Under the pieces are notes generated by a model. It was given only the letters and a program-made list of their open reading frames with translations, did not search any database and was not told the origin of the DNA. The translations under genes and the position numbers were made by a program. Positions 1 to 64,000 of a stretch of DNA of 64,000 nt are shown one piece after another. The DNA is from a virus. The DNA lies in IMG/VR virus record IMGVR_UViG_3300019458_000607, positions 43,779-107,778 of that record, one strand, 5' to 3'. Within the stretch, counting starts at the first letter, position 1. The number at the start of each line of letters is the position of its first letter.

Positions 1-3000
1 TATTTTAATTTGCCTGAAGTATCTACTTTGTACAATCCTCTATTAGATGTTCCGCTTTATTTGCAAGAAGAAGGCGAACTTGTAGAATTTTACAAATTAT
101 CTAATGAATATTTTTCGCCAGAATTTGGTATTAAATATTTACTAGGGCTAGAATTATTTCCTTTTCAAATGGCCATTGTAAGAGCTATCTTGGCTCATAA
201 ATTTCCAATGTTATTGTTAAGTCGTGGTGCTGGCAAGAGTTTTTTGTTGGCCATTTATGCTATTTATCATTCTATTATGTTTCCCGGATCAAAAATAATA
301 TTGGTGTCGGCTAGTTTTCGTCAAGCAAAAATTATATTTTCTGAAATACATAGAATATACGACAAGTCGCCATTGCTTCAAGCTCTTTCAAAAGATCAGC
401 CTAGAGTAAGTACTGATCATTGTCATTATGAAATAGGAACATCTTCTATTAAGGCACTGCCTCTTGGTCAAGGTGGGAAAATTAGAGGAGAAAGATCTAA
501 CGTTACATTAGTAGATGAGTTTAATGATATTCCAATAGAAATCTTTAACGTTGTTATTCGTGGATTTAGTGCCACAGAATCTGATCCATGGAATAAATCT
601 CGACAAATGCTTTTAGAACAAAAAAATAATACTAAAAAAATTGCAAGCGATCAAGATATGATGATTTCTGAAGGAAACAAAATTATATTATCCGGTACAG
701 CTGGTTTTAAAGGTGGCACATATTATAAAATGTTTAGTCAGTATAATAAAATTTTAGCAAACAAAGTAGATGGTAGCGTTAACAATTACAAAGATATATT
801 TAAGGAAGATGATTTTGAAGAGGAATACAAAATAGACTATAGAGATTTTTGTGTCGTTAAATATGCATATGATGAACTTCCCGGTAGATTAATGGACAGA
901 AAAACCATTGAGCACGCAAGAATAACAATGCCCAAATTTTTGTTTGATATGGAATACATGTGTTTTAAGGATGATACTTTAATAATAACAAATAATGGGG
1001 CTAAGAAAATTTGCAATATCAATATAGGGGATCTTGTATTAACTCACAAAGGAAGATTTAGAAAAGTAATGGAAGTATTAAAACACAATTATAAAGGAAC
1101 AATGATAAATTATAAAACTTGGGGATATAATCAGAGTTGTCTAGTAACAAATAATCACCCATATTGGACTGGAGATAATAATTGGGCTAATATTAGCGGT
1201 ATAAAAGATTATATTAAACTTTCTAATTTAAAAGAATTGAACAATAAAAAATTTATTGATTTAAGAGATTATGTTAGTGATTTTATAGAGCGTGATAATA
1301 AAATTTTCCCTAAAGCTTCGCAAACGATATTAAACAATAACCAAGTTGAAGAAATATTAAGCAGTAATGAAAATAAAAAAATATTGGCTAATAGATATAA
1401 CGTTTGTTTAGGAACTATTTATCAAATCAAAAATAAAAAAAATTATATTCCCAAAACTGCTATTCCTTATAACCTGAAGTTAGATTTTAATCTTGGATTA
1501 ATTGTTGGATACTATGCAGCGGAGGGTTCTGTTGGTTCACACGGGAAAACAACAGTTTTTTCATTAGATGGTCACGTTAATTTTTCTTTAGAGCTATATG
1601 TAAATCAGTTAAGTTCGGCTATTAGCAATGTGCTTGGAATTGAGCCCAAAAGGTATAAACGAGAAAATCTTATTAATATTACTATAAACCAAAGACTATT
1701 TGCAGAGTTTATAAAAAAGATATGTCCGGGTCTCTCTACTAATAAAATGATAGATCCCGATATATTGTTTAGCAACGAAGAATTTATGAAGGGCGTAATT
1801 ACAGGATATTGGAATGGAGATGGTCATACATCTTTATATTCTAGTGTAACTAAAGCGTCTTCAGCAAGTATAAATTTGGCTTGCCAAATAAAACTTTTAT
1901 TATCTTATTTTGGAATAGCATCTGGCTTAAATTTTGTACAAACGAAGCAAGATATGCTAGTTCTTGGCAAAAAATGTGCAATTCACGATCAATATAGCAT
2001 TGATATGCAAGGAGAAAATGCCTCAAAATTTAGAAAAGTATTTTACGGACAAGAAATAAAATATATAAATACAAAAAAGTGTTATTATAATGACAAAGAT
2101 TCTTCATTGTTTTTATTGAAAGATAAAGAAGAGTTATTATATGATGGCATGGTTTACAACTTAGAGGTAGAAGAAGATCATAGCTATTCACTATTTAATG
2201 CAACGGTACATAATTGTAAATTTGCGGATGATACAAATGGCTTTTTTAAAATGAAGGATATAGAATCTGCTACGGCTCCATTTAATGGATTTAATGTTAT
2301 TATAAAAGGTAATGAAGGCAAAAAATATATAATAGGAGTAGATCCAGCAAGGACTATTGATAGATTTGCTATTTGTGTTATTGAGATGGGAACGCCTAAT
2401 AAAGTTGTTTATGCTTGGACTTGTCAAAATAAACCATATTCTTTTGCGGCAGAAAAAATAAGAAAATTAACTAGGGCATTTGACACAAAAGGGATTGCAA
2501 TAGACCAAGGGGGAGGTGGATTGGCTATTGAAGAGTTGCTAAATAAGAGCGATGTAATGCATGGTGGAGATAAAAAACTATATAGGTTTGACGATGAAAC
2601 CTTTGAATCAAATAACGGATTGAAGATACTTCATATGTTTAATTTTAATTCTAATTGGATTGATGATGCCAACGTATTATTGCAAAAAAACTTAGAAGAC
2701 CGTGTTATCATGTTTCCGTATCCTCAAATTAGGGATTTTTCAGATGAAGAGGATGATGCACAATATGAAATAAGCCAAATGAAGCAGGAATTGGTGTCTA
2801 TTGAAGTTACCCATACAAGAACCGGGAAAAAACATTATGATTTGGCTCCGCCTAATATAAGCAAAGACTCTTCTGGAACCATTAAACATAAAGACAGATA
2901 TTCCGCTCTGTTATTGGCGAATTATTTGGCATCTAGGTCCAATGTCATTACTAATGACAACAAACAAGAAATTAAGGAAATGTACAGAAAAAGCAGTATG

Positions 3001-3027
3001 CTCGGTAATTGGGTTGAAAATATATAA
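1..3027 (+). CDS. terL: Terminase large subunit, interrupted by an intein (5' end outside window)
   Basis: This is the ATP-driven DNA packaging motor and nuclease that fills the phage head through the portal. The frame is open to the left window edge; a TTG at position 10 is a possible start, but no ribosome binding site is visible, so the true N-terminus may lie upstream. Numbering from that TTG, a Walker A motif (SRGAGKSF) is at residues 71-78, Walker B (TLVDE) at 166-170 and the coupling motif LSGT at 227-230. The RNase H-like nuclease domain follows the intein, with acidic residues in GVDPA (Asp778), AIDQG (Asp831) and KDRYS (Asp962). An intein fills residues 318-735, between ATPase and nuclease; without it the protein would be about 587 residues, a normal TerL size. 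The portal gene follows after 23 bases. Confidence 0.95.
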   Translation, partial: YFNLPEVSTLYNPLLDVPLYLQEEGELVEFYKLSNEYFSPEFGIKYLLGLELFPFQMAIVRAILAHKFPMLLLSRGAGKSFLLAIYAIYHSIMFPGSKIILVSASFRQAKIIFSEIHRIYDKSPLLQALSKDQPRVSTDHCHYEIGTSSIKALPLGQGGKIRGERSNVTLVDEFNDIPIEIFNVVIRGFSATESDPWNKSRQMLLEQKNNTKKIASDQDMMISEGNKIILSGTAGFKGGTYYKMFSQYNKILANKVDGSVNNYKDIFKEDDFEEEYKIDYRDFCVVKYAYDELPGRLMDRKTIEHARITMPKFLFDMEYMCFKDDTLIITNNGAKKICNINIGDLVLTHKGRFRKVMEVLKHNYKGTMINYKTWGYNQSCLVTNNHPYWTGDNNWANISGIKDYIKLSNLKELNNKKFIDLRDYVSDFIERDNKIFPKASQTILNNNQVEEILSSNENKKILANRYNVCLGTIYQIKNKKNYIPKTAIPYNLKLDFNLGLIVGYYAAEGSVGSHGKTTVFSLDGHVNFSLELYVNQLSSAISNVLGIEPKRYKRENLINITINQRLFAEFIKKICPGLSTNKMIDPDILFSNEEFMKGVITGYWNGDGHTSLYSSVTKASSASINLACQIKLLLSYFGIASGLNFVQTKQDMLVLGKKCAIHDQYSIDMQGENASKFRKVFYGQEIKYINTKKCYYNDKDSSLFLLKDKEELLYDGMVYNLEVEEDHSYSLFNATVHNCKFADDTNGFFKMKDIESATAPFNGFNVIIKGNEGKKYIIGVDPARTIDRFAICVIEMGTPNKVVYAWTCQNKPYSFAAEKIRKLTRAFDTKGIAIDQGGGGLAIEELLNKSDVMHGGDKKLYRFDDETFESNNGLKILHMFNFNSNWIDDANVLLQKNLEDRVIMFPYPQIRDFSDEEDDAQYEISQMKQELVSIEVTHTRTGKKHYDLAPPNISKDSSGTIKHKDRYSALLLANYLASRSNVITNDNKQEIKEMYRKSSMLGNWVENI
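961..2214 (+). other. Intein in TerL with LAGLIDADG homing endonuclease
   Basis: This is a protein-splicing element of 418 residues. It starts at Cys (CFKDDTLI, block A) and ends at VHN followed by the +1 Cys of the C-extein (CKFADD). Block B carries the TNNH motif, and block F is YNLEVEEDHSY. Between the splicing halves are two LAGLIDADG-type motifs, LGLIVGYYAAEG and KGVITGYWNGDG, which mark a DOD homing endonuclease. A helix-turn-helix-like stretch (roughly DNA 1340-1440, containing LANRYNVCLGTIYQIK) precedes the first motif and may help DNA recognition. All splice-junction residues look intact, so splicing is expected. Both endonuclease motifs keep an acidic residue in the catalytic position (E and D), so DNA cleavage is plausible. 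Confidence 0.93.
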
Positions 3028-3050
3028 GTCGTACTAATATTTGGTGAATT

Positions 3051-5057
3051 ATGCCAGAAAAAAGAAAATATATTTCTAAGTCAGCAAAACTACAAATAAA
3101 AGAAACGAATGAATTCTTAGCCAAGGCTAGTCACGAAGACTTAGCTGTTGCTAATAGATCTCCTTGGAACGTTAGTCCTGCAAACATCAAGTTTGATGGC
3201 GCAACAGAAATGACAGGCAATGCTAATCATACGGCAAATATAATCAAAACAAGAATAGCATCTTGTCGTGAAGCATATGAAAATGCCGGGATTATAGGAA
3301 ATGCAATAGACTTAATGGTGGACTTTGCACTTGAAGGGTTTGATATAGTACATGAAGATCCTGCGATACAGACATTTTATCAGTCTTGGGCGACAAAAAT
3401 TGATCTTGGCAGCATATGCATGCAAATACTAAAGTGTTATTTTAGAGACGGCAACGTGCCAATATATACATCAAGAGGTAGGATTAAAGCCAAAGAGATT
3501 AATACACTTAAAAAGGCTGTATCTGCTAAAACACTTTTCATTAATGATAAAAACCCAGCAAAAGTAATTCCTTATAAATACCAAATACTAGATATAATGA
3601 ATCTTGATAGATATGGCAGTGAAACATTAGGAGATGTTAGATATCAGTATAAAATTTCTCTTGATGATTATGCTCTTATTAGGTCGCCAAAAACGGAACA
3701 AGACCAGGCATCTGTTAAAAGCCTAGAAAATAATATTTCAGAAGAAGATTTTAACACCATGAAAGAAGGTGGATACATAAATATAGCGGCCGATAGACTA
3801 ATAATACTATACTACAAGAAAGATGACTATAGAGCTTGGGCCAACCCTATGTTTTGGCGTATTATATCAGACATTCAATATAAAAAGCTGATGCGTGACA
3901 TGGATATTAGCATATGCGAAAGCGTAATTAACACATTAACCATTGTATCTCTCGGAGCAACTAAAGAAGGATTGCCACCAGATGAAAACGTTCTAAAAAG
4001 ATTTGCCAGTCTTCTTAAGACACCATCTAAATCTCAAACTATAGTTTGGAATGATCTAATTGATATTAAGTCTTCTTATCCGCCTGTTGATACAATTTTA
4101 GGGAAAGAGAAGTATGAACAAGTTGATGCCGATATCAGGGCCGGACTTGGAATTGCAGAAGTTGTATTAAATGGACAAGGAAATAACTATTCTAATTCAT
4201 TTTTGTCTGTTAAAACTCTTTTGGAAAGATTAGAGGGTGGCAGACAAGTTTTATTAGAATGGCTAACCGAAGAAACAAACAAGGTAGCAAAGGCGATGGG
4301 CTTTAAGAAGCCAGCTTGGTTTAAAATGCATCACATGTCATTAAGAGATGAGGATGCAGAAAAGAAACTATTATTAGAACTTGTTGACAGGAATATGCTT
4401 TCTTATCAGACTTGTGTTGATCGATTCGGGGAAAACTTTGAAATAGAAGTTGCTAGAATGCGACAAGAAGACAATTTGCGCCGCAAAGAAGAAAGAAAAT
4501 ATCCATTTTTGATTACTAAAGTGGGTAAATTTGGTCCAATGATGAATCAAGGGCCTATGCCTACAATAGAAATATTAGATTCTTCTACAACAGAAGATTT
4601 AAAAAACAAGTCTGTCCCTAAAAAACAATCACCGTTTGTACAAGAAGAAAAGGGAAAATTAGGCGGAAGACCTATTTTAACGAAAAAGACGCAAAAGAAG
4701 AAAGAAACACCACGAACTAAGCCAAAAGGTCAAAAGGTTACATCTTATATCAAATTTGATAATGTATATAGTATTATAGAAAGATCTTTTGTTCAAGGAA
4801 GAAAAGTGGGCAAATTTGAGGACTTAGACAATAAAGACAAGCAAAATATATATAATAGCGTTGCTATTGTTCTTGGATCTGACTATTGCCAAGATCATAT
4901 GACTACACAAGACATAAAAAACGTATTAAATAATGACAAAAATAAAAATAAACTATTCAATTTGTTTAGTGTCTCTATTGAATCTTATAAAAAATCAAAA
5001 GGAGAATATCCAAGTTTCCAGCAACAGAGAAAAATTATAGAAAGCCTTATAGAATAA
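3051..5057 (+). CDS. Portal protein
   Basis: This is the probable portal subunit, which forms the dodecameric ring at the head vertex that DNA passes through and on which the terminase docks. The call rests on its position directly after terL, its length (668 residues) and portal-like features. These include a central region with tyrosine- and lysine-rich strands and a helical segment (around residues 380-440) containing GNNYSNSFLSVKTLLERLEG, which resembles the portal stem and crown. The last 130 residues are lysine-rich and low in complexity, followed by a short helical domain. The ATG at 3051 follows a weak GGTG. No single motif is diagnostic, but nothing else in the cluster could be the portal. 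Confidence 0.8.
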   Translation: MPEKRKYISKSAKLQIKETNEFLAKASHEDLAVANRSPWNVSPANIKFDGATEMTGNANHTANIIKTRIASCREAYENAGIIGNAIDLMVDFALEGFDIVHEDPAIQTFYQSWATKIDLGSICMQILKCYFRDGNVPIYTSRGRIKAKEINTLKKAVSAKTLFINDKNPAKVIPYKYQILDIMNLDRYGSETLGDVRYQYKISLDDYALIRSPKTEQDQASVKSLENNISEEDFNTMKEGGYINIAADRLIILYYKKDDYRAWANPMFWRIISDIQYKKLMRDMDISICESVINTLTIVSLGATKEGLPPDENVLKRFASLLKTPSKSQTIVWNDLIDIKSSYPPVDTILGKEKYEQVDADIRAGLGIAEVVLNGQGNNYSNSFLSVKTLLERLEGGRQVLLEWLTEETNKVAKAMGFKKPAWFKMHHMSLRDEDAEKKLLLELVDRNMLSYQTCVDRFGENFEIEVARMRQEDNLRRKEERKYPFLITKVGKFGPMMNQGPMPTIEILDSSTTEDLKNKSVPKKQSPFVQEEKGKLGGRPILTKKTQKKKETPRTKPKGQKVTSYIKFDNVYSIIERSFVQGRKVGKFEDLDNKDKQNIYNSVAIVLGSDYCQDHMTTQDIKNVLNNDKNKNKLFNLFSVSIESYKKSKGEYPSFQQQRKIIESLIE

Positions 5058-5066
5058 GGAGTTACG

Positions 5067-5411
5067 ATGGAACTTTACCAGTGGATGATAGACTCGGCTG
5101 GAAAATGGGGACTGGGTATAGTTTTATCTATTTTATTGTTTTTTCTGTTTCGTAAGGTTCTTAGTAGGGTTTTGGATTCATTCACTGAAGAACGTAATAT
5201 CTATATAGACTTACTTAAAGATAAAAATATGACAATAGATAATCACATTGATCATATGACTAAAAGTAATGATAGACTTTATGAGATTCTATCAGAACTT
5301 AGAACTAATGTGGTTGTTCAAAAAGAGTGTACGGACAAAGGATTTGTTAAAGTAGTGGATGCCATAAAAGATCAAACTACTATTTTGTCAGATAGATTAA
5401 AGAATAATTAA
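5067..5411 (+). CDS. Small single-span membrane protein, holin-like layout
   Basis: The 114-residue protein has one hydrophobic segment (about residues 14-28, GLGIVLSILLFFLFR) followed by a charged, probably coiled-coil tail. This layout resembles BhlA/UviB-type small phage holins, which have one N-terminal membrane helix and a helical cytoplasmic tail. I do not see a convincing family motif, and its place between the portal and capsid genes is unusual for a holin. It starts 9 bases after the portal stop, with AAGGAG just upstream of the ATG. It could also be an internal virion or membrane-attachment protein. Confidence 0.6.
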   Translation: MELYQWMIDSAGKWGLGIVLSILLFFLFRKVLSRVLDSFTEERNIYIDLLKDKNMTIDNHIDHMTKSNDRLYEILSELRTNVVVQKECTDKGFVKVVDAIKDQTTILSDRLKNN

Positions 5412-5422
5412 CTGGAGGAAAT

Positions 5423-6874
5423 ATGGATCGTAATGCTTATCCTGATTGTGCATTTGCTTATGTTGGAAAGATTAATGGTTATGACTTTAAACTTTTTAGG
5501 CATCACACAGAAAAAGCCAAAAATGGCAATGATCATGATACAGTCAATCCTACGCTTCTAAGAGCTTGTATTAGAACAGTTAATACTTTGCCAATAGATA
5601 ATAGTACAAAAGTGGAAATAAAAGCCCATCTTTTAATGCATGCTGCTTCGATTTTTAAACTTGATACTTCAGATCCAGAAACTGCAATAAAAATACTATC
5701 TCAGCAAGATGGTGGCTCTCCAGAAGTTGCTAATAAAAACTTGACCAAAACAGAACATGAGGTCATCGAACCCCAAATGGTAGCAAACGATGATAAAAAT
5801 AGCCCAAACAAGGCAGGCCAAGCCACTGCACAAGAAGATTCGGCAAAGGCCGGTAAAGTTCTTCCGGGAGCCGAAGAAGTAGTTCCAAGTCCAGAAAAAG
5901 CAGGATCAGATAAGCCATTGGCTGACTCAGAACCTTATAGCACAGGAAAAACTATTGATGTTGATAATGCCGAGAAATTAATTAACAACCCAAATACCGA
6001 CAAGGTTGGCAAGGCTTCTGTTACTGAAGAAGAAGATAAAAAAAAAGTAAATGAAGCTGTAAAAAAGCATAAGAAATCTAAAAAGAAAAGACTAAAAAGA
6101 TCTACATATTCCGCCAATGATTTGGTTATTAGCAAAAGTGGAATTATTGGCATAGTAAATGAAATTAAGGAAGAAAAGCCAATAGTTACAGCAATTAAAA
6201 ATGGCGAACCAATAACAGAAGAGTTTGAATTACTAGCCCAAACTGAAGCAGATCTAAAATCAACTAGTGGCGGGATAATTTTCTTGGATAATGCTGAACA
6301 TCTGATAGGAAGCCCGAACCAAGATAAAGTTGGAAAAGCAAGTTTTAGTAAACTTGTTTTAGCGGAAAACCTAACAGAAGTTGGGCGAAAATTGGTAATT
6401 AATAGATTTGCTGCTGCATTAAAAGGAAAAACTATAGCCAAAATTCAAAAAGTTACAAAAGTAGCGTCTGTTGAAATGGTTGATATACTTATTGGCGACA
6501 AAGATTATCCAATGTATTTTATGGTAAATGTTACTCGTAATGGAGAAGGTAAAGTTACTAGTGTTAAAATACTTAATGAATCTCTTCCAGGAGAGGCACT
6601 AGAAGATTTTGCTAAGTTTCTAAAAGATCTTTCTACAGAAGCTTATGATCCATACGTAGAAAAAGTTGAAACTGCAAAAGCAGATATAATTCCAGATTTA
6701 GCTACTGCTCCTGCTAAATTAGAAAAATGCACCAAAGATGTTTTAGCTGACAAGGTAAAGAAATATAAAGAAAAACACGGTGGGAAAGATCCTTCTGAAA
6801 AAGAAAGAAAGGCAATGGAGTCTAGTGCTTACGCTATTTGCACTGCTAGCTTGAAAAAGTCAGGGACAATGTAA
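5423..6874 (+). CDS. Capsid-assembly accessory protein with internal repeat
   Basis: The role is not certain. The first 80 residues (PDCAFAYVGKING, then FRHH, then a helical stretch ending in HAASIFK) resemble a small domain found in phage capsid-maturation and portal-associated proteins. The C-terminal end, with a Cys-containing helix and SSAYAICTAS, is of a type also met in prohead protease regions. The middle is acidic and lysine-rich and probably disordered. It contains a repeated unit of about 20 residues: DNAEKLINNPNTDKVGKAS near residue 180 and DNAEHLIGSPNQDKVGKAS near residue 290. The ATG has a good GGAGG site. The next gene starts one base after its stop, so the two are probably translated together during head assembly. 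Confidence 0.6.
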   Translation: MDRNAYPDCAFAYVGKINGYDFKLFRHHTEKAKNGNDHDTVNPTLLRACIRTVNTLPIDNSTKVEIKAHLLMHAASIFKLDTSDPETAIKILSQQDGGSPEVANKNLTKTEHEVIEPQMVANDDKNSPNKAGQATAQEDSAKAGKVLPGAEEVVPSPEKAGSDKPLADSEPYSTGKTIDVDNAEKLINNPNTDKVGKASVTEEEDKKKVNEAVKKHKKSKKKRLKRSTYSANDLVISKSGIIGIVNEIKEEKPIVTAIKNGEPITEEFELLAQTEADLKSTSGGIIFLDNAEHLIGSPNQDKVGKASFSKLVLAENLTEVGRKLVINRFAAALKGKTIAKIQKVTKVASVEMVDILIGDKDYPMYFMVNVTRNGEGKVTSVKILNESLPGEALEDFAKFLKDLSTEAYDPYVEKVETAKADIIPDLATAPAKLEKCTKDVLADKVKKYKEKHGGKDPSEKERKAMESSAYAICTASLKKSGTM

Positions 6875-6875
6875 T

Positions 6876-8252
6876 ATGGAACAAATGAAAACATATTTTT
6901 TAGCGAAGGCTAGTGTTGTTGAAACTGGCGAAGATGTTGACATAGAATCCATAAAAACTTATGCCAAAGTGTCAGATGATACCAAATTGGAAAAGCAAAA
7001 AGACTTAATGTATATTGTTTCTATTTTGCTTTCTATTGGCGCTAATAAAAATGACGATTTCTTTCTTGCTAATGAAATTTTGCCAGTTAGAAATACTGGT
7101 GCTCATAAACCTTTGAATATGGAACATTCTAATGATAAGATAGTTGGGCATATAGTTAGGACATATGCTACTCTAAAAGATGGGTCAATTGTTCCTAATA
7201 GCAAGAATCCTGATACTGATAATTTTGACATAACTTCTGAAGCTGTAATGTATAAGTTTATTTTTCCAGAATTAGCTGATGAAGTAAAACAATTGGCAAA
7301 AGCAGGAAAACTGTTCGTTTCTGTTGAAGCTTGGTTTTCTAATTTTGACTATCTTGTTGGTACGAAAATAGTTAAAAGAAATAAAGATACTGCGCCAATA
7401 TTAGATCATCATCTTAAGGCTAATGGAGGAGATGGGGTATTTGAGAATAAAAAGGTTCGTAGAGTATTAAGAAATATTACTATAGGCGGGCAAGGAATTG
7501 TTAAAACACCTGCAAATCCCACAAGTCTAATAAAAAGCGTTGCGTCAATGACTCCAGAGTTCGTATTAGAAGATATAAAGGATGAAATCATAAAGAATAA
7601 CATTACAGAAGATATTTTGTATTTGGCTACCGCCAAGGAGAAAACTATGGACTTTCAAGACGAAGTAATCGAGGAATTGGCTCAAGTTATTGCTGCACAA
7701 AAGGTTTTGGCTTTAAAGACAGAACCAGATAAAGTTGAGATTAATACCATTCCAGAAGTAAAGGCCTTAATTGAAAGGGTTTCTGCTCTAGAAAGTGGAA
7801 ATAAAGACCTAAAAGAAAAGGTTAATGCATTTGAGGCCAAAGAGGAAATTGGGAACAGGAAAGCTCAACTTAAGAAAATGGGTCTATCTGATTCATTTAT
7901 CGAAGCTAATGAACCAGCACTCTCTTGCGTTAAAGAGAATTTTGATGCATTTATTAAACTTCTTGGTGCTGCTATTTCAGATTCTAAACCACAAAAGGCA
8001 ATTAATACAGAATTAGAAGTAAAAGAAGTTAAAGAGGCAGAAGTGGTTAAAAGCGATGAAAGTACCGAAATTGAAGAAGATGGGCAAGATGAAGACGTAA
8101 TAACTATCGAAGAACTTGAATTGGTTGATAAAGAAATTAAAATAGAAACAGATGGCAAGAGTGGTTCTTCGCCACAAGATATAATTTCTAGAAAGCTAAG
8201 TCAATTGATGGGTTCTAAAAGCAATAAGTGGTTAAAGATTTTTAAGAAATAA
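6876..8252 (+). CDS. Prohead protease with C-terminal scaffold domain
   Basis: This is a probable head maturation protease fused to scaffolding protein, 458 residues. Residues 1-230 look like a phage prohead serine protease: a histidine in KPLNMEHSND (His84) after a strand, and a serine in LFVSVEAWF (Ser149) are the likely catalytic pair, spaced as in the family. Residues from about 258 onwards are helical, then highly acidic (many Glu and Asp), and end in a basic tail (SNKWLKIFKK), typical of scaffolds that bind capsid protein. An internal ATG with its own Shine-Dalgarno sequence marks a nested start for the scaffold alone. It lies between the accessory capsid gene and the decoration gene, as expected. 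Confidence 0.8.
   Translation: MEQMKTYFLAKASVVETGEDVDIESIKTYAKVSDDTKLEKQKDLMYIVSILLSIGANKNDDFFLANEILPVRNTGAHKPLNMEHSNDKIVGHIVRTYATLKDGSIVPNSKNPDTDNFDITSEAVMYKFIFPELADEVKQLAKAGKLFVSVEAWFSNFDYLVGTKIVKRNKDTAPILDHHLKANGGDGVFENKKVRRVLRNITIGGQGIVKTPANPTSLIKSVASMTPEFVLEDIKDEIIKNNITEDILYLATAKEKTMDFQDEVIEELAQVIAAQKVLALKTEPDKVEINTIPEVKALIERVSALESGNKDLKEKVNAFEAKEEIGNRKAQLKKMGLSDSFIEANEPALSCVKENFDAFIKLLGAAISDSKPQKAINTELEVKEVKEAEVVKSDESTEIEEDGQDEDVITIEELELVDKEIKIETDGKSGSSPQDIISRKLSQLMGSKSNKWLKIFKK
7635..7640 (+). promoter_or_regulatory. Internal ribosome binding site for nested scaffold
   Basis: AAGGAG lies inside the protease gene, six bases before an in-frame ATG at 7647. This is an optimal spacing and stronger than many true gene starts in the window. 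It sits exactly at the junction between the protease domain and the coiled-coil/acidic scaffold domain. Confidence 0.65.
7647..8252 (+). CDS. Nested in-frame scaffolding protein
   Basis: This is a predicted 201-residue product made from an internal start in the protease gene, in the same frame, beginning MDFQDEVIEELAQ. It would contain only the helical/coiled-coil part, the acidic linker and the basic C-terminus, which is the part expected to act as scaffold inside the procapsid. The start is supported by an ideal Shine-Dalgarno sequence six bases upstream and by its position at a domain boundary. The arrangement is known from lambda C/Nu3 and similar head genes. The inference is from sequence only; the protein has not been shown. 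Confidence 0.6.
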   Translation: MDFQDEVIEELAQVIAAQKVLALKTEPDKVEINTIPEVKALIERVSALESGNKDLKEKVNAFEAKEEIGNRKAQLKKMGLSDSFIEANEPALSCVKENFDAFIKLLGAAISDSKPQKAINTELEVKEVKEAEVVKSDESTEIEEDGQDEDVITIEELELVDKEIKIETDGKSGSSPQDIISRKLSQLMGSKSNKWLKIFKK

Positions 8253-8264
8253 TAAGGAGGAAGA

Positions 8265-8714
8265 ATGGCGACTAAACCACATCAAGTAGTTACAAGTGAT
8301 GACATTAACTTTGTTTGCGATAACGTAGTTGCAGAGGGATATGTCGTTCAGTATACAACCGGCGGACATGTGAAAAAGAGTAATAACGTCGGCGATAAAG
8401 TTGCCGGTATTATTCTAGAAAATGTTGTTGCAGGTCTTCATCCAACCAACATTAGTTTTGGGGAAGAAACTGGCACAGTTGACAATGCCAAGAACTTCTC
8501 AAAGAATCAGACGCACGTTTCAGGAGTTGTTCGTCTGATGCGAATTGGTCAGATTGTTACTAATGCAGTTTCTGGCTCCTTTTCGGTTGGTGATATTGTA
8601 AAGAATATGGCCGGTGGGCTTATGCGAGTTGGGGGTGGAGGCCAAACAGTTGGTCACGCTCTTTCAACAAAGAGTTCCGACGGTTATGTTAAGATTTTCG
8701 TTAATATAGCTTAA
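8265..8714 (+). CDS. Head decoration protein
   Basis: This is a probable capsid decoration or stabilisation protein of 149 residues. It is glycine- and valine-rich, predicted all-beta, and lacks charged helical segments. It lies between protease/scaffold and major capsid genes, where siphoviruses commonly encode their lambda gpD-like cementing protein. A strong AAGGAGG site precedes the ATG, which fits a protein needed in hundreds of copies. The family assignment is by position and composition; it could instead be a minor head protein. Confidence 0.6.
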   Translation: MATKPHQVVTSDDINFVCDNVVAEGYVVQYTTGGHVKKSNNVGDKVAGIILENVVAGLHPTNISFGEETGTVDNAKNFSKNQTHVSGVVRLMRIGQIVTNAVSGSFSVGDIVKNMAGGLMRVGGGGQTVGHALSTKSSDGYVKIFVNIA

Positions 8715-8754
8715 TTTGGTTTATTGGAAATAAAAATTTTTTTGGAGGTGTATA

Positions 8755-9771
8755 ATGGAAGTCAAGGTCGACGGCAAAACCATTGCAAGTTTTAAAGACG
8801 ATGCTACTAATGCAGATGTTCTGCTTAAGGCTACTGCTTCGGGAGACTCTGCGGAAGCATACAATGCTCGAAAAGCAATTGCTGCTGCGCTGGAACAAGC
8901 ATGGCGAGCAGGCGTTCTAGAGCCAGACACTCTTGGTACTATTTTCCAACGAATTGATCTCCCTGGCGGAGTAGATGCCAAGTTTCCACTTGATTTCTAT
9001 TCTCCAGAAAAAGAAGGGAATTACAAAGGCTTTGTTGTTCCAAAGCAAGGAGCAATCCCTGATCAAATAATCGAAGGCGATGAAATTCGAGTTCCAACTT
9101 ATAAGATTGCCAATGCAATTTCTTGGTCTCTTGATTATGCAAGAGATGCTCGTTGGGATGTTATTGCACGGGCACTTGAAGTTTTTACTAACGGTTTCGT
9201 TCGCAAGATTAATGATGACGGTTGGCACGTAGTTCTAAAGGCTGGTAATACTAATTCTCAGTCAGTTGTTCAGGACTCATCTGCATCGGCTGGCGAGTTT
9301 ACTAAGGCTTTGCTCACAAATATGATGGTTAAGATGTTGCGTCAGACTGGCGGGCGAAATGCTCGTCTGACTGACCTTTATCTTTCTCCAGAAGGTCTTG
9401 CAGATATTCTAAATTTTGATGATACTACTGTTGGTAGTATTTATCTCAATTCTCTACTCTTTAAGCGAGAAGATGAATTAACGTCATTGTTTGGGGTAAG
9501 ACTTCATGAACTACAAGAACTTGGAGAAAGTCAGGAATATGAGTCTTTCCTAGTGACTACACTAGGTCGTGCTCATACTGGTGGCGATCTTGAGTTCTGT
9601 GTAGGACTTGATTTACAACACCGAGATTCATTCGTAATGCCAGTTCGGCAAAATATGGAAATGTATGATGATCCAGCATTGCATCGTTCAATGAAGGCTG
9701 GGCTATACGGATGGTTAGAACTTGGAATGGCAGCACTTGATATTCGTAGAGCCATTATAGGTTCTTTCTAA
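8755..9771 (+). CDS. Major capsid protein
   Basis: This is the main shell protein, 338 residues, probably with the HK97 fold. Support comes from its place after protease, scaffold and decoration genes, a strong GGAGGTG ribosome binding site and an intrinsic terminator directly behind it. Its composition also fits: a helical N-terminal region, then an E-loop-like section rich in Gly and charged residues, and a long mixed alpha/beta core with a spine-helix-like stretch. Base use is also more GC-rich and more regular than in neighbouring genes, as expected of a highly expressed gene. No obvious propeptide site can be named, although the maturation protease suggests cleavage near the N-terminus. 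Confidence 0.85.
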   Translation: MEVKVDGKTIASFKDDATNADVLLKATASGDSAEAYNARKAIAAALEQAWRAGVLEPDTLGTIFQRIDLPGGVDAKFPLDFYSPEKEGNYKGFVVPKQGAIPDQIIEGDEIRVPTYKIANAISWSLDYARDARWDVIARALEVFTNGFVRKINDDGWHVVLKAGNTNSQSVVQDSSASAGEFTKALLTNMMVKMLRQTGGRNARLTDLYLSPEGLADILNFDDTTVGSIYLNSLLFKREDELTSLFGVRLHELQELGESQEYESFLVTTLGRAHTGGDLEFCVGLDLQHRDSFVMPVRQNMEMYDDPALHRSMKAGLYGWLELGMAALDIRRAIIGSF

Positions 9772-9793
9772 TAATTAAGTCAATTAAAGAAAT

Positions 9794-9825
9794 GCCCCGG
9801 ATACCCGCCGGGGCTTCTTTTTTTT
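9794..9825 (+). terminator. Rho-independent terminator after major capsid gene
   Basis: A perfect 7-bp GC stem, GCCCCGG pairing with CCGGGGC, closes a 7-base loop and is followed by a run of T interrupted by a single C. It would stop or attenuate transcription after the capsid gene. Confidence 0.92.
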
Positions 9826-9869
9826 GCCTCTTCTGTCAAGTTCGTAATATATATTAAAGGAGAGGGAAA

Positions 9870-11351
9870 TTGGCTACAGAAGTTATAAAATCTATAAATC
9901 CTCTTGGCGGAGGGGATTATATAAGTTTAGCTGCTTGGGTTGCTGATAGACAAGGGGATTTGGTATCTAGAGATACAATAGAAATTGCAGAAATATATGG
10001 TGGCGAATCTGTAGGAATATTAGACTTACAGGCATCAGGATGGACCACTAATTCAACGCATTATATTATTGTTAGAGCAGCATCAAATCAAGGTCACGAC
10101 GGAATATTTAATATAAATAAAGCATATGTAAAAACAACATCTGGTCCTGCCATGGTTGTGGGGGTTCCTTATACTCGAATAGGGACCGGAATTTCAATAG
10201 AAACTACAGATTCATCTGTCACGGTTCCTTCTTTATATTGTGATGCCGGTACCGGAACTTGCATATTTGAAGGATTAATAGTAAGAAATCTTAATGGCTA
10301 TACGGCTAGGATGTTTTCTTCTTCTCCGTTGGCGGCAAATGGAAATTTGGCCAGAAATTGTGTATTTTTACATGGAAATGGCAAAGAAACATATTGCATC
10401 GAAACCGGAGATATAAGTGGCACTACCCCTGGTGTGCATTTTACATTTTATAATTGTACAATAGTACAGCTTAGACTAGATGAAGATTGTGTATTTACTA
10501 GGGCATCTTCTCCTCCGTCTGATAATGCGGCTTTTGAAAATTGTTATTTTTATGGCAATGAAATAATATATGGTGGTAACGGTGGGACTATAAAAGGCGA
10601 TAATGATGCAACTAGTAATAATGAAGCAAAGCAATCTGGCCTAAGAAATGTTCTTCTTAATACCGATAATTTTACTAATGTTGACTATAGTACATTTGAT
10701 GCCAGAATAAAACCAGCCTCTGTTTTAGTTAAAGCCGGCAAAAACTTGTCTGCCGGTATTTTTGGCTTTGAAATAGATTACGAAGAAGACCCCAGAGATG
10801 GCCCATTTGATATAGGCGCAGATGAAATATATCCAAATGAAATAGTAGATCTTATAGATATGATTCAGACAGATCTAGGGCTGGATTCTTCTTTTACAGA
10901 GTCAATGATTAATACTTTCATTATTAAAGCTATCAGGAGAATAAATAGGAGACTGGGCTTTACTGGGACAAGCAATGAAATTTCAATTGATTTTGAAAGA
11001 AAACTAATAACTCCAACGCCAAACGATACAATACTTGATTTAATCATTATGCAAACGGAATGTTTAATAATGAAAAATAAGTCAGGCAAAGCAGGAAGTT
11101 CGGGCATAAGACTTAAAGATGGAGATTCTGAAGTTGATTTGGGAGCAGGAGCCAAGGTTACTATTGATTTAACAAATTCAATATGCAAAGAACTAAATGA
11201 TGCAATTATAGAATATCTTTATAGAGTAACTCAGGGCGATGTAATATGGTATGGAAACAGAAGAATTACACAAGATATGGACCACGATAACGAGGGGGAT
11301 GGATCAGAAAGAGATTTTAGTTCTCCGTTTGATAGTTCAAGAGGCGCATAA
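9870..11351 (+). CDS. Beta-helix protein fused to head-tail adaptor-like domain
   Basis: This 493-residue protein begins with TTG, preceded by AAAGGAGAGGG. Residues 1-315 are a right-handed beta-helix-type module. It opens with a GGGDYISLAAWVADRQG signature, has strands with Asn/Cys ladders (NCVFLHG, NCTIV, NCYFYG) and closes with FDIGADE. The remaining 175 residues are helical (EIVDLIDMIQTDLGLD, then AIRRINRRLGF) and end in a segment with GIRLKDGDSEVDL. This resembles gp6-type head-tail adaptor proteins, and the gene is at the place where the adaptor is expected. I infer a neck ring subunit that carries an outward beta-helix. The adaptor assignment is by pattern and needs a profile search. 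The stop overlaps the next ATG by one base. Confidence 0.6.
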   Translation: MATEVIKSINPLGGGDYISLAAWVADRQGDLVSRDTIEIAEIYGGESVGILDLQASGWTTNSTHYIIVRAASNQGHDGIFNINKAYVKTTSGPAMVVGVPYTRIGTGISIETTDSSVTVPSLYCDAGTGTCIFEGLIVRNLNGYTARMFSSSPLAANGNLARNCVFLHGNGKETYCIETGDISGTTPGVHFTFYNCTIVQLRLDEDCVFTRASSPPSDNAAFENCYFYGNEIIYGGNGGTIKGDNDATSNNEAKQSGLRNVLLNTDNFTNVDYSTFDARIKPASVLVKAGKNLSAGIFGFEIDYEEDPRDGPFDIGADEIYPNEIVDLIDMIQTDLGLDSSFTESMINTFIIKAIRRINRRLGFTGTSNEISIDFERKLITPTPNDTILDLIIMQTECLIMKNKSGKAGSSGIRLKDGDSEVDLGAGAKVTIDLTNSICKELNDAIIEYLYRVTQGDVIWYGNRRITQDMDHDNEGDGSERDFSSPFDSSRGA

Positions 11352-12712
11352 TGCCAGATCCTTTTTATGCATCACTTAGACCAAAGGGCGGAAGCCCTTA
11401 TAATAAAAGAGAATTATTATTTGGTAGCGGATTATTCGTTAATCAAGTAGGTACTAGAATTTATATTGATTTAAATTCTCAGTCTTTTGTTTCTGGAGTA
11501 ATCGGTCCACAAGGTCCATCAGGAAATCAAGGCATTCAAGGATTACAAGGAATTCAGGGAATAGCAGGACAAGACGGAGAAGATGGGCAAGATGGAGCAA
11601 CAGGATCTCAAGGCCCTACAGGTCCTTCTGGTGCAATTGGACCACAAGGTGATCAAGGAATTCAAGGGCTACAAGGTATACAAGGCAACCAAGGGATTCA
11701 AGGTATCCAAGGAGTTGCTGGACCATCTGGTTTAAGCACAGCAGACCCACAACTAAGAGAAGATTTTACTAATGCTTCTGGAGTATGGGTGAAAGATGGA
11801 ACTAATCTTGGACTTGGCAAAAAAGTTTTCAAGCAAAAAAACGCCTTAAATAACTTAGAATTTAGAACTATAATTGCTGGGAGCGGTATACAGTTAACTG
11901 AAAATAGCAATGATATTGTATTTGACAATACCTTAGTTGATGATCTTGCATTAACAGATAGTATAGCAACAAAACTACGTACTGATTTTAGTAATGCATC
12001 TGGCCTATGGATAAAAACAGCTAGCAATATTGGTTCTTCAGGTATTGGTCTATTCAAGCAAAAATATGGCTCCAATCTTGAATTCAAGAAAATAGTTGCT
12101 GGATCTAACATTACTATAACAGAAAATACTAGTTCTTTGACATTTGATAGTGATGACACAAGCAAAATTAGTACATCTTCTAATTCTGGCTCTGGAATTA
12201 CAATTGCCAAAACAAAGCTTGGAACAGATTTGCCATTTAAATCATTAGTTGGCGGTGATGCTTGTACAGTAAATAGTCAAGAAAACGAGATTGTTGTTAA
12301 TTGTGGACAAGATCAATTTACTATTATAGGAGCTTCAACATCTTGGCCATTGCAACCTTCTACTTTACAAGAATTTTCTAATAATAATCAAAGAAGAATA
12401 ACAGTTGATTTGATAAATTATAAAAAGTTTAGAATATTAGCTAATGTAAATACTACTGGCTCTGCTTCTTCTGTATTAGGCATTCAATATTCATTAGATG
12501 GTGGATCTACGTGGAAAGGAATGAACAACGGAACATCAGGTTCTAATAGTACAACAACGCTTTCTTTAAATGGGACGGGATCAAAAGTGAGTTCTTGGGC
12601 AAATATATCATCTGAGGCCATTACGTATAATATTCTAGTAAGAATAGCTGGATCTGGCGGCAATTCTCTTGCTAGTCCGGCAGTGACTTTATTTGCTATA
12701 CAATTCAAGTAA
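11351..12712 (+). CDS. Collagen-like fibre protein
   Basis: This 453-residue fibre protein has a collagen-like stretch of Gly-X-Y triplets at about residues 49-130, rich in GPQG, GIQG and GLQG. It should form a trimeric rod. After the rod come about three related units of roughly 65 residues (each with a pattern like F-NASG, a KQK or KTK, an L-F-K/T-I-AG step and ITEN), then a terminal beta domain with YSLDGGSTW. That last motif recurs in the C-terminal domains of the two large proteins at 31943 and 34234. It is translated in a TAATG overlap with the adaptor/beta-helix gene, which suggests both belong to the same head- or neck-attached appendage. Confidence 0.75.
   Translation: MPDPFYASLRPKGGSPYNKRELLFGSGLFVNQVGTRIYIDLNSQSFVSGVIGPQGPSGNQGIQGLQGIQGIAGQDGEDGQDGATGSQGPTGPSGAIGPQGDQGIQGLQGIQGNQGIQGIQGVAGPSGLSTADPQLREDFTNASGVWVKDGTNLGLGKKVFKQKNALNNLEFRTIIAGSGIQLTENSNDIVFDNTLVDDLALTDSIATKLRTDFSNASGLWIKTASNIGSSGIGLFKQKYGSNLEFKKIVAGSNITITENTSSLTFDSDDTSKISTSSNSGSGITIAKTKLGTDLPFKSLVGGDACTVNSQENEIVVNCGQDQFTIIGASTSWPLQPSTLQEFSNNNQRRITVDLINYKKFRILANVNTTGSASSVLGIQYSLDGGSTWKGMNNGTSGSNSTTTLSLNGTGSKVSSWANISSEAITYNILVRIAGSGGNSLASPAVTLFAIQFK
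11495..11740 (+). repeat. Collagen-like Gly-X-Y repeat region
   Basis: DNA encoding about 27 consecutive Gly-X-Y triplets, dominated by GIQG, GLQG and GPQG. The nucleotide repeats are near-identical (caaggnattcaagg-type units), so the array could change length by recombination. Confidence 0.85.
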
Positions 12713-12722
12713 TAAGGTATTT

Positions 12723-14786
12723 ATGGCAACTATAATAGAAAAATTTATAGACCCAACAGGAGCCGGAGATTATGTAACATTATCAGGTTGGGCTGCTGAT
12801 AGAGTGGGAAATATAGTGTCACGAGACACTATAGAAATAGCCTCTATTAGAGGCGGTGGATCGGTTGGAGATGTGCATTTAGGATCTGGCCACGGATGGG
12901 TTACAGATGAAGATCACTATATACACATAAGAGCAGCTTCTGGTCATGAACATCCAGGCTGTTTTGATAACACTAAAGCATTTATAAATGGCCGTAGAGA
13001 TATTCCTATTTTTTGTCAGGTTGGATTTACTAGAATAGGCCCTGGAATTTCTATATACAATAATTTTGATAATCCAGATATTCCTGAGCATCCGGCATAC
13101 GGAATGGCAATACACCAAGTTCATGAAGATAAACCATGCGTTGTTGATGGTTTGGCAATAAAACTAGATATTAGTTCTGTTGGAATTCTTGTTGAATGGT
13201 GCTACGGAGAAAGAGGCCACTTTATAAAAAACTGCACTATAGTTGGAGATTCTAATCCAATAACTGCAATAAGAGTTACTAATGCTAAAGCCACTGTTTA
13301 TAATTGTGCATTAATTTCTAATGGTGGAATAGGATTACAAGGTGACAATGACGGAGGAGTTTTTGAGCCTATTTTTGGTCCCGCTGCCCCAGGAATTGTA
13401 ATATCAGAAAATAATTATATTAGCGCAACTTCTGGCTATGTTGCTTTTGGCTCTGGTAGCTTTTTCGTTAAAGGACAAAGCGATGTTACTTCTACAAATG
13501 AAGCAGTTAATCCATCTTATAGAAATATAGCCTATCAAGATGCTGGATTTTTGAATCCGTTTGCTGGTTCAGGAACAGGATTACAAGAAAGAACTTGGCA
13601 AGATTTGCATTTAATTAAAACATCTTTCTTGAGAGGCAAGGGCGTTGATTTAAGAGAGAATGAAAACCCAGAAGCCAATGTTTTAACAGACATGGATGGA
13701 TTTACAAGACCAGAAACGCCAGATGTGGGAGCATTACAATTCAAGGTGCCGCAAAAAATAATAAAAACCATTAAGCCATCTGGCGGAGATTATACTACTA
13801 TTAATGCTTGGGAACAAGATAGGAGAGGTAATTTAGCAAGGCGAAATTCTATAGAAATTGCTGAGATATATTCTGGTACTAATAATGTTGGCTTAAGAAT
13901 GTTGGCTGGTAATTGGGGAGTAAATTTACAGTCATATCCTGTTATTAGGGCTGCAACTGGACATTCTCATTCTGGGGTATTTGATGCAAATAAGGCTTAT
14001 ATTAAAAATAGTACTTCTATAAAAGAAGCAATATTCTGTACAGTTGGACATACACATATTGGTCCAGGACTTTCTATTGAAAATAGTTTTTATACTGGGG
14101 TTTCGGAAGATCCTTATTGTATAAGAGCGTCTGGACTCATTAGAGGTGGACCATTTATTATAGAGCAGTGTTGTTTAAAAAATGCCGTAGAAAAAAACAA
14201 TACAAAGATGGTTAAATCGGAAATTTGTTTTTACGACCCTAGTTTTCCTCATATTATTAAAAATTGTCAAATTTTTACTGCTGGAGGGGACACAACTGCC
14301 CAAGGGCTATTATTGCACGGCTCAAAATGGAAAGTATATAATAATATTATTTATACATTTGGGTCCTTGGCAACTGCAATTATATCAGATGGCGGAGAAT
14401 TAAAATGTGAAAACAATTATATTGCTTGTAATAGAAAATCCTATGATGTGCAGGGCGGCGGCACAATAATTAAAGGATTTAGGGATGCGACACAAAATGA
14501 TGAGGCACTAAATCCCAGTTTAAGCGGTATTTTACGTATAAATAGTGTTTTCCTTGATGCTGATCCAATAGGCTATCCTAATGTTGCACCTAATAACTAT
14601 TTGCCGTTAGGATCTCCTTTAAGGGCTTCTGGCATAAACTTAAGTAATCAACATAGAGAATATCTATCGGTCGTAAAAGATATAAGGGGAAAATTAAGAA
14701 CGGTTCCCTATGATATAGGAGCCTTTGAGGCTACTAATCCAGGAGAGGAATCGGTATCAACAGATAACTTTTTTGTATTATTTTAG
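12723..14786 (+). CDS. Tandem double beta-helix appendage protein
   Basis: This 687-residue protein holds two copies of the beta-helix module seen in the previous cluster members. The first opens with PTGAGDYVTLSGWAADR (residues about 10-25) and ends near DVGALQF; the second opens with KPSGGDYTTINAWEQDRRG and ends in DIGAFEA. Each has the strand ladder with Asn/Cys turns (NCTIVG, NCALIS, NCQIFT). I place the start at the ATG at 12723, which follows TAAGG. The longer frame from 12693 would overlap the upstream gene and has no ribosome binding site. Beta-helix proteins of this kind form stiff trimeric spikes that often bind or cut polysaccharide, but no catalytic residues can be named here. Confidence 0.7.
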   Translation: MATIIEKFIDPTGAGDYVTLSGWAADRVGNIVSRDTIEIASIRGGGSVGDVHLGSGHGWVTDEDHYIHIRAASGHEHPGCFDNTKAFINGRRDIPIFCQVGFTRIGPGISIYNNFDNPDIPEHPAYGMAIHQVHEDKPCVVDGLAIKLDISSVGILVEWCYGERGHFIKNCTIVGDSNPITAIRVTNAKATVYNCALISNGGIGLQGDNDGGVFEPIFGPAAPGIVISENNYISATSGYVAFGSGSFFVKGQSDVTSTNEAVNPSYRNIAYQDAGFLNPFAGSGTGLQERTWQDLHLIKTSFLRGKGVDLRENENPEANVLTDMDGFTRPETPDVGALQFKVPQKIIKTIKPSGGDYTTINAWEQDRRGNLARRNSIEIAEIYSGTNNVGLRMLAGNWGVNLQSYPVIRAATGHSHSGVFDANKAYIKNSTSIKEAIFCTVGHTHIGPGLSIENSFYTGVSEDPYCIRASGLIRGGPFIIEQCCLKNAVEKNNTKMVKSEICFYDPSFPHIIKNCQIFTAGGDTTAQGLLLHGSKWKVYNNIIYTFGSLATAIISDGGELKCENNYIACNRKSYDVQGGGTIIKGFRDATQNDEALNPSLSGILRINSVFLDADPIGYPNVAPNNYLPLGSPLRASGINLSNQHREYLSVVKDIRGKLRTVPYDIGAFEATNPGEESVSTDNFFVLF

Positions 14787-14795
14787 GGGGATATA

Positions 14796-15299
14796 ATGAG
14801 CTTACTGCCTTATGATAAAGGATCAACCGGAAGGTATCTAGTTATAGATCCTTCTGGCAGAGTTGTTACTACATCTGACCCTGCCGGAGGTCTTTATCCT
14901 CTAGGATTTGGAAGTACTGGACGGGCAGTGATGGTAGATGCTTCTGGAAGATTAGTTACTTCTCCAGAAAGTTCTTTACCAAGCGTATTAAGCTCTAATT
15001 TTGTTGAGTTGCCATCTGCAACCGGAATAACAGTAAATCTTAATGATGGTAATAATTACTTTGTTGACTTAGAACATGATACTACGCTTACTTTAAACAA
15101 TCCTACTGATGGTGCAACTTATAGATTTGTCTTTAGAAACAATGGTACATCAGATGTAACCTTTCCTGCTGCCGTTGCATTTAAAGGCGCCATAGAACCA
15201 GCACTAACACAAGTTTCTGGCGCACTTGATTTAGTTTCATTACTTTATGTTGGTCCAATTTCTACATATATTGGCGATACCTCAACCGACTTTTCTTAA
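14796..15299 (+). CDS. Small virion appendage protein, type A
   Basis: This 167-residue protein begins with two short repeats, GSTGRYLVIDPSGRVVT and GSTGRAVMVDASGRLVT. A beta-rich domain follows, with NYFVDLEHDTTLTLNNP, then FRNNGTSDVTFP, then AALTQ-like and SLLYVG steps. The same beta domain recurs in the protein at 16314 (with LSGDTTITFSAP and GGNDVTWP), so the two are paralogues. Domains of this layout are common in phage tail and fibre tips. A GGGG ribosome binding site precedes the ATG. Its exact role is unknown, but it is probably a small tip or cap on the appendages encoded alongside. Confidence 0.55.
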   Translation: MSLLPYDKGSTGRYLVIDPSGRVVTTSDPAGGLYPLGFGSTGRAVMVDASGRLVTSPESSLPSVLSSNFVELPSATGITVNLNDGNNYFVDLEHDTTLTLNNPTDGATYRFVFRNNGTSDVTFPAAVAFKGAIEPALTQVSGALDLVSLLYVGPISTYIGDTSTDFS

Positions 15300-15312
15300 C
15301 GGTGAATAAAAA

Positions 15313-16314
15313 ATGCCAACTACTATAATAAAGACAATAAAACCAGGAGGCGGAGGAGATTATACATCATTAGCCGCATGGGAAGCAGACAGGCGTGGTA
15401 ATATAATTACAAGGGACACAATAGAAGTAGCAGAGTGTTATAGTGGCAATTTAGGAACGCTATCTTTGGCAGATGCAAACTGGACGGTTGACTCTACACA
15501 TTATGTTATTGTAAGACCTGCAACGGACCATGAACACAGAGGATTTTTTGACACAGGAAGAGCATATGTTAGTGTTTCTTCTGGAAACGGAATTTTAGTT
15601 ACTGTTAAATATACAAGACTTTCAGGACTTTCTATAGAAAGCACAAGTAGCTCAACCGGAGATGCGGCAATAAATTTTTCGCCACTTTTCGGAAAGGGAA
15701 TCATGGATTCTTGTATTTGTAGGAATCCTACCGGATATGCAATAAGAGCATTTTCTGATCTAAGATCAGGCGGAGAAACAAACGAAATTAGAAACTGTGT
15801 TTTCCTACATGATTCATCTGGCGATCAAGACTGCGTAGATACAGGTGATCCTTTTGGAGATAATCCTGGAATCGTTGCAAATTTTTATAATTGTACTATT
15901 ATTAATTTTAGAGATTCAAGACATAATATAAATGTAAGAGCATCAAGCCCTGTTTCTGATAATGTTAAATTACAAAATTGTTATTTATATCAACAGACTG
16001 GTGGTGTTGGCATTAATTATGGCGGAAATGGAGTCATACTCAAAGGATCAACTGACGCAACCAATAATACAGAGGCAACTAGTGTAGCACTAAGAAATAT
16101 AGCGCTTAGTACAGCTAATTTTACTAATGTTTCTTATTCTACTTTCGACGCACACTTAGCAGAAGATTCTGCATTAATAGACGAAGGAACAAATTTGTCT
16201 GCTCAAGGCGTAACAACTGACTTTGAAGGAGATACTCGTTCAGGTTCTTTTGACATAGGAGCCGACGAGGTTCCAGATACGGGCGGAATTTCGCTTGGAC
16301 TGTGGGGTGTTTAA
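15313..16314 (+). CDS. Single beta-helix appendage protein
   Basis: This 333-residue protein consists of one beta-helix module and almost nothing else. It opens with KPGGGGDYTSLAAWEADRRG, and the ladder contains NCVFLHD, NCTIINF and NCYLYQ. It closes with SFDIGADEV and a short glycine-rich tail. It is the clearest copy of the module and aligns along its full length with the N-terminal part of the protein at 9870 (shared steps include FTNV-YSTFDA and NLSA). The stop overlaps the start of the next gene (TAATG at 16312-16316). It is probably a free spike or a decoy paralogue of the adaptor-bound copy. Confidence 0.7.
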   Translation: MPTTIIKTIKPGGGGDYTSLAAWEADRRGNIITRDTIEVAECYSGNLGTLSLADANWTVDSTHYVIVRPATDHEHRGFFDTGRAYVSVSSGNGILVTVKYTRLSGLSIESTSSSTGDAAINFSPLFGKGIMDSCICRNPTGYAIRAFSDLRSGGETNEIRNCVFLHDSSGDQDCVDTGDPFGDNPGIVANFYNCTIINFRDSRHNINVRASSPVSDNVKLQNCYLYQQTGGVGINYGGNGVILKGSTDATNNTEATSVALRNIALSTANFTNVSYSTFDAHLAEDSALIDEGTNLSAQGVTTDFEGDTRSGSFDIGADEVPDTGGISLGLWGV

Positions 16315-16769
16315 TGTCTTTAAATGATAGGCTTTTTGTATATTCAAATCTTTATCCTGGCAATAGTAAACGAAAATTAATGCCAGGATCTGGGGTTTCT
16401 TTCAGCGAGAATGAATCAACACAAGAAGTTTTTATTAACACAGAGATTAAAAGTGTTGATCTTCAGCCAATAAATATAGTAACATTTAACGATCCTGTTA
16501 ACATTGATTTAAGTTTAGGCAATATTTATAAACTTGTGTTAAGTGGTGACACTACAATTACTTTTAGTGCGCCACAATCGGCGAAATACATACTGATCAT
16601 AAAACAAGGAGTTGGCGGAAATGATGTTACTTGGCCTGTAAATGTTTTGTGGGCAGGTGGAATTACGCCAACATTGACACAGCCAGCAAATTCTGTAGAT
16701 GTATTTTCTTTCTATTATGACTCTATGGACGATGTATTTTATGCTGGATCATTGCAAGATTTGCAGTAA
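16314..16769 (+). CDS. Small virion appendage protein, type A paralogue
   Basis: This 151-residue protein shares its C-terminal beta domain with the protein at 14796; conserved steps are DTTITFSAP, NDVTWPVNVLWAGGITPTLTQ and VFSFYYD. I chose the ATG at 16314 (MSLNDRLF), which overlaps the upstream stop as TAATG. An in-frame GTG at 16302 would lie inside the preceding gene. Together with the beta-helix gene upstream it repeats the pair at 12723/14796, as if the two-gene unit had been duplicated. Confidence 0.55.
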   Translation: MSLNDRLFVYSNLYPGNSKRKLMPGSGVSFSENESTQEVFINTEIKSVDLQPINIVTFNDPVNIDLSLGNIYKLVLSGDTTITFSAPQSAKYILIIKQGVGGNDVTWPVNVLWAGGITPTLTQPANSVDVFSFYYDSMDDVFYAGSLQDLQ

Positions 16770-16777
16770 GGTGAAAT

Positions 16778-17314
16778 ATGGGACAGGAAAATTTACCAAG
16801 TCCAGGTCTTTATATAACAGACGCAATATCGGATTTATACACAGACAATATTAAACAATTAATTGCTGATGCTGGCAGAATAGTTACATTATATTTGCCT
16901 CCGATTGGTTCTGGTTGTCCAAACTGTTTACAAGCATTTGATGATAGTTCTCAAGGAATATATAATAGCGCAAATCCATTTACAGTTGGCGGACCTTTAC
17001 ATAAGCCATTTGCTACCGGAATGACTTGCCCGGTTTGTAAAGGTACTAATGAAATTAAAACTACACAGTTAATATCTTATACAGCACTAATAGCCAGAAA
17101 TTTTAAAGATTTGCAGTTTTCTGCAATAGGAAAAGATTTTGAACCTAATAATGTATATAGAACAAAAATGGATAAAGTTGCAATTGAAGATTTAAAAATA
17201 GCAGATAAGGCAAAAATAGATGGAGATATTTGTGTTAGAATTTCTGATCCTGTTTTGCGAGGATTAAGGGATTTGGCTTTTGTACAATGTTTTTGGTATA
17301 AAATGGACCGCTAA
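16778..17314 (+). CDS. Neck protein with zinc-ribbon motif
   Basis: The 178-residue protein has two CxxC pairs, CPNC (about residue 47) and CPVC (about residue 84), separated by 36 residues. This is a layout expected to bind one zinc ion. It lies just upstream of two neck/tail-completion genes, so it is probably the head-closure (stopper) or a related neck component. A zinc ribbon in this position is uncommon but is seen in some phage connector proteins. The stop overlaps the next start by one base. The function is inferred from position only. Confidence 0.5.
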   Translation: MGQENLPSPGLYITDAISDLYTDNIKQLIADAGRIVTLYLPPIGSGCPNCLQAFDDSSQGIYNSANPFTVGGPLHKPFATGMTCPVCKGTNEIKTTQLISYTALIARNFKDLQFSAIGKDFEPNNVYRTKMDKVAIEDLKIADKAKIDGDICVRISDPVLRGLRDLAFVQCFWYKMDR

Positions 17315-17952
17315 TGGCTAAGATAAGAGTTTTAAATAGCAGAGAATTAGATCTACAAATACAAAATGCCATTAAGAGCAAAATGGAGGGGGTTTTTACA
17401 AAGGCACAATCTTTGTTAATTGAACAAGCAAAAGTATATAGAGATGCTTTTGCTAATAGTGCAGAATTCAATAACATGAAGACTAAACTAGTTGGGGAAT
17501 TTGGATTTACGCCAGATGAGCTTGCCGGTCTAGATAAAGTCCTAGATTTATTAATGCCACAAAATGAAGTAACTACATCTTTTTTGGACACTGTTGGCTC
17601 CACAAAGTTTTTGATATTAGAATGGGTAGATTATCAGAAATTAAAAACACATCCATTGGTGCAACATCCATTAACTAAATTAGACAAATTTGGAAAAGTA
17701 GTTAGCGTAACCGATGTTATTTCTTGGGTAGAATGGCTAGAAGAAGGGGTTACTGTTGCTGGATATAGCTTTTTTAGGCCAAATAATAAAAACATTGATA
17801 GATCAAGAAGCAAACAAGGACTTATGAGAAAGTCAAATGGGTTTTTCGTAATAGATCCAACAAGAATATTTGAAAAAATAGGCAATGAAGCAAACAATAA
17901 AGTTTTGCGCCGTGGTTTTGGGGCACTTGTCCGGAAAGTAGGGAGACAATGA
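17314..17952 (+). CDS. Neck/tail-completion protein (HK97 gp10-like position)
   Basis: This 212-residue protein has a helical N-terminal half (about residues 8-95), a central WVDYQKLKTHPLVQHPLTKLD segment interrupted by turns, and a basic C-terminal tail (RRGFGALVRKVGRQ). Its length and its position between the zinc-ribbon protein and the tail-terminator-like protein fit a neck or tail-completion protein. The genes here overlap at both ends (TAATG before, ATGA after), so the three are translated as one block. No motif proves the role. Confidence 0.5.
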   Translation: MAKIRVLNSRELDLQIQNAIKSKMEGVFTKAQSLLIEQAKVYRDAFANSAEFNNMKTKLVGEFGFTPDELAGLDKVLDLLMPQNEVTTSFLDTVGSTKFLILEWVDYQKLKTHPLVQHPLTKLDKFGKVVSVTDVISWVEWLEEGVTVAGYSFFRPNNKNIDRSRSKQGLMRKSNGFFVIDPTRIFEKIGNEANNKVLRRGFGALVRKVGRQ

Positions 17953-18815
17953 ATACTTTTGGTCTAAGTGCGCAAACTAGATTTAATATAAAATCAACAT
18001 TAGATTTGCTTTTTATTAATAATGGACTTTATGTAAATGTAGCAAGTGGGCAATATGATGTTAGTGGCGACAGAGCTGATCTTTTAAAAAGAGTATCGTC
18101 AACACTTTATGAAAGTCCGTTTGATAACTGGATTTATGAATCAGATGCTTCTGGTATTTCTCCTTATCAGCCAGAAGTTGCCTCTGGTGTCTATATAAAT
18201 GGTGTGTTCAATCAGAAGGGAAGTGGCGTTTATAAGCCAAGAATAGACTATAGAAATGGTAGAGTATTTTTTGATAATCCTGTACCTGCGAATAGCATAA
18301 TTACTGCTAAATTTTCCTATAAGGGCGTAAGAAACGATTTCCCGGACTCTAGGAAGGTAAATTGGATATTTTCCAAACTTAAAGATGCAATAGACTTTAC
18401 AGAAAACGTATATCCTTCTGGATTTCAGAGACAGCTTCCTGCTGTCATAATAGACGTACAAAAGAGATTTTCTAGGCCATTTGCTCTAGGCGGAGCTAAA
18501 AATCATAACACTTTAGTTGTTTTACATGTTTTGGCCAATTCTAATAATAGCCTAGAACGTATAAATGATTTACTTACAGAAGAGTCATTTAGGAAGCCAA
18601 TAAAAGCAATAAATTTTAATAAAATACCAGTATTATTCACCAATAAAGGCGATTTAGCAACGACTTATAAACCATTTACACAGTTACAGGGAGATTTAGC
18701 ATTTGAGGCCCCTAAATTGTATATTGATAAAGCCGAACTTATTAGTGTTAATGAAATAAGAGGTGTTTGGATAAGCAGAGTAGACTGGACTGTAACTAGC
18801 TATCATTTGCCCTAA
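17949..18815 (+). CDS. Tail terminator / tail-completion-like protein
   Basis: This 288-residue, mainly beta protein precedes the tail tube gene, the usual place of the tail terminator (lambda gpU-like) protein that caps the tube. The N-terminal third contains Gly/Tyr-rich strands (VYINGVFNQKGSG). The C-terminal half has alternating strands and helices (VVLHVLANSNNSLERINDLL) and ends in a strand pair like those of tail terminators. It is longer than a standard terminator, so it may combine two functions. The start overlaps the previous stop as ATGA. Confidence 0.5.
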   Translation: MNTFGLSAQTRFNIKSTLDLLFINNGLYVNVASGQYDVSGDRADLLKRVSSTLYESPFDNWIYESDASGISPYQPEVASGVYINGVFNQKGSGVYKPRIDYRNGRVFFDNPVPANSIITAKFSYKGVRNDFPDSRKVNWIFSKLKDAIDFTENVYPSGFQRQLPAVIIDVQKRFSRPFALGGAKNHNTLVVLHVLANSNNSLERINDLLTEESFRKPIKAINFNKIPVLFTNKGDLATTYKPFTQLQGDLAFEAPKLYIDKAELISVNEIRGVWISRVDWTVTSYHLP

Positions 18816-18878
18816 TTCTAGTCTGGTCATGACGTATTCTATATAGCAATATATTAAATAAGTTAAGTGGATAATTGA

Positions 18879-19181
18879 ATGTCTAAATGTTTATGGTGTC
18901 TTAACGAGTTTGAGCCAAATAGATGTACGCAGAAGCATTGTTCTAAAAAATGCAAACAAAAAGGTTGATAATAAAGAGTTTTGTAGAAAAGCTATGGAAA
19001 TGGTAAGATTCATAGAAAAGGCAATGTAAGTAATAAATCTGGACGAAAATGCAATACCAGAGTTTACTTGGATGCCATTGAGAATATACAAAATGGAGAG
19101 TATCAAATACTTTGTATGAACTGCAACTTTGCAAAAAGAACTAGCAAAGAGTGTCCGTGTAAAAAAATAAAAGATTGTTAG
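18879..19181 (+). pseudogene. Decayed HNH homing endonuclease
   Basis: The 413-base gap between tail-terminator and tail-tube genes holds the remains of a free-standing HNH endonuclease. An ATG at 18879 opens a frame with zinc-knuckle cysteines (KCLWCLNEF, then CTQKHCSKKC) that stops after about 29 codons. In another frame, ending at the TAG at 19179-19181, the typical C-terminal part is readable: IHRKGNVSNKSG, later IENIQNGEYQILCMNC and NFAKR, then CPC. This closely resembles the end of the intact HNH protein at 29964 (ILCYNCNLAK, CPH). The HNH core with its Asp-His pair is missing, so at least one deletion and a frame change have occurred. The rest of the gap shows nothing else. Confidence 0.75.
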
Positions 19182-19228
19182 TATCTAGTTATTACGAAGA
19201 CTATATAAGAGAATAATGGAGGTTTATA

Positions 19229-20500
19229 ATGAATAACCGCATAATTTACTCGTGTGCCCAACTTTCATTTAAGGATTCACGAGCTGATCCTACTAGCAGA
19301 ATAATGAGTTCAAATCTAAATCCAGATGCCACATTAGCGTCTGGTATTGGACCGGCTACTGGTATTATTCAATTTAACGAAAGCCGTTCAGGGCAATGGC
19401 CAGCTGCTGGAATGATCAGAATTAAGACTGGTGCAAACCTTTTTGAATATATTAGATATGGGACTTTTCTTGCTGCTAATAGAATTGGTGCTCTTACAAG
19501 AGGCGCCGTTACTACAACTGCACAATCACATTCTTCGGGAAACATAGCCCAGCTTTTGGGATGGGAAGTTCCTTTTGGGGTACAGTCTGTTTCAATAGGC
19601 ACAACCTTTAACCTTGAAGACGTTTTCCATTTAGGGCAACTTGATGCATACGAAAACCGTGAAGGATTGCCAGAAATTGAAATTACAACAGAACGAGTAT
19701 TTGATGGAACTAAACCAATTTGGCTAATGGCAACGGACCCAGAATTTACTTCTCTTAAAGGTAAGACAGCGAAATATAAAACAGATGTTGCTTTAAATAT
19801 TTATCCTGACACACAAGATAGTTCTTTTGGAACGCCAGACAGTACTTGTATAGGATCAGGAATGGTTGTTTCTTCTTATAGCATTTCTCTTCCAACAGAC
19901 GGTAACTTTACTGAAACATTAACACTTGTTGGCAACGATAAGTTCTGGGGTTCACAAGAAGGTATTCCTTCTGGAATATTCCCTAATTCGAGTTCTTATG
20001 ATGCCGAGATAATTGGATCAGGAATCGAAAGAACAGAGGACTTCGACGAAGCAAACTCTACGCTTCCTGGAGATCTTCCTGCTGGCGATCATATTCAGTC
20101 TATCGAAGTTTCAGTAGATATTACAAGAGAAGATATCTTTGAACTAGGAACAAAAACGCCTTTCTTCCGTTCTGTGTCTTTCCCAATTTCTGTTACTTCA
20201 ACGTTTGAAACTATTTCTGACAAGGGAGATTTGGTTGATGCAATTGGAGATGGTAGAAAGAACTTAGTGAATCGTACAATTCTATTGCGCACAGATGGCG
20301 GAATGGTAATTGATCTTGGAACAAAAAATAAATTAAATAGCGTAACATTTGAAGGATTCGATGCAGGAGGGGGCAACGGAACAGTGACTATGGAATATAG
20401 TAATTCTAACTTCCTTACAGTCACACATGAGTTCTTTAGCGCAACTGCGTATAGAACAAATTATGCTCTGCCGAACTTTCCAGAAATTCAGCCGTCATAA
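19229..20500 (+). CDS. Major tail tube protein
   Basis: This 423-residue, beta-rich protein is probably the subunit that polymerises into the tail tube. Its position upstream of the chaperone-like genes and the tape measure, a strong GGAGG site before the ATG, and its own intrinsic terminator all fit a major virion protein. The C-terminal 110 residues (with VTFEGFDAGGG, VTMEYSNS) form a separate beta domain of the Ig-like/carbohydrate-binding type that would protrude from the tube. Codon use is more GC-rich than its neighbours, as in the major capsid gene. Confidence 0.75.
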   Translation: MNNRIIYSCAQLSFKDSRADPTSRIMSSNLNPDATLASGIGPATGIIQFNESRSGQWPAAGMIRIKTGANLFEYIRYGTFLAANRIGALTRGAVTTTAQSHSSGNIAQLLGWEVPFGVQSVSIGTTFNLEDVFHLGQLDAYENREGLPEIEITTERVFDGTKPIWLMATDPEFTSLKGKTAKYKTDVALNIYPDTQDSSFGTPDSTCIGSGMVVSSYSISLPTDGNFTETLTLVGNDKFWGSQEGIPSGIFPNSSSYDAEIIGSGIERTEDFDEANSTLPGDLPAGDHIQSIEVSVDITREDIFELGTKTPFFRSVSFPISVTSTFETISDKGDLVDAIGDGRKNLVNRTILLRTDGGMVIDLGTKNKLNSVTFEGFDAGGGNGTVTMEYSNSNFLTVTHEFFSATAYRTNYALPNFPEIQPS

Positions 20501-20526
20501 GGACTTATATAAAAGTATTAAATTCA

Positions 20527-20562
20527 TCTGGGGAGGCTTTATTGCTTCCCCAGATTTTTTTT
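20527..20562 (+). terminator. Rho-independent terminator after tail tube gene
   Basis: An 11-bp stem, TCTGGGGAGGC pairing with GCTTCCCCAGA (one G-T wobble), closes a 6-base loop and is followed by eight T. It has the same logic as the terminator behind the major capsid gene. Confidence 0.93.
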
Positions 20563-20671
20563 ATAAAAGGAAAGGGTGGCGATTGAAAGGCAACAATTAT
20601 ATATGCTCTTTTGGATCCTGATACATTAGAAATCAGATATGTAGTATAGTATTTATATATTAAGGCAAGGA
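20563..20671 (+). promoter_or_regulatory. Post-terminator intergenic region, possible promoter
   Basis: About 110 bases between the tail-tube terminator and the next gene. They contain AT-rich stretches, including TATAGT near 20645 with TACATT 17 bases upstream, which is a weak match to a bacterial sigma-70 type promoter. A promoter is expected here because the terminator would otherwise cut off the genes downstream, but the match is poor. Confidence 0.25.
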
Positions 20672-21694
20672 ATGGATAATCAAAGGATTATGGAAATTGT
20701 TCTCTGGGGCAAATCCTATGCCCAAGTAGCCAATCAATCTGGCGAAATCTTGTCATTTATTCTTCGTTCTTTATCAATCAAAGAGGCTAATTTTATTAAT
20801 TTTGTCTATGATAAAGAGCTTAACAAGTCTTTAAAAGAAGGTATATTGTCAAAAGAGCAGTTAAAACTTTTATTTGAAGCCAATAATGTTTGGACAGGGA
20901 AAAAAGATAATGAAATAGAAGAGCTTGGCAATAAAATTAAGGTTTTAAAAAGACAAATAGCAGACTCAGCATATATAGCCAGCAAGAAGAAAAAGGCAGA
21001 GAAAGAATTAAAACAAACAGAAAGCAAAATTATTGAATTAAAAGAAGAAAAGGCCTCTTTGTTTAATTGCTCTGCTGAGTCTAGATCAGAAGAAATAATG
21101 CGCCGATATATGATCATGATGGCTGCCGAAAATATAAGAGAACAGCCATATTGGAAAAGCGAGGCAGAATTTTTGGCTGAATATGATTTTGTCCTTGTTT
21201 ACAATTTAGCATTAGCATATTATAATAACAATATGTTTGATGAAAAGACTATTAGAAAAGTAGCTAGAAGTCCTGCTTGGCGAGTTAAATGGATTGCTTC
21301 TAAAAATGGGACTAACTTGTTTGGCAAATCAATAGCAGAATGGTCAGAAATGCAGAATTATATAGTTTATTGGTCGCAGTTTTATGATTTCGTGTACGAA
21401 AGCCTAGAGAAACCACCAGATGTCGTAATAGAAGACGATATTGCTTGTGACGAATGGGTAAAAGGCCAAAATAAAGGCAATAAGCAAAACGTTAAAAATA
21501 CTAAAAAAGTTGGTGCAAAAAACTCGCATCAAGAACACTTTATAATGGTAGAAAAGGGAGACAAAGACTCTACTAAAAAGATACAAGAAATGAATAGCGC
21601 CGTTGTTAGGGCTAGATTAAAAAAAGAGCATGAAATTATAAAACAAAAGGGCAAAATAAAAGAGTGGGACCTTCGTAAGGATCAGTATATATAG
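20672..21694 (+). CDS. Tail-assembly-chaperone-like protein, coiled coil
   Basis: This 340-residue protein lies between the tail tube and tape measure genes, where tail assembly chaperones are encoded. Residues about 85-135 are a strong lysine/glutamate coiled coil; the middle is helical with aromatic residues (YWKSEAEFLAEYDF). The C-terminal 90 residues are charged and probably disordered. A short motif near the coiled coil, NNVWTGKKDNEIEELG, recurs in the protein at 22008 (NNVWTKDDEDSIGKTS), so both may share ancestry or a binding site. I do not recognise a named family. Confidence 0.5.
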   Translation: MDNQRIMEIVLWGKSYAQVANQSGEILSFILRSLSIKEANFINFVYDKELNKSLKEGILSKEQLKLLFEANNVWTGKKDNEIEELGNKIKVLKRQIADSAYIASKKKKAEKELKQTESKIIELKEEKASLFNCSAESRSEEIMRRYMIMMAAENIREQPYWKSEAEFLAEYDFVLVYNLALAYYNNNMFDEKTIRKVARSPAWRVKWIASKNGTNLFGKSIAEWSEMQNYIVYWSQFYDFVYESLEKPPDVVIEDDIACDEWVKGQNKGNKQNVKNTKKVGAKNSHQEHFIMVEKGDKDSTKKIQEMNSAVVRARLKKEHEIIKQKGKIKEWDLRKDQYI

Positions 21695-21706
21695 GAAAGG
21701 ATAATA

Positions 21707-22036
21707 ATGGCAAAAATTAACAAAATAGTAAAAAGAACAGATAGCTATTCTTTGACCTCAGAAGCTAGACTAAAAGAAATTATTGAGGCAAATATTAAAA
21801 AGGTTTATGTTGGTGCACTCAAATGTATTGAGATGAGATTTGGAGATGACTTTGAGGGATTTGATCAAATAAGACGAGAAATACTAAGAAACGGAAACGA
21901 TGCAGTAAGGAATATATCTGATTTAATATCTTCTCGTTTCAATGTAGAAATAGTTCCAGATGTGGTTACGGTTAATTTTACCAATATAGGAAAGGAAGTA
22001 GTTACAAATGAAGAAGGGCAAAGTTTTCAAGGTTAA
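21707..22036 (+). CDS. Small helical protein upstream of tape measure
   Basis: This 109-residue, mostly helical protein is of unknown family. A basic N-terminus (MAKINKIVKRTDSY) is followed by helices and a short beta end. It has a good GGAAAGGA ribosome binding site. The last 29 bases overlap the next gene in a different frame, which suggests translational coupling. Its place fits a small tail-assembly factor. Confidence 0.5.
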   Translation: MAKINKIVKRTDSYSLTSEARLKEIIEANIKKVYVGALKCIEMRFGDDFEGFDQIRREILRNGNDAVRNISDLISSRFNVEIVPDVVTVNFTNIGKEVVTNEEGQSFQG

Positions 22037-22655
22037 GGTAGAAGACAAAGAAATAGAACTTTGTTTTAGGGGTCCAACACAAGAAGAACTTCTAGCAATA
22101 GACTTAGAATACCGAAAAATATTTTCTCATTGTCTCAGAGAAGGAGTTGCTTGCGAAGCAGAGACAAAAAAAATAGTACATAAAAACAATGTCTGGACAA
22201 AAGATGATGAAGATAGCATAGGCAAAACTTCAGTAGAAATTGGCCTGCTAGAAAATATAGCAGAAGATTATTTGTCTGGTAAAACCCCAGAAGATGAAAA
22301 AACAGAAAAAACTTTCACTGCTTTGTCAGAAAAAAGAGCACAGCTAATGGCGTTAATAGGACAAAAAGTTGAAATATTTTCTAAGACCGCAGAGGGGCTA
22401 GCCAATGAACAGAAAATGCATAAATTTGTTCAATTTTGCTGTATTAAAAATGACAATTCAAGATTCTTTAATAGCCATGAAGAGTATGTTAATTTTGCCA
22501 GGGAAAATCCAGATGTCTTATCTGAAATATACAAGCAAAGTTATATGTATGAATACGGAAACCCATTGGAGTCGATGGAAAATTGGACAGAGGTTAAATG
22601 GGTCAAGAAAAAGCTAGAGCAAGCAGAAAAACAAACACAAGAAGTTAAAGTATAA
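22008..22655 (+). CDS. Tail assembly chaperone-like protein
   Basis: This 215-residue, acidic, helical protein lies immediately before the tape measure gene. An N-terminal beta hairpin (KVFKVKVEDKEIELCFRGPTQEE) followed by helices is the usual layout of gpG-like and related tail assembly chaperones, which coat the tape measure protein. A ribosome binding site (GGAAAGGAAG) lies within the preceding gene. It shares the NNVWT motif with the protein at 20672. The paired chaperones of other phages are made by frameshifting; here they appear as separate genes. Confidence 0.55.
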   Translation: MKKGKVFKVKVEDKEIELCFRGPTQEELLAIDLEYRKIFSHCLREGVACEAETKKIVHKNNVWTKDDEDSIGKTSVEIGLLENIAEDYLSGKTPEDEKTEKTFTALSEKRAQLMALIGQKVEIFSKTAEGLANEQKMHKFVQFCCIKNDNSRFFNSHEEYVNFARENPDVLSEIYKQSYMYEYGNPLESMENWTEVKWVKKKLEQAEKQTQEVKV

Positions 22656-22667
22656 GGAATTTATTTA

Positions 22668-25600
22668 ATGCCAAGAGATTTAATTATACAGGCTGGGATT
22701 CAGTTTAATCCCAAAGATGTAGATACTCGTGCCATTAGAGATGCTATAACCAAAACTTTAGCAAATACCCAACTTAGTTTAAGCAAGGTAAGATTCTCTT
22801 CTGATGTAAGACGTACATTACAAGATTCTTTTAGTAAGATAACATTTTCTATAGACAAAGCCTCTATCGGCTCTAGCGCCAGAGCCAAGTTACAAGAAAA
22901 TTTTGGCGCTATACATTTCGTTGTACAAAATGCTAGATTTGGTGCCCAAGCAATTGCCGGGCTAAAAGGATCTCTTAGTAATATACAAGTTTCTCTTAAT
23001 CAAGTTAGATTAGCAGGAGGAGCACAAAAAGCAGTACAAAGTGCTGCCGCAGGTACAGCAGGCCCTTCGCCAATAACAGCAAATGCTACAAATGCATTAG
23101 CTGCGGCATCAAAAACCGCTTCACAAAGATTCAAAGATCAAAATGCAAAACTGTTAGATATTGTAAATAATACAACTGCTGCCGATAGGGCAACGCAAAA
23201 CTATTTACGATCTATTATTCAAACGGCTGGTAGCGCCGAAACGTTCGGACAAAAAATTGGCCAGATTACTACAAGGTTTTCGGCCTATATTATTGCTCTA
23301 AAAGCAGTATTACTTGCACAAGAAGCATTTAATTCTTCATTAAAATTTATATTCGATTTTGATGCTGCTTTACAAGACCTACAAAAGGTTATTAATACTA
23401 CTCCAGCAGGACTAGAATCAATTTCTGCCTCCTTGTTCAATATAGCAAATAACACTGGAAAGTCTGTAACAGCAGCAGCTGCCGCATTGAACGAATTTGT
23501 TAGGGCTGGTCTTGGTACAGAAGAAGCATTAAAAAGAACAGAAGCAGCTCTTGTTGGAGTTAACGTTACTGGTCTTAGCGTAGAAGAAAGTACTAAACTT
23601 ATAACTAGCGCATTAACTGTTTTCAAAGATGAGTTAAAAGATGGTATTAGTGTTATTGATTTGTTAACCGTTGCCGATGTAAAGGCTGCCGCAAGTGCCC
23701 AAGAAATTGCTAGGGGTATATTAAGATCTGGTGCCGCTGCTGAGTCTGTAGGCGTATCATTCAAAGAACTTAATGCGGTAACAGCAGCCACAATTGAAGC
23801 AACACAACTTAGCGGATCTACTATTGGCGCAGCATTAAAAACTATCTTTGCTAATTTAGCAGGGAATTCACAACAACTAAGGGAACAGGCAAATGCTTTT
23901 GGTGCCAATATTAATGCAGGCGATAGTTTTTTTGAAATACTTAAAAAGCTTTCTATTATATTTCCAAGATTAGGGACTGAACAAATTGCAGTACTCAATC
24001 AACTTTTGGCTGGCAAAAGAAGATTTACCGAACTAACTGGTTTGCTTGGAAACTTTGGTAAAGCCTTACAAATTGTTGAGGCAGAAAATACAGCGACAGG
24101 GACAGCTCTTGAAAGAAATAATATAGAGCTACAAAAACTTAGTACCCAGACACAATTGACAGCCACTGCATTTCAAGAACTTATTGCCAACGTAACAGGA
24201 ATTGGCAGAGGAGAAGAAGGAATAGGATCAATTAGAGACCTTCTTAAATCTGCCTTGGGTGTTGCTCGTGATTTGGCCACTGCATTAAATTTTGTAATCA
24301 CTACCATTAAAGGCGCTCAGGGAGATGTATTTTCTCTTGATTCTGCATTTAAGGCCTTAATTAAGGCGGCAATTTTTACTAAGGGTATTGACATTATAAA
24401 GGGTATTATTGTAGGCTTCAAGTCTTTTATCTTTCAAAGTAATTCATTAACTTTAAGTTTAAATCAAAATACAAAAGCACTGCTTCAGCAAAATTCTGCT
24501 ATTAATCAACAAGTGAGCGCAACAGCTGGTGTTGTTCAACAGCAAAGAGCTGCCTTAGCAATAGAACAAAGACGACTTGCGATAGAAAAAGAAATAGCAG
24601 GTTTACAAGTAAAGGGCGGCGGAGCTAGTCGTCAATCTTCTGCTGGTAATGCGGCAAAAGGTTTAGTTGATTCTGTTAAGCCTGTTTTGGCCGGTGCTTT
24701 ATTGATCGGAGCACAAGAATCAGCAGATGCACTAAAGAAATTGGCCAAACAAGCAGAAGAAGTAAATGGATTTGCAAGCAAACTAGAGTCAAGTTTAGAA
24801 TTTGCTGCTGCTAATGGCCTAGAACTTGGAGCTACATTTGCATTAATGTTTGGTGTATCAAAAGGCTTAATTGTCGGTCTTGCGTCTGCTAGTTTTTCTA
24901 TATTAAACTTTGCATTGGGAGCAGAAGCATCTGCGCAAAAATTTCTAAAGGATACAGAAAAAATTAGTGCTAGAACACTAAAACTATCTGATGCGCAAGA
25001 GCTATTTGGCGAAAGATTTGGAAGGTCTGCATTACAAGCTGTTACTGGACTTGAAAAAGTTGGTAATAGCGCAGCTGGATTTGGCACTATTCTTGAGAGA
25101 GTTTTTACGCAGCAAGCAGATGCAAGCGATAACTTACAAGATCAATCTATTAAATTGGCACAAGCATTAGAAAAAGTAAGAGGCGAAGTGCTTGGAGGTA
25201 TAAGAGCTGCTGACATAAAGAAACAATTTGAAGATACTGCTAAGGGATTTAGAGAAAGATCGGCCGCAATAGATCTTAAGATAAAGTTTGGTGATTTAGG
25301 GTCAGAATTTGCCCCTGTTACAAAATTAATATCAGAAACTAAGGCATCTTTACAAGAGTTCGTAGATCCAATAAAAACATCTCAGGACTTATTTAATGGT
25401 ATAGCCAAAGCAAATAAGGTTGTGCAAGAGCTAACGGCCGGAACAACCAGAGAAACTTCTAAAATTCTTCAAGATAACGGACTTGTAAGCGAAAGATTAG
25501 GCGAAATAATAACACAACAAGAAAGATTAAATAAACTAGCCGAAGCCAGCAATAAAGAATTCCAAGAGGCATTTGATTCTAGGCTTAAACTTAGAGATAC

Positions 25601-28364
25601 ATTAGATGCAGAGAAATCTAAGCTAGAGGGTTTGCTTGCACAGGCCAAATCTCAAAAAGCAGAAGACTTAGAAATACAAAACATTCAAAGGCAGCTATCA
25701 GATGTAACTCAAAAAAGAGAATCATTGGAAAAAGCCGTTTCTTCTGCAAAACAATCGCAAAAATCAATTGAAGAGGAAATAGTAAAACTTGAACAAAAAG
25801 CAAGCGAAATTGCAACAGAAGACCTAAAAAAGATAACGGATATAGCCAAGGCTAGACAAAGCATTGCATCAGAAACACAATTAATTACTCAAGGCATTAT
25901 AGCAGAAAGTGCGGAATTTAGTAGACAAGTTAAATTGCTAGAAGCACAAGCCGCAAGAAGAACCGAAATAAGTAGACTAACTATATTAGGTGGTACACTA
26001 GCAACTAGAGCTATAGTCGAAGAAACTGCTTCCAGGCTTCAGTCAGAAGAAGAAATAGGAAAACTTAGAGAAATTCAACAAAAGAGAATAAAGTTTCTTA
26101 TTGCCGAGGAAACAGCAGCTAGAGCCGCAAAAGATAACGCCGAGGCAGACAGAATAAAGAAAGTAAGAGAAGAGTTTGAAAAAGCATCATCTCAACGTAT
26201 TAAAGAAGTTTCTCAAGAATTTAACATTAAACTTAAAGCTACACTAGATGATAAAGCAGTAGAAAATATTAAACGTATTGAAGATTCTTTACAACAATTT
26301 AGACTTAACACTATAGAAAGAGTTATTGAGGCAGAAAAGCAAGCAGCGCAAAAAAGAATTGATGCAGTTAAACAAATAGGCGAAACTACTGCTGGTAAAG
26401 AATTTTTACAAAGACAATTCAAGCCTGCTCCCGAAGATGTTAGAACTTTTGGTTTTGTTGGATCAATTATTGCAGAAAATCTTGAGCAAGGTACTGATAC
26501 TGCTGTTAAAGGAATGTTACAAAAACTTGACCAGCTTAGAGTTGGCGGTTTAAATTCATTTGAAGATTTGCGTTCTGCAACCGAAAAACAAAAAGAAGCT
26601 GCCGCTGAATTAGATGGACTTGTAAGAAGAGGCGCAAATGCTACTAAGATACAAGAGGCAAAAACTAAACTAGAACAAGCTAATGCAACAGTTTTAAAAT
26701 TAGCAAACAGTGGAGCAGATGCCTTTGAGATACTGGCTGCCACACAACAAAATCAATTAGATTTAATAAGACTAAACGAAGAAGAGGTTGGGGCAAAAAG
26801 ACAGCTTATATTAGACAATCTAAAAGCGTCTTCAGAAAGAGTAAATGCGGCAGAGCAATCTCTTGTCGAAGCAAGAAATAAGATTCCTCCATTAAATGCA
26901 CAAGTGATTGAATCAGAAAAAGAAGTCGCCGCAGCCAATGCAGAGGTATCAGTCGCAAGTCAAGAATTGCAAAAGGCTTATCAAGCGGTTGCAGATGCTC
27001 AGTTTAAATTGAACTCTGAGATAGCAATTGCAGAGTTTAGAGCAAAACAAGCAACCGGATCTTTTCATGGAACTGGCGAGCAAATAGCATTCTTACAAAA
27101 TACTTTATTTCAATTAAATACATCTATTAAGGCTTCAGCGGAAACTATACTAGAAGTTAGGCGCCAAATACTGCAAGAAGAGTTAAACCTATTACAAGGA
27201 CAATTTAATACCGTTAAGAGTTTAGCATTAGAAGCTGCAACCGGAGGTCCTGAAGTAGCCGCAAGAATTACACAACAAATTGCAGCGGCACAAGAAATTT
27301 CACGAGGAGCAAGTATAAGCGAATTTTCGCCAGATTTAATTCAGGGTATAGAAAGATTATTCGGAGTAATTGATGGACTAGAACAAGCTGTAACAGAACA
27401 AGGTCTTGCTTCTCTTGGGTTATCTGAAAATACTCTTGACAACATGGGAGTTAGTATTATTGAACTTAGCAAACAAATAGCAGAAACTGGTAAAACACAA
27501 GTTGACCAAGCAGTTGAACAGGTTAGATTGGCTCAAGAAAACTTGCTAAAAGCAGAAGAGCAAAAAATCATAGCACAACAACAATTAGAACTAACTAGAG
27601 GAAATAGAGAAGTTGCTCTAAGAGGAGTTTCTGCTAGCTCTGAAAGTCTTGGTATTTTGCGCTTTGGATTTAGAGATACTCTTAATAATAGCATTAAACA
27701 ATTAAGTAGACTAGAAGATTTAAGAGAAACTATTAAGAATGCACAAGATGCTAACATTAAAGTCTTACAAGAATCTGTTAACCAAATAAAAGAATTAAAG
27801 GCTATTTCTGAAAAGCAATTAGGAGTTTTAAGCTCTATTTCACGATTAAGTGTTCCAACTACCGGTGGTGGAGTAACTACTGCTGCTGGAGGTACACTTT
27901 CCGCCTTTGAATTCTTTGGCTTGTTAAAAGCTGCCAGAAAAGAAAAGAGAGGAATGCCATCAGGATCTAGATTAATGTTGGCCAATACATCCGAGGTTGT
28001 GTTCACGAAGAAACAGGCAAAAATGCTTGGATTTGCAGGAAGACCAATGGCAAATGCACAAACTGGAAATGCAGAAGTTGTTGGCGGAGGACAAACTGAG
28101 GCACTAACAACTGCTTTGAATACTTTAATGAATAAACTAAATAACCCGGGTTTTATTAATCAAAATATTAGTGTTCAATTAGACCAACAAAGAAGAATAG
28201 ATGTTAGTGGACTTGAAGGTATAGAATCTGCCGTTAAAAATGCATTTGAGCAAAGAATGCGAACAACTGCATCTAAAGATGAGCAAACGGCAATTGCTGA
28301 CGTAGTTTCATCTATAGTCGGTAGGCTATCAGAATTAGGAATTGTAAATTCTCAAGGAAGCTAA
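22668..28364 (+). CDS. Tail tape measure protein
   Basis: This very long protein (1898 residues) sets tail length and is ejected with the DNA. Residues about 230-400 match the TP901-type tape measure core, with AAALNEFVRAGLGTEEALKR, VEESTKLITSALTVFKD, and GISVIDLLTVADVKAAASAQ in order. Two hydrophobic stretches (near residues 560-590 and 715-760) may act in membrane passage. The remainder is long alanine/glutamine/glutamate-rich coiled coil with several repeats of helices. At about 1.5 angstroms per residue the tail would be near 280 nm, long for a siphovirus. Short glycine-rich and basic segments lie near the C-terminus. Confidence 0.93.
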   Translation: MPRDLIIQAGIQFNPKDVDTRAIRDAITKTLANTQLSLSKVRFSSDVRRTLQDSFSKITFSIDKASIGSSARAKLQENFGAIHFVVQNARFGAQAIAGLKGSLSNIQVSLNQVRLAGGAQKAVQSAAAGTAGPSPITANATNALAAASKTASQRFKDQNAKLLDIVNNTTAADRATQNYLRSIIQTAGSAETFGQKIGQITTRFSAYIIALKAVLLAQEAFNSSLKFIFDFDAALQDLQKVINTTPAGLESISASLFNIANNTGKSVTAAAAALNEFVRAGLGTEEALKRTEAALVGVNVTGLSVEESTKLITSALTVFKDELKDGISVIDLLTVADVKAAASAQEIARGILRSGAAAESVGVSFKELNAVTAATIEATQLSGSTIGAALKTIFANLAGNSQQLREQANAFGANINAGDSFFEILKKLSIIFPRLGTEQIAVLNQLLAGKRRFTELTGLLGNFGKALQIVEAENTATGTALERNNIELQKLSTQTQLTATAFQELIANVTGIGRGEEGIGSIRDLLKSALGVARDLATALNFVITTIKGAQGDVFSLDSAFKALIKAAIFTKGIDIIKGIIVGFKSFIFQSNSLTLSLNQNTKALLQQNSAINQQVSATAGVVQQQRAALAIEQRRLAIEKEIAGLQVKGGGASRQSSAGNAAKGLVDSVKPVLAGALLIGAQESADALKKLAKQAEEVNGFASKLESSLEFAAANGLELGATFALMFGVSKGLIVGLASASFSILNFALGAEASAQKFLKDTEKISARTLKLSDAQELFGERFGRSALQAVTGLEKVGNSAAGFGTILERVFTQQADASDNLQDQSIKLAQALEKVRGEVLGGIRAADIKKQFEDTAKGFRERSAAIDLKIKFGDLGSEFAPVTKLISETKASLQEFVDPIKTSQDLFNGIAKANKVVQELTAGTTRETSKILQDNGLVSERLGEIITQQERLNKLAEASNKEFQEAFDSRLKLRDTLDAEKSKLEGLLAQAKSQKAEDLEIQNIQRQLSDVTQKRESLEKAVSSAKQSQKSIEEEIVKLEQKASEIATEDLKKITDIAKARQSIASETQLITQGIIAESAEFSRQVKLLEAQAARRTEISRLTILGGTLATRAIVEETASRLQSEEEIGKLREIQQKRIKFLIAEETAARAAKDNAEADRIKKVREEFEKASSQRIKEVSQEFNIKLKATLDDKAVENIKRIEDSLQQFRLNTIERVIEAEKQAAQKRIDAVKQIGETTAGKEFLQRQFKPAPEDVRTFGFVGSIIAENLEQGTDTAVKGMLQKLDQLRVGGLNSFEDLRSATEKQKEAAAELDGLVRRGANATKIQEAKTKLEQANATVLKLANSGADAFEILAATQQNQLDLIRLNEEEVGAKRQLILDNLKASSERVNAAEQSLVEARNKIPPLNAQVIESEKEVAAANAEVSVASQELQKAYQAVADAQFKLNSEIAIAEFRAKQATGSFHGTGEQIAFLQNTLFQLNTSIKASAETILEVRRQILQEELNLLQGQFNTVKSLALEAATGGPEVAARITQQIAAAQEISRGASISEFSPDLIQGIERLFGVIDGLEQAVTEQGLASLGLSENTLDNMGVSIIELSKQIAETGKTQVDQAVEQVRLAQENLLKAEEQKIIAQQQLELTRGNREVALRGVSASSESLGILRFGFRDTLNNSIKQLSRLEDLRETIKNAQDANIKVLQESVNQIKELKAISEKQLGVLSSISRLSVPTTGGGVTTAAGGTLSAFEFFGLLKAARKEKRGMPSGSRLMLANTSEVVFTKKQAKMLGFAGRPMANAQTGNAEVVGGGQTEALTTALNTLMNKLNNPGFINQNISVQLDQQRRIDVSGLEGIESAVKNAFEQRMRTTASKDEQTAIADVVSSIVGRLSELGIVNSQGS

Positions 28365-28381
28365 ATGGTAAGGTATATAAA

Positions 28382-28576
28382 ATGAAAATTTGCAATATAG
28401 GGTTTAATAGCGGCGATAAAAGAACATGTATTAATATAGACCATGACCATAAAACAAAAAAAGTACGTGGATTATTGTGTATGAATTGTAACTTTGGGAT
28501 AGGTAGCCTAAAAGATGATATTTTGATATTGATAAATGCAGTGGATTACCTAATAGAACATGAGGAGGTACAATAA
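28382..28576 (+). CDS. Degenerate endonuclease VII-like fragment
   Basis: This 64-residue reading frame carries the second half of a recombination endonuclease VII domain: INIDHDHKTKKVRGLLCMNC followed by a helix and a tyrosine-leucine end (NAVDYL). The His-containing DHDH motif and the second CxxC pair are present. In T4 endonuclease VII and its relatives a first CxxC pair lies upstream; here only one cysteine is left (KICNIGF), so zinc binding is likely lost. It begins 17 bases after the tape measure stop and ends on the start of the next gene. It is probably a shortened relic of a homing-type endonuclease rather than an active resolvase. Confidence 0.65.
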   Translation: MKICNIGFNSGDKRTCINIDHDHKTKKVRGLLCMNCNFGIGSLKDDILILINAVDYLIEHEEVQ

Positions 28577-29947
28577 ATGTCACAGCAAGTAGGTAGCACA
28601 AAAATGTTCGTGGGCCTATATCAATTTAGGCCAGTGCCATTATTTGATGTATCTACGGAACTAATAAGAGATGATGCCAATAATCCATTGTCATTAAGAC
28701 ATACTTATGATTTCCAAGGCACACTATTAGAAAGGCTTCCTTCTCAAAGCGGAACTTTCCCAGATATGTACTTGCAAAAAGAGCTATTGAAAAGGGCTCT
28801 TACAGAATCTGGAGTACAAGAATTTAGAATAACTTTTGAAAATAAGGTTGTTCAAAGCGGAATATTCCCAACTGTTACTGATGTTTCATTTGAGGCTGGG
28901 GTTTGGGTAGATAGAATAAACTATACTTTTAGCTTTACTCATGACCAAGCAATTTCTGGTCAAGCTGCTATCAATGCTTTTTCTGATGAATGGACTTTTG
29001 ACGAAAATGATGATAGGCGCACCATAAATGTTAACCATTCTATTTCTGCTGTTGGCGTTAATACTTCTATTTTGCCAGTCAGCAATGCATTAGATAATGC
29101 CAGAGATTTCGTTTTGCCAAGAACTGGCTATTCAAATGTTCCGGCTGGATACCCTGTTTTCGTTGAAGGATCTGGATCTCTTAGTGCATTTCAAGAAAAG
29201 AGAAGCGAAAATATTAATGCCCAAAATGGTACATTTAGCGTTACAGAAAGTTTTATATTGTCCTCTGGCAATTTCGTTCACACACAAACAGGACAAATAA
29301 ACACGGACTCAAATGGTATTAGCACAGTTTCATTAGACGGCAATATTAAAGGTCTGGGCAGAAAAGATGCCGCTTGGTTTCATGCTCTTTCTGCACTAAA
29401 TACATATGTTAAGCCTTTGTTTCCATCAGATGCGTCTGGTATTTATATTGAGCTTGGCGGAGATGCAACGCTTTTTACATTTGCACCAGAATCAGAAAGT
29501 TTTACTAAAAATAAATATACTGGTACAATTGACTATAGCATTTCTTTTACAGATGATCCTTCTCAGAATCTACCATCTGGGATTCAAGATTTTACAATAA
29601 CAGTACAAGACGATAAACCAGTAAGACTGTTTGCTTCGTTTGCTATAATGGAAAGATCTCTTGGAAATGTTGTGCAAGACATAGGAACTAGTACTGAAGG
29701 AACCTATAGTGTAGCGGGAAATGCTATAGGTGTTAGTAGTTTTCCTTTTGCGTCTCTTATTTCTTATTGTGAAGATCGTATAAATGATCTAAAGCCCATG
29801 AGCATTAATTACGTTAATTTACGACTAGAACAACGTAGCATAACAAAAGATGAAGACCATAATACTTTATCATTTAATATAGTATGGAAATACACTAAAG
29901 GATTAGGTGGAATACCTTCAGCAACAGATGATATAGTTTTAGATTAA
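28577..29947 (+). CDS. Distal tail protein-like structural protein
   Basis: This 456-residue, almost entirely beta protein follows the tape measure, where the distal tail (Dit-like) protein that starts the baseplate is usually encoded. The N-terminal third forms a barrel-like set of strands (FRITFENKVVQSGIFPTV), the middle has a long loop region with SGSLSAFQEKRSEN, and the last third is another beta domain ending in a strand with WKYTKG. The length and layout fit, but no clear family motif is seen. A GGAGG site lies in front of the ATG. Confidence 0.55.
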   Translation: MSQQVGSTKMFVGLYQFRPVPLFDVSTELIRDDANNPLSLRHTYDFQGTLLERLPSQSGTFPDMYLQKELLKRALTESGVQEFRITFENKVVQSGIFPTVTDVSFEAGVWVDRINYTFSFTHDQAISGQAAINAFSDEWTFDENDDRRTINVNHSISAVGVNTSILPVSNALDNARDFVLPRTGYSNVPAGYPVFVEGSGSLSAFQEKRSENINAQNGTFSVTESFILSSGNFVHTQTGQINTDSNGISTVSLDGNIKGLGRKDAAWFHALSALNTYVKPLFPSDASGIYIELGGDATLFTFAPESESFTKNKYTGTIDYSISFTDDPSQNLPSGIQDFTITVQDDKPVRLFASFAIMERSLGNVVQDIGTSTEGTYSVAGNAIGVSSFPFASLISYCEDRINDLKPMSINYVNLRLEQRSITKDEDHNTLSFNIVWKYTKGLGGIPSATDDIVLD

Positions 29948-29963
29948 AAATAAGGATATTTTA

Positions 29964-30596
29964 ATGGAAAATCTTTGTAAATGTTGTAATAAAATAGTAG
30001 TTGTAAATATTAGTAAATTAAAAAACTACTGTGGCATTAATTGCTATAAAAGATTTAGAAGAAGTATTGATAAAATAGAGGAAAAAATAAAATGTATTAT
30101 TTGTGGCAATGAATGTATTAAAATACAGTCAAATCACAAGTATTGTTCAAGAAAATGTTTTAATGTTACAAGAAGAAAACGTCGAATAGAATATTCTAAG
30201 GTTTGTAAACTATGCAATAAAAATTTTATATGCAAAAGAAGTACCGCTAATTTTTGCAGTGCTATTTGTTCAAGAAAAGTTTATTATAGAAATAAACCAG
30301 ATTTACTTAAAGCAACTAGGAAAAGATCATCTTATAATTTAAAAGAAAAACTTTTTAATATGTATGGTAGATATTGTTCTTGTTGTGGCCAATCAGAGCC
30401 CGGATTTTTAACATTGGACCATGTAAAAAATGACGGATATAAAGATAGAAAAACAGAGGGATTGAGTAGTCATGCTATTTACAGGAAAGCAATAAAGCAT
30501 TATCGTCCAGATATTTATTGTATTTTATGTTATAATTGTAATCTTGCCAAGGCACATCTTGGAATATGCCCTCATACTACTAAAGGAGATTTATGA
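29964..30596 (+). CDS. HNH homing endonuclease with three zinc knuckles
   Basis: This 210-residue free-standing endonuclease carries three N-terminal zinc-knuckle-like units (CKCC...CGINC; CIICGNEC...CSRKC; CKLCNKNFIC...CSAIC), each about 35 residues long. The HNH domain follows: CSCCGQSE, FLTLDHVKNDG with the catalytic Asp-His, and ILCYNCNLAK, CPH at the end. All key residues look intact. It is inserted precisely between two tail genes and overlaps the next start by 4 bases (ATGA), so it travels with the tail operon without breaking a gene. Confidence 0.88.
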   Translation: MENLCKCCNKIVVVNISKLKNYCGINCYKRFRRSIDKIEEKIKCIICGNECIKIQSNHKYCSRKCFNVTRRKRRIEYSKVCKLCNKNFICKRSTANFCSAICSRKVYYRNKPDLLKATRKRSSYNLKEKLFNMYGRYCSCCGQSEPGFLTLDHVKNDGYKDRKTEGLSSHAIYRKAIKHYRPDIYCILCYNCNLAKAHLGICPHTTKGDL

Positions 30597-31177
30597 CGCC
30601 TCCAGTATTTGTATTTCATGCCTTTGATCCTTCGGGTATCAATCCTAGCGGTTTTCGCCATCTAACAACTCATCCTTCTTTTATTAAAGTGTTGTCAACG
30701 GCACAAGGTCAATTTCTTGATTTTGGCACAAAAAATATTAAAGACGGCAAACAAACATCTGATACAAAAACAGTTGTTGGATTTTTTACTCAGTTTAATA
30801 GCGCAACAGAGGCTTTATTTAATTTGAGGTTTTGGATTTCTAATTTTGATGACTGGCAAGCAGGAACTTTTTTCTTTAATGGCTTTCCCTCTGGAAGATG
30901 GATACAAGGAATTAAACTGAATGATGCATCCGGTTATTATGTGCCAACTGTTTTGCCTAGTGGACAAAATTGGTGGAGAGATGCTGGCGGACCATTCAAT
31001 AGGAATGACATTGCTTTCCAAGAATTAACTGCCAGTGGAATAGAAGGAAGTGGTATACCAAGTCAAGTTACTTTTCCATTTTATTTAAGTGTTACAGTAG
31101 ATACAGATGTGCCAGTTGGGGTATATGGCGGAAATAACGGAATCTGGATCTACCGCTGCACTTTTGACTTTAGATAA
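30593..31177 (+). CDS. Small tail protein, three-copy family, copy 1
   Basis: This 194-residue, beta-rich protein is one of three copies of the same domain in the window. Shared steps are DPSGINPSGFRHLTTHPSFIK, a strand with RFWISNFDDW, a loop with LPSG, and an end containing PVGVYGG. The other copies are the protein at 36006 and the N-terminal 240 residues of the protein at 36719. The copies flank the two large propeller-like genes. The function is unknown; small, beta, tail-tip proteins of this kind often bind saccharides or neighbouring tail proteins. Confidence 0.6.
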   Translation: MTPPVFVFHAFDPSGINPSGFRHLTTHPSFIKVLSTAQGQFLDFGTKNIKDGKQTSDTKTVVGFFTQFNSATEALFNLRFWISNFDDWQAGTFFFNGFPSGRWIQGIKLNDASGYYVPTVLPSGQNWWRDAGGPFNRNDIAFQELTASGIEGSGIPSQVTFPFYLSVTVDTDVPVGVYGGNNGIWIYRCTFDFR

Positions 31178-31202
31178 TGCCTTCGATTTTATAGGGAGTT
31201 TT

Positions 31203-31937
31203 ATGAAAAACTGCGAAATATGTAATGGACCTAATGTTCGTCGTCAATCAATATTTTGCTACGTAGAATGTTCAAATAAAGCATATTATAATAAAAATAG
31301 ACAGAACATGATAAATAGAGCGGCTAAATGGAATAGAGATAATAAAAATAAAAGAAAAAATAGAAATAGATATAATGGCACATCCGTTTATAATGGTATC
31401 ACTCAAAGATGTAATAACCCTAACGCTACAGTTTATAAATATTATGGTGCCAAGGGAATAAGGTGTCTTTTGACCAAAAATGAGTTTCAAGAAATATATT
31501 TCAATACAAATATTTGTAGTTTATGTTATTGTGAACTTTGCGATGATAATAGAAATACTCCAAATGGTAGGACTATAGATAGAATAAACGTAAACGGCAA
31601 CTATGAAAAATATAATGTTAGAATATTATGTCGTTCTTGTAATAGCAAATTATCCGGTAAAAAACTTACAATAGAACAAAAGGAACATATAAAATCAGAA
31701 TATAAATATAAAAGTGCTACAAACGGAATGATGGCACTAGCAAAAAAATATGATGTTACACCAACAACTATTTGTCAAGTTGTAAAAGATTGTCGTAAAA
31801 GTCTGATAACAAAAGAACAAGAAGACAAGATTATAGAGATGCATAAGTTTTGTGGAACAAGAAAAATAGCAAAAGAAATAGGTTGTTCTAGACAAACAGT
31901 GATAACTATAATAAAAAATATTGGCAAGAGTAGTTAA
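31203..31937 (+). CDS. HNH homing endonuclease with two HTH motifs
   Basis: This 244-residue free-standing endonuclease starts at the ATG at 31203, which follows AGGGAG. A longer frame from 31107 would overlap the upstream gene. A zinc knuckle at the N-terminus (CEICNGPN, FCYVECS) is followed by a domain with YNGITQRCNNPN, YKYYGAKGIRC. The HNH core is TIDRINVNG and ILCRSCNSKLSG. Two helix-turn-helix units close the protein (GMMALAKKYDVTPTTICQVV; TRKIAKEIGCSRQTVITI). The Asp-His pair of ordinary HNH is replaced by Asp-Arg (TIDRI), as in several phage AP2/HNH endonucleases. It lies between gene 30593 and the next tail gene. Confidence 0.82.
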   Translation: MKNCEICNGPNVRRQSIFCYVECSNKAYYNKNRQNMINRAAKWNRDNKNKRKNRNRYNGTSVYNGITQRCNNPNATVYKYYGAKGIRCLLTKNEFQEIYFNTNICSLCYCELCDDNRNTPNGRTIDRINVNGNYEKYNVRILCRSCNSKLSGKKLTIEQKEHIKSEYKYKSATNGMMALAKKYDVTPTTICQVVKDCRKSLITKEQEDKIIEMHKFCGTRKIAKEIGCSRQTVITIIKNIGKSS

Positions 31938-31942
31938 TATAA

Positions 31943-34237
31943 ATGAGATTTCTAGGTTTTCAGGGAATTGGATATTTGGGGCGACCTGCCGGCATAGGCA
32001 ACCATCCTAAAAGATGGGCAAAATGGCCATATGCCGTATTGCAAGGTCCTTCTGGGCAATTGGTTCAGATATTGCCACCGTCTGGAATTGCTGGTAAAAT
32101 TCCAACCGCTGACCAAGTAGCCGCATTTCATTCTAATGAATGCACAATGAACCATTCATGTGTTGCTTGGAAACGTAGACACTTGGTTTTTGTTTGGTGT
32201 GATAGTAAAAACACCTCAAGTAGTATGAGATGCTATGCTTGGTCTCCTGAGCCACAAGAGGCAAGAAAAGTTAATCCGTCGGCAAACGTAAACGTAGACA
32301 CAAATACAAACGTTAAAGATATAATAGTAGCAGACGGATTTCATTGGGAACTTTGGAACACATTTGCCAATATCAAAGACCATGCTGCATTGTTTGCCAT
32401 TCATGATGGAATTTTATGGGTTAAAAGAGACAATGACACAAGAGATCATTGGGGAATATATAAAGGCAAAATTCCTTACAAACTAAGTACTGTCGGATAT
32501 TTCTGGGCTTCAGCAGGCAATTATGGCAATCAAGGCGACCTAGAAGATGCAGGATGGTCTAGGTTACCGGAATGTGGAGCTAGTACTAGAAATATTCAAG
32601 ACGGAGTAGACTTTTCTTCTCCTGGTTCTTATCCGGCAAATATTAGCCATAATTTATGTGAAATAGTAAAACATAACGATACATTTTATGTAATAGGACA
32701 AGGATTTGTTAAAGGAATGACAATAGGCTGTAAAGGCAATTTTATTCATCATGACTATGGAATTGACAATAGAGTTGCCGTTGGTTCTTTAACTGGCTAT
32801 GCGCAAAGAAAAACCAATGATGTGATAGGCGCTACCATGCGATCTGCATGTGTGCATAATGATAAAGTTTGGATGCTTACAAATGAAGGCAAAGTATATG
32901 AAATAAGACCAGGAGGACTTGTTGAGACAGCAGACTTAACTACTGTTGGGGCTCCTTGGGCCTCTGGAATAACAGGAGGGCAACTTGGAATAACGCCACC
33001 TGTTGGAGATTGGCAAGGCGCAACTGCTTTTAGGCCATTAATTAGAAGTTTTAATAATCAATTACATGCATTTCTAAACTTTAGAACATCTTATAAAATA
33101 GCTAGAGGAAAAGGAAACTTTAGCAGCAAAACACAGGGAGCAGGAATATGTTGGCTAACTTCTTTCGACGGCACAAATTGGCATGATAGAAGCGAAATGT
33201 TGCCAACTAGCGGAATAATTACTCCAAGCGGAGGTAGGGTTCCAAAAGCAACTTGGTTGTCGCAAATAAACCCATACATGCATTCTGCATTTACTAATAC
33301 AAATTATCCTTCTGGATATGGACCAAAAGCCCCTAAGACAAACTTTCTAGGTCAAAGTGCTCCTATGTCTCAGGGTGCAGAAGCTAGGCCTTCTGGGTTA
33401 AAACAAATAACCTTATTGCCATTTTGGTCATCTGGCAATTTACTAGATGTAGAAGGGACAAAATTTAATCTATTAAAAACACCTCTTTCAAGAGGAGCTT
33501 TAAGCGGATGTTTATTTCCTACATTTATTGCTTATCCTTCTGGGTATGCATTCGTTAATCCACTTGGCGGAGATGCTTTAGGATTTTTGCCACAAGCATC
33601 TGGCGGTGTTTGGCGACCAATTAGAGGAGCCGGAAATAATGCCGGGGCTTCTGGCTGGGATTATACTGGATGTTCAAATTATCATATTGGAGGACTTACA
33701 GACAATGATACAGATGGGCAGTCTTTTTTAAGGTTATATTTTAGTAGAAATTTCGTTGGCACCACACCTAATACATCCAGCAAACAAATTCCTACTTTGT
33801 TTTATACATTAACAAAAGAATCTGGATTCTTGCAAGTAAACGAGGCTTGGAATGCTGGCCAATTGAATGGTGCATGTCCAGTTGAATTATACGATTACGA
33901 AGTAATTGTCCCATCTGGGGACATGTATAATCCTAATCCTATAGTTGACACAATAAATAAACTTGCTAAATTGGATTTTACTACTACAGATTGGTGGTTT
34001 TGGGAACCATGCAAAGTAAATATAGAATATTCAACAGATGGAGGATTAAGCTGGTTTAAAGCAAGTACAAGTGGACAAGTTGTCAATCTTTCTACCGGAA
34101 CATCTATCACAGATCCATCTGGAGTTGGTATAAGTGCTGCGCAAAATCATACAGTCTATTGGGAGTATGGCAAAGATTTAAGTAAAAATACTTTATATCA
34201 TAATATCAAACTTAGAATAAGAGCGGTGAAACCATGA
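31943..34237 (+). CDS. Large propeller-like tail protein 1
   Basis: This 764-residue, beta-rich protein has repeated aromatic strand pairs typical of a beta-propeller or a large jelly-roll array (HWELWNTFANIKDH, FHSN, GWSRLPECG). The C-terminal 80 residues contain VNIEYSTDGGLSW, an Asp-box-like motif. This C-terminal module is shared with the next protein (IEYSTDDGTTW) and with the collagen-like protein (YSLDGGSTW). Its start overlaps nothing upstream; the next gene starts in an ATGA overlap. It is a probable tail-tip or receptor-binding component. No catalytic residues can be assigned, and Asp-boxes are known from sialidases but also from many binding proteins. Confidence 0.55.
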   Translation: MRFLGFQGIGYLGRPAGIGNHPKRWAKWPYAVLQGPSGQLVQILPPSGIAGKIPTADQVAAFHSNECTMNHSCVAWKRRHLVFVWCDSKNTSSSMRCYAWSPEPQEARKVNPSANVNVDTNTNVKDIIVADGFHWELWNTFANIKDHAALFAIHDGILWVKRDNDTRDHWGIYKGKIPYKLSTVGYFWASAGNYGNQGDLEDAGWSRLPECGASTRNIQDGVDFSSPGSYPANISHNLCEIVKHNDTFYVIGQGFVKGMTIGCKGNFIHHDYGIDNRVAVGSLTGYAQRKTNDVIGATMRSACVHNDKVWMLTNEGKVYEIRPGGLVETADLTTVGAPWASGITGGQLGITPPVGDWQGATAFRPLIRSFNNQLHAFLNFRTSYKIARGKGNFSSKTQGAGICWLTSFDGTNWHDRSEMLPTSGIITPSGGRVPKATWLSQINPYMHSAFTNTNYPSGYGPKAPKTNFLGQSAPMSQGAEARPSGLKQITLLPFWSSGNLLDVEGTKFNLLKTPLSRGALSGCLFPTFIAYPSGYAFVNPLGGDALGFLPQASGGVWRPIRGAGNNAGASGWDYTGCSNYHIGGLTDNDTDGQSFLRLYFSRNFVGTTPNTSSKQIPTLFYTLTKESGFLQVNEAWNAGQLNGACPVELYDYEVIVPSGDMYNPNPIVDTINKLAKLDFTTTDWWFWEPCKVNIEYSTDGGLSWFKASTSGQVVNLSTGTSITDPSGVGISAAQNHTVYWEYGKDLSKNTLYHNIKLRIRAVKP

Positions 34238-36000
34238 AATTTACAAGTATAGGCTTCGGATCAAGAATACATTTGCTTTATGGGGCTAGATCAATAAATT
34301 CTAATTTAACTTTCGTGTCAGATTCTAGTTCGGTAGATCCAATAGGACCATGGAAAGCATCTCTTAGTGCTTCTCCTGGCGAAAATTGGCTTTCGTCAAT
34401 ATATGGCGGTACAAATTCTATAATGCCAGGATCATATAGTAATCATAAGCCTGCTGCTTGGTTTCATGATCGACTTTACTGGATGCAAAATCTAATAGAA
34501 GACACAGCAGATGCATATATATTATCATGGGATGGTTCTGGAGTTCATAAGCATGGAGGATTTACCGGTGATAATGGATATAATGCCAATTGGCGAAATG
34601 GACGAGGAACAGACTTATTATCTCCTAGTGGGGCGCATACAGTATGTGCTCAAGGATGCGCACATATAGTTCACAATGGAATACTTTTTATTCTTGGAGC
34701 TGTTCCACTCTTTACTACATCTGCCGGAAATGATGGATGGAGAACTAAGAAAGGATGGGATGTTGCATCTATTACAAATGCAGGAGACGGCACAAATAGA
34801 AGAAATAGAAGAAAGTATACATCTTTTGGCATAGATAAAAGAGCAAAGCACAAAAAAGACCATAAGTTTATAACTACTCCAACTGAATTTTTGCCAAATG
34901 CTCTTTCACAAGAAGACACCAATGCTTGTGACGCAATCAGCTGGGGCGACGATATAATATTTGCCTCTTATTGTGATATTTTAAAATTTCCAGGTGGAAG
35001 TGGAATTCCAGAACTTATAGAAATGACAAGGAATATTCCCTCTGCAAAGTCTTTTGAAATATTCCCTTCTGGAGGATTTGATAATAGTTCTCCAGTATTT
35101 ACTCCTGGAACCGATATACCTGACCTCTTAGTTTTAACTGGTAGCGGAGTAATAAAACAAATAAACTTTGTTAACAGTGCTATTTCTGGGACAAAAACAA
35201 TATTTGATTTGGGCAACTTATTACTTGATCCTGCTACTTTAGGTAAAAATGTTAGAACAGGAGATTCACTAGAGAGGATAAGTTCTTCGGCAGAGCCAGC
35301 AAGATCTTGCTATCTAAAATCTTTTAATGGAACGTTACATGCTTTTATTCCTAGTGCTGTTTCTGGCTATCATTACTTAAGATGTGACGGCGATCCAAGA
35401 TTAGTAGCAAATTGGCAAAACAAATCATTAACTTTGCCAGATGATATAAAACGTTTTGATGGCGACATATATGGATCTTTTGACGAATTTAGAAATTCTC
35501 TTTATTTATTACATGTGTCTAAATCAGAATATGGATTGTGGGGATTTATAGGAGGGCAAAAAGGCGCAGGAGGTATGTATTTAACTAGATTAGACACTAA
35601 TTATAGCTTTACAGAAATATATAGAGGTGTTTCGGCCGAGCCTTCTGTTGGTCTAATACCGTACAATAATGTAGGAGTATCAGCAATAAGTCCTTCTGGA
35701 AATGGTCCAGAGGTTTTGGCTAGCACAGATTATGCTTTGATTAATTACAAACTTTATTCTGCTTATCCAAGAACTTGTTCTGTAACAATAGAATATTCTA
35801 CGGACGATGGAACTACATGGAAAAATGCAACACAATTTAAAAGTTATATAACTGGACAAAATGTAGGAGATGGCAAAACTGGTTTAAGTGCATCTTATTT
35901 CGGAGATTCTCATTCTTTTTACTGGAATCATTCGTACGACTTAGGATGTAATGTAAATAAGCGATGTAAAATTAGAATTTTGCCTGTAATGGAAAGGTAA
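34234..36000 (+). CDS. Large propeller-like tail protein 2
   Basis: This 588-residue paralogue of the preceding protein shares the order of strands and the C-terminal module with IEYSTDDGTTW, the loop with SITGQ-like steps and the closing strand (CKIRILPV). Repeating strands with aromatic residues (AAWFHDRLYWMQN, LYLLHVSKSEYGLW) suggest a propeller. The N-terminus is shorter by about 60 residues, and the middle contains an insertion with a basic loop (RRNRRKYTS). The two genes are a tandem duplication that has diverged widely, as is common for receptor-binding proteins. Confidence 0.55.
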   Translation: MKFTSIGFGSRIHLLYGARSINSNLTFVSDSSSVDPIGPWKASLSASPGENWLSSIYGGTNSIMPGSYSNHKPAAWFHDRLYWMQNLIEDTADAYILSWDGSGVHKHGGFTGDNGYNANWRNGRGTDLLSPSGAHTVCAQGCAHIVHNGILFILGAVPLFTTSAGNDGWRTKKGWDVASITNAGDGTNRRNRRKYTSFGIDKRAKHKKDHKFITTPTEFLPNALSQEDTNACDAISWGDDIIFASYCDILKFPGGSGIPELIEMTRNIPSAKSFEIFPSGGFDNSSPVFTPGTDIPDLLVLTGSGVIKQINFVNSAISGTKTIFDLGNLLLDPATLGKNVRTGDSLERISSSAEPARSCYLKSFNGTLHAFIPSAVSGYHYLRCDGDPRLVANWQNKSLTLPDDIKRFDGDIYGSFDEFRNSLYLLHVSKSEYGLWGFIGGQKGAGGMYLTRLDTNYSFTEIYRGVSAEPSVGLIPYNNVGVSAISPSGNGPEVLASTDYALINYKLYSAYPRTCSVTIEYSTDDGTTWKNATQFKSYITGQNVGDGKTGLSASYFGDSHSFYWNHSYDLGCNVNKRCKIRILPVMER

Positions 36001-36005
36001 GGCTT

Positions 36006-36719
36006 ATGGCGCAGCCAAAAAGGTATAGTCAATGGCAAGAAACTTTACCATTTAGTCTAAATGACGACTTTTATGGTCCTTCAGCGGAAACACAAAACTT
36101 TACTACGCCCATAACAGAAGCCGTGCCTATTTTATCAGAATTTAGTACAATTGGACCAGATCCATCTGGATGGAGGCATTTGATATTCCATCCTTCGTTT
36201 ATAAAAACACTGGCATCTGGCGCCGGATATGCTTCTATAAATTTTGACCCATTAGATTTTAATGCAACAGATATTTCAACAGGAAGCGGAGTATCTAAAA
36301 CAAAGGTTATATTATTTAGAATTTCAGAAATAACAAGTCCAGGCAAAACAATGATAAATAAAATTAAATTTTGGGCTTCAGATCTTAGCGATTTTATAAC
36401 CAAAGAAACTTCTAAGATTTTATATAGGCCAAGCACTCCTTGGCTTTCTGGCTTTGCATTTACTAAACAGGATTTTGCTAATAAAGACTATTGGCTATCA
36501 GATACTTTGCCAGATGCACAAAATTTATTTAGAACAGGAGGATTTAGAACTATACATGGGAGCGGAGACATGGATGTATCTGAATGGATGTATATTTGTT
36601 TAGCCGCAAGCGGAACAACTCCTTTAGGAGAATACGGATCTATAATAAATGGACAACCATCCGGATTTCAAATCAGAGTAACTTACAACTTACAAAATAG
36701 ACCGGAGTTATTTGACTAA
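36006..36719 (+). CDS. Small tail protein, three-copy family, copy 2
   Basis: This 237-residue protein is copy two of the family that includes 30593. Characteristic steps are PDPSGWRHLIFHPSFIKTL, KFWASDLSDF, DTLPDAQN and PLGEYGS. An N-terminal extension of about 45 residues is unique to this copy. Its stop overlaps the start of the third copy by one base. Confidence 0.6.
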   Translation: MAQPKRYSQWQETLPFSLNDDFYGPSAETQNFTTPITEAVPILSEFSTIGPDPSGWRHLIFHPSFIKTLASGAGYASINFDPLDFNATDISTGSGVSKTKVILFRISEITSPGKTMINKIKFWASDLSDFITKETSKILYRPSTPWLSGFAFTKQDFANKDYWLSDTLPDAQNLFRTGGFRTIHGSGDMDVSEWMYICLAASGTTPLGEYGSIINGQPSGFQIRVTYNLQNRPELFD

Positions 36720-39088
36720 TGGCAGCTAGCGGATTTTATGTAGATACAGTTATAGGCCGTTTAAGGGCCGCAGGACAGATTGAACACTGGGATAGAAATA
36801 GTATAAATCCCAGCGGCTATAGGCATCATGAAAGCGGTCAATATAAAGCATTCGCCAAGCTTGGTTTGATAGGAGGATTTACTGCACAAAAAGAAAGTGG
36901 AGTAGCAATTAACTTTGGGCAACTTGTTGTGCCCGATAATAGTGGGTTTATGACCGATACAGTGCCAATAACATTTAATTTGGGCGAAGTAAATAGTCAC
37001 CCTTCTTCGTTTTTTAATAAGATGGTAGATGACAAAAACGTTGGCGTAGACTTTAAAGCATTTAATATGAGATTTTGGCAAGGAACTCTTGTTGCATTTT
37101 CCGGTTTGCCAACGCCTACATTTTATTTTAGAAATTCAGCAGAATGGAGACAAGGATATATGTTACAACCATTAACATCTTCTGGTACATTAATGAGTGG
37201 AGTTCAAGTAGTTCCATCTTCTATGCCAGATTGTGATCCTAATGTTTTGGCTAAATCTCCTGATTCAATTTTCGTTTCTGGAAACTTTATAGAGAAAGAG
37301 ATTTCTCACTTTTTATATGTAAGGGGAATTTTCCCATCTGGCAACCATATTTTAGGAATATACGGAGGTCTGGGAGAAAAAACTTTTACATTTAGATTTT
37401 CTTACGATTGGACCATTAAAGATGCTAATGTACTTTCAACAGATACTTGCGATATAGTAAATTTTACTCCAGCAAATATTCCATTTGCATTCTTAGGAGA
37501 AGGAATTTCAGGTCATTATAGATTAAATGAACATAGTCCCAGACAATCTGCTGTAAGCGGATTTCCTGGAGTAAGTATGACATTGGTAGAATTTTCTGGA
37601 GCACCGGGGGCACAAGTAAATAATTCGGTGCCTTTTGGCTCTGGAATAGTTGCAAGCGGACATCCTGTTAGTGGCCTTGCTGCAAGGTTCACAGGAAATG
37701 TACATCTACAAACACAAACAACAGATTGTGCAACGCTGAATTTCGCACACAACAGCTCAGATGGTCTTGTTTCTTTTTGTATTGCTGGCTGGGTAAACTT
37801 TAATAATATGACTCAGGACCAAGGAATTCTTGGAAGATGGCATGATACAAACTTAGAAGCAAGGCATCAATATAGGCTTTGGTTCAATAACACAACAAAA
37901 AGGTTTCATTTTGAGCTACAAAGCAGAAATCAATTTGAGGCAATATTAAGATATCATATTTTTAATAAATATTTGGGAACTCCATTAGCAAACAGATGGT
38001 ATTTTTTCATAATTGGATATGATAAATCTAAAAACGAAATGTTTATGCGCATAAATGATTTGCCCATTGATAGAAGACAAATAACTGACTTGGATAAAGG
38101 ACTAATAGCAACTTCTGCCGGAAATCCATTCGCTTTAGGCTGCGCAAACACAAGATCAGTAACAGGTACGCCAACAAGAATGAATGGACTGCTTGATAGC
38201 GTAACTATTTTTAGAAATTATATACCAAGCAATAAAGAAATGGATGAGCTTTATAATGGCGGAAAAGGCATAGACTTTGTGTTTCCAAGTCTAAGATCTT
38301 TTGATTTTGATGAGCCTCCGATAGAGCCTAGCAATCCAGATGCAGGACTTAAAGAATCATTAACAGCACATTTTTCTCTAAATCGACCAAGTGGAAGTAC
38401 AACTTGGCCAGATGATGCTGGGCCTAGAGTTTTGACCGCAACATTTAAGACTAGCGGAACAATAGGAGCGACTTCAGGTATTATAGACAACATAAGAGTT
38501 GTTGGGCCATCTGGATCAGCTGTTTGTGCTAGACCTTTAGGTTCTGGTTGGCTCCAAGCAGATTCTAATGCTACTTTAAAAATGGAACCAGAACACCCAT
38601 TTACTATTTCTGCTTGGGTAAGATTACATCATATGTCATTAAATCATGGCATAGTAGGAGTTTGGAGAGATATAGGAGCTAATAATAGGCACTATTTACT
38701 TAGATTTGCCAGTAGCCGTTTTGGATTTCAAATGGCAAATGGATCAGCTATAGGAGCGCCTTCGGAACTACAAAGTCCGCAAGATCTCATTATAGAGTCA
38801 AATAAGTGGTACAATATTATTATTAGATATGATCCAAATGTTAGCATTAATCAATTAGACATGACAATTAATAATGAATTTAGGTCAAAATTAAATACAA
38901 CATTTGTGTTTAATACTACTGCTCCAACAGAACCATTTGTCATAGGCGCCTATAATACCGCATCAACTACGCCTACTTTTTCTGACATAGACGTAGATGC
39001 TGTCACTGTTTGGCGACGTAAAATAACTGATAATGAAATAAAGGTCATTTATAATGACGGGGATGGGGTAGAATGGAAAGTGCTATAA
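36719..39088 (+). CDS. Tail protein: family copy 3 plus two LamG domains
   Basis: This 789-residue mosaic begins with the small tail domain of the three-copy family (residues about 1-240, with INPSGYRHHESG, MRFWQG and LGIYGG). Two LamG/concanavalin-like lectin domains follow. The first (about 260-525) has FCIAGWVNFNNM, a strand with HQYRLWFNN, and ends at DSVTIFRNYIPSNKEMDELY. The second (about 540-785) has FTISAWVRLHHM, RHYLLRFASS, and VTVWRRKITDNEIKVIYN. Such domains bind carbohydrate, so this is probably a receptor- or glycan-binding tail fibre. The two LamG copies are about as different from each other as from the copy in the protein at 39503. Confidence 0.8.
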   Translation: MAASGFYVDTVIGRLRAAGQIEHWDRNSINPSGYRHHESGQYKAFAKLGLIGGFTAQKESGVAINFGQLVVPDNSGFMTDTVPITFNLGEVNSHPSSFFNKMVDDKNVGVDFKAFNMRFWQGTLVAFSGLPTPTFYFRNSAEWRQGYMLQPLTSSGTLMSGVQVVPSSMPDCDPNVLAKSPDSIFVSGNFIEKEISHFLYVRGIFPSGNHILGIYGGLGEKTFTFRFSYDWTIKDANVLSTDTCDIVNFTPANIPFAFLGEGISGHYRLNEHSPRQSAVSGFPGVSMTLVEFSGAPGAQVNNSVPFGSGIVASGHPVSGLAARFTGNVHLQTQTTDCATLNFAHNSSDGLVSFCIAGWVNFNNMTQDQGILGRWHDTNLEARHQYRLWFNNTTKRFHFELQSRNQFEAILRYHIFNKYLGTPLANRWYFFIIGYDKSKNEMFMRINDLPIDRRQITDLDKGLIATSAGNPFALGCANTRSVTGTPTRMNGLLDSVTIFRNYIPSNKEMDELYNGGKGIDFVFPSLRSFDFDEPPIEPSNPDAGLKESLTAHFSLNRPSGSTTWPDDAGPRVLTATFKTSGTIGATSGIIDNIRVVGPSGSAVCARPLGSGWLQADSNATLKMEPEHPFTISAWVRLHHMSLNHGIVGVWRDIGANNRHYLLRFASSRFGFQMANGSAIGAPSELQSPQDLIIESNKWYNIIIRYDPNVSINQLDMTINNEFRSKLNTTFVFNTTAPTEPFVIGAYNTASTTPTFSDIDVDAVTVWRRKITDNEIKVIYNDGDGVEWKVL

Positions 39089-39501
39089 AATATAAGCTAT
39101 ATAATAATATTTTTACATTTAATCGTCTATTAGATGATCAGACGGTCATTATAAGTACAGCTGGCTTTAAACAAGAAGTTTTCTGGACTGCGACTTCTAA
39201 TATGAAAGACTTTATTGCTAATATTACAAGTATTGAACAAAATAAATGCTCTGCCAAAGGATTATATTCTGGTAGAATAGTAGATGTAAAAAATATAAAA
39301 ATAGTAGATTATAATATTAAAAACATTGGACAAAGAATAATGGTTACAGAACACATAGACGTTAGCGGAAAACTAGAACTTATTGCAACAACAAAAAGAA
39401 TAATTTGCCCAATAAATAATGTAAATTTTATTAACATTGGCACATCTTATAAGTATAAAAGAATAGATATCTATAATGGCGAAACTAGAGAAATAGGCTA
39501 A
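39073..39501 (+). CDS. Small unknown tail-region protein
   Basis: This 142-residue protein is not recognised. It is beta-rich, lysine/isoleucine-rich and has no signal peptide. It overlaps the preceding gene by 16 bases and its stop lies two bases before the next ATG, so it is translated in the fibre operon. Its composition (more Ile/Asn, more AT-rich) is unlike the surrounding tail proteins and closer to that of the endonuclease genes in this region, but no nuclease motif is visible. It might be a chaperone for one of the neighbouring fibres. Confidence 0.45.
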   Translation: MESAIKYKLYNNIFTFNRLLDDQTVIISTAGFKQEVFWTATSNMKDFIANITSIEQNKCSAKGLYSGRIVDVKNIKIVDYNIKNIGQRIMVTEHIDVSGKLELIATTKRIICPINNVNFINIGTSYKYKRIDIYNGETREIG

Positions 39502-39502
39502 A

Positions 39503-42448
39503 ATGGCAATAACAGATTCTCTTATTTCATACTGGAAAATTGATGAGACGACTGGAACAACCAGAAATGATTCTCATGGAACTAATCATTTAAGTTCTAG
39601 TGGAACGACTACTCAAATACAAGGCAAAATAAGACTTATAAACTCTGCTACTTTTGGTAGCGGTATTAATATAAGTGCAGTGCCTAGTGGTCATTTATTT
39701 CGTGAAGATAACGCATCTCTTAGTACGGGAGACATAGATTTTTCTGTTGGTGGCTGGTTTTGGTTCAACTCAAAGAATAAAACAAGATATGGACTTGTAG
39801 GCAAATGGCGATCTGACAATAATCAAAGAGAATATGTTCTAGACTATGATAATACAGTAGATAGGCTAAGATTCGTAGTTTCCAACAACGGTACAGCAAC
39901 TACAGCTGTTACTGCTAGTAACTTTGGAGCTGTGCCCACAGGCCAATGGATATTTGTGATGTGTTGGCATGATTCTGTTGGCAACACAATAAATATAAGA
40001 GTAAATGGAGGAACTGCTAACTCTGCTGCGCACACCACTGGAGTATTTAATAGTACCAGTGCATTCAGGATATCTAGAGCTACTATAGGTGGTATAGCTG
40101 TTCCTTTTCATGGTAAAAGCGATGGTGTTGGGTTTTGGAAAAAAGTTCTTACTACAGCCGAATATGACGAAATTTATTCAGATGGATTTGGCAAAGAGTA
40201 TCCATGGGGATATAGAGAAGATAGAAGGAAAATAAAGCCGCTAGGGGGTGGAGACTATACATCTTTACAAGATTGGCAATCTACAGAAAAAAGAGATATA
40301 GTAAAAAGTAACGTTATATCATTGGCCGAAGTTTATCCTGGGGGAAACGCTAGTAATAATTCTGCTCTTTTATTAGACGGATGGACCACAGATAGAACTA
40401 GATATATCTTTATTAGGGCATCTGAATCTGGAAGACATAATGGCCGTGGTAGACCATATGACTTAAACTATTCTTATGTTAGATCAAGCGGAGAACTGTA
40501 TACCGTACAAAATCGAGCAAGAGATTTCCGTACAGAAGGAATGCAATACATTAAGGTTTCTTCAACAGGAAACTTTTCTGCATTTTTTCAAGATGCATCT
40601 TTGGGAACTAGCGCTCATCAATTGATAATGGACAAATGTATCGTTGTTCTTGAAAGTACAGGAAGTAACGGAGCTTTGAGAGTTTTAGGAGGAGGAGAGG
40701 CATTAGAAGAAGGGACTGCACAAGCAAATATAGTAAAGAATACTCTAATACTTAGCCGAAGTCCTGCTATTGCAATAGGGGCAGCACAATGCGTAAGAGT
40801 AAGTGCCGGTAATAATGGGATTACAAGATTTCATCATTGTACAATTTTGAACGTTGGAAGCGGACATGCAATATCGACAGATTCAATTACTGGACATGTT
40901 GTTCAAAGTAGAAATAGTTACTTGAAAAGAGGCGGAACACAAAATTGCTATAATGGTTTGGCCGCAAATTTCTTAAAAGGCGGTGCAGATGCAACTGTAA
41001 ATAACGAGGCTTTACATGCAACAAAAAAATTGGTTTTATTTAATAACACAAACTTCGTAGACACTACAGTTGGACAAGAAAATGTTCACATATTAAAAAA
41101 TACTGTATTATACAGAGGCGCAGATAATACAACTCAACAAGCCTTTAAATCTTCTTCAAAAGAGTTTTTAACGCTAGATGATTGGGAGTATGATATCAGG
41201 GCTTTTGCTTCTGGTAGATTTCAGCCAATTACTGGTTCTGGCGGAGCATTTGACATCGGAGTAGACCAAATACCAAATGAAATTTCTGCATCTATAGGAG
41301 GACTTGAATTAACAGTTAATCCAGATCCAATATCAGGATTTATAGGCGGACTTTTTTCTTCTGATGGAATTAGGGTTCCAGTTGCATCTATTGGCGGATT
41401 AATATTATCGAAGGCAATATTTGATAAGCAAAAAGTTGGAATTATAGGAGGATTAGCTAGATGTCATGCATTTGAAAAACCTGGATCTATTGGAGCTTTA
41501 GCTCATGCACTAATATTTATAGGAAAACCTTCTGGAGTTATAGGAGGGCTTGGATCAGGAATATTTGCTTTTGGGCCAAATAGCATAGGAGCGATTGTTC
41601 TTTCTGAATCGGACTGCAAACAGTTTGTTGAAACTCATGGAAGAACGTTAGTAAAAGTAAGATCTAAAGACGTTATAGACCAGGACTTAAATATTGACTG
41701 TGTTGTTATGCTAAAAGGAGTATCTAATAAAGACTTTAATGGTCGATTTATTATAAAGTCTACTGCCGCATCTGATTTTAATGCCAAATTTAAGGTAGAA
41801 AGACACAAGAGACCTCCTATAGTCCAAATTCTTTCTGTTACTCCACAATCAGGAATTTTAGGTCCAAATGGATGTAGAAAAGTTATAGTGGTCGCTAGCG
41901 GAACATTAAGAGATGGTAAAGAATGGGTAAATGCACAGATAGACTTTGGTGAGCCACTCACAGAAACTTCGCCTAAAACATTTACACACAATGCAAGTAT
42001 TAGTGGTTTCAATACTCCTCCTATTTGGTCTGGATATCACGATTATTGTGTTAGCGGTAAATATATAATTACTGCAAGAGGAGAAGACAATTTCGGGATG
42101 GTTGGAATGGATGAATTCCATCTTAATTTGGCCTCTGGTTTACCAAGTAATATGATGCCAAATATTAGCATTAGCGGCACACCAAGATTTGGAGAAGTTC
42201 CAGTTTCTGTACAAGTTGACTTTACAACTTTATCAAATGGAATTCCGCCAAATTCTGCATTAGGAGTTAATTCCGACCGTAGAATATTATGGGCATTTGG
42301 GAATAGGGAGAGTTCGCAAAAAACCAATCCAACTACATTTTATCAATCTCCTGGTGACTATATAATAGTATTAAGATATCTATATAGTTATCTAGATGGC
42401 AAAAAGGTTTGGGTTTCGGATAGCTTAAGGCTCGGATATAATGTTTAA
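39503..42448 (+). CDS. Multi-domain fibre: LamG, beta-helix, IGGL repeats, PKD-like
   Basis: This 981-residue protein combines modules. Residues 1-235 are a LamG domain (LISYWKIDETTG, FSVGGWFWFNS, GVGFWKKVLTTAEYDEIY). Residues about 245-595 are the fifth copy of the beta-helix module seen near the neck (KPLGGGDYTSLQDWQSTEKRD, closing with DIGVDQ). A run of seven IGGL-type units follows, then three short DFNxxF-like units (residues about 715-770), and finally two PKD/Ig-like domains (FTHNASISGF; YQSPGDYIIVLRYLY). It is probably a long side or tip fibre. The presence of the same beta-helix as in the adaptor fusion links the distal tail with the neck. Confidence 0.75.
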   Translation: MAITDSLISYWKIDETTGTTRNDSHGTNHLSSSGTTTQIQGKIRLINSATFGSGINISAVPSGHLFREDNASLSTGDIDFSVGGWFWFNSKNKTRYGLVGKWRSDNNQREYVLDYDNTVDRLRFVVSNNGTATTAVTASNFGAVPTGQWIFVMCWHDSVGNTINIRVNGGTANSAAHTTGVFNSTSAFRISRATIGGIAVPFHGKSDGVGFWKKVLTTAEYDEIYSDGFGKEYPWGYREDRRKIKPLGGGDYTSLQDWQSTEKRDIVKSNVISLAEVYPGGNASNNSALLLDGWTTDRTRYIFIRASESGRHNGRGRPYDLNYSYVRSSGELYTVQNRARDFRTEGMQYIKVSSTGNFSAFFQDASLGTSAHQLIMDKCIVVLESTGSNGALRVLGGGEALEEGTAQANIVKNTLILSRSPAIAIGAAQCVRVSAGNNGITRFHHCTILNVGSGHAISTDSITGHVVQSRNSYLKRGGTQNCYNGLAANFLKGGADATVNNEALHATKKLVLFNNTNFVDTTVGQENVHILKNTVLYRGADNTTQQAFKSSSKEFLTLDDWEYDIRAFASGRFQPITGSGGAFDIGVDQIPNEISASIGGLELTVNPDPISGFIGGLFSSDGIRVPVASIGGLILSKAIFDKQKVGIIGGLARCHAFEKPGSIGALAHALIFIGKPSGVIGGLGSGIFAFGPNSIGAIVLSESDCKQFVETHGRTLVKVRSKDVIDQDLNIDCVVMLKGVSNKDFNGRFIIKSTAASDFNAKFKVERHKRPPIVQILSVTPQSGILGPNGCRKVIVVASGTLRDGKEWVNAQIDFGEPLTETSPKTFTHNASISGFNTPPIWSGYHDYCVSGKYIITARGEDNFGMVGMDEFHLNLASGLPSNMMPNISISGTPRFGEVPVSVQVDFTTLSNGIPPNSALGVNSDRRILWAFGNRESSQKTNPTTFYQSPGDYIIVLRYLYSYLDGKKVWVSDSLRLGYNV
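41290..41610 (+). repeat. IGGL amino-acid repeat array
   Basis: DNA encoding seven successive units of 15-20 residues, each starting with IGG or IGA (IGGLELT, IGGLFSS, IGGLILS, IGGLARC, IGALAHA, IGGLGSG, IGAIVLS). At DNA level the units share tataggaggactt-like starts. Confidence 0.75.
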
Positions 42449-42466
42449 AAAAAAAAGGAAAGGTAA

Positions 42467-45400
42467 ATGCCACCATTAGATAGTCCTTACATAGTAATTA
42501 GCGGACTCCCAACAGTTGGAGAGCAAGCAATCGATTTTCCTTCTGGTGTTTTCGGGATACCGCTACAAGCTCATTTATCTGCTTTAAATGCCTCATTTGG
42601 ATTTGATCAAAATCCTCATAGATTTGAATTAGAATATATCCCAGAACAATTCTCTTATGAAACTTTACCACAAATAGGCTCTGGTGTTCAATTCAATATA
42701 GGGGAATTTTTGATCCAAGGCAGAATTACACATGCCGATTTTTCTAAGTCAGCAAAAGGAAATGTAATTTCTGTTATTGTAGAAGATATAAGAAAAGATC
42801 TGTCGAACTTTTTCCTGGACACATATGGGATTTTTGGTACATCGGATGCGCCAGCTACTAACGTTATAGATGTTCGTTATTGGTATATTAAAAACTTTGC
42901 AGAAACACGAGCATTTGGTCGTTCAAAAATTGCAAGAGACTTAGATTTATTAGATAGGCACGGAGCTTCTTATAGGCAAATATATGAAGCCATAAAATAT
43001 TTTGAAGAACAACTTGGAACTGTTAATGATTTAATTAGTAAAATACCTATCCCAGAAGTAATAGAGGCACAACTTCCATTTGATCCAGATTCTTATAGAT
43101 GGCAATTTAAAGCACAGCCAGTTTTAGAAGTATTATCTAAGATTATGGGTGATATATCATATAACTTTTATTGGAATATGGCAGATAAGACAATAAATGT
43201 TATTAATAGAAAATTTGCTATTAACATAGATCGTACAAAAATTCCAGTGCCAAATGATCCTGCACCAATATTAAGTTTAAAATACGGACAAGACGAAGCA
43301 GAAAGAGCTACGTCTGTTAGAATATATGGCGCAGAAATGGAAGGACTAGTTGGCGTAGGAAGACTAAAAACAGAGAGCGGTGCATATGATATAGCTGCAT
43401 CTGGTGCTATTGGTCATGATATTTATGATTTGGGCATCATAACACAAGGCAGTATAAAAGGTCCACCAAGATTTGTTCCTGGATGGAGAAATGCCAAACT
43501 TAAGTATTTTGGCCCAGATGGTTCAATAAGAATAGATAGGCCAACAGACAAAGAACTTAAAGCCGCTCTAAAAGGAATAGAATATTGGTCGATGGAAAAA
43601 CATTTGGAGAATAGAATAGATGCGTCAACTATTAATCAGGACATAGGACCAACTACAGCAGTGATAAGTAGAGCAAGTGCATCTGGAATAGGATTTATTT
43701 CTAATAGAGGTCAGCCAGGACGAGAATGGGTAGTCGAATGGTACAATAGGGTAAGAAACTTTGCGCAAAATCATTTTGCCAGAACTTATATTTTATCTAA
43801 AGATTCTGCGTTATATGATCAATTAGATGAATTTGATGTTGTATCAGCTGCTTGGTGTAATATAGAAAATCTAACAGATGATGTTTCATTTGAAGACAAT
43901 TACAAAATAAAAGACAAATATAGATGGCTTGCTCCTTTCTGGGAACATGATGCAAATAAAATGAGGGGATGGGCTTCTTTTGTTATTTTCTTTGGCCCGG
44001 CATATAGTGTTGTTGGTCCAAAATGGGGAGCAGATGGAAAAGGAACACCTGGACAATTTACATCTTATAATGATGAAGCAGGCCATCAATATGTTCCTGT
44101 AGAGTTTAAAAAGTGGGACAGAGCAGAAGACAAATTTCAGGAAGAATTCATAAAGCCTGTATTTGAAGACGAAAAAGGTTTAATGATAAGATTGCCAAAT
44201 ACTTGCTGGAGAAGATTTGATAACGGCCCTGATGCAAATTTGTCAAATAGACCAATATTAAGATTTTTCAGAAGAGCATATATTGGACAAACACAGATAG
44301 ATATGATGAGCGACCCGGTAGCATATGGAGATATATATGAAGAACTAACAGATGTTGCCATTCCTATTAAAGTAAAAAGAAGATATGGCACAAAATGGCC
44401 ATCTCCTTGGGCATCTGGGACTGGAATAGACAAAGAAATACAAATTATAGATGGTCTTGCTCCATGGGAATATGAACCAAGAGGACAAAAGAATTCTTGG
44501 GAATTGATGGAAAATGAAGCACGAAGTATTTTGGCCAGTAGAGTAGTAAATAGAAATATAGTAACATTTGCCGAAGTAACTAAGCTAGGACTTCCAATTA
44601 TATCTTTTGATGGGTTTGCTAATCAAGATCTTAAACCAGACGAATATGGTATAGTTAATCACGGAGTTACTAGCTTGAACATAACAAAAAATACTGGATG
44701 GTGGCAAACTAAGTATAATATTAAGAGTCACTTTCCTCAATTTGTAAGAATAAAACCAATCGAAGACAGAACCGAAGAAGATTTTGAGTTTGTTATTAGA
44801 AGACTTGAAGCAAGAATTCCCGTAACACCTATTGAACCATTTTTGGCAGGAAACTTCTTAGATGATATGACAGAAGATGGACATGGAGTATTTACAAAGG
44901 ATAATAAAACCTCTATAACTATTGCTGTTACTATTACCGATGTTTTCGATCCTGATACAAATCCATTTTATGTTGGTAAAGACGAAAAAGGAGTTGTTTG
45001 GCCTGCTGCATTTAGGGACATTGGAAGTCTAAGTACAGAAAGTTTACTATTTCAAGAAAGAAAAGCTTTGTGCATTGATGGATTCTTGCAGGTTGGAATG
45101 AGAGCTGTTTATCATTATGAAGATCTTGAAGATGGCTCTTTTACTCATTATTTTACTGGAGGTGTACAGTTATCTGCCTCTAGAATAGTTGAATTGTTAG
45201 AGGCTCCTAAACTTATTGATTCTATTTGGAGAGCTAGTGTTAAAACTGTTAGTGAGACAGTGCTTGATGCAGAAGGAAATCCTATAAATGTTCAATCTTT
45301 TACTATTAAAAATGTTCCTTTCTTGAGTCAACAATCAGTAGACACTACTCTTGAAACCGGAGATAAAATATTCATGGGTAGTAATGGCAATGAAAATAAT

Positions 45401-45787
45401 ATTATAAAGCCAAATTTCGATGTTAGCACAGGAAATGAAAATGAGGTAGGGAAAGACTCTGTACATTTAATTAATACTGGCGCTCCTGCAAATGTCGGAG
45501 CTGCAAGAGTAACTCAAAGACCAAATGTTACAACAGGATTAAATGGTGCAATACAAACATTCAGCAGTGGCGGAGGAAGTTCTATAACTGATGGCCAAAT
45601 TATCGGCGGCCAAAAACAAAATATTAGATTTATTGGTGTTGAACTTGACCAAATAAGTGTAGGCGATCCATGTATTACTATTAGCGAAAAAGAACAAGGA
45701 GCTTCGGCCGAAACTCGTCTATTCTGCTTTATAACAAAGCCAACTTTCAGTCCTTTCCCGGCTAGTGGACCTTTGTTTACAGGATAA
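42467..45787 (+). CDS. Large baseplate hub-like tail protein
   Basis: This 1106-residue protein is probably the tail hub or tip protein (Tal/gp27-like position). The first 230 residues have the mixed beta/helix layout of hub proteins: LEYIPEQFSYETLPQIGSG, a segment resembling tail-hub strands (GEFLIQGRITHADFSK), and SVIVEDIRKDLSNFF. The middle contains several large beta domains, and the C-terminal 100 residues (beginning near PNVTTGLNG) are glycine/serine-rich and could be a linker with a small tip. No lysozyme or peptidase motif is seen. It starts 18 bases after the fibre gene, next to a run of A. Confidence 0.6.
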   Translation: MPPLDSPYIVISGLPTVGEQAIDFPSGVFGIPLQAHLSALNASFGFDQNPHRFELEYIPEQFSYETLPQIGSGVQFNIGEFLIQGRITHADFSKSAKGNVISVIVEDIRKDLSNFFLDTYGIFGTSDAPATNVIDVRYWYIKNFAETRAFGRSKIARDLDLLDRHGASYRQIYEAIKYFEEQLGTVNDLISKIPIPEVIEAQLPFDPDSYRWQFKAQPVLEVLSKIMGDISYNFYWNMADKTINVINRKFAINIDRTKIPVPNDPAPILSLKYGQDEAERATSVRIYGAEMEGLVGVGRLKTESGAYDIAASGAIGHDIYDLGIITQGSIKGPPRFVPGWRNAKLKYFGPDGSIRIDRPTDKELKAALKGIEYWSMEKHLENRIDASTINQDIGPTTAVISRASASGIGFISNRGQPGREWVVEWYNRVRNFAQNHFARTYILSKDSALYDQLDEFDVVSAAWCNIENLTDDVSFEDNYKIKDKYRWLAPFWEHDANKMRGWASFVIFFGPAYSVVGPKWGADGKGTPGQFTSYNDEAGHQYVPVEFKKWDRAEDKFQEEFIKPVFEDEKGLMIRLPNTCWRRFDNGPDANLSNRPILRFFRRAYIGQTQIDMMSDPVAYGDIYEELTDVAIPIKVKRRYGTKWPSPWASGTGIDKEIQIIDGLAPWEYEPRGQKNSWELMENEARSILASRVVNRNIVTFAEVTKLGLPIISFDGFANQDLKPDEYGIVNHGVTSLNITKNTGWWQTKYNIKSHFPQFVRIKPIEDRTEEDFEFVIRRLEARIPVTPIEPFLAGNFLDDMTEDGHGVFTKDNKTSITIAVTITDVFDPDTNPFYVGKDEKGVVWPAAFRDIGSLSTESLLFQERKALCIDGFLQVGMRAVYHYEDLEDGSFTHYFTGGVQLSASRIVELLEAPKLIDSIWRASVKTVSETVLDAEGNPINVQSFTIKNVPFLSQQSVDTTLETGDKIFMGSNGNENNIIKPNFDVSTGNENEVGKDSVHLINTGAPANVGAARVTQRPNVTTGLNGAIQTFSSGGGSSITDGQIIGGQKQNIRFIGVELDQISVGDPCITISEKEQGASAETRLFCFITKPTFSPFPASGPLFTG

Positions 45788-45790
45788 TTA

Positions 45791-47602
45791 ATGGCATCTT
45801 CTAATAGAACGTTTGTATATAAAAAGCCTTCGCCTTTTGTAGTGCCACAAGTTTTCACAATAGAAGGATTGCCTTCAATAAATATTCCAAGAGAAACTTT
45901 ACACTATTCATCTGTTATAATTGAAGAGATAATGAAAAACATAAACGATGAATATGATTTTAGGGGAAGAACTAAGCCAGTATGGAAGGCATATAAAGCC
46001 GGAACAGATAACTTTACAACTTTTAGTCCAGATCCAGTTAATGGCAATAATTTATCAAGAGTTCCTCTCAAGTTTTTCCCAACAATAGTCAGGGATATAC
46101 AAATAGCTATAGAATCTCTTGTGAAAGATGATGGCTATCCAGATGATTTGCCATCTTATTTTGCAAGAATTTTTGGCAATGCTACTATACATAGGGCAAA
46201 AAATATATGGAACTCTTCTACTATAATAAAAGATGGCTATGTTGTTCCGGCTACTAATTCTGAAGGCAAACAAACATTAAATCCATTTACAAATATATTA
46301 GAAGGCACTTGGCCATTTCCTGTAAATACGGCAGATTACTTTTCAGACAATCATGTATCTAATCCGCTTGCTAGAATTGGCGTTGATATGCATGGCGATA
46401 AATATATTCAAACAGGAAAAGATTCTATTGAAACATCTGCTCAAGATTTCCCAGAACCACAAATTGGCAAGCAAAGGACAGAAGAAGGATTAACTATAGT
46501 TAACGGTCAAACTATTTCAAATCCTAGAAGTACATTAACAGGAATAGATGGTTTTGAACTTCCAATGAGACCAGAAGGCAGACCAACTTCTAATAGGGAA
46601 AATCAGCAAAATACAAGCACAGGATTTGGAATGGGCCAAGTAGATTTAGATGCCGGTTACGGATATATGGGGCATCATCCTTTGGTTGTTGAACAACTTA
46701 GATGGCAACCGCCAATTATAGAAAAGTTTTTTGGACCAGATTCTATTAAAGATGCTCATTACACATCTAGGGTAATATCAAATACAACTATTAATTTGCC
46801 ATTTGTTTATTCTAATCCAGTAGAGAAAACTTGGTTTCTAAATTGGGGAAACTGGCTAGTAAAAGGAAAAGCTAGTTCAAGTAGCACAGGATTATCATTA
46901 ACTGCTTCGCCAGATCAATTTAATGGTTTTATATTTACCGATTGTCCTTTCCCGGTATTTTATCCTCCTTCAACTGTTACATGTTCATGTAGAGCGGGAG
47001 ATACTTCGTATGCTGTTTGGGGTGCTGGAGGGTTAGAAGATGTTCTGGAATTTAATAAAACATTCATATTCCAAACCGGATCTCCTCATACATTGCCTAA
47101 AAGAATAGGTCCTAAAACCAGAATAAGGGTCAAACATACGTATACAGTAAGTCAAGGAAGTCCAAATCCAAGACATTATTATGCGGTGATGGCTAGATTT
47201 AATGCAATTTCTTCTATTAATTTACAACCATTTATTCCTATTTATGTTGCAGAAGGAAGCAGTCCAGACTCAACTTTATTAGATTTCTTTAAAGTTAAAG
47301 ATATGGACGTACAGTCTCATTCAGATGGGGCAAAAAGTGTTAATATTATAGATGCAATTAAAAAAAGCTATACACAATATAATCAGACAACGGACTTTAT
47401 ATTGGCGATGGGAATATTTGTTAGACAAGAAGTTGGTTCAAGTAAGATATGTCCTGTTATAGATGTTTCTGGCGGAAGTATTGTAAGTCCAAGTTGTGCT
47501 AGCTCATTAGTATGTACAATGGGTGAAATTAAAACAGAAACATCGTATTTAATGCTTTGGGAACCTCCATTAGAAGAAAATGACATAAGGCTATCCACTT
47601 AA
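45791..47602 (+). CDS. Large distal tail protein
   Basis: This 603-residue protein is not assigned to a family. The N-terminal part is charged and helical (IIEEIMKNINDEYDF); the middle has proline- and glycine-rich loops; the C-terminal part is beta-rich with several cysteines (TCSCRAG). It begins three bases after the hub-like gene and precedes the last tail gene. It could be a baseplate wedge or fibre-attachment protein. Confidence 0.5.
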   Translation: MASSNRTFVYKKPSPFVVPQVFTIEGLPSINIPRETLHYSSVIIEEIMKNINDEYDFRGRTKPVWKAYKAGTDNFTTFSPDPVNGNNLSRVPLKFFPTIVRDIQIAIESLVKDDGYPDDLPSYFARIFGNATIHRAKNIWNSSTIIKDGYVVPATNSEGKQTLNPFTNILEGTWPFPVNTADYFSDNHVSNPLARIGVDMHGDKYIQTGKDSIETSAQDFPEPQIGKQRTEEGLTIVNGQTISNPRSTLTGIDGFELPMRPEGRPTSNRENQQNTSTGFGMGQVDLDAGYGYMGHHPLVVEQLRWQPPIIEKFFGPDSIKDAHYTSRVISNTTINLPFVYSNPVEKTWFLNWGNWLVKGKASSSSTGLSLTASPDQFNGFIFTDCPFPVFYPPSTVTCSCRAGDTSYAVWGAGGLEDVLEFNKTFIFQTGSPHTLPKRIGPKTRIRVKHTYTVSQGSPNPRHYYAVMARFNAISSINLQPFIPIYVAEGSSPDSTLLDFFKVKDMDVQSHSDGAKSVNIIDAIKKSYTQYNQTTDFILAMGIFVRQEVGSSKICPVIDVSGGSIVSPSCASSLVCTMGEIKTETSYLMLWEPPLEENDIRLST

Positions 47603-47630
47603 GAGCGTAATATTATAAAGGAGAATAAAA

Positions 47631-48332
47631 ATGGCTAATTTAGGGACAATTAGGTTTAGATCGGCCAGAGCAAGCGGCTTGCAAATTTCACAGTTGGGTT
47701 CTGGCTTGTTTGATTTTTTGGGCTTTTTCGGTGCTGCCGGACATGAAGAAGGTATTGAAATAGGTTCATATAATGACACGTCTATTGTTGTTACAGAACT
47801 TGGAATTCCACAATTTACGACTTTTGGCGGATCCAGCTATTGCACAAACTGTAAATTTATAACCAGTACAACGGCTCAAATATCAGGATTGCCAGCAGGA
47901 CCTTATACTAAGCCAATTAATCAAATAAACGTATTTCATCCCGGAAACTTAACTACTGCACCCAACTTTAGGAATAGAGCTTCTGGTACTTTATTAGTTC
48001 AATATACTGCATCTGGAACATCTAAAGTTCATACATTTAATGCTAAGATGTATGGATATGATAGATTTGGTGTAGTTACAGATCCGCCTCCTAATGTTAC
48101 TGTTCTTGGATTTGAAATTAATGCAAGCGGACTATTTAAAAATGCGGCCCATTCTGGACAATGGCACAATATGATGGGGAGAGACGACGCATTGGAATTT
48201 GTAGACCATTCTCCAATGTTTGGATATCGTGATGCCCATACGCATCTATGGGTTGCCGCAATAACTTGTAGGGCCAACTCAGTTGGTATTTTAAATGAGT
48301 GGGCAATTGCAATGCAACTTCAGTTCGTTTAA
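47631..48332 (+). CDS. Small distal tail/virion protein
   Basis: This 233-residue, beta-rich protein starts with AAGGAG upstream of the ATG. Strands with aromatic and Gly/Ser-rich turns (ASGTLLVQYTASG, GLQISQLGSGLF) suggest a jelly-roll or fibre-tip domain. It is the last gene of the plus-strand block; its stop codon directly abuts the stop codon of the minus-strand gene. Confidence 0.5.
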   Translation: MANLGTIRFRSARASGLQISQLGSGLFDFLGFFGAAGHEEGIEIGSYNDTSIVVTELGIPQFTTFGGSSYCTNCKFITSTTAQISGLPAGPYTKPINQINVFHPGNLTTAPNFRNRASGTLLVQYTASGTSKVHTFNAKMYGYDRFGVVTDPPPNVTVLGFEINASGLFKNAAHSGQWHNMMGRDDALEFVDHSPMFGYRDAHTHLWVAAITCRANSVGILNEWAIAMQLQFV

Positions 48333-48806
48333 TCACTTTCCGCTTAGGTCTACTTCTAAATCTTTATCGTCTAACATAATGCCCAAAAAAGGTCTAGAAT
48401 TTTCATGGCTTTCTTCTATTTCATGCCACTCTATTTCTTTTTCTGTAGTGCTAGCATTAATGCATAGATTTATAATAGAGTTAATGTTGTCATCGTAAAC
48501 ATAAATGTTAATTCTTCCAAGTGCCACGTTGCATATTTCTAAATTTAGATCTTTAATTTCTTTGTTCCACCTTACTATTTTAATGATCATTGTTTTTAGA
48601 CGTTCTTTTACCTCTTCTTTTTTCCATATAATTTTATCTTTTTCTTTTTGGTTTGTGCTAGTTAAATTTTCTAATTTTTCTCCAAGCAAAACCAGATTAA
48701 CATAGTCTTTGTTTGCTTTTACTAGGTCTCTACAATATGACTTTATTAATGGCAACATTTTTATTGCATTCTTGACGGTATAATATTTTGGCTGCTTTTT
48801 TGCCAT
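48333..48806 (-). CDS. DUF2203-like protein
   Basis: This 157-residue protein resembles the DUF2203 family. It has an N-terminal YTVKNAIKMLPLIKSY helix, a long charged helical middle and a C-terminal WHEIEESHENSRPFLG, matching the family pattern in which a Trp-His-Glu step is followed by Gly/Arg-Pro. The family's function is unknown. It overlaps the upstream GT9 gene by 46 bases and is the last gene of the minus-strand operon. Confidence 0.6.
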   Translation of the reverse strand: MAKKQPKYYTVKNAIKMLPLIKSYCRDLVKANKDYVNLVLLGEKLENLTSTNQKEKDKIIWKKEEVKERLKTMIIKIVRWNKEIKDLNLEICNVALGRINIYVYDDNINSIINLCINASTTEKEIEWHEIEESHENSRPFLGIMLDDKDLEVDLSGK

Positions 48807-49771
48807 AGAATTTCTTTTATTTTTGCCAGAACTTTTTCCAAATTAACGTTTAAACATCCGTTTTTATAACATTCTCCTATATTGTTTACGTTATGTTGGC
48901 AAAAAATCCTTTTGTCGCAATTATTCGCCGCTATTAATGCATTCTTATTAAACGGTCTATTCTTTATTATTGAAGTAAAAAGGAAGATAGTAACTGTTGG
49001 AACATTAAGTGCGGCAGCAATGTGTTGTGGGGCATTATCAGACCCTATTAGTATTTTAGACATTCCAATTAGTGCGGCCGAAGTTTTTATATCGGCAAAC
49101 ATACCAACAGCATTATATACATTTTTATTACTGGAGACAAGGTCCAATACACTTTCGGCATCTGATTTATCTTCTTGTCCCCCTAATAAAACTATGTCAA
49201 AATTTGGATACTGTAATTGCAAAGAATCTATTAGCTTGGCGAAATTTTGATGTCCCCAAAATTTAAGACTCCAATGGTCCATTTTATTGTTTGCGACACT
49301 TACACAAATAATGTCTTTTTTAATATCCTTTACAAATTCTTTTGCTTCTTCTATATTGTATTCAAATATAGACATCTCGGTAGTTGGTGTTTCGCCTATA
49401 AAACCAAGTTTTTTGGCGAATTCCATCTTAAATTCTACTTCATGCTTTCCCCAACAAGGACCTATATTTAGCTTATATTTATTTTTAGATAGCTTAATTA
49501 ATTCGTTAGACAAAGATTCTATAGATCCTACTGGCGAAATTATTAAATGATCGATAGATGGATAGCAATTATTTAATATTCTTGGTCCATGGTCAGAAGA
49601 TAGTATTGTGTCTATAAAACTTAAGCCTTCTAAAACTCTATTAGACCTGTTCCAGCCAATATATATAAGTTCACAATTTGGCTTAATTGACTTAATGGCT
49701 TTTAAACAAGGAGTTGAAAGAATAGCATTTCCTATGCCAGAATTTTCAATATATACTATTTTCTCTCTCAT
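48761..49771 (-). CDS. GT9-family glycosyltransferase (heptosyltransferase-like)
   Basis: This 336-residue glycosyltransferase of the ADP-heptose:LPS heptosyltransferase (GT9) type contains the family signature GSDNAPQHIAAALNVPTV at residues 243-260 and an N-terminal Rossmann strand with SGIGNAILSTP. The family usually adds heptose to lipid A core sugars or transfers sugars to proteins. Here, with a GT2 in front and a GT9-GT2 fusion further upstream, it may decorate virion or host glycans. It overlaps the GT2 gene by four bases. Confidence 0.82.
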   Translation of the reverse strand: MREKIVYIENSGIGNAILSTPCLKAIKSIKPNCELIYIGWNRSNRVLEGLSFIDTILSSDHGPRILNNCYPSIDHLIISPVGSIESLSNELIKLSKNKYKLNIGPCWGKHEVEFKMEFAKKLGFIGETPTTEMSIFEYNIEEAKEFVKDIKKDIICVSVANNKMDHWSLKFWGHQNFAKLIDSLQLQYPNFDIVLLGGQEDKSDAESVLDLVSSNKNVYNAVGMFADIKTSAALIGMSKILIGSDNAPQHIAAALNVPTVTIFLFTSIIKNRPFNKNALIAANNCDKRIFCQHNVNNIGECYKNGCLNVNLEKVLAKIKEILWQKSSQNIIPSRMQ

Positions 49772-50526
49772 TGTGAGAACTTTTTAAAGTTTGGGTGAGA
49801 TTTAATAATTTCTGGATATTCTCCGGTGTATTTTTTAAAAACTACACCATTTTTAAATACTTTATCATTTTCGTCTAAATTCCAGCTAAATTGCCCATGT
49901 AGATATATTCTTTCTTTTCTTTTTTCAAGAAATCTTTTAGGCGACTTACAGTAACTAAAATGGAAAAACTCTATGTCTTTACAACTCAAAGAATGATCAT
50001 TAATTATTGATTTATCATAACTTATGTCATTTGGCGCAACAAATGTATATTTATTAACATCTTTATCTATTTTAAATAGTCTTGGAAACTCAATTGGACA
50101 ATAATCTACAAAATTATTAACAAATGTCAAAGACTGGAATCTATAAACCAATTCTTTTTTATTAGTGTTAATTAGGCTTTTTACCCTATTTATGTTTGCC
50201 GTATCATATATTTCGTCGGCATCTATTAGCCAGAGCCAATGAGGTTCTTTTGGACAATACTGGAAATATCTATTTCTTTGTTCTAATTGACTATTATCAT
50301 TATGATGAAACAGCTTAATCTTACTATTTTGACTTGCAATCTGTTTTAATATCTCTATAGAACCGTCACAGGATCGTTTATTGCCGTTTATTTTATAGTA
50401 TTCGAGCCAAGATCCTTCTACTATAATAAGTTCGTCTAAATGGTCTATAATGGCCTTTATCACATATGAGATAAAATCTACCTCATTAAAGCAACACAAA
50501 AAGCCAATAGTCTTTATTGTTCCCAA
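49768..50526 (-). CDS. GT2-family glycosyltransferase
   Basis: This 252-residue glycosyltransferase has a GT-A fold. The N-terminus has a nucleotide-binding strand with FLCCFNEVDFISYVIKAI, the acidic metal-binding motif is DAD at residues 102-104 (WLIDADEIYD), and the C-terminal half has the aromatic/histidine-rich acceptor loop (FFHFSYCKSPKRFLEKR). It overlaps the methyltransferase gene upstream by 13 bases and the GT9 gene downstream by four. Together with the fused copy at 55379 it suggests two related enzyme pairs. Confidence 0.78.
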   Translation of the reverse strand: MGTIKTIGFLCCFNEVDFISYVIKAIIDHLDELIIVEGSWLEYYKINGNKRSCDGSIEILKQIASQNSKIKLFHHNDNSQLEQRNRYFQYCPKEPHWLWLIDADEIYDTANINRVKSLINTNKKELVYRFQSLTFVNNFVDYCPIEFPRLFKIDKDVNKYTFVAPNDISYDKSIINDHSLSCKDIEFFHFSYCKSPKRFLEKRKERIYLHGQFSWNLDENDKVFKNGVVFKKYTGEYPEIIKSHPNFKKFSQ

Positions 50527-51065
50527 ATTAATTTACCAGCTGGCTTTCTTTGTGGCATAATAGCAATTAAAGCAGAATATCCTGGCAATGTTGTTATTAT
50601 CTTATATTCCACTTTATACTTATCAAACACATTCTTTACTAGCGTAGCTTTACCAAATTGCCATCTTTCAATTGGCTGACTATCATCTATAATAAGAATT
50701 GCACCTTTATTAAGACAGGCTGCTTTATACTGCTCTAAAGTATATACTGGATCTTTATGAGAATCAAGATATAGAAAAGATATATTCCTGTCCAACTTTT
50801 TTATTGTTTCTGCTCCATCTCCAAGTAAAATTCTTTCTTCATCCAGTCTATGTTGATTTAGAACTTTTTTAGCCAATTCAACGGTATCTTTGTCGTTGTC
50901 TATTGAAATAAAATTTATATCATTGTCGGTGCAGTACTTGAGCAAATATAATGTAGAATACCCATCCTCTTCGCTCTCAAATTCAGATCGCAAACACCCG
51001 ACCTCGAAAACAGGCCCAACAGGAGCCATTGGTAAATATTTTAACAAAAGTTCTGCTTTATTCAT
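50514..51065 (-). CDS. Class I SAM-dependent methyltransferase
   Basis: This 183-residue protein has a Rossmann-type SAM-binding core. Motif I is VFEVGC (residues 19-24), motif II is ISIDND, motif III is GDGAETI, and a strand ends in LYLDSHKD. The fold resembles small O-methyltransferases acting on sugars or lipids (Methyltransf_24-like). Placed between the glycosyltransferases and the MT-A70 gene, it is more likely to modify glycans than DNA. The substrate cannot be read from the sequence. Confidence 0.68.
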   Translation of the reverse strand: MNKAELLLKYLPMAPVGPVFEVGCLRSEFESEEDGYSTLYLLKYCTDNDINFISIDNDKDTVELAKKVLNQHRLDEERILLGDGAETIKKLDRNISFLYLDSHKDPVYTLEQYKAACLNKGAILIIDDSQPIERWQFGKATLVKNVFDKYKVEYKIITTLPGYSALIAIMPQRKPAGKLIWEQ

Positions 51066-51074
51066 TTTTTGTCC

Positions 51075-51461
51075 TCAATATATTAATACATTACTTTTAA
51101 ACATCTTATCAGATGCTACATGAAACTCTTCTTCGGATATTTCTATAATACTGCCCCTTTCCATAAAAGATTTTGGGACTGTATATATCGTTATTTCTTT
51201 AATTTCATCTGAAGTTGTTTCAAAAGTTAATATTTCATACCTATTAACATCATCTCCAACTATTTTAATGTAAAGCCACCAAAATTCAGTCAAAGAATAA
51301 CTATTTTTAACTTTAAAGTATTTGCCGATATTTTTTTTGAGCTTTGGGACATTAATTTTGTCCAATTTATCTTGTAACTCTTCTATATTGCTTGTTATTT
51401 TCTCTCTTTTCTTTTGTAATTGTGATATTTTATAATCTATCTTTTTAGCTGCATTTTTCAT
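51075..51461 (-). CDS. Unknown coiled-coil protein
   Basis: This 128-residue protein is unknown. Residues about 8-40 form a lysine/glutamate coiled coil; the rest is predicted beta with FWWLYIKIVGDD and a strand-rich end. It is separated by nine bases from its neighbours on both sides and has a ribosome binding site (GGAGAAAT). No motif links it to methylation or glycosylation. Confidence 0.5.
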   Translation of the reverse strand: MKNAAKKIDYKISQLQKKREKITSNIEELQDKLDKINVPKLKKNIGKYFKVKNSYSLTEFWWLYIKIVGDDVNRYEILTFETTSDEIKEITIYTVPKSFMERGSIIEISEEEFHVASDKMFKSNVLIY

Positions 51462-51470
51462 ATTTCTCCT

Positions 51471-52076
51471 TTAAGCTACTTTTGTACCATTAACAATAAT
51501 GTCTTTACCAGAAATTATATCGTCTAGGTCTTCTTTTATATCTCGTCCAGTTATTTCATAACCCACCATTGACCATCCTGTTATAATAGGAGGCCTTGCA
51601 AAAATTTCTATCCTAGGCAAATCTCCGACTAACTCAACCATCTTGTCCCTAAAAATAGCAGGCTTCGTAGAATGTGGCTTTAAAACCGGAGCCTCGATGG
51701 TTTGTTTTACGTTGTTTGATTTTCTACTTATCTTGCCTCTTTTGCCTAATAGACAAAGTTCTACATCGTTTCTGCACCAAAATCCAAGTCCAGTATAAGG
51801 CCTTCCTGATTTATAAATTTTCCTCCAGCAAAATGCTAGTGTTACAGGCTTAAAATTCCAGGCGTTAAAAAGCTCCAAGTGTGCTCCGTCTACAATTTTT
51901 GTACATGGAATCCATAAAAACATCACAGCATTATCGTCGGCAATTTCGCCTATTGGCAATTTACATAACTGTTCAATTGTTAGACCATTGTAATGTTTTT
52001 TAGGAGAGCCATGTTTTTTCTCTGTAAAATTACGGAAAAGATATGGCGGATCTAAAAGCAAAATTTTGTGCTTCAT
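51471..52076 (-). CDS. MT-A70 family DNA adenine N6-methyltransferase
   Basis: This 201-residue methyltransferase has the MT-A70 catalytic motif DPPY at residues 9-12 (ILLLDPPYLF), followed by family steps LWIPC, GFWCRNDVELCLLGKRG and HSTKPAIFRDKMVELVG. Such enzymes methylate adenine at N6. In phages they usually protect the genome against host restriction or mark sequences for recognition. No partner restriction enzyme is visible in the window, so it is probably an orphan. The stop of an interrupted small gene directly precedes its start (TAAATG). Confidence 0.85.
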   Translation of the reverse strand: MKHKILLLDPPYLFRNFTEKKHGSPKKHYNGLTIEQLCKLPIGEIADDNAVMFLWIPCTKIVDGAHLELFNAWNFKPVTLAFCWRKIYKSGRPYTGLGFWCRNDVELCLLGKRGKISRKSNNVKQTIEAPVLKPHSTKPAIFRDKMVELVGDLPRIEIFARPPIITGWSMVGYEITGRDIKEDLDDIISGKDIIVNGTKVA

Positions 52077-52163
52077 TTAAATTACTTCCTTTTTTGTACT
52101 CAGCCATTCATTTTTATAGTTAAAAACATATTTATTAGACTTTTGAAACACTGCATTGATATG
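52077..52163 (-). pseudogene. 3' part of small gene split by the TnpB element
   Basis: Directly before the MT-A70 start, a frame runs ...HINAVFQKSNKYVFNYKN, then EWLSTKKEVI and stop (52077-52079). It has no start of its own and reads out of the right end of the TnpB element. On the other side of the element, an ATG at 53493-53495 overlaps the stop of the zinc-ribbon gene (ATGA) and reads MKKLKH before entering transposon sequence (5' part 53478-53495). Joining both at the shared CAT codon gives an uninterrupted 33-codon frame. I infer that the element landed in this small gene. Its function is unknown. Confidence 0.5.
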
Positions 52164-52300
52164 ATACACCCTCGACTAAACGTCGAGGGTTTCTGGTTAT
52201 CTAATTTAGACATAGCCTAAACTCCTTCCCAGTTTAGGGATTACCATTAAGCCCCACCTTAAGTTTCTGATTACTTGAGGTTTGACCATACCGCTTTGCT
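52164..52300 (-). ncRNA. Predicted omega RNA and right end of TnpB element
   Basis: TnpB proteins use a guide RNA transcribed from the 3' end of tnpB through the element's right end. Here two hairpins lie in this stretch: an 8-bp stem around the tnpB stop (CCTAAACT/AGTTTAGG, 52216-52238) and the 9-bp palindrome ACCCTCGAC/GTCGAGGGT (52168-52190). The guide would begin just beyond the right end, near ATCAATGCAGTG on the minus strand. The upstream border is a guess. Confidence 0.45.
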
Positions 52301-53259
52301 ATGTTAAACGCAGCATTAGCATCACGATGGTCATTGTGTCCGCAGTTAAAACATTTATATGTCTTACTCCTTGGCAGATTGATTGTTCCACAACGACTAC
52401 ATTCCTTACTGGTATTTTTTGGTGAAACGTAGTGAATGGATACACCACACAAGCCAGCCTTGTAAGTTATGAAAGATTGAAGTTGTCCATAGGACCATTG
52501 GTCTCTTTGTATTTTACGGTCAATCTTACTTCCTTTTACTTTAAGTTCTTCCACAACAATGGCTGATGAATGTTTTTGGGCATAATCAACAATTTGCCTT
52601 GACACTTTGTGATTAACATCTTTTGTTCTATTTAACTGTTTCTTTGACAATTTCTTTAATAGTCGTTTCTTTCCCTTTCTGGCAATCTTTGCCTTTCTAT
52701 TTCTGAAATTCTGCTTAATATCTTTGATTGATGGTCCAAGCCGTAGAACTTGACCATTTTGAGGATTAGCAAGTGTTGCCACATTGCCTTTGTAGTTTCG
52801 GTCAATACCTATTATATTTTGAGTTTCTGTTTCTGATTGGCAAGGTGTATCATATTGATATGTGAGATACCATTTCTTTTTTCTACGGAAGATTTCTATG
52901 TTTCTGATATGTCCAGATATTGGCTTTGGGAACCTTACAGATAACACTTGTTTCTTAAACAAAGCAGGAACACGAATACCAAAGGGATTACCATCTTTGT
53001 CGTGTTCCAACTTGACCTGCTTACCCTTATCTCCACACACTGGGATTACTGGTTTAGATACTCGCTTACACTTTTTGTTTCTTTGATACTTGGTAATCAG
53101 CGATTTGGCAACAACACAAGGAACATCCTTGTAATATTTAGAGGATGACTTTTCTCGGTTCTTTAGCATTAACTCTATGGTAGATTTAACTTTAGAGTTC
53201 AACTCTTCCAGGAAAGGATATAGATTATGCGGAAGCAAGACCTTGAAAGAAAGGACCAT
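52234..53259 (-). CDS. tnpB: TnpB RNA-guided nuclease
   Basis: This TnpB-family protein is the ancestor-type relative of Cas12. The RuvC-like nuclease residues are all present: Asp in GIDRNYKGNVA, Glu in VVEELKVKG and Asp in NDHRDANAAFNIA. The C-terminal zinc ribbon is complete (CSRCG and CFNCG). A basic helical insert, KKRLLKKLSKKQ, lies between the first two. I start it at the ATG at 53259 (MVLSFKVLL), where similarity to the family begins; an ATG at 53283 and a TTG at 53313 would add 8-18 residues over tnpA. At 341 residues it is slightly shorter than many TnpBs (about 370-400) but lacks nothing essential. It should cut DNA guided by its omega RNA. Confidence 0.9.
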   Translation of the reverse strand: MVLSFKVLLPHNLYPFLEELNSKVKSTIELMLKNREKSSSKYYKDVPCVVAKSLITKYQRNKKCKRVSKPVIPVCGDKGKQVKLEHDKDGNPFGIRVPALFKKQVLSVRFPKPISGHIRNIEIFRRKKKWYLTYQYDTPCQSETETQNIIGIDRNYKGNVATLANPQNGQVLRLGPSIKDIKQNFRNRKAKIARKGKKRLLKKLSKKQLNRTKDVNHKVSRQIVDYAQKHSSAIVVEELKVKGSKIDRKIQRDQWSYGQLQSFITYKAGLCGVSIHYVSPKNTSKECSRCGTINLPRSKTYKCFNCGHNDHRDANAAFNIAKRYGQTSSNQKLKVGLNGNP

Positions 53260-53502
53260 TGTGTTTTTTCGCTTACCTTCCATTGCGTTTTTGTTACCAA
53301 GTTTAGATACCAAGTTCTAACTCCTAAAATACTTAAGGTGCTAAAGAATCAGTTTAATGTTATTGCTAAAGCACTCAATGTTGAGGGCCTTGAGTTTGGT
53401 GGAGAAGCAGACCACATACACTTTATTCTAAAAACTACTCCACAGGACAATCTTGGACAACTCCTTCAGTGGTTTAAATGCTTGAGTTTTTTCATACTAT
53501 GA
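53227..53502 (+). pseudogene. Truncated TnpA (HUH/Y1 transposase)
   Basis: This is the N-terminal two thirds of an IS200/IS605 transposase: HCVFSLTFHCVFVTKFRYQVL, then GLEFGGEADHIHFILKTTP with the HUH-type His-x-His pair, then DNLGQLLQWFK. The C-terminal part with the catalytic tyrosine helix is absent; the frame runs out into phage sequence. It overlaps the 5' end of tnpB on the opposite strand. It cannot be an active transposase, so the element is immobile unless helped by another TnpA. Confidence 0.85.
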
Positions 53503-53698
53503 CTCCTTCCATGAATCTATTAAATAACAACATTTTATCTTTTTCTGGTTGTTTCTCTAATAATATAACAACTAATCGTAACATGCATGGACTACATATA
53601 TCGTATTTTTGTATTGGTCCATTTTTTAAAAATCCAATTTCTATTGACAAGGCATTTTCATGGTTACATCTATCACAAATTAATCCGCTTGAACTCAT
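53492..53698 (-). CDS. Small zinc-ribbon protein
   Basis: This 68-residue protein has two cysteine pairs, CDRC (residues 8-11) and CSPC (about 35-38), separated by 23 residues, which should bind one zinc ion. The rest is a helix with hydrophobic residues (LRLVVILLEKQP) and a charged end. It overlaps the kinase gene by one base (TAATG), and its stop overlaps the ATG of the interrupted small gene. The function is unknown; small zinc ribbons in phages often act as transcription or replication accessory factors. Confidence 0.6.
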   Translation of the reverse strand: MSSSGLICDRCNHENALSIEIGFLKNGPIQKYDICSPCMLRLVVILLEKQPEKDKMLLFNRFMEGVIV

Positions 53699-54261
53699 TA
53701 TATTATGCTTAAAACCTTTGCAACTCTTTCTTCGTCTGTGCCACTTATTCTATGATAATGCATTTTATGCAATTCTAAAAAGGACACTATTTGAGAATCA
53801 ACATTTTTTGCTTCTTCTTCAGATTGCTTTCTAGTTCCATCTTTTAAATATGGCTTTTCTCTACTAACAAAGAAAATATAATTATAGTGACTAGTATACT
53901 TTGCCAAAAATTCATTATATAAATGTAAATAAACTGTTCTATCTTGGTATAATGTTGGCGTAATTAAATTAAATGTAAATATTAATGGCAAAAATAAAGG
54001 GGAGTCTGAAATTGAAAAACGAACATTTTCAGGAACTGCCATTTCTCTCTCGACTTGCTTGGCGAATATTAATTGCTGGTCGGATAATTCCGGTGAAAAT
54101 TGCCCATGAAAATTACATTCGTCTATATATAGCCTAGCATATTCTTCTATGTGCTTTGTATTTATTCCCTTTTCATTATATAATTTAGTAGTTAGCTGTC
54201 TAGCCAAAGAAGTTTTCCCGGATCCAGGGCCTCCTGATATTGCGATCCTAATAGTACTCAT
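53698..54261 (-). CDS. P-loop kinase, NadR-like (AAA_28 type)
   Basis: This 187-residue P-loop protein has Walker A GGPGSGKTS (residues 10-18) and an EEYARLYID step that matches the NadR ribosylnicotinamide kinase/AAA_28 family. A strand with FSISDSPLFLPLIF may be Walker B. NadR-type kinases phosphorylate nicotinamide riboside; related phage enzymes act on nucleosides or in NAD salvage. No NMN adenylyltransferase domain is attached. It overlaps the ligase by four bases and may serve nucleotide or NAD+ supply for replication. The substrate is uncertain. Confidence 0.55.
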   Translation of the reverse strand: MSTIRIAISGGPGSGKTSLARQLTTKLYNEKGINTKHIEEYARLYIDECNFHGQFSPELSDQQLIFAKQVEREMAVPENVRFSISDSPLFLPLIFTFNLITPTLYQDRTVYLHLYNEFLAKYTSHYNYIFFVSREKPYLKDGTRKQSEEEAKNVDSQIVSFLELHKMHYHRISGTDEERVAKVLSII

Positions 54262-55382
54262 AACACCCTAATTCCTTTTACTACTCCAAATCTAGGAATT
54301 CCATATTCATTGTATTCTTGAAATTTTACAGTAACCATTTTGCCTTTATAATTATCGAAGTTTTCTGCTATATATTTAAGTGTTTCAAATGGTCCATCAG
54401 GTTTTGCCTCAAATGTTTTAATTTCGCCTTTAATATTTATTTCTAATACTAAATTTGCACAAAGCCCATTAAGTTTTGACCCTGGCTTTCCAAGATTAAA
54501 ACCTACAACTTTAAACTCACTATCTATAAATTTCTTGAACTTAAGTAGATTAGTGGATCTTTTTTGTTCATAAGGTGAATCATTATCAACCCTTATGATG
54601 ACACCTTCGTATTTATTTTTTGTAAACTTATCGTGATACATCTCTATGTTTTCGTTAGAAAAAGTCTCTGAATAAGTTTCTACTATTTTTAGTAATTTGC
54701 TATTTTTTATTTTTGACTTCAAATGAGAGTATCTATCTCTAAATGGAGAGATTGATATCATGTCAAATATATTATATAGTATTTTTTCATATCCTTCTGG
54801 CAGTTCTTTTTCTTGTCTAACTATGTGTGTTATATCATTGAAACTAGTTTCATGCGAATAAAGTTCTCCATCCCATATCTCGCCATTTTCCATGATTTTA
54901 TTTAATTCTTCAGCTATATTTGGCAAAGATGTTATCGGTTTTCCGCCACGGGACCATAGCTTAACATTATTGTTAGATTTTCTTGCTATACATCTTAGAC
55001 CATCTAGTTTTGGAGAATAAAATATCTTTGTTTCTCCTTGTTTTAAAAGATGTTCTTTATCTTTTAAATTATGAGCAAGCATTGGTTTTATTTTGGAATT
55101 TTTAAAGTTATCTATGTCTATTAAATTTTCGACATAATTTTTGTCTAGTTTTTTATTCCACATAGACTGTGCTTGTTTTTTTGCTTGTTCCAAGGCAGTC
55201 GTCTCATTGGACTTTCCTATATTTTTGCCCAAAGAAATATGTTCTTGTGTACGTTGTATTTTGCCGTCCACAACCCCATATTCTATATTTATAATGGCAT
55301 TATCTTCGTTTCCAGATACCCATATATTCCAACACTGGATACTGCCACTGCTATTTCTCTTGTATAATGTTTTTAGGCTCAT
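54258..55382 (-). CDS. ATP-dependent DNA ligase with N-terminal WGR domain
   Basis: This 374-residue ligase carries the nucleotidyltransferase motifs in order: motif I KLDGLR with the nucleophilic Lys125, motif III IWDGELY, motif IV YEGVIIR and motif V LLKFKKF. An OB-fold-like C-terminus ends the protein. The first 85 residues are a WGR-like domain (IQCWNIWVSGNEDNAIINIEYG), otherwise found in PARPs and some bacterial DNA-repair proteins. Ligases with WGR domains occur in a subset of phages. It should seal nicks during replication and repair. It overlaps the genes on both sides by four bases. Confidence 0.9.
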   Translation of the reverse strand: MSLKTLYKRNSSGSIQCWNIWVSGNEDNAIINIEYGVVDGKIQRTQEHISLGKNIGKSNETTALEQAKKQAQSMWNKKLDKNYVENLIDIDNFKNSKIKPMLAHNLKDKEHLLKQGETKIFYSPKLDGLRCIARKSNNNVKLWSRGGKPITSLPNIAEELNKIMENGEIWDGELYSHETSFNDITHIVRQEKELPEGYEKILYNIFDMISISPFRDRYSHLKSKIKNSKLLKIVETYSETFSNENIEMYHDKFTKNKYEGVIIRVDNDSPYEQKRSTNLLKFKKFIDSEFKVVGFNLGKPGSKLNGLCANLVLEINIKGEIKTFEAKPDGPFETLKYIAENFDNYKGKMVTVKFQEYNEYGIPRFGVVKGIRVL

Positions 55383-57385
55383 TTTTTTAGTGGATGTTTA
55401 ATTGGCGTATAAGCAATAATATCGTTATTAACTTTTATTCTGCTAGATATATCTTTTGTGGTATTGTGCGTTTCTTCTTTTTTCCCATGAAATGTCTGAT
55501 CCCAGAATTCACCATTATTTTCCTTTCTGTCTAAACTGTGCCAAGAATAATGATAAACTATTGGGGAAGTTTTTTGCAACTTCTGTAACTCAGATATATA
55601 TATTGCTGCATACTTATCAAAATTATTTTCTTGCTTTATTGCATAATGTACTTCGGCAAAACTTTTTGGAAATATGGCTCTATGAGGAACAATTTTAAGT
55701 GAGTCAAAATAAACGAATTCACATCCATCTGAGTGTTTTTTGGACATCGATATACACATTTTGTCCGTGTCGAAAATTCTTGCTTCTGCATGAACTCCGT
55801 GAATCATATTGGGATTATTTTTGGAAATACGCCATTTATATGGATTATCTTCTATCCTAGTGTGTTCATCGTCGCCGTAAAAATTAATAACTGGAAAGTC
55901 CATTAATTCAACATTTTTATTTTTCTTTATTATGTCTCTAATAGCTCCTGTGTATGGTTCTTTTATAATCTCATCTGCATCTAATTGTATAAGCCAATTT
56001 CCAGTACACTTTTGGCGGGCATAAGTTTTTTCATCACCAAACAATGTTGGGTTATCGAGGTCCCAAGGATGTTGAAATATTTTTATTTTGCTCGATTCTG
56101 ATTCATATGGACTCCTGTTTTCATAAATGTTATTACATTCTAGACATTTAAAATCTACATCACGTATTAAATCTCCAGAACCAATTCTATATTTTGCTCC
56201 GCATTTACATTGTAAATCTCCCCATCCACTGCCCGACGTTAACATAGCATCATTTGGTAATCTACTATAAAAGTCCATTTTTAGTATATCGGCTGGAGCA
56301 AAGTACTGGGAATCAAAAGACATTTTTTGTAATTTTTCACAAGTTCCATCTGTAGATCCACCATCGACTACTACAACTTCATCCGAGACAAGACAGGCGG
56401 CTTTAATACATTCTTCAAATGGGAATCCATATTTTATACCGTCTTTAATAATAATATATGAGGAAATTTTTATTTGCTCTTCTGGAATTACATTTTCTTT
56501 GCCTATTATTTCTGCAACCTTGTCAGCCACAGTTTCTGGTAGTATATTATTAATACATTTATGACCAGTTTTATCTTCTTCTAATGCACATTTATGTAAA
56601 TGACAAGATGTAACGCAACGACCTCGATCTTGTGTTTCTATATAATTTAGGTTTTTATAAAATGGACTGATTGCTGCTTGTGGTGTAGTTCCTCCGAACA
56701 ATATAACGGATGGTGTGCCAAAATGACCAGCAAAATGCATCATTACTGAGTCTGCCCCAATATGACAAACTGCTCCTTTAATTATTGCGGCACATTCTCT
56801 GAAATTTGTTTTGCCACAAAAATCAATTACTTTGTCTGATATTTTAGTTTCGTTAGCTGCTCCCATTTGAATAACTGGGAGTTTTATTCTTTCGATCACT
56901 TCTTTTAAGTAATCATAGTCTTTAACCTGTTGTCCACTCTTGCCTTGTACAGTAACATATTTTTCTGGCAAATTAAGCCTTGAAATATCTGGCAACGATA
57001 TAAAAGGTTCTGATAAAGGAACATTGCACATATTGGCATAAAGTTGACCAAGGAATACAGAATATTTACCAGACAACCAATTAGAAGGAACTCTTTGTGT
57101 AGTTACTGCTGGAACATAGACTATATCAAATGGATTGTCCATACAAGCCCATTTTCCATAAGCTCTATAATCCCACATTGAATCATGCCATTCTAGCAAT
57201 TTTTTAATATTAGGATTTTCTTCTAAAATGTTCCAAAATCTTTTATCGCAAGCAACGTAAATTAAAGAATTGGGATATTTCTTTTTAAGCTCAGATATAA
57301 TTGCCGATGTTATAAATATATCGCCAGCAGATTCTTTTATGCCGACAAGAATCTTTATTTTGTCTTCTATGATTTTATTAATCAT
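55379..57385 (-). CDS. GT9-GT2 fusion glycosyltransferase with zinc ribbon
   Basis: This 668-residue bifunctional glycosyltransferase has a GT9 domain at residues about 1-300, with CHIGADSVMMHFAGHFGTP as its signature. A GT2 domain from about 310 onwards has VVVDGGSTDGTCEKL and the metal motif LDADEI near 455. Within the GT2 is a zinc-ribbon-like insertion of roughly 25 residues (CKCG and CLEC, about 388-415). Two cysteine-rich stretches in the linker (CVTSCHLHKC, CINN) may bind another metal. Separate GT2 and GT9 genes exist downstream (49768, 48761), so this is the fused version of a similar pair. The product sugar is not predictable. Confidence 0.8.
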   Translation of the reverse strand: MINKIIEDKIKILVGIKESAGDIFITSAIISELKKKYPNSLIYVACDKRFWNILEENPNIKKLLEWHDSMWDYRAYGKWACMDNPFDIVYVPAVTTQRVPSNWLSGKYSVFLGQLYANMCNVPLSEPFISLPDISRLNLPEKYVTVQGKSGQQVKDYDYLKEVIERIKLPVIQMGAANETKISDKVIDFCGKTNFRECAAIIKGAVCHIGADSVMMHFAGHFGTPSVILFGGTTPQAAISPFYKNLNYIETQDRGRCVTSCHLHKCALEEDKTGHKCINNILPETVADKVAEIIGKENVIPEEQIKISSYIIIKDGIKYGFPFEECIKAACLVSDEVVVVDGGSTDGTCEKLQKMSFDSQYFAPADILKMDFYSRLPNDAMLTSGSGWGDLQCKCGAKYRIGSGDLIRDVDFKCLECNNIYENRSPYESESSKIKIFQHPWDLDNPTLFGDEKTYARQKCTGNWLIQLDADEIIKEPYTGAIRDIIKKNKNVELMDFPVINFYGDDEHTRIEDNPYKWRISKNNPNMIHGVHAEARIFDTDKMCISMSKKHSDGCEFVYFDSLKIVPHRAIFPKSFAEVHYAIKQENNFDKYAAIYISELQKLQKTSPIVYHYSWHSLDRKENNGEFWDQTFHGKKEETHNTTKDISSRIKVNNDIIAYTPIKHPLKK

Positions 57386-59270
57386 TCTGTATTTGCTTTC
57401 TAATTTTTTCTACAGGATCGGTAAGAGCTAGATCAGGATTTTTTATCAGCATCTTACTAAAATTCTCAGAATTAACCATTTGTCTAAAATGTTTTTCTAT
57501 TTCATATCTGGCCTTATTTTTGTCAGTAGCATTTTCTATTGCTCCTGTCCAGTGCTTAAGTCCTTCTGGATCAATACCAGATCGGCCCAATATATTCTTA
57601 TAGCACCAAACAAGCCATTCTCTGTTGCCTTCTTTGTCAAAAGCAGTTGATGGGGGAGAATTTTCGTTAATAGTTTTTATTTCTATTGTTCTTTCCCAAG
57701 TAGTTTTTCGATCTTTAATTGGCACACTTAATAAATGATATTCTAGTTTAGTAGCTGCCAAATCCCAATTATAATATTTTTCCGCACACTTTCTAGCTTC
57801 TATGGACATATTAGCTCTTTTATTTTCATCTCTTAACAACATTGCCATTTTTTCTGCAAGGTCATACCTATCAAACAATGATCTATTTTGCATTGTTTCG
57901 CTTTCCACATAAGTCATCGCTTTTGGGTTTTCTGTAAGATTCTTTATTGGTAATGCTCCTCCATTTCTGGCTTTTTCATACATTGCAGAATAATCTGATA
58001 TTAAACAAGGACAGCCAGCCGATTTAGCCTCTGAAATTGGGATTGCATCACCTTCGGCTATGCTTCCTTGGATATATATGTCCATTAAATTATATATAAA
58101 ATTAAAGTGTTCTGGTGGATATCCAAATTGAGTATTTGGAGTATGAAATGTATTATTTCCACACGAAGGACAATTAGTTGGAGAGCCTACAAATGTAGAT
58201 ATTGCTACCATTCCACAAGAATTGCACAAATAAGAAAATACAACATGGTCCATTAGTCCACATCTTGCTATTGCTTCTGGAAGATCCCATCCGACATCTG
58301 GGACCGAAGTGTGAAGTAATAACATTGTGTCTTTTGATTCTAATGGATAATTTTCTTTAAGAATCTGAAATGACTGTAATATTCTTGGAAATAGTTTTCT
58401 TGGTTGATTTCGCATTACGGTGCCAACAAGTTTTATTCCTGGAGGAATGCCGAATGCTTTTTTTGCCTCTATTTTATCTATTGGCTTAAATATGCTATTG
58501 TCAACTCCTGCCTGAATTACATCTGTCACATTTAATGGTTTTATATTCATTTTTCTAGCCAAAAGACATCTGCTTTGCTCTTCTAAAACTTTTTTGCCAA
58601 ACCAAGAGTAAGCAAACAGATGGTCAACTTTAGAATAGTCTCTTAGCCATTCCCATTTTTGTGGATGAGAATCTACACAAGCAGACAAGAAAAACAAAAA
58701 ATTATCTCTTAAAGGAGATTGGTTTATATGTTCAACCATCCATGCATCTCGCAAATCAAATAAAACATCTGGCTTAAAATCTGCCAATGCATATGAAAGT
58801 TTCCACTTGCCAAATTGATTTTGTCTATAATTAGATTGATATTCTTGTGCCTCTATATTATTAATAGGAAGTACGTGGTAATATTGCCAAGGTATACTTT
58901 CGGCCCTTGGCTCTAAAGATCTTGCATTTCCGTAACTGGCTATTTCTGCAATATCGAATTTGCCGATTTTATGAAGTCTTTGCATTACTTCACTTGTAAA
59001 AGTTGCAAATCCAGTATTCAAATAAGATGCCTCGCTACTAAAAAGTATTCGTCTTTTGTAGTCAGACTTAGGTAAGGCATTAATTTTTCTTTTAATTTCG
59101 ATTATATCATTACCAATATCTTGGAAATCTGCTCCAATAATATCTGGCATTGAGTTTAACTTAAAAGACTGAGCAGGCGTACAATGAGATTGTTCTTGAA
59201 ACCTTGTTCTTGCCGCTCTCTTTTCTGCTCTTCTTTGGGCCTTAATCTGTTGATTCCTGTTCTTGCTCAT
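57378..59270 (-). CDS. GT4-like glycosyltransferase with zinc ribbon and DUF4214-like tail
   Basis: This 630-residue glycosyltransferase starts at the ATG at 59270 (MSKNRNQQIK), which follows GGAG; an upstream ATG at 59291 has no ribosome binding site and overlaps the SSB gene further. After a basic N-terminus comes a GT-B fold: RILFSSEASYLNTGFATF in the first half, VIQAGVDNSIFKP, and the donor-site step SIAEGDAIPISEAKSAGCP. A zinc-ribbon-like insert (CNSCG and CPSCG) lies between. The C-terminal 65 residues resemble DUF4214 (CYKNILGRSGIDPEGLKHW), a domain found in secreted or glycan-associated proteins. It overlaps the fusion GT gene by eight bases. Confidence 0.75.
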   Translation of the reverse strand: MSKNRNQQIKAQRRAEKRAARTRFQEQSHCTPAQSFKLNSMPDIIGADFQDIGNDIIEIKRKINALPKSDYKRRILFSSEASYLNTGFATFTSEVMQRLHKIGKFDIAEIASYGNARSLEPRAESIPWQYYHVLPINNIEAQEYQSNYRQNQFGKWKLSYALADFKPDVLFDLRDAWMVEHINQSPLRDNFLFFLSACVDSHPQKWEWLRDYSKVDHLFAYSWFGKKVLEEQSRCLLARKMNIKPLNVTDVIQAGVDNSIFKPIDKIEAKKAFGIPPGIKLVGTVMRNQPRKLFPRILQSFQILKENYPLESKDTMLLLHTSVPDVGWDLPEAIARCGLMDHVVFSYLCNSCGMVAISTFVGSPTNCPSCGNNTFHTPNTQFGYPPEHFNFIYNLMDIYIQGSIAEGDAIPISEAKSAGCPCLISDYSAMYEKARNGGALPIKNLTENPKAMTYVESETMQNRSLFDRYDLAEKMAMLLRDENKRANMSIEARKCAEKYYNWDLAATKLEYHLLSVPIKDRKTTWERTIEIKTINENSPPSTAFDKEGNREWLVWCYKNILGRSGIDPEGLKHWTGAIENATDKNKARYEIEKHFRQMVNSENFSKMLIKNPDLALTDPVEKIRKQIQND

Positions 59271-59604
59271 TATAGGAATTCTCCGAATCATAATTACCGA
59301 CAGATATAATAGAAACTTTGTTGGCCGTTATTTTAAGCTTGGACAATGTTTCCCCAGTTTGCTTGGAAACCCAAATATCCCGTCGTAATTGTCCTACTAT
59401 CTCAACAAGATCGCCACGAAATATATTATCTTTAATATTATTTACTTCTTCTCCCCAAACTTCTATGTCTATAGATAGAGGATTTTTTACTTTCCTAGTT
59501 TTATGAACTACCCTAAAATCTGCTACTGGAATTTGATGTTTCTTGGTGCTCTTAAAAGATATATCTGAGGATACTCTTGCACTAAGCTGTATTTGATTAG
59601 ACAT
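59242..59604 (-). CDS. ssb: Single-stranded-DNA-binding protein 2
   Basis: This 120-residue OB-fold SSB-like protein has strands IQLSARVSSDISFKST, DIEVWGEE, GDLVEIVGQLRRDIW and LKITANKVSIIS. The acidic C-terminal tail (SYNEQEQESTD) lacks the classical aromatic tip. It lies nine bases downstream of another SSB gene, with which it shares the overall order of strands but little sequence. A single stretch binds ssDNA during replication or recombination. Confidence 0.75.
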   Translation of the reverse strand: MSNQIQLSARVSSDISFKSTKKHQIPVADFRVVHKTRKVKNPLSIDIEVWGEEVNNIKDNIFRGDLVEIVGQLRRDIWVSKQTGETLSKLKITANKVSIISVGNYDSENSYNEQEQESTD

Positions 59605-59613
59605 GTTTTCTCC

Positions 59614-60006
59614 TTAAAAGTCTCCCACTGGAGCTTTATTTTCCTTTTTTGTTGCGTGTGAAGATTCTGTCTGTTTGTTGTCGAACTTCTTAAGAGGCCC
59701 AAGAACAGAAACACTACTGCCAGATACATATAATTTTTTCCTCTTTGCTCCGCTGGCCTTATCTACCCAACTATCTTGACGGAATGACCCTTGAACAGAG
59801 ATCTTTATATTTCCTTGTCCTTCGCTAAGAGATTTTCGCAAAGAATCAGTCAAATCCCAAGATTCTACCGAAACAAAAATTCCGTCATCATTGTCTTTAA
59901 CTGGTGGAATACGAACAGAAAACGAAGAAATACAATGCTGTCCAGCATATCTCTCTTCGTAATTATAGAGTCCACCCTCTATGTAAATAAAATTGTTTCT
60001 TGCCAT
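59614..60006 (-). CDS. ssb: Single-stranded-DNA-binding protein 1
   Basis: This 130-residue OB-fold SSB-like protein has the strands FIYIEGGLYNYEER, FVSVESWDL, IKISVQGSFRQDSW and LYVSGSSVSVLG. It ends in APVGDF, a hydrophobic Phe tip that could recruit replication partners as the bacterial SSB tail does. It lies just behind the polymerase gene and before a second SSB, so the phage seems to make two specialised forms, possibly one for replication and one for repair or packaging. Confidence 0.75.
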   Translation of the reverse strand: MARNNFIYIEGGLYNYEERYAGQHCISSFSVRIPPVKDNDDGIFVSVESWDLTDSLRKSLSEGQGNIKISVQGSFRQDSWVDKASGAKRKKLYVSGSSVSVLGPLKKFDNKQTESSHATKKENKAPVGDF

Positions 60007-60073
60007 GAATTTCTCCTTTAAAAAACAGGCTTTTTATAATTTTCTATAATACTAATAAATAATTTACAAACAT

Positions 60074-63000
60074 TTATGGCTGTTCTACATGATTAACTAT
60101 GAAAGATCCTCCTTTTTTATGGCCTTTAAAAAGTAAAACACTATCTTGTTTTATAAGTGTTTTGTGAATCGAATAACAACTATTAAACATTACTGCATCT
60201 AACATAAAACTTTTATCTTCTAATGTAATAAATGCCATTTCTCTCTGTCTTTTATCAAGAATCTGCCTAAAAGAAGATATTTTTGCCACTGCACAAATTT
60301 GTGTATTATCTTTCTCTTTCTCAACTTCAATTAGGAAATGACTAACCTTCTCATTTAAGAACGAATCGACGGATGAACAAGTTGCAGGAATGCCCAAATA
60401 ATGTCCTTCAAACCTTGCCAAATCTCTTATACAATATTCTTTCCCATTATCATAATTACTAATAAAATACTGACATTCTATAGCAAGATTACTAGCTCTA
60501 TTTGCATTAATTATTTTCAACTCTTTGTTTTCTTTGTTTATAAAATCCAGCATGATTTGTACAGATTCCTCAAATGATTTTCCTTTTTGTAATTGCAGAC
60601 TTTTTATTTCGCTTTTAGTTTCCTTTGTTATTTTATCAGGAATACCAATAAATATATGATTAAATATTGGCAATTCTTTTTCTGTTAGTTGATTAATAAA
60701 TTCTTTGCACATCATCATTTGTTTTCTGCTTAGTCCGAAATGGCTCATTGCTCCGCTTAGAACCATACCGTCGAATATGTTTTTCTTGATTTTGCTGAAT
60801 AATATATCGTGCCAACTCATACCACTGATTTTCTCTATATATTTTATGGCACTTTCTCCTATTCCTTTAACGTGACTTAAGCCAAAATATATATTGTTGC
60901 CATCTACTTCAAAATCTTTGTTTGCCCTTTTTATACTTGGCGGCAAAATATGCACATTAAATCTTTTGGCATCAAAAAATATTGACCTTATTTCTTCTTG
61001 AGGATTTTGCTCATTTTTAGAATAATAAAGTAATGACCAAAAGAATTTTGACGGATCATTTAATTTAAGATATGCAGTAATATATGCAAGTTTAGCATAA
61101 GCTAGAGAATGCGAATTAGAACATACCATCCCATTTGCGACAAAATTATGTTCTTCTGTGTCCATTTCAATATCATAAGTATCTTCCAATCCATGGTATT
61201 CTATGGAAATGACTATACTTTCTTCTGTTTCATTTAAGTTATTACAAATTATACTGGTTTCGTTTATTAAAAAATCCTCTACTTTTACATATCCATTATT
61301 GGTATAAAATTTATGGTCTTTTGTTGTCCTTATGCTTTTGCCATTAGATAAAGTAATAGTGTAAGTTTCTTTTTTGCCATTAAAATAAATATCCTTTATT
61401 TTTCTTGGTCTAATACGACCATCTTTATCTAGAGCAAGTATTTGCCCATATCCATGTATAGCATATTGTTTATCATTTTTTATTTTGAATAAATGCTCTA
61501 TAGAAATAATACTTTTTGACCGTTCTTTGTTGCCACGATAAACTAAAGTTTCTCCTGAAATGCACTTGTTAAAGGAATAATCGGCAGTAGCATTTACCCA
61601 CTTCCAAAGTTTTTTTGCTGTTTCTTCTTTGTATCCTCTAGATAAACAGCCATCAATAAATTCTTTTTCGTATTTAGCCATTTCAGCAGGTAGTTTTTTA
61701 CCACAATTATGCACCAATATTCCATTTATAAATCCACAGCGAGAATCTTCTACTTCGAAATCAAAAACTTCTTTAGTTCCTACCATTTTAATATCTTTAA
61801 TGCCAACAAATTTAAATCCTGAGTCTATTACAGATTGTAATAAATTACTTCCTATTTTCTTGTTAATAAAATTAGCTACATCATATGTCATGTTTTTACT
61901 ATAATGTGCTCCTCCAATATTACCAACTAAACTATGCATATTAACAGTTTCTGACATGGATTTAACTATCTGATTAGGAATTAAGAAAGATTTATAACTT
62001 TTTTTATATTCCTTTGTAATTATACTTTCTATTAATTTTAGCTTAATTGGACATATATAATTTTTATAAGTATTATAAAAGAGCGTTACGGCACTTCTTT
62101 CAGATATACAAACATTATAAGATATATATGGTTCATTTTTATAGGTAGAATTTTTAGTTAATAAACTTGCATGAATACCATCTCTTAATAATAAGATTTG
62201 TAAATTTTTCGCTATTTGTTTCGATGTAGTTGACATAGCTATGCTATTTTTTGTAACATGCCCCTCTCCTGAAAAATAACTTCCAATAAATTGCGTGGTT
62301 ATTCCATTCATAGCATGAACTATATATTTTGGTATGTATTTGTTTCTTGATTTGCATCTCTTGTAGATTGACTGTATCCATAACTTGGCGTTATTTCTAA
62401 GGTGAATATCTTCACACCTGGTAACAGGATGAATGGTGATTTTAAACGATTCTTTTCCAAATTCTTCTATTAACTTATCTTTAATGTTTTTTAATATCCA
62501 GTTATCAGAGTTAGTTATTTTTGGGTCACATTTATCTGTATAACATCCTTCTCCTATAAAATAGGACAAAATAGTAGATTTATTTTTATTGAATTTACCA
62601 TGCCCCTTGTAATGATAATTGTTTGGCAAAACTACAAAATCATTAGTGGATAAATTTTCTACTGTTTTCCAGCCATCTTGTGTAAATACTTCGTGATCTT
62701 TGGTTAGTTCAATGTGAAACCCGTTTTTGGTAGACAATCTAAAAACTTCCTTCTCTCCATTGCTCCAAACATTATTTATTCTTTTATAAACCAAACTATT
62801 ATCTTTGTCTATTGTTAATATTTTTTGATCGTATTTAGATTGCTTACCAATCTTTTTGGCAACTTCTTCTATTTTTTGTGGGCCATGGTTTGTTAACATT
62901 AAAGATCCCTTTGCAATACATGCCTTCCGAATTAAGTCCCCCTTAGCTAAATCAAAACCTGCAAATTTGCTTACTATTTGAATCATGGACTCTTGGTAGG

Positions 63001-64000
63001 TCATAACTCCAAATGTCTTTTCTAATATGGGTTTCAAGTCTTCGTGCAAATATATAATCTCTTCTGGTTTTGCCCTATTTTTTAAATATTCATCGGCCAT
63101 TCCTATTTCCAAAATTGCGGGTCTTAATAGAGCGTTAATATCAGAAAGCTCATTTAGGTTTTTTGGCTTAATTTTTTTACACCAGTTTTTACCTAAAGGA
63201 GTTTCAAGTTGAAATATTCCTCTGGTATAACCATTGCTTATTAGCTCATAAACTCTTTTATCGCTAAAATCTTTAAAGTCTCTAATATTTCCATTGTATA
63301 TTTTACTACATACATCAAGGGTTTTTAATCCTAGAATGTCTAATTTTAGATATCCCATTTCTTCTAGATCATACATGTCAAAAGCCGTTAACGTTTTGCC
63401 ATTTTTTGCGTCATAACAAAGAGGAATTTTTCCGAATACTGGCTCATCAGCAATTAATATGGCCGATGCATGAGAAGATCTTTGCCTAGCTATATTTTCA
63501 AGTCTTTGTGCTACGTCAAATGTGACTTTTAATTGCCTTTGTCTTTCGGCAATCATATCTTCAAGAACTTTTATTTGGGCTTTATCTTTAGATCCAGATA
63601 TTTCTTGCTTCCATCGTTCTGTGTCTTTATCTTCGCCTTCAGTTGCCAGCGCTTTTATTTCTGGTACTTCTTCTATTGCTTGTTTTATGCTTTCACACTT
63701 ATGAGGGAAAAGATCAGTAAGTTCATTCATATAGGAAAATGGCAGCCCAATAACTTTGCCAACATCTTTTATTGCGGCTTTAGATGCCATCGTAGACACG
63801 GTACACATTTGGAAAATTCTATCTTCTCCAAATTTATTTCTTAGATAATCTACAACCTCATTTCTTCTTTCTATACTAATGTCCAAATCTATATCAGGAT
63901 ATGAGCCTTTTCTTCCTATATTGTAAAATCTCTCCCAAATTAAGCCATATTCTATAGGATCAACTGCTGTTATCTCCAATAGATAAGCACACAGGCTTCC
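60074..64000 (-). CDS. dnaE: DNA polymerase III alpha subunit with two inteins (5' end outside window)
   Basis: This is the replicative polymerase of the bacterial PolIII alpha (C-family) type. The frame is open to the right window edge and the PHP domain is not included. Residues numbered from a TTG at 63979: catalytic aspartates in PDIDLDIS (Asp29, Asp31) and KLDILGL (Asp214), followed by thumb and fingers, and a C-terminal OB-fold (ICAVAKISSFRQILDKRQ). Two inteins interrupt it, at the conserved IRKA/CGKK step and within the FNK/SHSLAYA step, both in the polymerase core. Phage genomes with their own PolIII alpha are uncommon and large. The two SSB genes follow directly, as a replication cluster. 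Confidence 0.93.
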   Translation of the reverse strand, partial: GSLCAYLLEITAVDPIEYGLIWERFYNIGRKGSYPDIDLDISIERRNEVVDYLRNKFGEDRIFQMCTVSTMASKAAIKDVGKVIGLPFSYMNELTDLFPHKCESIKQAIEEVPEIKALATEGEDKDTERWKQEISGSKDKAQIKVLEDMIAERQRQLKVTFDVAQRLENIARQRSSHASAILIADEPVFGKIPLCYDAKNGKTLTAFDMYDLEEMGYLKLDILGLKTLDVCSKIYNGNIRDFKDFSDKRVYELISNGYTRGIFQLETPLGKNWCKKIKPKNLNELSDINALLRPAILEIGMADEYLKNRAKPEEIIYLHEDLKPILEKTFGVMTYQESMIQIVSKFAGFDLAKGDLIRKACIAKGSLMLTNHGPQKIEEVAKKIGKQSKYDQKILTIDKDNSLVYKRINNVWSNGEKEVFRLSTKNGFHIELTKDHEVFTQDGWKTVENLSTNDFVVLPNNYHYKGHGKFNKNKSTILSYFIGEGCYTDKCDPKITNSDNWILKNIKDKLIEEFGKESFKITIHPVTRCEDIHLRNNAKLWIQSIYKRCKSRNKYIPKYIVHAMNGITTQFIGSYFSGEGHVTKNSIAMSTTSKQIAKNLQILLLRDGIHASLLTKNSTYKNEPYISYNVCISERSAVTLFYNTYKNYICPIKLKLIESIITKEYKKSYKSFLIPNQIVKSMSETVNMHSLVGNIGGAHYSKNMTYDVANFINKKIGSNLLQSVIDSGFKFVGIKDIKMVGTKEVFDFEVEDSRCGFINGILVHNCGKKLPAEMAKYEKEFIDGCLSRGYKEETAKKLWKWVNATADYSFNKCISGETLVYRGNKERSKSIISIEHLFKIKNDKQYAIHGYGQILALDKDGRIRPRKIKDIYFNGKKETYTITLSNGKSIRTTKDHKFYTNNGYVKVEDFLINETSIICNNLNETEESIVISIEYHGLEDTYDIEMDTEEHNFVANGMVCSNSHSLAYAKLAYITAYLKLNDPSKFFWSLLYYSKNEQNPQEEIRSIFFDAKRFNVHILPPSIKRANKDFEVDGNNIYFGLSHVKGIGESAIKYIEKISGMSWHDILFSKIKKNIFDGMVLSGAMSHFGLSRKQMMMCKEFINQLTEKELPIFNHIFIGIPDKITKETKSEIKSLQLQKGKSFEESVQIMLDFINKENKELKIINANRASNLAIECQYFISNYDNGKEYCIRDLARFEGHYLGIPATCSSVDSFLNEKVSHFLIEVEKEKDNTQICAVAKISSFRQILDKRQREMAFITLEDKSFMLDAVMFNSCYSIHKTLIKQDSVLLFKGHKKGGSFIVNHVEQP
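61115..61564 (-). other. Intein 2 in DnaE, mini-intein without endonuclease
   Basis: This 150-residue intein lies at residues 806-955. It begins CISGETLVYRG; block B has TKDH (IRTTKDHKF) and block F has YDIEMDTEEHNF. It ends GMVCSN, with a +1 Ser (SHSLAYA). No LAGLIDADG or HNH domain is present, so it is a splicing-only mini-intein. The penultimate residue is Ser rather than the usual His, a variant known from some active inteins. Confidence 0.9.
61706..62920 (-). other. Intein 1 in DnaE, with LAGLIDADG endonuclease
   Basis: This intein of 405 residues lies at residues 354-758 of the readable part. It begins CIAKGSLMLTNHG and ends ILVHN with a +1 Cys (CGKK). Block B has the TKDH motif. Two LAGLIDADG-like motifs are present, ILSYFIGEG and FIGSYFSGEG, with Glu in the catalytic position of both. 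All splicing residues are intact. The target lies in the most conserved part of the fingers, a site where inteins are hard to lose without inactivating the polymerase. Confidence 0.92.

What the first reader, a model, noticed from the sequence alone, without database searches (positions are those of the whole stretch)
52077..53495. TnpB element has split a 33-codon phage gene, and its guide would match the empty site
A start MKKLKH (53495 down) on one side and ...HINAVFQKSNK to a stop at 52077 on the other rejoin in frame at a shared CAT codon. The predicted guide, just outside the right end (ATCAATGCAGTG on the minus strand), is exactly the right-hand part of this small gene. TnpB would thus target uninterrupted copies next to AAGCAT, favouring spread or retention of the element among related phages in the same cell.
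Basis: inference. Interest (0 to 1): 0.65.

Follow-up and report, generated by a model that had tools for sequence, protein, structure and literature searches.

The report
TnpB element that replaces start codons
A small jumping element carrying the RNA-guided nuclease TnpB did land in a tiny phage gene, but exactly on that gene's start codon, and its relatives do the same while supplying a new in-frame start signal at their own end; this copy has lost the parts it needs to move.

Summary
The element (about 1.33 kb) is an IS200/IS605-type unit with an intact-looking TnpB. Its TnpA is cut off before the catalytic tyrosine and its left end is deleted.

Seven related elements show the family rule. 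They sit directly behind RTGAA, where RTG is usually the start codon of a gene, and end in ATCAA. Empty sites in related genomes confirm two insertions without target duplication; a third left flank (different TnpB) also has an empty counterpart. In all seven the right end carries its own start codon in the frame of the interrupted gene.

For the window this gives an empty site ATGAA (53495-53491) plus the right flank, most likely a 27-codon gene (MNAVFQ...KKEVI). A 5-base duplication at the right end probably puts restart and guide out of register, so targeting of the original empty site is doubtful. TnpB driving itself against empty sites is published; start-codon insertion with an in-frame restart was not found in the papers searched.

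The parts
53492..53698 (-). 68-aa upstream phage gene, intact; its TGA overlaps the interrupted gene's ATG
   Evidence: 40% identical to the L008 homologue (residues 8-68), so phage DNA begins here
53503..53510 (-). Ribosome-binding site GGAAGGAG of the interrupted gene
   Evidence: read from sequence
53491..53495 (-). ATGAA: start codon of the interrupted gene and inferred target motif (TAM) of the element
   Evidence: RTGAA flanks seven relatives with TnpB, and empty sites confirm the junction for two
53487..53488 (.). Deletion scar: left end and tnpA 3' part missing
   Evidence: tnpA homology ends at S87; no left-end motif between 53200 and 53800
53227..53487 (+). tnpA remnant (Y1 HUH transposase, HIHF motif kept, C-terminal part with catalytic tyrosine lost)
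   Evidence: Pfam Y1_Tnp positions 1-75 of 121; NCBIfam transpos_IS200 2-82 of 126; alignment with five relatives
52234..53313 (-). tnpB, 359 aa, open; RuvC acidic residues D171, E255, D331 and zinc ribbon present
52161..52213 (-). Leader reading frame in the right end (MSKLDNQKPSTFSRGCI), start ATG 52213 behind AAGGAG at 52222-52227
   Evidence: resembles the L002 leader MLDNSNPSMLNRGCIN
52169..52189 (-). Right-end / omega-RNA terminal hairpin CCCTCGACGTTTAGTCGAGGG
   Evidence: stem kept by paired changes among eight elements
52156..52168 (-). Right-end tail TGTATCATATCAA: canonical TGTATCAA with a 5-base TATCA duplication (preferred reading), or ending at 52161 as TCAT by point mutation
   Evidence: comparison with seven relatives that end in ATCAA
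52077..52155 (-). Rest of the interrupted gene (NAVFQKSNKYVFNYKNEWLSTKKEVI), also the source of the guide sequence
   Evidence: coding score; stop lies 1 base before the MT-A70 start
51471..52076 (-). MT-A70 type DNA methyltransferase gene
   Evidence: 60% identical homologue in L008

Best explanation
This is an IS200/IS605-type TnpB element that inserted immediately behind the start codon (ATGAA) of a 27-codon phage gene and was later immobilised by a deletion of its left end and of the 3' part of tnpA. It belongs to a small TnpB clade that uses RTGAA as target motif and TAM, so it tends to sit on start codons. The right end of these elements carries a start codon, usually behind a ribosome-binding site, in phase with the lost one; translation can restart in the element, read through the omega-RNA hairpin as a leader of up to about 20 codons, and continue into the interrupted gene. 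SHOWN from sequence: target motif, precise joints against two empty sites, in-frame starts in all seven relatives, loss of left end and TnpA tyrosine in the window. INFERRED: that the restart is used, that TnpB cleaves DNA next to RTGAA with the right flank as guide, and that in the window the 5-base duplication breaks both restart and guide register.
For: TnpB and truncated TnpA identified. Left flanks of the relatives: ATGAA in L002, L003, L004, L035, L049, L052 and GTGAA in L053. Joined open frames of 207, 53, 75, 295, 256, 50 and 105 codons, and a right-end start in the same frame in 7 of 7. Start-like context in 6 of 7 against a background of 4-24% of DTGAA sites per locus, P about 2e-5. 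Empty orthologue of the L035 site, 93% identical over 806 nt across the joint, with ATGAA as start codon of a 297-codon gene. Empty orthologues of the L059 site, where the match runs through the joint, GGAGCAAAAG ATGAAG... coding MKTRAKLLAAGLFAV.... Empty counterpart of the L057 left flank, also a start codon. The L049 joined gene begins within about 5 residues of the annotated starts of intact phage homologues; the L002 joined gene is a Peptidase_C39 from residue 7. Window: ATGAA lies 3 bases from the tnpA remnant and overlaps the upstream stop; the right-flank frame scores as coding.
Against: No empty copy of the window's own site exists in the collections searched, so its ancestral gene is inferred. 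The right-end tail in the window (TCAT ATCAA) departs from the family; if it is a point mutation rather than a duplication, the guide stays in register and the gene would be a 21-codon ORF in a frame without coding signal. L052 may have inserted at an internal ATG (81 open codons upstream). Four of seven flanks have no clear ribosome-binding site. Start-codon bias could be survivorship. Expression was not measured.
Confidence: 0.78

Rival explanations
1. One reading: a 33-codon gene (MKKLKHINAVF...) split at a shared CAT, with the guide matching an empty site next to AAGCAT.
For: Both pieces read in one frame, and the right-hand frame scores as coding.
Against: KLKH is antisense tnpA; no left end at that boundary; every relative uses RTGAA and ends in ATCAA.
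Confidence: 0.05
2. Same family and target motif, but the right end in the window ends at TCAT (point mutation). The empty site was then ATGAAATCAATGCAG..., the gene MKSMQCFKSLINMFLTIKMNG, and restart and guide are still in register.
For: Keeps the hairpin-to-end spacing of all relatives and the leader frame.
Against: That frame has no coding signal (-0.3 bits) while the other does; it would be the only element not ending in ATCAA.
Confidence: 0.2
3. Start codons are not sought out: the transposase recognises NTGAA anywhere, and only insertions that leave a gene usable survive, because the right end happens to restart translation.
For: Two flanks of a related TnpB type are TTGAA with uncertain start-codon status (L048, L060); L052 may be internal.
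Against: Does not conflict with the anatomy; it explains the bias by selection instead of targeting. Two bacterial insertions confirmed by empty sites are at start codons although the interrupted genes need not be essential.
Confidence: 0.4
4. The immobile copy is kept because TnpB and its RNA do something for the phage: homing-like exclusion of element-free phages, or regulation of the flanking genes.
For: tnpB is open with its catalytic residues although tnpA and the left end are gone; L049 also lacks tnpA and a recognisable left end but keeps tnpB. TnpB driving out element-free plasmids is shown elsewhere (PMC11870625).
Against: A recent deletion explains the same picture; the guide is probably out of register here; the 99.7% identical contig L010 ends 3 kb short of the element, so conservation cannot be judged.
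Confidence: 0.2

Closest known systems
IS200/IS605 family elements with tnpA and tnpB (ISDra2, IS608)
   Same: Y1 HUH TnpA, RuvC TnpB, subterminal hairpins, insertion 3' of a short motif without target duplication, guide taken from the right flank (PMC8612924).
   Different: Motif RTGAA instead of TTGAT or TTAC; insertions on start codons; right end with an in-frame start. The window copy lacks the left end and the TnpA tyrosine.
IStrons (IS605/IS607 plus group I intron)
   Same: A TnpB-type element that makes insertions harmless to the interrupted gene (PMC4227781).
   Different: Done there by RNA splicing; no group I intron here (Rfam). Here the gene would be restarted by translation from the element.
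TnpB gene drive on plasmids
   Different: Shown for plasmids and mobile elements; here a phage and an immobile copy whose guide is probably out of register.
Cas12f1 / Cas12f-like nucleases
   Same: Closest solved structures by sequence (8j1j, 8j12, 7wju).
   Different: No CRISPR array noted beside it; flanked by a tnpA remnant and an IS right end.

Membership tests
IS200/IS605 element | Y1 HUH transposase TnpA | tested here: inconclusive
   Clear homology and HIHF motif, but cut at position 75-82 of about 121-126, catalytic tyrosine missing; the relatives have full-length TnpA.
IS200/IS605 element | TnpB with RuvC triad and zinc ribbon | tested here: met
   guided_TnpB 136 bits against cut-off 100; D171, E255, D331 invariant in A4; Cas12f1-like_TNB.
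IS200/IS605 element | Right-end hairpin | tested here: met
   Hairpin with compensatory changes.
IS200/IS605 element | Left-end hairpin next to the target motif | tested here: not met
   Absent in the window, present in relatives; the window copy is a derivative of the family that has lost it.
IS200/IS605 element | Insertion 3' of a fixed motif without target duplication | tested here: met
   In relatives, by empty sites; inferred for the window.
IStron | Group I intron in the element | tested here: not met
   No Rfam match in the window.
RNA-guided TnpB (OMEGA) system | omega-RNA expressed and guiding cleavage | not testable with these tools
   Only a conserved hairpin and guide position are seen.
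TnpB gene drive | Guide matches the element-free allele next to the TAM | tested here: inconclusive
   In relatives with confirmed joints it does by position; in the window the preferred reading is 5 bases out of register.

The most novel reading that the evidence does not exclude
A clade of TnpB elements has adapted to insert on start codons (TAM RTGAA) and carries in its right end a ribosome-binding site and start codon phased to the motif, so that the omega-RNA end doubles as a leader peptide that keeps the interrupted gene translated: a translational counterpart to IStron splicing.
Probability: 0.5. Interest if true: 0.72.

Novelty: new variant of a known kind. Interest (0 to 1): 0.56.

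Why it matters
If the restart works, these elements solve the problem of damaging the host gene in a new way: they replace a start codon with another in the same frame, using the DNA that also encodes the end of the guide RNA. Because the TAM includes the start codon, the guide is always the first codons of a gene, and TnpB would attack every allele of that gene that still has its original start. That makes the cost and retention of TnpB elements directly testable in a two-plasmid assay, and gives a TnpB with an RTGAA motif of possible use as a tool.

Tried and rejected
No DNA match of the region in 50,697 phage records. Viral scans with MT-A70 and the AAA gene found no close relative of the locus. 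The nearest contig by DNA (L010, 99.7% over 7,380 bp) ends 3.1 kb before the element. The related phage L008 has the neighbourhood without the element but with changed gene order and an unrelated small ORF; DNA comparison with the right flank gave only chance matches. No homologue of the 27-residue product in phages and no Pfam match for it or its rivals. No tRNA or Rfam family in the window. A search of 399 genomes of the same bacterial class found the TnpB only in the three genomes already known, so the family sample stays small. A six-base TAM (ATGAAC) was first considered and dropped, because RTGAA plus ATCAA gives the correct joints and frames. The L057 right flank was dropped as a test: in relatives its two flanks lie on different contigs. 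Paper searches for TnpB with start codon, ribosome-binding site or ATGA found no report of this arrangement; only open-licence PMC papers were searched.

Full report
WHAT IS THERE. The window is part of a 107.8-kb uncultured phage record. On the minus strand, between a 68-aa gene (53492-53698) and an MT-A70 methyltransferase gene (51471-52076), lies a TnpB gene (52234-53313) and, divergent to it, a piece of tnpA. TnpB passes the NCBIfam guided_TnpB cut-off (136 against 100 bits), keeps D171, E255, D331 and the zinc ribbon, and its closest solved relatives are Cas12f/TnpB proteins. TnpA is broken: the match stops at position 75-82 of 121-126 and the alignment with five relatives ends at S87 (window 53487), before the tyrosine motif. 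No left-end motif is left within 53200-53800.

The 'shared CAT' belongs to the element's right end. So the 33-codon gene as written never existed in that form, although the right-hand frame is correct: it scores 6.1 bits over 26 codons, above all 98 off-frame open windows, and stops one base before the MT-A70 start.

THE FAMILY RULE. Seven related elements (43-54% identical TnpB over most of the length; L002, L003, L004, L035, L049, L052, L053) were read base by base. The left flank is ATGAA six times and GTGAA once. Where the left end is intact (six of them) it begins directly behind the motif, at a near-constant distance from its hairpin. All right ends finish ...ATCAA after a hairpin kept by compensatory changes. 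Joining RTGAA to the right flank gives open frames of 207, 53, 75, 295, 256, 50 and 105 codons starting with that RTG. In six of seven the upstream frame closes within 25 codons, as expected for true starts; among other DTGAA sites in the same loci 4-24% look like that, so six of seven has P about 2e-5. L052 may be an internal ATG.

EMPTY SITES. For the L035 element (Acidobacteria MAG) the orthologue in another genome (L067) has no insertion; the joined flanks match it at 93% over 806 nt straight through the joint, where ATGAA is the start codon of a 297-codon gene behind GGGAGGG. For a second, internally deleted copy in the same genome (L059) two relatives carry the empty site, and the match runs through the joint; one (L088) shows GGAGCAAAAG ATGAAG... 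coding MKTRAKLLAAGLFAV. The left flank of a third element, with a different TnpB but the same type of left end (L057), corresponds to another start codon, GGAGGAACTCCT ATGAAATACGC. No target duplication is seen. In L049 the rejoined gene begins within about five residues of the annotated starts of intact phage homologues.

THE RIGHT END RESTARTS THE FRAME. In all seven relatives the right end holds an ATG in the frame of the interrupted gene, with no stop before the joint: MCLSKRNPDVRENPRVHSGSIK (L003), MQLGKQNPRVCPGSIK (L004), MCLSKQNPRACPRSIK (L035), MPNQGSKNPRVYSGSIN (L052), MPVSKRNPRVYSGSIN (L053), MLDNSNPSMLNRGCIN (L002), and a four-codon MSIK whose ATGA overlaps the stop of a short upstream frame (L049). 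Most have GGAGG or a similar sequence at normal spacing. In L003, L004 and L035 the start overlaps the end of tnpB. Length differences among the five elements that share this type of start are 3 or 18 bases, that is, in frame. The phase is a property of the element, because motif and cut site have a fixed offset; the seven are therefore not independent trials. That the restart is used is inference.

BACK TO THE WINDOW. The flanking ATGAA (53495-53491) fits the rule: it is a start codon behind GGAAGGAG, overlaps the stop of the 68-aa gene and lies three bases from the tnpA remnant; the chance of an RTGAA within 20 bases is about 5%. The right end has the family hairpin and a leader (ATG 52213 behind AAGGAG, MSKLDNQKPSTFSRGCI, similar to that of L002). 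Its tail reads TGTATCATATCAA instead of TGTATCAA. The simplest reading that keeps ATCAA and the coding frame is a 5-base TATCA duplication: the gene was MNAVFQKSNKYVFNYKNEWLSTKKEVI. Then leader and gene are now out of frame, and a guide counted from the hairpin (ATCAATGCAG...) is shifted by five against the empty site (ATGAA TGCAG...). The alternative, a point mutation TCAA to TCAT, keeps phase and guide but needs a 21-codon ORF in a non-coding-looking frame. No empty copy of this very site was found; the related phage L008 is too diverged to decide.

KNOWN AND NEW. RNA-guided cleavage of the donor joint next to the TAM and its use to retain or spread the element are published (PMC8612924, PMC11870625), and IStrons make TnpB-type insertions harmless by splicing (PMC4227781). 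What I did not find in the papers searched is a TnpB clade whose TAM contains the start codon and whose right end supplies a replacement in the same frame. The sample is small and most members come from metagenomes.

Noticed in passing
window 60074-63979 (-): DNA polymerase III alpha-type gene of 1301 aa with an intein (splicing domain plus LAGLIDADG) at about residues 361-758 and a second insertion at about 804-955; L008 shares the first insertion and lacks the second.
   Followed up: partly
window 10-3027 (+): Terminase large subunit of 1005 aa interrupted by Hint and LAGLIDADG domains, probably an intein.
   Followed up: partly
L008 11221-13431 (-): A LAGLIDADG insertion (probable intein) in a glycosyltransferase gene whose window homologue (57378-59291) has none.
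   Followed up: partly
L049 2977-3010: Another phage element without tnpA or a recognisable left end; the interrupted gene's own ATGAA start reads in frame into tnpB (MKPSSSHSNNMTSEK...), so the host gene's start may now drive TnpB.
   Followed up: partly
L046, L047/L057, L048, L060: A different TnpB type in an Acidobacteria MAG shares the same left end and NTGAA flank, suggesting one TnpA mobilises several TnpB types.
   Followed up: partly
L010 (IMGVR_UViG_3300019487_000735): A contig 99.7% identical to the window's last 7.4 kb extends at least 9.8 kb beyond the end of this record.
   Followed up: no
window 48333-59291 (-): Cluster of glycosyltransferase genes together with an ATP-dependent DNA ligase and a nucleotide kinase; gene order around the kinase and the 68-aa gene is changed in L008, which has no match to the ligase.
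   Followed up: no
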